DNA of 28,535 nucleotides from Mycobacterium sp. (GTDB lineage: Bacteria > Actinomycetota > Actinomycetes > Mycobacteriales > Mycobacteriaceae), in assembly GCA_023264755.1 (NCBI GenBank), contig JAHFVB010000001.1:1-28535 (forward strand), read 5' to 3'. Below are positions 1-28,535 of this stretch, piece after piece; position 1 is the stretch's first letter, and each line of letters begins with the position of its first letter. The notes beneath the pieces are model-generated. The model searched no databases and was not told the DNA's origin. It saw only the letters and a program-made list of their open reading frames with translations. The position numbers were made by a program, and so were the translations under genes.

Positions 1-518
1 ACGCTTTCGTCCGTCGGATTGCGGCCCACGATGCGGAACAGCTCACGGGCCTTGTTCAAGGCCGACTGGAACACCAGGGTGGGCAAGCTGTCGTCCTCGG
101 GGATGACGGCACCGGCGGCGATCGGCCGGCCGTTGCGACCGTCGTCGATCAGTTCGACCGACGAGACCGCGAAGACGTTCGACGGGACCACTCGGGCGCT
201 GACCGAGTTCGGGATGCGCGGGACGAACTCCGGCTTGAGGTCGATGTGTACCAGATTGGGTCGACCGACTTGCGCGGCAACGACTTCCGATACCGAGCCG
301 ACGAGTACCCCGTGGAACTTCACGTCGGAACGAGCGGGTAGCCCGTCGCCGACGTCGACCAGGGCCGCAGTGACCGGAACCAGCGTGTCCAGCTTGCCCT
401 TGGACTTCGCGATGGCCGCCACGACGACCAGCGTGACCAGCGCCAGACAGATGCTCCCAGTCACGAAGAGCCGGAGGTTGGACGGTCCGTGAGGGTCGTA
501 GTTCTGTGGTGGCGGCAC
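1..518 (-). CDS. mceA: Mce-family (MlaD-domain) protein, first mce gene of the operon; 3' part cut by window edge
   Basis: Mce proteins are exported, membrane-anchored subunits that form the periplasmic lipid channel of Mce import systems. Only the first 172 codons are visible. I read the start as GTG at 518, two bases after the yrbEB stop (TAGCCGTG), giving VPPPQNYDPHGPSNLRLF at the N terminus. Residues about 15-37 form one hydrophobic segment (FVTGSICLALVTLVVVAAI), the usual uncleaved anchor. An MlaD-like beta domain follows, with GDGLPARSDVKFHGVLVGSV and later VPRIPNSVSARVVPSNVFAV, both typical of mycobacterial Mce proteins. Its position directly after yrbEB is where mceA sits in every mycobacterial mce operon. 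Which operon number (mce1-8) it belongs to cannot be told from this fragment. A GTG at 531 in another frame opens a longer reading frame without Mce features and was rejected. Confidence 0.87.
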   Translation of the reverse strand, partial: MPPPQNYDPHGPSNLRLFVTGSICLALVTLVVVAAIAKSKGKLDTLVPVTAALVDVGDGLPARSDVKFHGVLVGSVSEVVAAQVGRPNLVHIDLKPEFVPRIPNSVSARVVPSNVFAVSSVELIDDGRNGRPIAAGAVIPEDDSLPTLVFQSALNKARELFRIVGRNPTDES

Positions 519-520
519 GG

Positions 521-1381
521 CTATCCACCAAACCTTGCGCCAGATTCCACGCCCCAGAAGATCATGGTCAGCAGCATGTTGACGATGATGATGGCGGTAA
601 TCGTGGCTCTCATGGCGCGGCCCGCGGCGACGCCGACGCCGGCGGGTCCGCCCGCGGCGTGATAGCCGTAGTAGCACTGAATCGTCGACGCGATCGACAC
701 GAAGCAGACGGCCTTGATGGTGGCGTAACCGACGTCCTTGGCGTTCACGAACGAGGCGAAGTAGTGCATGTAGGAACCGGCGGACTGGCCCGAAGACACC
801 TGGACCACCAACTGGGCGGCGAGATAGCTGACTGCGAGGCAGGCCAAGAAGAGCGGAATGACCGCGACCATCGAGGCCACCACTCGCGTGGTGACGAGGA
901 AGGGAATGGGATTGACGGCCAACGACTCCACGGCGTCGATTTCCTCGTTGATTCGCATAGCCCCCAACTGGGCCGTGAAGCGGCACCCGGCCTGGGTGGT
1001 GAATGCCAAGCCGACCATGATCGGCGCGAGCTCCCGGGTGGAGACGAACGACGAGATCAGCCCAGTCGCGGGTCCCAGGCCCAGCAGGTCCAGTGCGCTG
1101 TAGCCCTCGATTCCGATCAATGCGCCGATGGTGAAGCCCAGAACCAGGGCCACGCCGACCGTGCCGCCGCCGACGACGATCGACCCGTTGCCCCAGGCGA
1201 TGTCCGCGAGCAGTCTGGACAGTTCCTTTCGGTAGCTGCGCAACATGATGGGGATGCTCATCATGACCCGGCCGAAGAAGTGCATCATGTGGCCGGCGGC
1301 GACGACCGAGTGGAATACCGCCTCCGCCGCTCGAATGAGCGGACGGGTTCCGGGTGGGAGATACGTTGTCGCAGTGGCCAT
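521..1381 (-). CDS. yrbEB: YrbEB: MlaE-type ABC transporter permease of the mce operon
   Basis: This is a 286-residue integral membrane permease of the MlaE/YrbE family. It pairs with YrbEA in the inner membrane and, with an MceG-type ATPase encoded elsewhere, drives lipid import through Mce proteins. Family signatures seen are the N-terminal amphipathic part (FFGRVMMSIPIML), the hydrophobic segment ending GIEGYSALDLLGLGPATGL, the conserved STRELAPIMVGLAFTTQAGC stretch and the cytoplasmic loop GAMRINEEIDAVESLAVNPI (the EIDA motif). The C-terminal GGPAGVGVAAGRAMR precedes the last membrane segment. Length is normal for the family. ATG at 1381 lies 6 bases after the yrbEA stop, and its own stop is 2 bases before the mce start, so the three genes should be one transcript. 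The product is slightly more basic at its N terminus than YrbEA, as usual for the B subunit. Confidence 0.95.
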   Translation of the reverse strand: MATATTYLPPGTRPLIRAAEAVFHSVVAAGHMMHFFGRVMMSIPIMLRSYRKELSRLLADIAWGNGSIVVGGGTVGVALVLGFTIGALIGIEGYSALDLLGLGPATGLISSFVSTRELAPIMVGLAFTTQAGCRFTAQLGAMRINEEIDAVESLAVNPIPFLVTTRVVASMVAVIPLFLACLAVSYLAAQLVVQVSSGQSAGSYMHYFASFVNAKDVGYATIKAVCFVSIASTIQCYYGYHAAGGPAGVGVAAGRAMRATITAIIIVNMLLTMIFWGVESGARFGG

Positions 1382-1387
1382 CAGATG

Positions 1388-2374
1388 CTAGATGGTCTCG
1401 CGGGGGAAGATCAGAATGTAGAGCTGGCTCATGACGACGTTGACGAGCATCAGGAGCAACATGGTCTCCACGACGGCCGCGTTCACCGAATTCGCCACGC
1501 CGGCCGGCCCACCGCGCGTACTCAAGCCCTTGTGACAGCTGACAACTGCGACGATGGCTCCGAAGACCACTGACTTCACCAGCGCCATCACCAGATCCGA
1601 GGTGGTGGCAAAGGATGCGAAAGTCGCTATGAACGAACCTGGGGTGCCGTCCTGGAGATAGACGTTGAAGACGTATCCCGCCAGGAACCCGACGAAGCAC
1701 GTCCACCCGGTCAGCGCCAGCCCGACGAGGATGGCCGCGGCGAACCGCGGGACCACCAGGCGGCGCACGATCGAGACGCCCATGACGGCCATCGCGTCGA
1801 TTTCGTCGCGCATGGCTCGAGATCCCAGATCGGCGGCGATTGCCGAACCCACCGCCGCGGCGAGCAACATCGCCGCCACCAGCGGAGCGCCCTGACGGAT
1901 GACGGCGAGGCCCGTCGCGGCTCCCGATAGCGACGTCGCGCCGATCTGGCCCGCGAGCAGGCTGAACTGGATGGACAACGTGACGCCCATCGGGATCGTC
2001 ACCAATAGGGTGGGCACCGAGGCGGTTTCGGCCATGAAGGCGGCCTGCTGAATGAACTCCCGCCCGGCGAACTTGCCGCGGAAGAGATCGCCGATCAGGC
2101 ACTTGACCGTGGCCGCGCCCAGCGTCGCTTGGCCACCGACGGTCTCGAGCGAGACCAACAAGTGACCTCGGACGAAGCGTCGAAGCCAGGCGCTGATTTC
2201 GGAGTTAGCCGATGGGGCAACGACTTTCGGATCGGCTGCGGGGGACGACGGTCGATCGTCGCGGCCCAGTGCTCCACTCGCGGCGGGCTGGTCGGGGCGG
2301 TGCTCGGTCGGCACCTCCGAGGTCACGAGGGCATCGTCTTCGGCGACGATCACGGCCTGATCGAGCTCGCTCAT
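1388..2374 (-). CDS. yrbEA: YrbEA: MlaE-type ABC transporter permease, first gene of the mce operon
   Basis: Partner permease of YrbEB in an Mce lipid importer. The MlaE core starts near residue 65 and shows the family pattern: GREFIQQAAFMAETASVPTL, then SLSGAATGLAVIRQGAPLVA, then the EIDA loop (SRAMRDEIDAMAVMGVSIV), and near the C terminus STRGGPAGVANSVNAAVVET. I place the start at ATG 2374 (MSELDQAVIVAEDD), giving 328 residues. An in-frame ATG at 2626 would add 84 residues that match no YrbE, and that reading would run through the promoter-like and dyad sequences at 2492-2544. The first 60 residues are acidic, low in complexity and probably disordered, longer than in most YrbEA proteins, so a still later start is possible. 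The ribosome-binding site is weak. It is likely controlled by the promoter region at 2492-2544. Confidence 0.92.
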   Translation of the reverse strand: MSELDQAVIVAEDDALVTSEVPTEHRPDQPAASGALGRDDRPSSPAADPKVVAPSANSEISAWLRRFVRGHLLVSLETVGGQATLGAATVKCLIGDLFRGKFAGREFIQQAAFMAETASVPTLLVTIPMGVTLSIQFSLLAGQIGATSLSGAATGLAVIRQGAPLVAAMLLAAAVGSAIAADLGSRAMRDEIDAMAVMGVSIVRRLVVPRFAAAILVGLALTGWTCFVGFLAGYVFNVYLQDGTPGSFIATFASFATTSDLVMALVKSVVFGAIVAVVSCHKGLSTRGGPAGVANSVNAAVVETMLLLMLVNVVMSQLYILIFPRETI

Positions 2375-3042
2375 CCGGTCACCAATGAAGCCGGGGACGT
2401 CGTGTGCGGCGCACAGCGCATCCACCGAGCATTGGTCGGGGTGGTCTTGATCGTCAGCCTCTCGTGAGCAGCGGGCCCAAGTTGCAAGCTCCTCATAGTT
2501 GGCGCATTTACGCCAGTTGTCAATGGTGTTGTCACAGTGATAACTGGCAGTATCGAGCCGGGGCGAGAGCGGGCGGCGAACCGATGGCGACCGCCGCCCG
2601 CCCCCGCGCTCCCGCCGAGTGGGCAACCGCTCGATGGTTGGGTCGGGTGCCCGTCGCGGTAGGTGGCGTCAGCGTTTGTCGAAGCGATCACCTTCCCTAG
2701 TCGAGCTAGGTTTTCCATACCTAATATTATGGTCCGGCCCTCACTCGCTGCGGGTCGCTTTGGCAAATATCGCCCAAATGGGCTCTTGGACTGGACATCT
2801 AGCTTCGCCAGGCTCGAACGACGGGGTAGGGTGGGCTTTCTTCGTCGTGGATGGTGGATGGCGCGCGTGGGTCATGCGCGCTCCACGGCGTCCGATATTG
2901 ACGCTTCCGTATGACGACGCGCGCCCGGGTGACGTCGACGGCATCGGCTCCGGTGGCCGCAACGAGGTCGCCGGAGCGGGCTCGTCGGCTGGCAAGCCGA
3001 GAGACCAAGTGGCCCCTCGGACCGACAAGGACGGGCGAGCCG
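2375..3042. other. Non-coding region between the merR gene and yrbEA
   Basis: These 668 bases hold no open frame with recognisable protein features on either strand. Apart from the promoter block at 2492-2549, the notable part is an unusually AT-rich patch at 2696-2732 with nested inverted repeats: CCTAG-5 nt-CTAGG (2696-2710), TAGGT-7 nt-ACCTA (2706-2722) and CCATA-8 nt-TATGG (2715-2732). These could be a second operator or promoter. The stretch 2750-3042 shows nothing I can interpret. Confidence 0.5.
2492..2549 (-). promoter_or_regulatory. Promoter/operator region of the mce operon
   Basis: Read on the minus strand, a perfect -35 hexamer TTGACA (2523-2518) is followed by a 20-base spacer and TATGAG (2497-2492). 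The spacer holds a dyad, TGGCG-6 nt-CGCCA, centred exactly in its middle. A long spacer with a central dyad is the layout of MerR-activated promoters, and a MerR gene lies just upstream at 3043-3978. Overlapping the -35 is a 23-bp box (2510-2532) that matches 2510-2532 versus 8486-8508 at 21 of 23 positions. A second palindrome, GTTGTCAC-A-GTGATAAC, lies at 2528-2544. The yrbEA ATG is about 118 bases downstream of the -10. Elements are seen directly; the regulator assignment is inference. Confidence 0.5.
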
Positions 3043-3978
3043 CTACCCGCGCCGAAGGTTGGCGGCCATGGCCTTCAAGAGTTCGGCGGACTCGCCGCCC
3101 TGGGCGGCCATGATGCCCTCCATGTACTCGCCGATGGCGCGAATGCCGTTTTCCCGCAAGGCCATCCGAAGCGCCCGGTCGAGCACCAAGCCGGCGAGCT
3201 CCCGCGCATCGGTGATGACGACGCCGAGCTCTTCCTGCTCCTCGACCGGCGGTATCCAGCCTTCGCCGTACTGCTCGATCAAATTCTTGCTGACCTCGTT
3301 GATCGTGGCTTCGGCAAGCTCTTGGACGGTGTCGACGGTGGCATCGCAGACGTCCGCCAGGATTCGCAGGCCGAAGGCCTGGTCCTTGAACCCGGCGAGC
3401 ACCGCGGCGATGTCGGGATCACGGATGACCACGTCGGTGCCCTGCTGCTGTGCCACGCCGTGTTTGACCAGGGTTCTTGCGACCTTGCTCGCCGGGTCCA
3501 CCGCTAGTGTCAGCGGGGCGGTCGTCGTGCCGGCCTTGGCTCGCCGGGCGCCGGGGCCGACCTGTGCCCATGGTCCCGTCAGCGCCTGATGCAGCCCGGT
3601 TTCCTTGGCGAGCTCTTGAATTCCGAGGATGTCGGCAAGGTCGAGGTTCTTGGCGAACCCCTCGAAGAAGTCCTGGATGTGCGATATCGAGAAGCCCTTC
3701 TGCAGCAGTTGCGTGATGATCTGCAACTGAGCCAGGTGGTTCTCGTCATATATCGCCACCCGGCCCTCGCGCCGTGGTGGTTGGAGTAGACCACGCTCCT
3801 GGTAGGAGCGAATGTTTCGCGCCGAGACCCCGGACCGCGAGACCAGGTCCTCCAGGCGATAGTCCGCCAAGCCTGGATCACCGTCCTCTGCCGTATCCGG
3901 ACCTACCAGCTGACCAAGCCCGTCCCGAACGGTATCGGGACCGGATGGTCGTTTGCTCGCCGGGGCGGTCATGGCCAT
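3043..3978 (-). CDS. MerR-family transcriptional regulator
   Basis: A 311-residue regulator with an N-terminal MerR winged-helix domain at about residues 40-108: YRLEDLVSRSGVSARNIRSY is the helix-turn-helix, followed by QERGLLQPPRREGRVAIYDE (wing) and a dimerisation-helix start LQIITQLLQKGFSISHIQDF. The remaining 200 residues form a large helical C-terminal domain without a metal-binding cysteine cluster, so it is not a metal sensor. It more likely senses a lipid or other organic ligand. The first 38 residues are disordered. ATG at 3978 follows AGG by a few bases; the ATG at 3972 is an alternative. It starts 14 bases after the SDR stop, so it is the last gene of the FMO operon, and it precedes the mce operon. 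It is therefore the obvious candidate regulator of both units. Confidence 0.9.
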   Translation of the reverse strand: MAMTAPASKRPSGPDTVRDGLGQLVGPDTAEDGDPGLADYRLEDLVSRSGVSARNIRSYQERGLLQPPRREGRVAIYDENHLAQLQIITQLLQKGFSISHIQDFFEGFAKNLDLADILGIQELAKETGLHQALTGPWAQVGPGARRAKAGTTTAPLTLAVDPASKVARTLVKHGVAQQQGTDVVIRDPDIAAVLAGFKDQAFGLRILADVCDATVDTVQELAEATINEVSKNLIEQYGEGWIPPVEEQEELGVVITDARELAGLVLDRALRMALRENGIRAIGEYMEGIMAAQGGESAELLKAMAANLRRG

Positions 3979-3992
3979 CTACCTGTGGGTCG

Positions 3993-4853
3993 TCAGTTTA
4001 CATGCTGGGCTTCGGCCGAAGTGCCCACACTCCGAGCCGCCAGCGCCATCGTTCGGGTGGTCAGGGTGGGTGCGAGCCGCTTCACTCGCCAGCCGATCTT
4101 GGCGTCGTACTGCGGCATCACGTAGAGCCGGCCCTTGTCGTTGGCGTCCAGCGCCTTGCGCGCGATGACGTCTGGGGAAGTGCCGTGTCGGTCGACCATC
4201 TTGGCGGCGAAGTCGGCGGAACTGCCGAATAGGTGTCCGTCGCGAGCGACGTTGGTCTTCACGAAGGTCGGGCAGACCACGGTCACCGCCACTCTGGTAC
4301 CGCCCAGTTCGGCCGCGAGCGTCTCGGACAACGACAGCACGCCTGCTTTGCTGACGTTGTATGCCGCCATCAGTGGCGCGGCCGAGTAGGCGGCGGCGGA
4401 CGCGATGTTGATGATGCCGGCCTGCCGTTGCGGGCGCAGCCGGGGGACGAACACCTCGCACCCGTGGACCACGCCGAGCAGGTTGATTCCGAGCACCCAG
4501 TTCCAGTCGTCGAAGCCGATCTCGCCGATGACGCGGCCGCCGGCTGCCACCCCGGCGTTGTTGATCACCAGTGAGGGCGCGGTCTGGAAGAACTGCTCGG
4601 CAACCGACGCCAGGCGGACGACGTCGTCGCGTTGCGACACGTCGCACTCGGTGGCCCGAGCCGTGCCGCCGGCCTGTTCGACGAGCGCCGCGGTCTCCTG
4701 GGCCCGCTCGACGTCGACGTCCGAACACAGGACCATCGAGCCCCGGCGGGCCAGTTCGACGGCGAACGCCCGTCCGATGCCGCTGCCGGCACCGGTGACG
4801 ACCGCTCGCGCCGACTTCGAAAGTGGCGCCCTTGCCGTCCAGAACGGTGTCAT
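3993..4853 (-). CDS. Short-chain dehydrogenase/reductase (SadH-like)
   Basis: A 286-residue classical SDR that would interconvert an alcohol and a ketone or aldehyde using NAD(P). The nucleotide-binding motif TGAGSGIG is at residues 20-27, followed by CDV near 70, INNAG at 97-101, the catalytic Ser at about 152 and YNVSK (Y165, K169). All tetrad residues are present. The Asp after the second strand (SDVDVER) suggests a preference for NAD(H), a weak inference. The ATG at 4853 overlaps the esterase stop as ATGA, which fixes the start; a longer frame to 4985 lies inside the esterase gene and is rejected. In mymA-type operons an SDR (sadH) follows an FMO and lipR in this order. Here the SDR could supply the ketone for the BVMO or handle the product alcohol. 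Confidence 0.93.
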   Translation of the reverse strand: MTPFWTARAPLSKSARAVVTGAGSGIGRAFAVELARRGSMVLCSDVDVERAQETAALVEQAGGTARATECDVSQRDDVVRLASVAEQFFQTAPSLVINNAGVAAGGRVIGEIGFDDWNWVLGINLLGVVHGCEVFVPRLRPQRQAGIINIASAAAYSAAPLMAAYNVSKAGVLSLSETLAAELGGTRVAVTVVCPTFVKTNVARDGHLFGSSADFAAKMVDRHGTSPDVIARKALDANDKGRLYVMPQYDAKIGWRVKRLAPTLTTRTMALAARSVGTSAEAQHVN

Positions 4854-5881
4854 CGTCGAGCCTCTCGTGTGTTCATCGCGGGTTGATCCAGCGCCCAGCG
4901 CAGGAACTGCGACGCTTCGCGCAGCGCCAGTGCGGATTCGGGAAGCGAGGCGATGGCTTGGAAGACGTGGGACTGGCCCGGCCACACTTGGAGGAAACTC
5001 CGATGGCTGGCCGCGCGAAGCAACGCATGCAAGCGTTGCGCGTCGGCCTGCAACATCTCGTGGCCGCCCGTCTGGATCAACGTCGGCGGGAACTGCCCCA
5101 CGTCATCGAAGGACAGGGTGATCCGCGGGTCGCTCCGGTCGGCCTCGCCGAGATAGAGCTCGACCAACCGTCGACAATCGGCGGCCCGGATCAGCGGGTC
5201 GGGTGTCGCCAGCTCCTGTTGGGCGGCCAGCTGGAGGGTCAGCTCGAACAGCGGCGAGAACAGGACGAGGGCGCCGGGCGCTGGCTCGTCGGCACGGGCG
5301 AGTCGAAGGGCCAGCTCGACGGCCAAGAACGCCCCGGCCGAATCGCCGACGATCGCGATGTCTGCCGGGCGGTGACCGTTGGCGAGCACGTACCGGTAGG
5401 CGGACATGACGTCATCGGACGCCGCGGGGAACGGATGTTCGGGAGCCAAGCGGTAGTCGACGCTGAAGGCCGCCAGTCCCGTCCGATCCGACAGCCTCGA
5501 CACCAATCCGCGGTGGGTGCTCGCCGACATGATGGTGAAGGCGCTGCCGTGGAGGTAGAGCAGCACCTGGTGCCCCCCGGCGGTGCCGGCGGCAGAGACC
5601 CACTCGCCGACCACCGCCTGCTGCCGGACCTGGCGTATCACGGTGCCCTTGACGGGCCGGGACAACCGATTCGGCGGACCGGTCAACAGCCGGAGCAGGC
5701 GCACGCCAGCGGGCGTGCACCTGATCCGCTTGGTCAACGGCCGCATGATCGAACGGGTCACCGCCTGGCCGCGCAGCGCTGCGGCCGATGCCGCAGGTAG
5801 CTCGGCGTCGTTCAGGGTGATGGGTGGCGGTGCGCTCGACTTCGGGCACCCGGTCGTGTCGCTGGGGTGGGAGAGTTCCAT
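4850..5881 (-). CDS. Alpha/beta hydrolase of the hormone-sensitive lipase family (LipR-like esterase)
   Basis: A 343-residue esterase. The oxyanion motif is HGSAF at 111-115 (HGGGF-type, with Ser-Ala replacing two glycines), followed by VDYRLAPEHPFPAA (141-154), typical of HSL esterases. The nucleophile is Ser181 in GDSAG, and His305 in GQSH is the likely catalytic base. At the acid position the sequence is GGHEML, with Glu275 where many relatives have Asp, so the triad may be Ser-Glu-His. The start at ATG 5881 has a GAGG ribosome-binding site at good distance and lies 12 bases after the FMO stop. Sitting between a BVMO and an SDR, it is well placed to cleave the ester or lactone made by the BVMO. 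The order matches mymA-lipR-sadH. No signal peptide is seen, so it is probably cytoplasmic. Confidence 0.92.
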   Translation of the reverse strand: MELSHPSDTTGCPKSSAPPPITLNDAELPAASAAALRGQAVTRSIMRPLTKRIRCTPAGVRLLRLLTGPPNRLSRPVKGTVIRQVRQQAVVGEWVSAAGTAGGHQVLLYLHGSAFTIMSASTHRGLVSRLSDRTGLAAFSVDYRLAPEHPFPAASDDVMSAYRYVLANGHRPADIAIVGDSAGAFLAVELALRLARADEPAPGALVLFSPLFELTLQLAAQQELATPDPLIRAADCRRLVELYLGEADRSDPRITLSFDDVGQFPPTLIQTGGHEMLQADAQRLHALLRAASHRSFLQVWPGQSHVFQAIASLPESALALREASQFLRWALDQPAMNTREARR

Positions 5882-5893
5882 GTCGGCGCTACC

Positions 5894-7492
5894 TCACCGA
5901 AGTGAAGTGCGTTCGCGTTCCGTTGATTTGGCCTTCATCGAGGACCCCGCGGTGCGTGGCGACAACACCGATTGCAGGTCACCGGAGGCGGTGTAGTCGT
6001 GAAGGTCGATGTCTGCGAGCAGCTTGCGGAAGGTAGTCGCGAAGCCGGGGAACATCGTCGAGTTGAAGCCGTCCTCGGTCAGATACCAACTCTGACACCC
6101 GCCGGAGTTCCAGGTCGTCTTGGCCATGCGCGCTTGAAGCCAATCGTTGTAGGTCCTTTGGGCGTCGGCGCGCACCTCGAGCGAGCGCAGCTTGCGCTTC
6201 TGCATCAACCGAATCATCTGGACCGCGTAGCCGATTTCGGCCTCCATGTACGTGACGGCAGAGGTATGACCCGGACCCGAGTTGGGGCCGAACGTGAAGA
6301 ACAAGTTGGGGTATCCCGCCACGTTCACGCTCTTGTAGGCGAACGCGCCGCGGTCCCATTCGGCGTTCAGGCTGCGGCCATCGCGGCCGACGATGTCGAT
6401 CGGTGGTGCCGTCTTGGTGACGTCGTAGCCGGTGGCGCAGACTATGACGTCGGCGGTGCGCGAGATGCCCTCGCACGTCAGCACCCCGGTCTCGTCGATG
6501 CGCGCGATCGGCCAGGTGACGAGTTCGCAGTTGCGCGCTTGAAGTGCTCGGTAGTAGTCGTTGGACAGCAACAGTCGCTTGCAGCCGGGCTGGAAGTTCG
6601 GCGTCAAACGTCTACGCAGCCAACGATCCTCGACTTCCCTGGCGAGGTAGCGTCGGCCGGAGACGGCCAACAACGAGGTGGCGGCGGTGTTCCACACGAC
6701 GGCGAGGGCCGATGCCTCCGACGCCCTGAGCATCGCCGAACGCAACAGGTGCTGCGCCCACGGCACACGGCGGAAGAGCGTCTTCACGCCTGCCGGCGTC
6801 TGGGGGTTGGCCCGCGGAAACACCCACCCCGCGGTGCGTTGGAAGACCCTGACCCGACCGCCTAGACCGGCCTGCCTGACCAACTCTGGAATGACTTGCA
6901 CCGCGGTCGATCCCGTCCCGATGACGGCAACGGACTTGTTCGTGAAGTCATAGTCGTGATCCCACCGGGCCGTGTGGATGATCTTGCCGCCGAAGGTGTC
7001 GAGGCCAGGAATCTTCGGCAGGGAGGCATTGGCCAGGGGGCCGTAGGAAGCGATGACCGTCCGCGCGCGGTAGACGCCGGTCGTGGTGTGGACCAACCAG
7101 GTGGCCTCGTCCTCGTCCCACCTGGCTCCGGTGACGTGCTCGTTGAACTCGATGTACTTGCGCACGCCGCGCTTGTTCACCACGTCCTTGATGTACTGCT
7201 GAATCTCCGCGCCACTGGCGTACGCTTGGCTCCACTGCGGATTCGCTTCGAAGGAATACGAATACAGCAGCGTTGGAACGTCACACGCGACCCCTGGATA
7301 GGTGTTGTCGCGCCAGGTGCCGCCGACCTCGTCGGACCGTTCGAGGATCACGAGGTCGTCGATGCCGGCCTCGAGCAGCCGCATGGCCGCGCCCAGGCCG
7401 GCGAGTCCGGCCCCGATGATCACGGTGGTGTAGGTGTGCTGCTCAATCGCCTCGGCGAGCGCCGAGGCGTCGGTCGACGGCACCGTCGTCAC
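5894..7492 (-). CDS. Flavin-containing monooxygenase, Baeyer-Villiger type (MymA-like)
   Basis: A 532-residue FAD/NADPH-dependent monooxygenase. The FAD Rossmann motif GAGLAG is at 27-32. The full Baeyer-Villiger fingerprint F-x-G-x3-H-x3-W-x2-D (TFGGKIIHTARWDHD, His173) is at about 167-180. The NADPH Rossmann motif GTGSTA is at 192-197. CATGYD near the C-terminal third is the usual ATG motif. Such enzymes insert oxygen next to a carbonyl to give an ester or lactone, or oxidise heteroatoms. The GTG at 7492 overlaps the stop of the upstream gene as GTGA, which decides the start; a frame extending to 7600 is inside that gene. The C-terminal 20 residues are basic and variable. It is the second gene of the five-gene operon and is followed by an esterase and an SDR, the enzymes expected in ketone breakdown. 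Confidence 0.94.
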   Translation of the reverse strand: MTTVPSTDASALAEAIEQHTYTTVIIGAGLAGLGAAMRLLEAGIDDLVILERSDEVGGTWRDNTYPGVACDVPTLLYSYSFEANPQWSQAYASGAEIQQYIKDVVNKRGVRKYIEFNEHVTGARWDEDEATWLVHTTTGVYRARTVIASYGPLANASLPKIPGLDTFGGKIIHTARWDHDYDFTNKSVAVIGTGSTAVQVIPELVRQAGLGGRVRVFQRTAGWVFPRANPQTPAGVKTLFRRVPWAQHLLRSAMLRASEASALAVVWNTAATSLLAVSGRRYLAREVEDRWLRRRLTPNFQPGCKRLLLSNDYYRALQARNCELVTWPIARIDETGVLTCEGISRTADVIVCATGYDVTKTAPPIDIVGRDGRSLNAEWDRGAFAYKSVNVAGYPNLFFTFGPNSGPGHTSAVTYMEAEIGYAVQMIRLMQKRKLRSLEVRADAQRTYNDWLQARMAKTTWNSGGCQSWYLTEDGFNSTMFPGFATTFRKLLADIDLHDYTASGDLQSVLSPRTAGSSMKAKSTERERTSLR

Positions 7493-8433
7493 ATCGCCAC
7501 GCGGTGGGTGAGCTCGTCGGACCAGGAGGGCGGCGCGGGCCACTCGTCCCTGGGGAACCGTTGCGAGATCTTGAGCATCGCCTTCTCGACGCGCGACCAA
7601 ATCGGGTGGCGCTCCATGGTCAGGTGGGAGTAGGCGCTGGTCATCTTGTACAACGTGTTCTCGTGCAACCGGGGGTCGCGATCCCGGGCCTTGCGATACC
7701 GGTCCATCGCCGCGGTGAGCCGGGATCCATCCAACCCCATGTCGTAGAGCTCTTCGCGCATGGCGCCGTACAACGGCAGCACCGCGATCATGTGCTTCAA
7801 GCCGATGACACCCCAGTTGTTGGCCATCCGGAAGCCGAGCAGCGCCACCTTTCTCAGCGGTGCACCGGACAACTGGCCCATGACGTGGAAACCCACTGCC
7901 AGATGGCGGGATTCGTCCGCGTTGACCTTGTTGAGCACCACTTTGAGCAACGGATCCTTGACCTCATCGGTCAGAAACTTGAGCAGCGCTCCGTCGAGTG
8001 CGCACTCCAGCATCGGGATCGACGTCGCCATCGGTTCGAAGGGCATGCGGTCAGCGGTCTTGTCCATCATGTCCAGCGCGTAGGCGATCTGGAGCGTCGG
8101 CAATGGCACCTCGGCGTCGTCGAGCATGCCCCAGCGCTTCATCAACGCCAACTCGGCGTTGGCGTGCTTTTGCTCCTCGGCGTGGAAGTGCGAATAGATC
8201 TCGCGCAGTACGGGATCGGGGGCGTTGAGCGCCATTCCTGCGAAGGCGCGGGCGCCGATGTGCTCGATCCACATCAGGTCGGCCATGAACGCCTTCAGCT
8301 TCGGTTTCTGCTCCTCGGTTACGGCCTCGGCTCCGGGAGCATCCCAATCGATGTCCTTGAGCATCCATTGGCGGTCTTTGATCGTCTGAAGGGTTTGTTC
8401 CAAGTCCAAGGTGGTCACGACGTCAAACTCCAT
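7489..8433 (-). CDS. Ferritin-like diiron protein, probable oxygenase; first gene of the FMO operon
   Basis: A 314-residue helical protein with the six ligands of a ferritin-like diiron site: Glu57 (WIEHIG), Glu87-x2-His90 (HAEEQKH), Glu143 (LECALDG) and Glu174-x2-His177 (NADESRH). This E, ExxH, E, ExxH pattern is that of diiron oxygenases, desaturases and related proteins. Mycobacterial homologues are usually annotated only as ferritin-like or metal-dependent hydrolase proteins, so the reaction is unknown. I choose ATG 8433 (MEFDVVTTLDL). Alternatives at 8484 and 8499 lie within the shared regulatory box and lack a ribosome-binding site. The ribosome-binding site at 8433 is also weak, so the start is uncertain. 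The gene is coupled by GTGA to the BVMO gene. It may hydroxylate the substrate whose later oxidation products the FMO, esterase and SDR process. Confidence 0.85.
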   Translation of the reverse strand: MEFDVVTTLDLEQTLQTIKDRQWMLKDIDWDAPGAEAVTEEQKPKLKAFMADLMWIEHIGARAFAGMALNAPDPVLREIYSHFHAEEQKHANAELALMKRWGMLDDAEVPLPTLQIAYALDMMDKTADRMPFEPMATSIPMLECALDGALLKFLTDEVKDPLLKVVLNKVNADESRHLAVGFHVMGQLSGAPLRKVALLGFRMANNWGVIGLKHMIAVLPLYGAMREELYDMGLDGSRLTAAMDRYRKARDRDPRLHENTLYKMTSAYSHLTMERHPIWSRVEKAMLKISQRFPRDEWPAPPSWSDELTHRVAM

Positions 8434-8485
8434 TCTCGACTGGCTGCGCCGCTCTATCGGTCGTCGCGTCAGTCTCGATTCCATG

Positions 8486-8518
8486 ACGCCATTTGTCAAT
8501 GGTATTGTTTCATTGGCA
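8486..8518 (-). promoter_or_regulatory. Shared regulatory box and palindrome in the divergent FMO region
   Basis: The 23 bases at 8486-8508 match 2510-2532 upstream of yrbEA at 21 positions, in the same orientation relative to the downstream gene. The identical core is TTGTCAATGGT. On the minus strand it contains TTGACA, a perfect -35. Overlapping it is an inverted repeat TGTCAATG-9 nt-CATTGGCA (8494-8518, 7 of 8 matching), a typical repressor or activator site. It lies between the ferritin-like gene and the second FMO gene, so it could control both directions. No convincing -10 follows on the minus strand. Confidence 0.5.
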
Positions 8519-8570
8519 GATGTTAGCGTTAGATGACGTTGACGGGACCGTGCCGAACACTGGAGCTGGC

Positions 8571-10115
8571 GTGACCAAACCGGACCACGAAGTGGTGATC
8601 ATCGGAGCCGGCATCGGCGGGCTCGGTGCGGCCATTGGACTCAAGCGCGCGGGGGTCGACGACTTCGTCGTCTTCGAGCGCGCCCCGGCGATAGGGGGCA
8701 CCTGGTACAGCAACAGGTATCCCGACGTCGGGGTGGACACCCCGGCCTTCTCGTATGAGTTCTCCTACGCCGCCAATCCGAAGTGGTCGCGGCTGTTCCC
8801 GAAGGGCGAGGAAGTCCGTCAGTACCTCGACGAACTGGTCGGCCGGCACGGGCTCGACGTGCATCTGCGACTGGGCAACGAGGTGATGGAGCGCGTCTGG
8901 GACGACGACGACCACCAGTGGCGACTGCGGCTCGGGGACGGCACCGTCGTGACGGCCCGCTTCGTCATCGCTGCGCTCGGGATCTTCGTCGAACCGAAGA
9001 AGCCCAACATTACCGGGCTGGATTCGTTCCAGGGCAAGCTCATTCAGGCTCAGTGCTGGGATCCGGAAGACGATTTGACGGGCAAGCGAATCGCGGTGAT
9101 CGGCACGGGCGCGACGGCCGTGCAGCTCGCGCCGTCCTTGGCGAACATCGCACGGCGACTCGACGTCTACCAACGCAGGGCGAGTTGGGTATTCCCGAAG
9201 ATCGACGTCACGATCCCGCCGGCCGTTCAGTGGGGGCTCGCGCACGTGCCCGGCCTGCAATGGCTGGCACGGGCGTCGATCGGCGCGGGCGGCGAACTGG
9301 TCTTCGTGGGCATCACCGTCTACGGCAGCAGGATCGCTCCCATCACCACGATGCTGGGGTGGGTCTGCCGAGGCTTTCTCTTCACGCAGGTCCGGGACCG
9401 GGAGCTGCGCCGAAAGTTGACCCCCGAGTACGGACTTGGGTGCAAGCGACCGACGATCTCGACCGCCTACTACCGGATGTTCAACCAGCCGCAGGTCAAC
9501 CTGATCACGGCGCCCATCGCCGAGGTGACGCCGACCGGAATCCGAACCGTCGACGGGGTGAACCACGAGGTCGACGTGGTGGTGCTCGCCACCGGATTCG
9601 AGCTGGCTCAGAGTCCCGAACTCCATCGCACCCGTCCCGTCAAGGGCCGCAATGGATTCGACTTGGCCGACCATTGTCAAGGCAATGCCACCAAGGCCTA
9701 TGAGGGAGTGGCGCTGCCGCAACTGCCCAACCACTTCGCCATCTTCGGACCGTTCGCGTGGAGCGGGAGTTCGTGGCACGTGATGGTGGAGAACACGGCA
9801 CGCGTCGCGATTCGGGTGATCACCGAGGCCCGCCGCAGAGGGGCCACCATGGTGGCCGTCAAGGAAGAGGCGGCCGACCGGTTCTACGGCCAAATGGTGC
9901 AGCGGTCGCGACTGGCTCTGGCCAAGGGGCCGACGTGCGTGGACGCCAACTCGTACTACATCGATCACCGCGGCGAGTTCTCGTTGATGCGACCGACGAC
10001 GTCCTATCAGGCCACTCGGGCCAGTAAGCGGTTCTCGCTGGAGGACTTCACCTTCGACCGCCTTGCGGTGCGTCCGAGCCGACCTTCGCGGGAGGCCGTG
10101 ATTGCCCACGACTAG
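8571..10115 (+). CDS. Second flavin monooxygenase with an altered Baeyer-Villiger fingerprint
   Basis: A 514-residue FAD/NADPH monooxygenase divergent from the FMO operon. The FAD motif GAGIGG is near residues 12-17 and is followed by IGGTWYSNRYPDVGVDTPAF, which is characteristic of the family. The NADPH motif is GTGATA (178-183), and LATGFE lies near residue 345. The fingerprint reads F-Q-G-K-L-I-Q159-A-Q-C-W, so the His that defines Baeyer-Villiger enzymes is Gln; the codon is CAG. GTG at 8571 is chosen because GGAG lies 5 bases upstream. ATG 8520 and 8493 have no ribosome-binding site and lie in or beside the palindrome at 8494-8518. It shares the FMO operon's control region and may act on the same pathway, or may have a different chemistry. 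Confidence 0.92.
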   Translation: MTKPDHEVVIIGAGIGGLGAAIGLKRAGVDDFVVFERAPAIGGTWYSNRYPDVGVDTPAFSYEFSYAANPKWSRLFPKGEEVRQYLDELVGRHGLDVHLRLGNEVMERVWDDDDHQWRLRLGDGTVVTARFVIAALGIFVEPKKPNITGLDSFQGKLIQAQCWDPEDDLTGKRIAVIGTGATAVQLAPSLANIARRLDVYQRRASWVFPKIDVTIPPAVQWGLAHVPGLQWLARASIGAGGELVFVGITVYGSRIAPITTMLGWVCRGFLFTQVRDRELRRKLTPEYGLGCKRPTISTAYYRMFNQPQVNLITAPIAEVTPTGIRTVDGVNHEVDVVVLATGFELAQSPELHRTRPVKGRNGFDLADHCQGNATKAYEGVALPQLPNHFAIFGPFAWSGSSWHVMVENTARVAIRVITEARRRGATMVAVKEEAADRFYGQMVQRSRLALAKGPTCVDANSYYIDHRGEFSLMRPTTSYQATRASKRFSLEDFTFDRLAVRPSRPSREAVIAHD

Positions 10116-10250
10116 GGTTGGGCGCACTGCATCTGGGCTCGCGAGTCGAACTACCGACGGGTATTGCGACGTGGCACCTTTCGGCGTCCGACGCCACTCG
10201 CCGGTACTGCGATCCCGACCCTCAATCCGCCACTGGGCGCGCGCCTGAGC

Positions 10251-12185
10251 GTGCCCCCTAAGTATCCGAAGGTCGGCAACTTGGCACCCGGACGCGAGCC
10301 CAGGAAGCTGTTCAATCGCCGTCAGCTCCTGGCGCAGATGGCGATCGGTGCTGCCGGTGGCCTGTGGGCGGGCACCACGCGGAGCTCTCAGTTCATGGGC
10401 CCGTACGGCGCCGGATTCTGGCCCGATCCGGCCCAGGATCAGCCGATACTGCCCTCCACCAGGTGGCTTGGGTATCACTCTCCAAATCTGACCCCCTACG
10501 TCGACGACCTTCCGATCTTGCCCAGACGGCCCCTCGGCGGACAGCTGGTGGCTGCCGAGCACGTACATCAATTTCACCGGGAGCTACCCCGGGTACGGAG
10601 TTGGGGCTTCGACGGAGTCAGTCACTTCGGCCCGGTGTTGGAGGTGAACAAGGGCGAGGACACGGTCACGAACTTCGCCAATGAGCTTGGGGAACACATA
10701 ATCTCGGAGTTCATCGATCTCACCCTGCATGGCGTCAAACCCGAGGACAAGACCCGTCCGCCGATGGTGATCCACCTCCATGGGGCTCCGAACCGTCCCG
10801 GCGAGGATGGCTATCCCACCTCTCCCATCCGCCCGGGGCAGAGCCATGACTACCGCTTCTCCAATGCCGCCGAGGCGGCGACGCTGTGGTACCACGACCA
10901 TTCGATGGGGCTGACTCGGCTCAACATTTGCGCGGGGCTGGCGGCGCCGTATTGGATTCGGGACGAGTTCGACACGGGACGGGACGGGAACCCGCTGGGT
11001 CTGCCGGCCGGCGAGTACGAAGTGCCGCTGCTCATCGCCGACCGGGTGTTCTATCCGGACGGCCGGCCCCGATACGACAGCTTGCTGGTCCCGATCCTCG
11101 GACATCGTTGGGGGGGAGGGCTATCGGGTGACGTCATCGTCGTCAACGGAAAGGCCTGGCCCAAGCTGGACGTCAATCGGGGGGTCTACCGGTTCCGCCT
11201 CACCAGCGGCTCGCAACTCAACGACTACCGGATCAGTTTGTCCAACGGAATGCCGTTGTGGGTCATCGGAAGCGACGGGGGACTACTGGACGCGCCGGTG
11301 CAGGTTGCGGCGCTGGACCTGTCCGCCGGCGAGCGGTACGACGTACTGATCGACTTCACCGGGTGCCAGCCCGGCGAGCAGATCGAAATGCTCAACTCGA
11401 TGCAGATCAGCTGGGCGGGCCAGATGCCCGGGGGCCATCGAGTCCCGGGGATCATGCGGTTCGACGTCACCGACCGCCCCGGCAAGGTCACCTCGATTCC
11501 CGACACGCTTCGCGGCTCGGCGGGCAAACCGGCGGTGCTGCCGCCACTTCCGAAGGCCACCGTGGAGCCGGTCAACCACACCTTGAACGTCAACATCAAT
11601 CCGCGCGGAATGCTCATGACGTGGTTGATGATGAACATCGACAACCTGATGTTCGACAGCCCGGACGTCGACGTCGCCCACCAGGGCACGGTCCAGCAGT
11701 GGAACCTCATCAACACCGACCCCACCATTCAAACCCATTCGATTCACATCCACGTCGCCCAGTTCCGGGTGCTGGGCCGCCAGGACTTCGACCAACTCGG
11801 GTTCATGTTCAAGGAAGGCTTCCCGCTCACGGTGGGATCGCGTTGGGCGCCCTCGGCCGAGTCCTACGCTTCGGGCCCGCTGCAACCGCCCGCGCCGTAC
11901 GAGGCCGGCTGGAAGGACACCGTGCGCTGTCCACGCGGCCAGATCACCAGGGTGCTCGTCCGGTGGCCGAGCGCCGCGGAGCTCGGCTTCGACCCCGATG
12001 CGCCGTTCGTGGGGCCGGACGGCACCAAGCTCAGGGGGTACGTGTGGCACTGCCACATGCTCGACCACGAAGACCACGAGATGATGCGCAGGTTCCGGCT
12101 AGTCGACCCCCGCACGCCGCAGTCGGACCTCACCATGCCGATGGACGACGACATGGACATGTCGAGTGGCCACGGGCACGGCTGA
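10251..12185 (+). CDS. Exported multicopper oxidase
   Basis: A 644-residue laccase/CotA-like multicopper oxidase, which oxidises phenols, metals or pigments with reduction of O2 to water. All four copper motifs are present: HLHG (175-178), WYHDHSMG (213-220), HSIHIH in the third cupredoxin domain, and HCH-x3-H-x4-M (600-611) with Cys601 as the type-1 ligand and Met611 as its axial ligand. A twin-arginine signal, NRRQLL followed by AQMAIGAAGGLWAG, begins near residue 22, so export is by Tat. The upstream TTG at 10164 would put the RR pair at 52, far from the N terminus, so GTG 10251 is preferred although its ribosome-binding site is poor. The tail MPMDDDMDMSSGHGHG is rich in Met, Asp and His and may bind copper. 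Gene order gives no clear partner. Confidence 0.93.
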   Translation: MPPKYPKVGNLAPGREPRKLFNRRQLLAQMAIGAAGGLWAGTTRSSQFMGPYGAGFWPDPAQDQPILPSTRWLGYHSPNLTPYVDDLPILPRRPLGGQLVAAEHVHQFHRELPRVRSWGFDGVSHFGPVLEVNKGEDTVTNFANELGEHIISEFIDLTLHGVKPEDKTRPPMVIHLHGAPNRPGEDGYPTSPIRPGQSHDYRFSNAAEAATLWYHDHSMGLTRLNICAGLAAPYWIRDEFDTGRDGNPLGLPAGEYEVPLLIADRVFYPDGRPRYDSLLVPILGHRWGGGLSGDVIVVNGKAWPKLDVNRGVYRFRLTSGSQLNDYRISLSNGMPLWVIGSDGGLLDAPVQVAALDLSAGERYDVLIDFTGCQPGEQIEMLNSMQISWAGQMPGGHRVPGIMRFDVTDRPGKVTSIPDTLRGSAGKPAVLPPLPKATVEPVNHTLNVNINPRGMLMTWLMMNIDNLMFDSPDVDVAHQGTVQQWNLINTDPTIQTHSIHIHVAQFRVLGRQDFDQLGFMFKEGFPLTVGSRWAPSAESYASGPLQPPAPYEAGWKDTVRCPRGQITRVLVRWPSAAELGFDPDAPFVGPDGTKLRGYVWHCHMLDHEDHEMMRRFRLVDPRTPQSDLTMPMDDDMDMSSGHGHG

Positions 12186-12253
12186 GTTGGGTGCCCGCGG
12201 CGGGTGCTTGGACCGGCTTTGGCGACTCTCAGCATCATCGTGGGTTGGACGAC

Positions 12254-12259
12254 CATAAT
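12254..12259 (+). promoter_or_regulatory. Possible -10 box for a leaderless transcript of the AhpD-like gene
   Basis: CATAAT lies 7 bases before the ATG at 12267. In mycobacteria a -10 at this distance places transcription start on the A of the ATG. No good -35 is seen, and no ribosome-binding site precedes this ATG, which fits a leaderless message. Confidence 0.3.
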
Positions 12260-12266
12260 CGGCCAG

Positions 12267-13091
12267 ATGGACGACGACCGGTTCTACGACGTGCTCACCC
12301 GGCTGGTGGCGCTCTCGCCGGAGGGTGACGCCGGTCGCAACGCCTTGGTGCGGGAGGTGTGCGCGGCCGCCATGTCGTTGCCGCCGTTGGCGGCCCAAGG
12401 CGAGCCCGCCGAGGACCCGCAGCTGGCCGAGTTCGCCGAGCAGTTCGCCGTCGACGTGTCCGTCATCGGGTCCGAGCAACGTTCCGCCTTCATGTCGGCC
12501 ATGGGCCGCAAGGCCTTCCACGTGGCGGCGCTGATCTTCATCGCCGACTTCGTGCCGCGGGTGCGGGCGGGTCTGACCGCGCTCGGCTTCGCTCCCGTCG
12601 TCGACCCCGTCGCGTGGGATCGCGACGGCGACCCCGTCGACCTGCTGCTCAACCGGTTCGCCCCGATGGTCGGGGCGCTGCGCGCGCTGGATCCCGTGAC
12701 GACGGAGCTGATCCGGCTGCGCGGAGCGGTCCAGCACGACTGCCGGTTGTGCAAGTCGCTGCGTGAGGGGGCGGCGCTGGATGCCGGGGGTAGCGAGGCG
12801 CTGTACTCCGACATCGAGCGCTATGAGGCCTCCACGCTGATCGACGATCGGCAGAAGGCCGCGCTGCGCTACGTCGACGCGTTGATCTGGACACCGGCGA
12901 AGATCGACCCCGACGTGGCCGACGCGGTGCAGTCGCACTTCACCGACGCCGAGGCGCTCGAGCTGACCTTCGACGTGATGCGCAACGCCACCAACAAGAT
13001 CGCCGTCGCACTCGGTGGCGACGCGCCGCGGGTCGCCGAGGGCACCGAGCGCTACCTGCTGGGCAGCGACGGCCAGCCGATCTACGGTTGA
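12267..13091 (+). CDS. AhpD/carboxymuconolactone decarboxylase-like protein
   Basis: A 274-residue helical protein of the AhpD/CMD superfamily. The C-terminal half holds the core [20 protein letters not shown] with a C-x2-C pair (Cys159, Cys162), followed by the family pattern ALRYVDAL and later [18 protein letters not shown]. The cysteine pair would be a redox dithiol, as in the alkylhydroperoxidase AhpD. The acid or histidine next to it differs from canonical AhpD (EGCxxC), so peroxidase activity is uncertain. The N-terminal 130 residues are an extra helical part. I choose ATG 12267 over GTG 12204 because the extension is hydrophobic without being a clear signal and because a -10-like CATAAT sits just upstream. 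It stands alone between the oxidase and kinase genes. Confidence 0.82.
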
Positions 13092-13115
13092 GGGCGCCTC
13101 CAGTCGCCACGTCGG

Positions 13116-13121
13116 TAACAT
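13116..13121 (+). promoter_or_regulatory. Possible -10 box for leaderless pknF-like transcript
   Basis: TAACAT lies 7 bases upstream of ATG 13129, the spacing expected if transcription starts at the ATG. The competing ATG 13120 would overlap this box. Confidence 0.35.
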
Positions 13122-13128
13122 GCCCCGC

Positions 13129-14487
13129 ATGTCACTAGCGGTCGGCCAGGTGTTCGCCGGCTACACCATCGTCCGGCAGCTTGGAGCGGGTGCGATGGGC
13201 GAGGTCTACCTGGCCGAGCACCCCCGGCTACCGCGCCGCGACGCCATCAAGGTGTTGGCGCCGCAGGTGTCGACCGATTCGGAGTACCGCGAACGGTTCA
13301 ACCGCGAAGCCCAAAACGCCGCCACCCTGTCCCATCCGAACATCGTCACCCTCTACGACCGCGGCGAGTTCGAGGACCAGCTGTGGTTGTCGATGGACTA
13401 CGTCGAAGGCACCGACGCGTCGCGGCTGCTGATGGACAAGTACCGCAAGGGCCTGCCGCCCGACGAGGTGGTCCGGATCGTGGCCGCGGTGGCCGATGCG
13501 CTCGACTACGCGCACCAGCGCGGCCTGCTGCACCGCGACGTCAAACCCGCCAACATCCTGCTGGCCAAACTCGACTCCGGGGGCTGGCGCGCCCTGCTGG
13601 CCGACTTCGGCATCGCGCGCCGCGTCGACGACTCCACTCGCTTGACCCAGAGCAACATCGCCGTCGGCACCGTCGCCTACGCGGCCCCCGAACAGTTGAT
13701 GGGGCTGCCGCTCGATGGCCGTGCTGATCAATACTCGCTAGCAGCAACGGCATTCGAGTTGTTGACCGGGTCGCATCTGTACCGGGATCGCAATCCGGCC
13801 GTCGTCATCAGTCAGCACGTGACCGCACCGCCGCCGCCGATCGCCGAACGCAAGCCCGAGCTCTCGGGGCTGGGCCCGGTGCTGTCCAAGGCGCTGGCGA
13901 AGTCACCCGACGATCGCTATGCCTCGTGCACCGACTTCGCCACCGCGCTCGCCCGCCACCTGGACGGCGTCGCCGACGAACTCGGCGTCAACGACGCCAC
14001 CTTGGCCGCCGGCTCCTACGCCGCCAACCACCACGCGAAGAGGGCAAAGCGCAAGGTCCTGTCGTGGCGCATCCCGGCGGCGGCCGCGCTTGCGTTGGTC
14101 ATCGTCGGGGGAGCGGTGGCGGCGTTCTTCCTGACCCGTCCTCACGGACAGGTCGCGCCATCCCACCCGGCGGCGGCGCCCACCGCGGCCGGCCCGGCGG
14201 TGCCAGTGGTGCTGGTCGGCGCCGACTGTGCCGTGCTCGGGGCCGCCGGAGTGAGCGAATCGGGCCAGGGCGCGTACTGCGCGCGACTGCCGGCGACCGG
14301 CGACATGATGTGGTCCCTGGTGCCGGGCACGGAGGTGCCGTCGCCGACGGCCACCGCCGGTCCCACTGACACCCAGTACCCCGCGGGCATCGAGCAGCAG
14401 GTCGACGTCTGCGTGCAGCAGACTGGTCAGACGCGCCTTCGGTGCCGCGAGGACGTGCGGCGGGGCAATCTGAGCGGGCCGGCCTGA
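13129..14487 (+). CDS. pknF: PknF-like transmembrane serine/threonine protein kinase
   Basis: A 452-residue Hanks-type kinase. Catalytic elements are all present: glycine loop G-x-G-x2-G at 19-24 (LGAGAMGEVYLAEHPRLPR), Lys41, HRDVKPAN at 135-142, DFG at 159-161 and APEQL near 186-190. The activation loop between them contains several Thr/Ser. A juxtamembrane linker ends in KRAKRKV, followed by a single membrane helix at about 315-336. The extracellular part of about 115 residues has four cysteines and ends CVQQTGQTRLRCREDVRR, which closely resembles the remembered C terminus of M. tuberculosis PknF. That similarity is the basis for the symbol. The start is ATG 13129 or 13120; I prefer 13129 because of the upstream TAACAT. 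PknF acts in cell division and glucose transport in M. tuberculosis, and the role here is not shown by its neighbours. Confidence 0.92.
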   Translation: MSLAVGQVFAGYTIVRQLGAGAMGEVYLAEHPRLPRRDAIKVLAPQVSTDSEYRERFNREAQNAATLSHPNIVTLYDRGEFEDQLWLSMDYVEGTDASRLLMDKYRKGLPPDEVVRIVAAVADALDYAHQRGLLHRDVKPANILLAKLDSGGWRALLADFGIARRVDDSTRLTQSNIAVGTVAYAAPEQLMGLPLDGRADQYSLAATAFELLTGSHLYRDRNPAVVISQHVTAPPPPIAERKPELSGLGPVLSKALAKSPDDRYASCTDFATALARHLDGVADELGVNDATLAAGSYAANHHAKRAKRKVLSWRIPAAAALALVIVGGAVAAFFLTRPHGQVAPSHPAAAPTAAGPAVPVVLVGADCAVLGAAGVSESGQGAYCARLPATGDMMWSLVPGTEVPSPTATAGPTDTQYPAGIEQQVDVCVQQTGQTRLRCREDVRRGNLSGPA

Positions 14488-14515
14488 TTCCGGGGTGTCC
14501 CGCTTCGGAGTCTCA

Positions 14516-14545
14516 TTGACCTCACCGGCCGCACTGGCGTAGGAC
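14516..14545 (+). promoter_or_regulatory. Possible tRNA promoter
   Basis: TTGACC (14516-14521) is followed after 18 bases by TAGGAC (14540-14545), about 36 bases before the tRNA. The -35 is good; the -10 lacks the final T of TANNNT. Confidence 0.35.
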
Positions 14546-14581
14546 GGGACGTGCGACCATGGTTGCCGCGCAATGCGCGAT

Positions 14582-14655
14582 GGGGCGGTAGCTCAGTCGG
14601 TTAGAGCCGCGGACTCATAATCCGTTGGTCCTGGGTTCAAGTCCCAGTCGCCCTA
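14582..14655 (+). tRNA. tRNA with anticodon CAT (elongator Met, or Ile2 if lysidine-modified)
   Basis: A complete cloverleaf of 74 bases. The acceptor strand is GGGGCGG paired with TCGCCCT, the D-arm is GCTC/GAGC, the anticodon stem GCGGA/TCCGT holds loop CTCATAA, and the T-arm is CTGGG-TTCAAGT-CCCAG. It is not an initiator, since the anticodon stem lacks the three G-C pairs. Met and Ile2 cannot be separated safely by eye. The acceptor stem has G-U pairs at both ends (1:72 and 7:66). No CCA is encoded, since the following bases are CGT. Both oddities could result from insertion of the element that begins here. Confidence 0.93.
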
Positions 14656-14691
14656 CGTCAGAGGCTGTTTTTCAAGATCAGTCTCGCCGAG

Positions 14692-14713
14692 TCATCGTTT
14701 ATTCATCGTTTAT
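14692..14713. repeat. Tandem 11-bp direct repeat near the left end of the element
   Basis: TCATCGTTTAT occurs twice with no gap (14692-14702 and 14703-14713). On the minus strand the second unit supplies the last codons and stop of the AbiEii gene. Position about 40 bp inside the presumed left end makes arm-type integrase binding sites possible, but simple duplication is equally possible. Confidence 0.6.
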
Positions 14714-15463
14714 AGGCGTGACAGCCGCGCACCAGGCCTTCCGCACCGCATCGAGAGCCTGTCGCGCAGAGATCGTGATGCGGGTCTGCCCGGCCAGCTG
14801 GGCCTGCCACACGGCGTCGGTCGGCGCGGAGGTGAACAGTCGCGACGCCGGCGGATGATTGGTGGGCCCATAGCGGCGGTAGAGGTGCGCGGCTATCCGG
14901 TCGATTGCGCCCAGCTCGCTCAACGCCCACAGGTCCCAGAGATCGCGAGCACCTTTGCGGTCGGCCCACGTCGACGTCTTCGACGCGGCAAACGCGGGCA
15001 GTGTCGGAACGAGCAGCTCGGCCGCAGGGGCGTCGGCGTAGCGCTGAACGATCGTCCGTCGCTCGGACGGCCAGACCACTCGGTCCCGAGCGGAGAGCAA
15101 TTGGATGCGCACGCCCAGCCCACTCGGTGATCGCAGCACGGCGGGGAGGGTGCTCGCAATGCTGCCCAGCGCTGGTTCGAGGGTGAGCCGTCCGTGCGAC
15201 CGCAATAGTGCGCGAGGTAGCGCTGCATCGAGGGCTGCGGCTACGGACTTGCGGTCGTCGATGGCGATCAAGTCGATGTCCTCGCTGAGCCGTCCGGTGG
15301 GTAAATGGGTGCGCGCCAATGCCGTGCCGCCGATGAATTGGACCTGGTCTCCGACGGTGGTACCGAGAAACGCCAGTACGTGTGAGATGAGGTGGTCGCG
15401 CTCGACCTGCGCGGTGGAAACACCGAATTGCGCTGCAATAGCCTCTCGTTCATCGTCGTTCAC
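14699..15463 (-). CDS. AbiEii/AbiGii-type nucleotidyltransferase toxin
   Basis: A 254-residue nucleotidyltransferase of the AbiEii family, the toxin of type IV toxin-antitoxin systems that block phage growth. The polymerase-beta-like active site is GGTALARTHL (45-54) followed by LSEDIDLIAID (59-69), giving the GG and D-x-D elements. The downstream basic motif ADRKGARDLWDLWAL is also typical. Relatives such as MenT of M. tuberculosis add nucleotides to tRNA acceptor ends; whether this one does is unknown. GTG at 15463 overlaps the antitoxin stop as GTGA, so translation should be coupled. It is the gene nearest the element's left end, with its stop inside a tandem repeat. All expected motif residues are intact, so it should be active. 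Confidence 0.93.
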   Translation of the reverse strand: MNDDEREAIAAQFGVSTAQVERDHLISHVLAFLGTTVGDQVQFIGGTALARTHLPTGRLSEDIDLIAIDDRKSVAAALDAALPRALLRSHGRLTLEPALGSIASTLPAVLRSPSGLGVRIQLLSARDRVVWPSERRTIVQRYADAPAAELLVPTLPAFAASKTSTWADRKGARDLWDLWALSELGAIDRIAAHLYRRYGPTNHPPASRLFTSAPTDAVWQAQLAGQTRITISARQALDAVRKAWCAAVTPINDE

Positions 15464-16101
15464 GTATCAGCCCAACCCTCGGCACGCCGCAGTGACGCCA
15501 CCCGCAGCTGCTCGAAAGCAAGCGTTGAGAGTCGTTGTCGGTCGCTGCGCGCTAAGAGGGCGATGACTGCCGATCGAATGTCGACGTCAACCATGCCTAG
15601 TTCTGGCCGGTGAGCAAGATCGAGGACGGTCTGTTCGGGTGTCGTCACCAACGCGGGGCCCAAGGCTGTTTCGATGCGTTCAGCGTCCAGGCGGTCGGTG
15701 CGGCGTTTGACGAACCGCACGACGGCCGGTCGGTCCGATAGCTCTATCTCACGGTGCTGTCGAGGCACCGCGATCGTCGCCGTCGCCAGGGCGCGGGGAA
15801 TCGCCCCGTGCAGCCGTGCTGCGCTCGGTCCCATCACCACGACGTCGTCTACCCCGTAGATTGCAGAGGCGATGCCCGCAGCGGCTGCCTCCAAGCCTGG
15901 CGTCCAACGTCGACCGATCATGTCCTGCGGGATGACCACGTAGTAACCGTCGGCGACGCGGTGGAGGAGTCCGCGTTCAGTGAGCCGGGCGAACTCTGCC
16001 CGCGGATGTGCGTAGATGTCGCCTGCGTCGCGTGGCCGGATGGTCTTCATCGGTGCCTGCGCGAGCATAGGTGGCATCGGAGTGCTGCGGCTGCGCATCA
16101 T
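15460..16101 (-). CDS. AbiEi-type antitoxin / transcriptional regulator
   Basis: A 213-residue antitoxin paired with the AbiEii toxin. The N-terminal part RPRDAGDIYAHPRAEFARLT with ERGLLHRVADGYYVVIP is the winged-helix region typical of AbiEi proteins (promoter reads, then 'ADGYYVV'). The middle ASAIYGVDDVVVMGPSAARL and the C-terminal ALVTTPEQTVLDLAHRPELG match the family's other conserved stretches. ATG 16101 is preceded by AAGGAGGAG, the best ribosome-binding site in the window; ATG 16098 is the alternative. A longer frame to 16164 is rejected. AbiEi antitoxins act without binding the toxin directly and repress their own promoter. An inverted repeat lies upstream (see 16116-16152). Confidence 0.92.
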   Translation of the reverse strand: MMRSRSTPMPPMLAQAPMKTIRPRDAGDIYAHPRAEFARLTERGLLHRVADGYYVVIPQDMIGRRWTPGLEAAAAGIASAIYGVDDVVVMGPSAARLHGAIPRALATATIAVPRQHREIELSDRPAVVRFVKRRTDRLDAERIETALGPALVTTPEQTVLDLAHRPELGMVDVDIRSAVIALLARSDRQRLSTLAFEQLRVASLRRAEGWADT

Positions 16102-16115
16102 TACTCCTCCTTGAG

Positions 16116-16152
16116 TATGCAAATCGCATGTCTGTAACCTACGAAATGCATA
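16116..16152 (-). promoter_or_regulatory. Possible operator of the abiE operon
   Basis: TATGCA (16116-16121) and TGCATA (16147-16152) form a perfect inverted repeat 25 bases apart. The left copy is also part of a smaller dyad ATGC-5 nt-GCAT (16117-16129 region). Both lie within 55 bases upstream of the antitoxin ATG, where AbiEi autoregulation sites are known in other bacteria. A -10-like CATACT is on the minus strand here. Confidence 0.4.
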
Positions 16153-16194
16153 GTCGAAGCGCAAGGATGGTGATTGAGGCTAACCACGTCGGGC

Positions 16195-17361
16195 TTAAGG
16201 ATCGCTGACCAACCTGTCGAGGAGGTCGGCCACTTGGGTGTGGACCCGACCTCGGCTCATGTACTTGTCCTGGGTCATCGAGACGTTCGTATGACCAAGG
16301 TGGTCGGCTCCGATTCGCGCGGAAAGGCCCTCGTCGTCGATTAAGGTTGCGAGTGATTTCCTGAAACTGTGTGTGGTGACGTCCGGCACGCCGAGGTCGT
16401 CGCGCACCTGCCGCCATTGCTTGTTGAAGTTGTTTGGGTCCCGAAACGTACCTGCCGTCGAGGAGAAAATCATCGTCTGTTGGCCGAGGAACGGCAGCTG
16501 GCGCCGTACCTTCAAGACGTCGACGGCGAAGCGGGGCAGCGGCAGAGTGCGCAAACCTGCTTCGCTCTTGGCGGTGTCCTGACGCTGCAGACCTTGGCCC
16601 GCAGCGCGTCCCACCTTCCCGGTCACCGTCAGAGTACTGGCGTCCGGGTTGAAGTCGGTCCACAGCAGGCCCAGAAGCTCGGATTCTCGTAGACCAGTTG
16701 CGATCAACAGGGTGATCGGATCGATTAGGTCACGGTGTCGGCACGCCTCGGAGACCGGCAGTTTGTCTAGGAGGCTGCGGAGCTGTACGGCGGTCAGCGC
16801 CGTGGCACCCTTCGGCCGGCTTGTCGATTTGATCGATTGCACGTCGCGCACCGGGTTACTGCCGAGCACGTTCGCCATTACCGCCAAGTGGAGTGCGCCG
16901 TGCAGGATCGTCTTGGACTGCCGCGCCGTCACCGGTCCGTGCGCAGCTCGCATCGACCGCAGCGCAGCATCGATTCGGGCGGGTGTCGCCTCACCGATAC
17001 GCACGCCACCAATGAACTTCTGCAGCTTGGCAGCTGCGTAGCCGTAGGTGTCGAGGGTTCGCGCGGAACGCCCGTCCTCAGCGAGACGCTTGAGGTGCTC
17101 TTCAACGAGCGCCGACAGCAGGGTCGCCAAGCCGATCGCGTCTTGAACTGGCAGCCGTCTCTCGACGAGTGCTTCCTTGAGTGCGTCCACCGCGAGCTTG
17201 CCGTATTGGTCGTAGTCGTCTGGCGGCCCGACACGTTGCACGATACGGGTGACACCGTCGCGGTCTCGGTAGCGGCATTTAGCCAGCCATGCCCCGTTGC
17301 CGAGCTTGATGCGGGTGATCTTCCCGTGGTCGCCGATGCGCAGCGACGGTCTGCCTGCCAC
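16195..17361 (-). CDS. int: Tyrosine site-specific integrase
   Basis: A 388-residue phage/ICE-type tyrosine recombinase. The N terminus (about 1-60) is an arm-binding-like beta region with KITRIKLGNGAWLAKCRYRD. A SAM-like core-binding domain spans about 75-170, with RSARTLDTYGYAAAKLQKFI. The catalytic domain follows: Arg225 (ATGLRESELLGLLW), Lys near 265, His331-x2-Arg334 (HSFRKSLATL), His357 (ADHLGHTNVSM) and nucleophile Tyr367 (QDKYMSRG). All are intact, so the enzyme should work. GTG 17361 is preceded by GGGGTGA. It probably inserted this element into the tRNA at 14582-14655, although two toxin-antitoxin genes lie between them. The excisionase-like gene is 79 bases upstream in the same direction. 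Confidence 0.95.
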   Translation of the reverse strand: MAGRPSLRIGDHGKITRIKLGNGAWLAKCRYRDRDGVTRIVQRVGPPDDYDQYGKLAVDALKEALVERRLPVQDAIGLATLLSALVEEHLKRLAEDGRSARTLDTYGYAAAKLQKFIGGVRIGEATPARIDAALRSMRAAHGPVTARQSKTILHGALHLAVMANVLGSNPVRDVQSIKSTSRPKGATALTAVQLRSLLDKLPVSEACRHRDLIDPITLLIATGLRESELLGLLWTDFNPDASTLTVTGKVGRAAGQGLQRQDTAKSEAGLRTLPLPRFAVDVLKVRRQLPFLGQQTMIFSSTAGTFRDPNNFNKQWRQVRDDLGVPDVTTHSFRKSLATLIDDEGLSARIGADHLGHTNVSMTQDKYMSRGRVHTQVADLLDRLVSDP

Positions 17362-17440
17362 GAGTCACCCCCGCTGTCGCCTGACAGCGCCCATCGTGCT
17401 GTCGACGTTGAGCGTCCGAGCAATCATCAACCCATGATAT

Positions 17441-17647
17441 TCAAGCGGTATGACGCTTGTCCTGGGCGAATTGCTTCCGTTCCCAGGTAATTACATCGCT
17501 CAACAAGTAGCGCACGTGCCGGCCAAACTTGGCATAGCGCGGGCCGGTTCCCTTGGAGGCCCATTCAGCCGGCGTCTTCACCGGTAGCCCGTATCGGTCG
17601 GCGAGCTCCTGGCGGGTCAACCACTTGTCATCTGTGTTCTCGTCCAT
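17441..17647 (-). CDS. Small excisionase-like helix-turn-helix protein
   Basis: A 68-residue protein of the MerR-like/AlpA 'helix-turn-helix domain' class. KWLTRQELADRYGLPVKTPA is the helix-turn-helix, followed by EWASKGTGPRYAKFGRHVRY, the wing, and VITWERKQF. Such proteins next to a tyrosine integrase usually serve as the recombination directionality factor or as a regulator of excision. ATG 17647 has GAGGAAG about 9 bases upstream. The motif EWASKGTGPRYAKFGRHVRY is very common in actinobacterial integrative elements. It is transcribed toward the integrase and divergently from the relaxase. Confidence 0.9.
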   Translation of the reverse strand: MDENTDDKWLTRQELADRYGLPVKTPAEWASKGTGPRYAKFGRHVRYLLSDVITWERKQFAQDKRHTA

Positions 17648-18051
17648 TGGCGGTCACTTCCTCATCGGTCCGCCCCAGTTCGGGTGTTCCAACTGTAAGT
17701 CGGCAAACAGGCATCATCCCCGCTATTTTGGCTAGGCCGAATCGCTCGTTCAGTTTGTCGGCGCGGCGAAAACACGCTCGCTCTGAATGAGCCATGTCAA
17801 CCATTCTCATCCACACCCCATGCCTTTTCATCACACTCGTCTCAGTCACTGCGTCATTCCCACTGACTCCCAAACCCGTTCACTACAAGGCTAATCCGTT
17901 CACCTCACTCCAAACGCCACCCTCAAGAAACTGCAGTGGCACATTTGCACAGCGTGCGATACTGGTCGTGGTTGCGTATGGGGTGTAACCGAAAGTGACG
18001 GCGGGGCAGTCGTTCTGACTTTGGGGTTGAATAACAGGGTTGGTGGCTGCG
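17648..18051. other. Non-coding region between excisionase and relaxase genes; candidate oriT and divergent promoters
   Basis: About 400 bases without a convincing gene, clearly less GC-rich than the relaxase. It contains a direct repeat CCGTTCAC at 17876-17883 and 17896-17903, exactly 20 bp apart (about two helix turns). It also contains an imperfect inverted repeat GGTTGC-9 nt-GTAACC (17970-17990). MobF relaxases usually nick at an oriT close to their own gene, which makes this the place to look. No nic site can be named from sequence alone. Confidence 0.4.
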
Positions 18052-20850
18052 GTGTTGACGATCTCCAAGTTGAAGCGGTGGTCGATCGCCTACTACCTCG
18101 ACACCGCCCACTCAGCTCAGCGCGCCACCGCCGACTTCCAACGCGCCGGGGGCGGGTTGGGGGAGTACTACTCCGAACACGACACCCGCGCCCCGGTCTG
18201 GCTGTGCGCCGGTGACACTCATACCGCGGCGTCATTGGTCGGGCTTTCGGACACCCAGCGCGCGGGTGGTGAGGCCGACGCTGGGGTTGTGGCGCGCTGG
18301 CTCGATGACGGGGTCACCCCGAGCGGTGCGCACGGCCGGGCTCTGGGTGCGCAAGGGGTGCACGGTTATGACCTGACGTTCGCCGCGCCCAAGAGCGTGT
18401 CGGTGATCCGGGCGCTGAAGGCCGATGACGTGGTGTCGAAGGGGATCGCCGATGCGCACACCACCGCTTTGGTTGAGGCGATGGAGTACCTGGCCGCGCA
18501 CGCCGGCTATACCCGGGTGCACAACCCGGTCACTGAGCAGAAGGACATGGTGCACCTTCCCGGTTTGGTGGCGGTGGCCTATCAGCACGAGACGTCGCGG
18601 TGCGGGGATCCGCATCTGCACACCCACGTCATCGTGGCCAACCGGCAAGCCCGCGCTGACGGGGTGCTGGTGTCGGTCGACGGGACCTCGTTGTTTCACG
18701 AAGCCAAGGCTGCCGGGGTGATCTATCAGGCCACCCTGCGCCGAGAACTGCACCAGTCGCTCGGCTTCGAGTGGGAACCAGTGGACCCGCACACCGGGAT
18801 GGCCGAACTCGCTGGCATCGACCGCGCTTCCATCACCGCCTGGTCGCGCCGCTCGAGCCAGCTGCGGGACTGGGCGGCGCGCCACCTGCGCGTCCAGGAC
18901 GCGCCTTTGAGCGCAGCGCAGCTCGCGGCCGCGCAGAAGGCCACCCGGCCGACCAAACCCGAAGAGCTGGCGTGGCCGGAGCTGTTGCAGCAGTGGCGGG
19001 CCGATGCGCGGGGGGTGCGCCTGGACCGCGCGTCCTTCGACCGGGCGCGCGCAGCGCGTCGCGCCGCGGCAAACACCCCGTTCGACCGGGCGCGCCTGGC
19101 CGATGCCGCCGAGCGGATCGACAATGCGGCGTTCACCCGGGCGGACCTGGTGGAGATCATCGGCGCACAACTCCCCGTCGATGGGGACCAGGCGCCGCGG
19201 GAGGCGGTGGAGGCCGCGGTCGACGAGCTCGGCATGCGCCTCACCGCTCCACGGCAGAAGCACCAGCGCGAGGGTCATGAGCGGTTCACCCTGAGTCGGA
19301 TCCTGGCCGAGGAGGTCGCGGTGCTCGACATGGCCGACGCCCGTGACGACCGCACACAGCTGTGGGTGACGGAGGAAGACACCCGTGGCCTGTCCCCGGA
19401 TCAGCGGGCGGCGGTGGAGGCGATTGGTCGGTCGCCGTGGTTGGTGCAGCCGTTGTCGGCGCCGGCGGGTGCGGGCAAGACGACCTCGCTGCGCGCGCTG
19501 CGCGCCGCCGCGCACCACCGTTACGGCGCCCGCGTGGTGGTGCTTGCCCCGACCGGGCGGGCCGTCGACGTCGCCGTCCGCGAAGGCGCCGGCGACGACG
19601 GTTTCACCATCGCCAAGGCCCTGCAAGATCTCCGCAGCGGCTCCTTGACGTTGGACCGTGGGACGCTGGTGGTGGTCGACGAGGCCGGAATGGTCGGCAC
19701 CGACGACCTCCGGCAGCTCCTCACCGCCACCACCGAGGCTGGGGTGAAGACCGTGCTCGTCGGGGATCCCCACCAGCTCGCCCCGGTCAAGGCCCGCGGC
19801 GGGATGTTCGCCCAGCTCTGCGCGGATCTGCCCTGGACGCAACAGCTCTCGGAGGTATGGCGGATGCGCAATCCAGAGGAGCGCGCCGCCTCGCTGGTCC
19901 TACGGAATGGTGAACCGGAGGCGGTCCGCACGGCGGTCGACTGGTATCGGAACCATGACCGCCTGCGGTGCGGGGATCAGATCGCCATGGCCACCGACGC
20001 CCTGGAGGGCTACCGCAAGGATGTCGCGGTCGGCAAGGACGCACTGCTGCTCACCGACACCACCGAGATGGTCGATGCGCTCAACCGCCGCATTCACGAC
20101 GACTCCATCCCCGATGACGCCCCGGCCGTGGTCGGGGCACGTGGGCAGCGCATCGCCGCAGGGGATCTGATCTTGTCCCGCCGCAACGACCCCACCGTCG
20201 ACATTAGGCGGGCCGACGACCACGACGCATTGGCGGATCCGGTGCGCAACGGCGACCGCTGGCGCGTGGCCGCTGTCGACCCTCGCGCGAATCGGGTTGC
20301 GGCCGAACGACTGTCCGACCGCGCCGGCGCGGTGTTCGACGCCGAATACGTACTCGAACACCTCACCCTGGGCTACGCGACCACAGTGCACTCGGCGCAA
20401 GGGGTCACCGCTGACTCCACCCACACCGTGCTGGGGGATAAGACGACCCGCTCCTTGCTGTACGTCGCGATGACCCGCGGCCGAGACGCCACCACCGCCT
20501 ACCTCTACGAACGCACCATGGAAGCGGAACACGGCCCGGCTATGGACGGTGGGCCGCACGTCATGCAGCGGGGGACCGCGAGCCAGGCCGCGGAACTCGC
20601 CCACGCCATCGTCACCACTCACGACGACGTCCCCGTCACCGCCCATCAGATTGCCACCGGGGCGCCAAGGCACTTGCTACCGCAGCGGGTCGCTAGCCTC
20701 CTCGCCGAACGAGATGAAGCGGTCGACGGACGCACTGCCGCCCATACCGAATGGCGCATAGCCGTCGAGGGTCTGATCGCGGCAAAGGATCAAAGCCGCT
20801 CGACCGACCGCGCGCGCACCCGCGATGATGGCGACGATCTCGAGCTATAG
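18052..20850 (+). CDS. MobF-family conjugative relaxase-helicase (TraA/TrwC-like)
   Basis: A 932-residue relaxase fused to a helicase, which nicks oriT and unwinds the strand to be transferred. The N terminus [20 protein letters not shown] has the MobF catalytic tyrosines (Tyr14, Tyr15). The metal-binding histidines are His179 (QHETSR) and HLHTH at 188-192. The helicase half has Walker A APAGAGKT (about 470-477), Walker B VVVDEAGM, the GDPHQLAPV motif and the C-terminal TVHSAQG plus YVAMTRGR motifs of the RecD/TraI class. I take GTG 18052, since family members begin MLTISKL; TTG 18040 and GTG 18043 would add 3-4 residues. It is shorter than many MobF proteins (often over 1100), lacking a long C-terminal tail, but no motif is missing. 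Confidence 0.94.
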
Positions 20851-21043
20851 CAACTATGGGGCGACGCCGTGCCGTTGACCGACTAGCACGTGCACGTACT
20901 GGCGTCTCGGTGATGCTCAGGCTGCCAGCATCGATAAACCACTGCGATCCGCGCGGCGAGACTGATCTGGGCGATCCGTGTGACTGGCCCTGCGTTGCGT
21001 TATGACACAAGTGTCGATCACACGTGGCGCCCCGCTGTGTGGC

Positions 21044-21062
21044 AGTAGCCGGCAGGGCTACT
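21044..21062. terminator. Hairpin between convergent genes, possible bidirectional terminator
   Basis: AGTAGCC-GGCAG-GGCTACT forms a perfect 7-bp stem with a 5-base loop. It lies 194 bases after the relaxase stop and 6 bases after the stop of the convergent HEPN-type gene. There is no strong T-run. The rest of 20851-21067 shows nothing else. Confidence 0.45.
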
Positions 21063-21067
21063 TGTGT

Positions 21068-22093
21068 TCAGACCAACGGGATCCCGAAATCCGACAGTGG
21101 GTGGGTTGCTTGGAGCAGTTCCGAAGTGGTCGCCACAGCCTTCTCGGCGACGTCCTTTGGCATCTCCTTACCGCCGTGCACGGCGGCGTTCCGCGGCTCG
21201 ATCAACCTTTGCTGGAAGCGGTCGGGCAGTGCGGCGACCTTTAACTTTTTCGCGAGCTCTGTTAGAGGCCGAAGCATCTTGTATTTGTCCATCAGTGCTT
21301 CGGCCATATCGGGGTCGACGTTGGCCGCGAGGTACGCGTCGAGTCTTGCCGTGAGCGCAATTTCTGCAGCCGTTCCTGCGTCGAGAACGGCCCGACGATA
21401 TTCCTCCGTGTTAAAGAGTGATCGCGCATCCCGAAGCATCAGCCAGGGATCGGGAGGGCGCGTCGCTTCCCCCGTGAGCGACATGCACCTTTCCAGCTGT
21501 GCCCTGGTCAGTGGCTCTCCGGTGTAAGGCCGCAATTGAGGCATCCGAAGCCAAGACCCCCCTGGCTCCCGTCCGTCCTGCGGCTCAGTGATCCACATGG
21601 TCGTCTGACTGTAGGACTGACGCCGCTGTCTACCGAGTTCGATCAGATCCTGCATGCTCACCACGCCGATCCAGTCGGCCAGCAACGACCACCAGGCAGA
21701 TTGGTGTGCGACCACGTGGTCGCGAGTGGACTGGAACTCGTCATCGTCGCTTGCTGCACCTTCAATAACAAAGCGAAGTTGCTCCACTACGAAGTAGTTC
21801 GGTGGGAAGACGGCAGTGTTCCAGTCTTCAGAGGGGTTCGGGTCGCTCCAATCTTGCAAGGATCCCCGCGCGCTATCGCCTGCGTAACGGGCTTCCGCTG
21901 CATCGCTTGCGTCTTGTTCGGCCCGGGATTCGGAATAGGGCGCTATGAGGTTGTGCTGGTGCACCCCTGGATCAAACTTCGGGAGCCTCACAGTCAGCGG
22001 GAAACAGGCTATGCGTGACTCGTAGCTCTGATCCAGACACTCGGGCAGGACGAGAAATCCTGCGTCGCATGACATATCGCCTTCGATGCGCAT
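21068..22093 (-). CDS. Unknown protein with C-terminal HEPN-type motif
   Basis: A 341-residue protein whose N-terminal two thirds I do not recognise. It begins MRIEGDMSCDAGFLV and is rich in Trp and acidic residues. The last 130 residues are helical: YRRAVLDAGTAAEIALTARL, then a linker, then RLIEPRNAAVHGGKEMPKDV. R-N-A-A-V-H (Arg301 to His306) is the R-x4-H motif of HEPN domains, with the usual polar residue after Arg. HEPN proteins are frequently metal-independent RNases in toxin and anti-phage systems, and some are catalytically inactive. ATG 22093 is chosen because AGGTGA lies 5 bases upstream; GTG 22102 is the alternative. It follows the helical-repeat gene by about 240 bases on the same strand and may be a separate unit or the last gene of the cargo set. 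Confidence 0.72.
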   Translation of the reverse strand: MRIEGDMSCDAGFLVLPECLDQSYESRIACFPLTVRLPKFDPGVHQHNLIAPYSESRAEQDASDAAEARYAGDSARGSLQDWSDPNPSEDWNTAVFPPNYFVVEQLRFVIEGAASDDDEFQSTRDHVVAHQSAWWSLLADWIGVVSMQDLIELGRQRRQSYSQTTMWITEPQDGREPGGSWLRMPQLRPYTGEPLTRAQLERCMSLTGEATRPPDPWLMLRDARSLFNTEEYRRAVLDAGTAAEIALTARLDAYLAANVDPDMAEALMDKYKMLRPLTELAKKLKVAALPDRFQQRLIEPRNAAVHGGKEMPKDVAEKAVATTSELLQATHPLSDFGIPLV

Positions 22094-22102
22094 GACGGTC
22101 AC

Positions 22103-22335
22103 CTATGTGCCCTCCAACCTGTTGTCGGCGTGAGCCGCCGGCGCTGTTGCGCCCAGCGTTGCAGCTCGACGTGCCTTATTATCCGAGCGCTGCTTGAGCG
22201 GCGGGGACGGGTTGCGACCGGTGGCTATCAACCACCACGAAAATTTGGTCGGAAGCCGCACTCGCGTCATGGCCTCCCTCTGTCGTCGGCCCTTGGGAGC
22301 ACTTGGATCGCTTGCAATTGAGTGCTAAGTCGCTC
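22103..22335. other. Non-coding gap between the helical-repeat and HEPN-type genes
   Basis: No convincing gene is present. On the minus strand GATAAT (22183-22178) could be a -10 for the HEPN-type gene about 85 bases downstream. That would let it be transcribed separately. The left part is GC-rich and otherwise featureless. Confidence 0.35.
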
Positions 22336-22342
22336 TCAATTG
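22315..22342. repeat. Inverted repeat across the 3' end of the helical-repeat gene
   Basis: CAATTGAG (22315-22322) and CTCAATTG (22335-22342) are a perfect 8-bp inverted repeat with a 12-base loop, overlapping the stop codon at 22336-22338. The stem is AT-rich and lacks a T-run, so a terminator is doubtful; a protein-binding site is possible. Confidence 0.5.
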
Positions 22343-24630
22343 ACAATCTGCGCAGCGCGCTTGCGTACTCGCCAGGATGGACTGTCATTTCGCAACTGTT
22401 TGACTATTCGGTCGATCTGCGGGGCGCGCAACGCTGTGGGCCCAAGTTGCGAAAGAGTATTTAATGGCATGTAGATCCCCTCGCTCCGAAGGAATTCGGT
22501 CAGGCGCTCGATGGCCAAATCGGCGATCACGTCGTGTCGCTCGCAGATCGAACCCAAAGCACGGGTGACTGCGAACCGCACCATCGGATCCGAATCACTA
22601 CTCAGTGTGAAGATCATCGGCACCATCCAGTCCTGCAGCGACGTCGATGCGAGCATGGACAGATATCTGCCCGCTTGACGACGTCTTTGGCCATCAGGAC
22701 TCGCTGTCAGGGTTCGAAAGTGTTCAGCGGCTTGGTCGTTGGTGAGAAAGTTATAGGCGCTCGCGAAGCCAAGAGCCTCAACGAATACGGCCTCACCATA
22801 AGGCTCGGTAAACCCCCATCTGTCGGTCTCGGTGACAAGTGCTGCAAGGCGCTCCGAAAACCTCGATGCGAGTTCTGTCGACAGTGATGGCCGTTCGCTC
22901 ACAAGGACGTCGAGAGCGCGCGACTTAGAGCGTCGGGCAATGAGGGGGTCGGCTAGGAAATCGAGTAAAGCCGCCCATGCTTCGTCATCCGATGATCGAG
23001 ATAGAAGCACCGCGACGATCTCCGCCGGCTGCACAGTGCCCACCTTGTGAGTTCCGGCTGCCGCCTCTTTCGCCGCCCGCGCGAGGCCCGCTAGAGCCGC
23101 CCGCTTAGCTGACTGATGTACGTGGTCCGGCAAGGGCGTCTCGGTTCTGAGGTAGTGGTTGATGCTCTCAGCTAGCGCGCCCAAGGACGCATCGACACCT
23201 TCTATCAGCTCCGTGCTTACAGCCAATGCACTGCGGACAGCTGCCGCGGTGTCGGTCGTGCGCCCGTCAGTTTTCTGTGTCGTTGCAAGGGCAAGCCACC
23301 GCTCCTTCAGGTCGGCATCCACGTCAGCCCATTCGATGCGGCGAACGATTTTCGCAATCACAAAGTCGAAGGCCTGTTCACTAAGTCGCTCTGGGGTTGC
23401 GTATTCCAGGAGTTGTCTTGCGATCTCCCCTGCGGTCCCGGCTGCGGCTGCTAGCGCCGTGGCTGCGATCCACGCGTCTTCGTCTTTGGAGAAGTCAGCA
23501 TGCCAGTGAAGTGGCGCGGTAGTTGGACCTCCCCGACGAATCACTGACAGCACTCGAGTTAGCGCTTTAAATGACTCCGCGGGTGCCATGACCTCTGCTG
23601 CAGCCGCGAGAACAATCATCTCGCTGGTTCGAAGTGACCGATCGGAAGTTCGCATTGATTCGATGCGGCGCCCATCGGAAAGCAAGGCACTCATTGGACC
23701 GGCTACGGTCAAATCGTTCACAAGCAGCCGAAGCTCGGCGTCGGCTCCTGCCAGTCGAAGAAGCCGAAGGCCGTCATCGGCAACGGCCGCAGGCAGCGTC
23801 GGCATGAACCGAATTAGGCGCATTGCGGCGAGTTCTCGACGAGATCGATATACCTCGCGGTGCCCGAGGATCTCGAGCCGTAGGTTCTCGAAGTATTGGT
23901 CAGGGCCGTAGTCAGTCGAGATCGCGCGACTCAATTTGGTCTTGAAGGTGCTATCTAGCCATCGTCGATACTTGCCCAGTTGGTCATCTTGGAGCTCGTC
24001 GGTAACGTAACCCATGTCAAAAGAGGGCAGGCTGAGGCTGAAGCCGGCAGATGACGATTTGACGGCGCGGAGCAAGTTTTTGATCGCGGCATCGGGCGAA
24101 ACTTCGGAATTGTCCCGGAGGACAAGCTCGGGGGGCGAGCTGAATCGAACTAGCTCGCTTAGCCTCCGTACTTCGCTCAGGTTCGATTCAGTGGACTCAC
24201 CGATGTCGTTGTGGCGCAGTGCGCGCTGCTGCAGTAGCAGCATCCTGCACAGTTGGCCCGACGGGGACTGATCCTCAACGAAGTTTAGTGCAGCGTCGAG
24301 AATTTTTAAGCATTTCGATACATCATCGCTTTCGCTCAGAAGCGCGCATGCAACCAAAGTAAGTGCGGTGAGTTTCGCGAGGTCTTCGCGGGTGTCGTCG
24401 GTGGTCAGAGCTTCAACGAGTGTGTCCACGGCGGACTCGTTGCCGCCCATCGCGTCGTAAATGGCCCGAATCGCAATGTCCTCGACGGGTTCATTGAAAA
24501 TATGGTGCTGAGTCTGACCCTGCATCGCTTTGGCAAGCTCGGTAGTGGGTGCAGTTGGACCGTCCCCGGGATGCCCTCGCCGCGTGAGAAGGTCCGGTGC
24601 GATTACGGCTACGAGCCATGCAAGATTCAC
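22336..24630 (-). CDS. Large HEAT-like helical-repeat protein, function unknown
   Basis: A 764-residue protein made almost wholly of helices with no catalytic motif that I can see. The C-terminal part has HEAT/ARM-type units, for example SDPMVRFAVTRALGSICERH and SPSWRVRKRAAQIVN at the very end, and REDLAKLTALTLVACALLSE near residue 95. Alpha-solenoids of this kind bind proteins or nucleic acids and act as sensors or scaffolds in several defence systems. GTG 24630 is chosen because AGAGGA lies 8 bases upstream and because it starts one base after the hydrolase stop (TGAGGTG). A TTG at 24657 would overlap that gene. The spacing implies coupled expression in near-equal amounts with the hydrolase. 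Composition is richer in A+T than the flanking chromosome. Confidence 0.8.
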   Translation of the reverse strand: MNLAWLVAVIAPDLLTRRGHPGDGPTAPTTELAKAMQGQTQHHIFNEPVEDIAIRAIYDAMGGNESAVDTLVEALTTDDTREDLAKLTALTLVACALLSESDDVSKCLKILDAALNFVEDQSPSGQLCRMLLLQQRALRHNDIGESTESNLSEVRRLSELVRFSSPPELVLRDNSEVSPDAAIKNLLRAVKSSSAGFSLSLPSFDMGYVTDELQDDQLGKYRRWLDSTFKTKLSRAISTDYGPDQYFENLRLEILGHREVYRSRRELAAMRLIRFMPTLPAAVADDGLRLLRLAGADAELRLLVNDLTVAGPMSALLSDGRRIESMRTSDRSLRTSEMIVLAAAAEVMAPAESFKALTRVLSVIRRGGPTTAPLHWHADFSKDEDAWIAATALAAAAGTAGEIARQLLEYATPERLSEQAFDFVIAKIVRRIEWADVDADLKERWLALATTQKTDGRTTDTAAAVRSALAVSTELIEGVDASLGALAESINHYLRTETPLPDHVHQSAKRAALAGLARAAKEAAAGTHKVGTVQPAEIVAVLLSRSSDDEAWAALLDFLADPLIARRSKSRALDVLVSERPSLSTELASRFSERLAALVTETDRWGFTEPYGEAVFVEALGFASAYNFLTNDQAAEHFRTLTASPDGQRRRQAGRYLSMLASTSLQDWMVPMIFTLSSDSDPMVRFAVTRALGSICERHDVIADLAIERLTEFLRSEGIYMPLNTLSQLGPTALRAPQIDRIVKQLRNDSPSWRVRKRAAQIVN

Positions 24631-24631
24631 C

Positions 24632-26002
24632 TCAGGGGTCCTCTCGGTTGATGGCAATCTGAAGCGGGTGCTCCGCAGATGAATAGGTGTCGTCCTGAGA
24701 TAAAGTGGTGTGCTTTCTGTTTACTATTTCGGAAATGAATCCGCTGAGGCAAAGGCCTAATTGCTCGTCGCTGTCCGCGGAGCGGAAAGTCAACTGATAT
24801 GTTTGATTGTCTTGGTGTTCCATGTGAGCCAGCTCCATTAAAGCAGTCATCGATAAACTTTGATTGGGGCCCACCGAGATGGCTCTCGCATGGGAGCCTC
24901 CCTCGTCGTAGCGGCGTCGGAGTTCTTCGACTTTGCGTCTCGTCATCGGCCGACGCGCGATGAGGTCGTAAGAACGGTGCGCCGATACCAGCAGGTTCGG
25001 CTGAAACGTTGAACCTGAAACGAATCGATCTTCAACCTGTACACGTGGGGAGCCGGAGGATTGGATGATGGACTCGTAGGTCGGTCGCCAGGAGTCGTTC
25101 GCGTCGGCGTCTAGGAGGAAGTCGACGAGCACGAGGCTGTCGGGCGCGTGCGGGTGCGACGCTTGCCGCGCGTTCTCAGCGGCGTCGCGAATATCGGCTC
25201 GAAGTGATGCGATGTTGTCGACTATGTCCCTGACCCAGGTGACGACTTGGCTGTCTGGTTGTCGTGGCTTCACCACGTTCGTGTGGCCACGGTTGACCGC
25301 TGTTCGAACTTGGTCACCATCGACTACTAATGTTGCACTCGAGCGGTGGACGATCCGATCTAGTCCACCGACTATTGCCCAAAGGGGGATTTTATATTTC
25401 TGCGGGTCGATTTTGTCGCTATTCTTGGTGTCGACGTTCTCGCTAATGAATTTGCGGAGGGCTTGTTGATATCCGCTGTTTGGGGCTAGTTGATCGCTCT
25501 CACCTACAACGTCTCGGAGAACCGGGTATTCGGCAAGTCGTGAGCCGTCGAAAGGTGTGGCGATAAAGATGATGCCAGCGAGAACATCAAGAAGTCCGGG
25601 TTCTTCTTTGCGGTGAGTGACGTAGTTGCGCATCGCGTCGATCGAGATAAGTCCGCCCATGCTGTGTGCGACTATGTAGATTTCGTCGTATTGTTTTTTT
25701 GACAATTCATGAAGCCGTTCGGTAAGTATCTCGGCGACTTCGGGCACTGTTGGTCGTTGCAACCCCATGCGTCGGTGGCCGCTGAAATAGTCGAACAACG
25801 CAACGTCCATAGGTTCTCGCGACAGTTCATCAAAGACGAACCTTGGAAATTTTTTCCAAGTGGTGTACCCGTCACCTCCGAGCCCGTGAACGAAGATGAT
25901 CAAGCGTTGTGCGCGCCGATCGCCGGTGTGGCGGTGGAGGTTGAAGAACGCTTCATTGAAAGGAAATTCTTCGAAGAGTATCTGATCGCGCACGTAGACC
26001 AT
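24632..26002 (-). CDS. Alpha/beta hydrolase (lipase/SERAC1-like fold) with unknown C-terminal domain
   Basis: A 456-residue protein. Residues about 30-260 are an alpha/beta hydrolase: RLIIFVHGLGGDGYTTWKKF carries the oxyanion HG (39-40), Ser114 lies in VAHSMGGL (an A-x-S-x-G nucleophile elbow), Asp215 in GGLDRIV, and His240 in NRGHTNVV. The triad is complete. The HGLGG...TW start resembles the lipase-like domains of SERAC1 and of some bacterial defence or STAND proteins. Residues about 290-456 match nothing I recognise; they include SYDLIARRPMTRRKVEELRR and end in a cytosolic-looking tail. The ATG at 26002 shares one base with the upstream stop (TAATG), fixing the start; a frame to 26224 is an extension through that upstream gene. 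No signal peptide is seen. The substrate could be a membrane lipid, a protein or a nucleotide-linked ester. Confidence 0.85.
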   Translation of the reverse strand: MVYVRDQILFEEFPFNEAFFNLHRHTGDRRAQRLIIFVHGLGGDGYTTWKKFPRFVFDELSREPMDVALFDYFSGHRRMGLQRPTVPEVAEILTERLHELSKKQYDEIYIVAHSMGGLISIDAMRNYVTHRKEEPGLLDVLAGIIFIATPFDGSRLAEYPVLRDVVGESDQLAPNSGYQQALRKFISENVDTKNSDKIDPQKYKIPLWAIVGGLDRIVHRSSATLVVDGDQVRTAVNRGHTNVVKPRQPDSQVVTWVRDIVDNIASLRADIRDAAENARQASHPHAPDSLVLVDFLLDADANDSWRPTYESIIQSSGSPRVQVEDRFVSGSTFQPNLLVSAHRSYDLIARRPMTRRKVEELRRRYDEGGSHARAISVGPNQSLSMTALMELAHMEHQDNQTYQLTFRSADSDEQLGLCLSGFISEIVNRKHTTLSQDDTYSSAEHPLQIAINREDP

Positions 26003-26286
26003 TACCGAGCCGACCGTAATTCGACGCCGGCGTGTACCGAGATGGGACGTGTTGGCCGAGAGCTGTCGAGTCGGATGTACAGCCGGCAGGTCGGCCTGAT
26101 CACGAATCGGGCGTCCGCCGTGTCGCTTCGCCATGCGCCAGCGCTCGTTGGCATGCGCGCATCGGTCAGGCCGTAGTTCTTCGAGATGTTGACTACGTAG
26201 CCACCTGGGTGCGCCGCGAGCCAAGACAGGTAGCCGGCGTCATCGCCGCGGAGTTCGAGCGCGCGCAAAGCATCGTCCTCGACCAT
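26002..26286 (-). CDS. Small unknown protein, translationally coupled to the hydrolase
   Basis: A 94-residue protein. The N terminus GDDAGYLSWLAAHPGGYVVN resembles, from memory, a short conserved segment (YLxWLxAHPxGYVxN) seen in many actinobacterial hypothetical proteins, where it often continues into a Cys/His-containing region. Here the second half (from about residue 45) is Arg-rich with a single Cys and does not keep that pattern, so it may be truncated or frameshifted. The stop TAA shares its last base with the ATG of the hydrolase gene (TAATG). That favours real translation. ATG 26286 has a poor ribosome-binding site and lies 24 bases after the upstream gene. It may act as a partner or regulator of the hydrolase, which is a guess. 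Confidence 0.6.
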   Translation of the reverse strand: MVEDDALRALELRGDDAGYLSWLAAHPGGYVVNISKNYGLTDARMPTSAGAWRSDTADARFVIRPTCRLYIRLDSSRPTRPISVHAGVELRSAR

Positions 26287-26310
26287 GACTTGGAGCTTAC
26301 GAGGACAAGG

Positions 26311-28535
26311 TTAGTTTTGTCGGCGGCCGCAGCGGTTGGGACAGCCACTGCCGCGGGTGGTGCGCTTCGACACAACGGCCTCCCATTCGGTCCCGCACAT
26401 CGGACACAGCCACCACACCTTCTTGCTGCTGGCGGGCGCCACAGCATCGGGTGTGAGGTCACCGTTGCGGATGGGGTGCCATTCGGCCGCGACGTCAGGG
26501 TAACGGTCCGCAAGGGAGTTGCCGGGCTTTGGTCTACTGCGCGCCTCTACGCTGGCCTTGCGTCCGCATTCCGGGCAACCGACACCCGTTGCGCGGCTGC
26601 CGATCACCGCGTGCCAACTGTTGCCGCACACCGGGCAGGTCCACCACGCCTTTCGTCCGCTGCCGACGGTCACGTGCTCGGGGGACAGCGGGGCGTTCTT
26701 GACGTAATCCCACTCAGCGGCCAGGGTCGGCAACTCCGAGGCCAGCGATCGGGCCCGGGGTCGTCGGATTTCGTCCTCGGCCGCCGCGGCGGCCCAAGCA
26801 GCGTCGGTGGCGAGGTAGTGGTCGTGGTGTGCGGCGCGGTGACCCAGTTGATCGAGCATCGTGAGAACGGCCTTGGCGCGAACCACTTCTGAAGAGAATT
26901 TGGGAACGACGACGTCCCAAGGACCGATTGGTTGCAGCTCCTCCCGCACGCGGATGACCGTCCACCCGGCCGCGTTCAAGGCCGCCGTCTTCCGGTGGTC
27001 CTTCTCATGACCCTCGGGGGTCTTGTGAAACCTGTTGCCGTCGAACTCGATGACTACATTCCACGTAGGTGCGACCATGTCGCAGTTCAATGGTCTGCCC
27101 TTGGGCGGGCGGATGACCGTGTGCTCGACCTCGATGGGCACCCCGGCCGCTGTGAGCTCGTGGCGTAGCCGGATCTCCTCGGCGCTGGTGCCCCACAGGA
27201 TGCATTTCGGGCAGCCCCGCGCCTTGGTACGGTTGTTGATCATGGCCTGCCATTCGTGACCGCGGGCGCACAACCACCACGCCTTCCTACCGCTGTTGCC
27301 CGTGACATCGGCTGGGATAAGGTCGCCGTTGCGGGTGGGGTGCCACTGGCTGGTCAGCTCGTCGTCCTGCTCAGCCAATGACTGTCCTGAAGTTGGCTGC
27401 GCAAAAGCAACTGCTGACTGCTGGGTCGCACATGCCTTGCAACCGGAACCAACCGCGCGACTAACGATTTGGGCGTCCCACTCATTGCCGCAGTCGGGGC
27501 ACAACCACCAGGCGCGTTTGCCGCTTTTCGCGGTGACCATGGCCGGGTTGAGTTCTTGGTTGCGGGTGGGGTGCCATTGCGCGGCGAGTTCAGGCAGGCG
27601 CTCGGCCAGCGACTGGCCCGGCTTGGGTGCACCAAGCGCGGCGCCGGCGCGGCGCCGCCCGCACTTCGGGCAGCCCGAACCGCCGCGTGTCCGGCTGATG
27701 ATGATCGCCGACCATTCGTGTCCGCATGTCGGGCAGAGCCACCAGGCACGGACGTTGCTTGCCCAGCGAAAGTCGGCCGGGTGCAGTGCTCCGTTCTGGA
27801 CGGGATGCCATTGCGCTGCGACGTCGGGATAGCGTTCCGAAAGGGCGGTGCCAGGTGGGACTTTCGGGGGAGGCAGTGCCCGGTCGGAGTCTTCGAGGGG
27901 CGAGGCCTGCGGGGTCCCCGTGGGCAAATGACCGTCGCCTGTGTTGGGTCGGACGGCATGAGCACGGCGTCCTCGGCGACTGCATCCGGGGCAGCCAGCG
28001 CCGGCGGCGCGATTGCCCACCGATGCCTCCCAGTCCTTTGCGCAGTTGGCGCATCGCCACCATGCCGTCCGTTTTGCGGAGAACGCCACGTCGCTGGGTG
28101 TGAGGTCGCCGTTGTGGGTGGGATGCCATTCCGCGGCGACTGCAGGGTTGCGCTCGGCCAACGACCCGCCAGACTTCGGCTTGCGCAACGTGGCGTGCGC
28201 GCATTTGCGACACGAGCTGCCGCTGCTGCGGCTGGCGACCCAGATCTGCCACTCATGACCGCAGCGTCCGCACAGCCACCAAACCTTTTTGTTGCTGGCG
28301 TAGCCGACCGTTCCGGGAGTCAGGTTTCCGTTGCGACTGGGATGCCATTCGGCGGCGACGTCGGGGAAGCGCTCGGCCAGCGAATCACCTGGCTGGGGCA
28401 GGCTCTTCAGCCGCCCGGTTTCGCGGCGGGCACATGCTGGGCAGCCATGGCCGTGGGTGCGACTAGATACCCGCGCCTGCCAGACGTGACCACAGGCCGG
28501 GCACAGCCAGAACGCCTTCAGCTTCGCGCCGCCCG
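26311..28535 (-). CDS. Zinc-ribbon repeat protein (DUF4379-like) with inserted Vsr/DUF559-like nuclease domain; 5' end outside the window
   Basis: The frame stays open to the right edge, so at least 741 residues are present and the start is not seen; the ATG at 28188 is internal to the repeats. The unit is SLAERxPxxAAxWHP, NGxLTPxxV, then WWLCPxCGxEWxA, then R-x2-G-x-GCPxC. Eight units are seen at about 28432-28535 (partial), 28201-28383, 27982-28164, 27661-27846, 27430-27612, 27202-27381, 26566-26748 and 26314-26517. Between units six and seven (26839-27189) lies a PD-(D/E)xK-type domain: LNCDMVAP, then WNVVIEFDGNRFHK, then DHRKTAALNAAGWTVIRVRE, as in Vsr/DUF559 nucleases. Zinc-ribbon arrays likely bind nucleic acid, with the nuclease cutting it. 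This is the first visible gene of the cargo run. Unit six has C-x-R-GHEW in place of CPxCGHEW. Confidence 0.88.
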   Translation of the reverse strand, partial: GGAKLKAFWLCPACGHVWQARVSSRTHGHGCPACARRETGRLKSLPQPGDSLAERFPDVAAEWHPSRNGNLTPGTVGYASNKKVWWLCGRCGHEWQIWVASRSSGSSCRKCAHATLRKPKSGGSLAERNPAVAAEWHPTHNGDLTPSDVAFSAKRTAWWRCANCAKDWEASVGNRAAGAGCPGCSRRGRRAHAVRPNTGDGHLPTGTPQASPLEDSDRALPPPKVPPGTALSERYPDVAAQWHPVQNGALHPADFRWASNVRAWWLCPTCGHEWSAIIISRTRGGSGCPKCGRRRAGAALGAPKPGQSLAERLPELAAQWHPTRNQELNPAMVTAKSGKRAWWLCPDCGNEWDAQIVSRAVGSGCKACATQQSAVAFAQPTSGQSLAEQDDELTSQWHPTRNGDLIPADVTGNSGRKAWWLCARGHEWQAMINNRTKARGCPKCILWGTSAEEIRLRHELTAAGVPIEVEHTVIRPPKGRPLNCDMVAPTWNVVIEFDGNRFHKTPEGHEKDHRKTAALNAAGWTVIRVREELQPIGPWDVVVPKFSSEVVRAKAVLTMLDQLGHRAAHHDHYLATDAAWAAAAAEDEIRRPRARSLASELPTLAAEWDYVKNAPLSPEHVTVGSGRKAWWTCPVCGNSWHAVIGSRATGVGCPECGRKASVEARSRPKPGNSLADRYPDVAAEWHPIRNGDLTPDAVAPASSKKVWWLCPMCGTEWEAVVSKRTTRGSGCPNRCGRRQN

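Follow-up and report, generated by a model that had tools for sequence, protein, structure and literature searches.

Organization of the locus

The window analyzed here, a stretch of 28,535 nucleotides of contig JAHFVB010000001.1 from a Mycobacterium sp. (assembly GCA_023264755.1), ends within a gene that encodes an array of zinc-finger units interrupted by a nuclease domain (Table 1). This array gene is probably the cargo of an integrative, mobilizable element of about 15 kb at tRNA-Met, which extends from position 14619 of the window to position 29789 of the contig (C545). A 46-bp direct repeat spans the 3′ part of the tRNA gene and eight bases beyond, and its second copy is found beyond the window. 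In five of five genomes examined, among 60 searched, an intact tRNA-Met is directly followed by the sequence found here just past the right repeat. The same sequence (locus L067 from 3791) also follows tRNA-Thr in the same Mycobacterium genome (contig C26, end of L175), so it may be an insertion sequence or the end of one, and an empty tRNA-Met site is not claimed as proven.

Table 1. Features of the array nuclease gene and of the island that carries it
Feature	Position	Strand	Evidence
tRNA-Met (CAT), left end of island	14582..14656	+	sequence
46-bp direct repeat, left copy, likely att site	14619..14664	+	41/46 identical to C545:29744-29789
AbiEii toxin-like nucleotidyltransferase	14699..15463	-	profile scans
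AbiEi antitoxin-like	15460..16164	-	profile scans
Tyrosine integrase	16195..17361	-	Pfam
MobF/TrwC relaxase-helicase	18040..20850	+	Pfam
Island ORF without Pfam match at E 0.01	21068..22102	-	Pfam
HEAT-repeat protein	22336..24657	-	Pfam
Alpha/beta hydrolase, PGAP1-like, adjoining array gene	24632..26224	-	Pfam and profile scans
Array nuclease open frame, 740 codons in window	26311..28533	-	ORF list, Pfam
DUF4379 unit 8	26323..26490	-	PF14311 match
DUF4379 unit 7	26560..26724	-	PF14311 match
EDxHD/Vsr-like nuclease domain, residues about 447-566 of 740-aa frame	26836..27195	-	profile, model, alignment
DUF4379 unit 6	27202..27357	-	PF14311 match
DUF4379 unit 5	27424..27588	-	PF14311 match
DUF4379 unit 4	27655..27819	-	PF14311 match
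DUF4379 unit 3	27973..28137	-	PF14311 match
DUF4379 unit 2	28195..28356	-	PF14311 match
DUF4379 unit 1 (partial; model positions 21-56)	28423..28530	-	PF14311 match

The start of the array gene lies beyond the window edge, past a 10-N gap, and the contig ends at 29913. The orthologues L032 and L033 carry eight units in all, which indicates that the array ends with unit 1; the expectation of an earlier note that it would continue past the edge was not borne out, as the part of the gene found there is its start and the beginning of unit 1. Directly upstream of the array gene is a gene for a 153-aa protein, both on this contig (L067:2851-3312) and in M. hodleri (L034:5488-5949). Genes similar to it occur without an array gene in three other mycobacterial loci (L068, L071, and L074). 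On the other side, the HEAT-repeat gene overlaps the gene of the PGAP1-like hydrolase, which has a weak match to LmuA (E 5.9e-5); the two (22336-26224) could form a two-gene defence or signalling pair.

Pfam scans of nine window proteins (10164-26224) found no methyltransferase, in agreement with the earlier observation that none is adjacent, and a type II restriction-modification system was dropped as a candidate on this ground. Known anti-phage systems were also considered for the array gene and dropped, as no family of the PADLOC 2023 models matched at E 0.01.

Repeat units and nuclease domain

The whole protein matches PF14311 (DUF4379) in eight stretches (hmmscan, E 3.2e-144, 469.6 bits, cut-off 24.5). 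When the genome assembly, which is 70% complete, was searched with this profile, eight matches were obtained, all above the cut-off and all within the array gene. Between units 6 and 7 sits a match to PF04480 (DUF559; 24.6 bits, cut-off 20.6) that covers residues 485-532 and profile positions 47-91 of 109. The arrangement of six units before and two after a nuclease, which had been read from the letters, is thus confirmed by the profile positions. The name "zinc ribbon" given to the units was abandoned, as Pfam labels PF14311 "Probable Treble clef zinc finger domain" and the best solved-structure matches of a unit are trypanosomatid DUF4379 proteins. The predicted model of a unit, a beta hairpin and a helix, matches these DUF4379 structures. 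Zn_ribbon_8 also matches the protein (51.7 bits, cut-off 34.4), but DUF4379 scores far higher.

The nuclease belongs to the EDxHD/Vsr branch and has most of the active-site residues that are conserved in the family. By sequence, its nearest solved nuclease is the homing endonuclease I-Bth0305I (3r3p; profile match, E 3.5e-5), and a profile for MTES_1575 REase stayed below its cut-off (23.7 against 38.2 bits). The predicted model contains the core fold of this branch, and among the families listed its matches to I-Bth0305I, Vsr, and Bax1 are tied. The conserved residues are D485, E496, D498, H503, D512, and K515 of the 740-aa frame. E496 and D498 are those previously numbered E381 and D383 from a supposed internal ATG at 28188, where the start codon is in fact TTG. 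Among the domains of 56 relatives, which were selected by the nuclease profile, the Glu of EFDG is kept in 56 of 56, its Asp in 45, and the His in 47; among those with a letter at the respective column, the Asp of CDMV is kept in 53 of 53 and the helix-1 Glu in 37 of 38. In an alignment with 3r3p, the two proteins have the Glu in common; opposite the EFDG Asp and the His, 3r3p has Asn and Ala. Collectively, the DUF4379 units, the DUF559 match, and the Vsr/EDxHD fold support the earlier proposal of a multi-finger array with an internal PD-(D/E)xK-type nuclease. Neither of two findings that might have spoken against it, loss of the catalytic Asp and Glu in homologues or a fold foreign to the restriction-endonuclease family, was encountered.

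Distribution and mobility of the family

An internal nuclease is common in this family. Among 159 ORFs with array units, a count that is redundant because several loci repeat the window gene and in which divergent nucleases could be missed, 42 have units on both sides of a nuclease, 34 have units followed by a nuclease, one has a nuclease followed by units, and 82 have units only. The internal layout is found in Actinobacteria, Clostridia, Bacilli, a proteobacterial MAG, and virus contigs. In each of five mycobacterial orthologues the nuclease follows unit 6, with eight units in L032 and L033 and seven in frame in L035, L049, and L034. The largest array counted (L085) has eight units before the nuclease and three after it. 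Not all relatives are intact: in L034 the frame ends early, within unit 8, and the array of L183 is split into two frames.

Relatives are sparse in genome and plasmid collections alike. Matches were found in 83 of 72,556 plasmid records (22 of them reaching 80% coverage or more at a single place), 7 of 50,697 phage records (one with such coverage), and 8 of 398 actinobacterial genomes at E 1e-20 (five across most of the core, the window's own included). In viral contigs, 151 relatives were confirmed among 187 pattern-matched stretches, and 80 of the 151 were retained. Units can be numerous within a single record: a virus record of 309 kb has 29 of them, spread over at least six frames, and a Curtobacterium plasmid has 25 in five frames. 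On the Rhodococcus plasmids pBD2 and pYLL2 (L082:9523-14494 and L081), a DUF4379 gene in which one unit was found follows a large DEAD/DEAH helicase gene.

The plasmid and phage relatives share the design, mostly among unrelated neighbours. In the loci first compared, the predicted direct neighbours of mycobacterial relatives are unrelated, except for the 153-aa gene shared by the window gene and L034. The relatives show gene-sized blocks of similarity. Four Streptomyces plasmids (L060, L164, L165, and L166) share the gene at 78-92% DNA identity, with similarity setting in 36-59 bp before the start codon in five of six pairs and ending near the stop in all six, at points from 26 bp ahead of it to 59 bp past it; L060 and L164 have about 800 bp upstream in common. 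Between the window gene and L034, similarity (88.9% identity) begins in upstream DNA, of which the two share about 530 bp, and extends to a point shortly before the stop codon. Similarity is confined to the gene between L034 and L032 (87.5%) and between the window gene and L032 (87.7%), where the N gap may account for the left end. The array nuclease genes are under purifying selection, with dN/dS of 0.12-0.26 in 10 of 10 pairs.

A different picture is found at one locus of the Rhodococcus linear plasmids L061 and L062. One flank is 84.9% identical over 812 bp that extend to the gene's first codons, and the other is 92.6% identical; between them, the array proteins (L061:8847-10674 and L062:8538-10863) are 42.6% identical and have seven and nine units, respectively. 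Such divergent genes at one locus fit arms-race diversification as well as homing.

A clean empty site was sought and not found among the matches listed. The mycobacterial flanks of L034 (297 genomes) and L032 (138 genomes) were found singly and none rejoined among the matches listed; none appeared in the best 15 of 44, 68, 59, and 24 plasmid records matched by Streptomyces flanks, or in all 11 plasmid records matched by Rhodococcus flanks. The junction in pLP2 (L080) is occupied by a transposase gene. Residence in an intron, as for I-Bth0305I, was not seen: none of 32 loci had an Rfam intron that reached its gathering score. By eye, the right junctions of the Streptomyces and mycobacterial genes have no evident common target sequence, except in L164 and L165.

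Candidate DNA-damage-type promoter motifs

The LexA-independent recA-P1/PafBC motif of mycobacteria is given as tTGTCRgtg-N8-TannnT (PMC5656591), and up to 330 bp before unit 1 were scanned for it. In the first set, 6 of 33 ORFs had 11 of its 12 positions, all six of them among seven Streptomycetaceae genes; this compares with 0.03% of windows in a Markov control and 0.65% of windows drawn at random from these loci with the true sites left in. Seven added loci with eight ORFs gave at least 10 of 12 positions in six (L180, L181, L182, the first part of L183, L184, and L185). Scores were 6 for the second part of L183, 7 for L186 (Curtobacterium), and, in the first set, 8 for L057. In total, 10 of 12 streptomycete loci have an 11/12 motif upstream, with fewer independent lineages than ORFs, as L183 and L184 are closely related to the first four. 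When both strands of these 12 loci were considered, 10 of the 16 sites with at least 11 matches lay directly before the array gene. On the minus strand of three related loci, L060, L164, and L183, a second damage-type motif (11/12) occurs just before the divergent neighbour gene.

PafBC is activated by single-stranded DNA (PMC11804915), and expression of the streptomycete relatives may be raised by DNA damage or single-stranded DNA. Against a PafBC reading of the streptomycete motif stands the statement that the PafBC motif of M. smegmatis did not come up as conserved when S. venezuelae was initially searched for it (PMC9380542). For the window gene, PafBC regulation was not adopted, as no more than 8 of the 12 positions match, a score that chance often produces. 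A block resembling (T)TGTCGGA...CATGCT is conserved in the window gene, L034, L032, and L033 and less so in L049, and none was found by eye in the second mycobacterial clade (L035, L050, L076, L078, and L079). Damage induction of the window gene is no more than suggested.

Unit positions as candidate DNA readers

When the window protein was compared with that of L035 (57% identical), each of units 1-7 was most similar to the unit in the same place (7/7), and unit 8 had no counterpart. In ten mycobacterial orthologues (units 1-7, columns with entropy above 0.8), the information that unit number gives about the residue, relative to entropy, was highest at position 29 (0.97) and then at position 31 (0.89), followed by positions 51, 48, 14, 56, 62, and 27. 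Positions 29 and 31 are fixed per unit across the mycobacterial orthologues and differ between units, being G/K, A/N, S/K, A/N, K/G-or-R, N/G, and G/G in units 1-7. The two positions are also kept per unit, with one exception, in Streptomyces orthologues, where position 29 is G in four of five units. Among 503 distinct units, position 29 is G in 49%, and the most variable columns are 48, 24, 56, and 50.

Residues fixed in this way fit a modular reader without being proof of one, as orthologous units are conserved overall. In its strongest form, the idea is a possibly code-like, TALE-like array whose units would each read a short piece of DNA through a few positions and direct the EDxHD nuclease to a long site. 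Its expression would be turned on by single-stranded DNA via PafBC-type promoters upon entry of foreign DNA, and it would serve a mobile element as a weapon. Candidate positions would be 29 and 31, which flank Ser30, together with 48, 50, and 56; the array would have up to eleven units as counted, with the nuclease internal or terminal. We consider this code-like design improbable, and slightly more so because position 29 is mostly G in Streptomyces and is G in about half of all distinct units. Nucleases that recognise long sites through repeated reader units are uncommon and of practical value; if a few unit positions did carry specificity, the family would add a further natural, modular mode of DNA recognition.

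Function of the array nuclease

Judged from sequence and models, the array protein is most likely a long-site DNA endonuclease. We predict, with about an even chance of being right, that it is a free-standing, homing-endonuclease-like, site-specific enzyme carried by a mobile element. The computational basis of this prediction is the DUF4379 units, the EDxHD/Vsr nuclease, the position as cargo of a probable island, the gene-sized blocks, and purifying selection. Each treble-clef unit would grip part of a long DNA site, with positions 29 and 31 and the variable positions 48, 50, and 56 as candidate base-reading residues, and the central nuclease would cut or nick at the bound site with metal ions. 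A long and rare site would leave the carrier unharmed even with no methyltransferase. The element would profit from cuts in DNA that lacks the gene, either because the gene is copied into the break or because a competing replicon is removed. In streptomycete relatives, expression might rise in response to DNA damage or to single-stranded DNA, at the time of entry or replication of foreign DNA. Points counted against homing are the lack of an intron in 32 loci, of a clean empty site among the matches listed, and of an evident common junction target outside L164 and L165; the divergence of L061 and L062, the mitoribosomal DUF4379 relatives, and the Asp and His that face Asn and Ala in 3r3p also weigh against the preferred reading.

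Alternatively, the protein could be a defence nuclease that protects its carrier by cutting phage or plasmid DNA at long sites as it enters, without copying itself. AbiE is among the island companions and is also found near L061, L062, and L083; a type ISP methylase lies one small ORF before L036, an ISP coupler-domain match (27.9 bits, cut-off 27) lies before L055, in L064 the units-only gene is preceded by a site-specific methyltransferase, and SIR2 lies about 3.5 kb from the L049 gene. The allelic replacement at the L061/L062 locus and the damage-type promoter motifs would also suit defence. However, the lack of a PADLOC match, the absence of a named defence gene from the other neighbourhoods examined, and the occurrence of relatives on phages make this reading possible but rather unlikely.

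A role in repair, in which a damage-induced protein nicks mismatched or damaged DNA as Vsr does, would agree with the tie of the Vsr and Bax1 folds with I-Bth0305I and with the recA-P1-type motifs of the streptomycete relatives, but it is very unlikely given the sparse, plasmid-borne distribution and the frozen unit-specific residues, which suggest sequence reading. No more can be said for an RNA-targeting nuclease whose units bind structured RNA for the domain to cleave. The solved DUF4379 proteins are indeed trypanosomatid mitoribosomal proteins or assembly factors, yet the nuclease branch is one of DNA endonucleases (I-Bth0305I and Vsr) and PMC12350094 interprets a sister group as homing enzymes that act on DNA, so we give this reading a slim chance. 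That the gene is a decayed or neutral remnant is hardly credible: broken relatives such as L034 and L183 do exist, but the low dN/dS in every pair, the key residues largely kept, and the open frame in the window argue for function.

For genome annotation, a function open to testing would become available for the proteins of large actinobacterial plasmids that databases list as "zinc-ribbon domain-containing protein". If the damage-type promoters are active, a mobile-element nuclease would be linked to single-stranded DNA sensing in actinobacteria.

Comparison with known systems

Several known proteins share one part of the array nuclease. Vsr, the very-short-patch repair endonuclease, acts on T:G mismatches together with Dcm and has no array. 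Bax1, an archaeal nuclease solved in complex with the XPB helicase, is comparable in its nuclease fold. I-Bth0305I is intron-encoded, and its likeness is drawn from the catalytic domain alone, as in the solved entry. The trypanosomatid proteins mt-SAF33 and mS66 are ribosome-associated; they align in the unit stretches alone and gave no nuclease match, and a search of the literature on them returned nothing relevant among the matches listed. In the literature searched, DUF4379 is mentioned in three papers and PF14311 in none. The surveyed portions of the literature contain no report of the internal-nuclease layout, of the promoter motif before these genes, or of the unit positions.

The closest published relatives are a group described in 2025, in which CapR/DUF4379-like repeats are combined with EDxHD/Vsr-like endonucleases in group II and group I introns of phages (PMC12350094). 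Both designs join zinc-finger-like repeats of about 60 aa to an EDxHD/Vsr-like domain in mobile DNA, and the thousands of UniProt hits that this source reports could include the array family. The published proteins have three to five repeats and a C-terminal nuclease and reside inside introns, whereas the array gene encodes eight repeats with the nuclease between units 6 and 7 and is free-standing on a probable integrative element. The array gene encodes a free-standing, multi-unit DUF4379-EDxHD nuclease of mobile elements, most likely an endonuclease for long DNA sites, whose benefit may be homing or defence.
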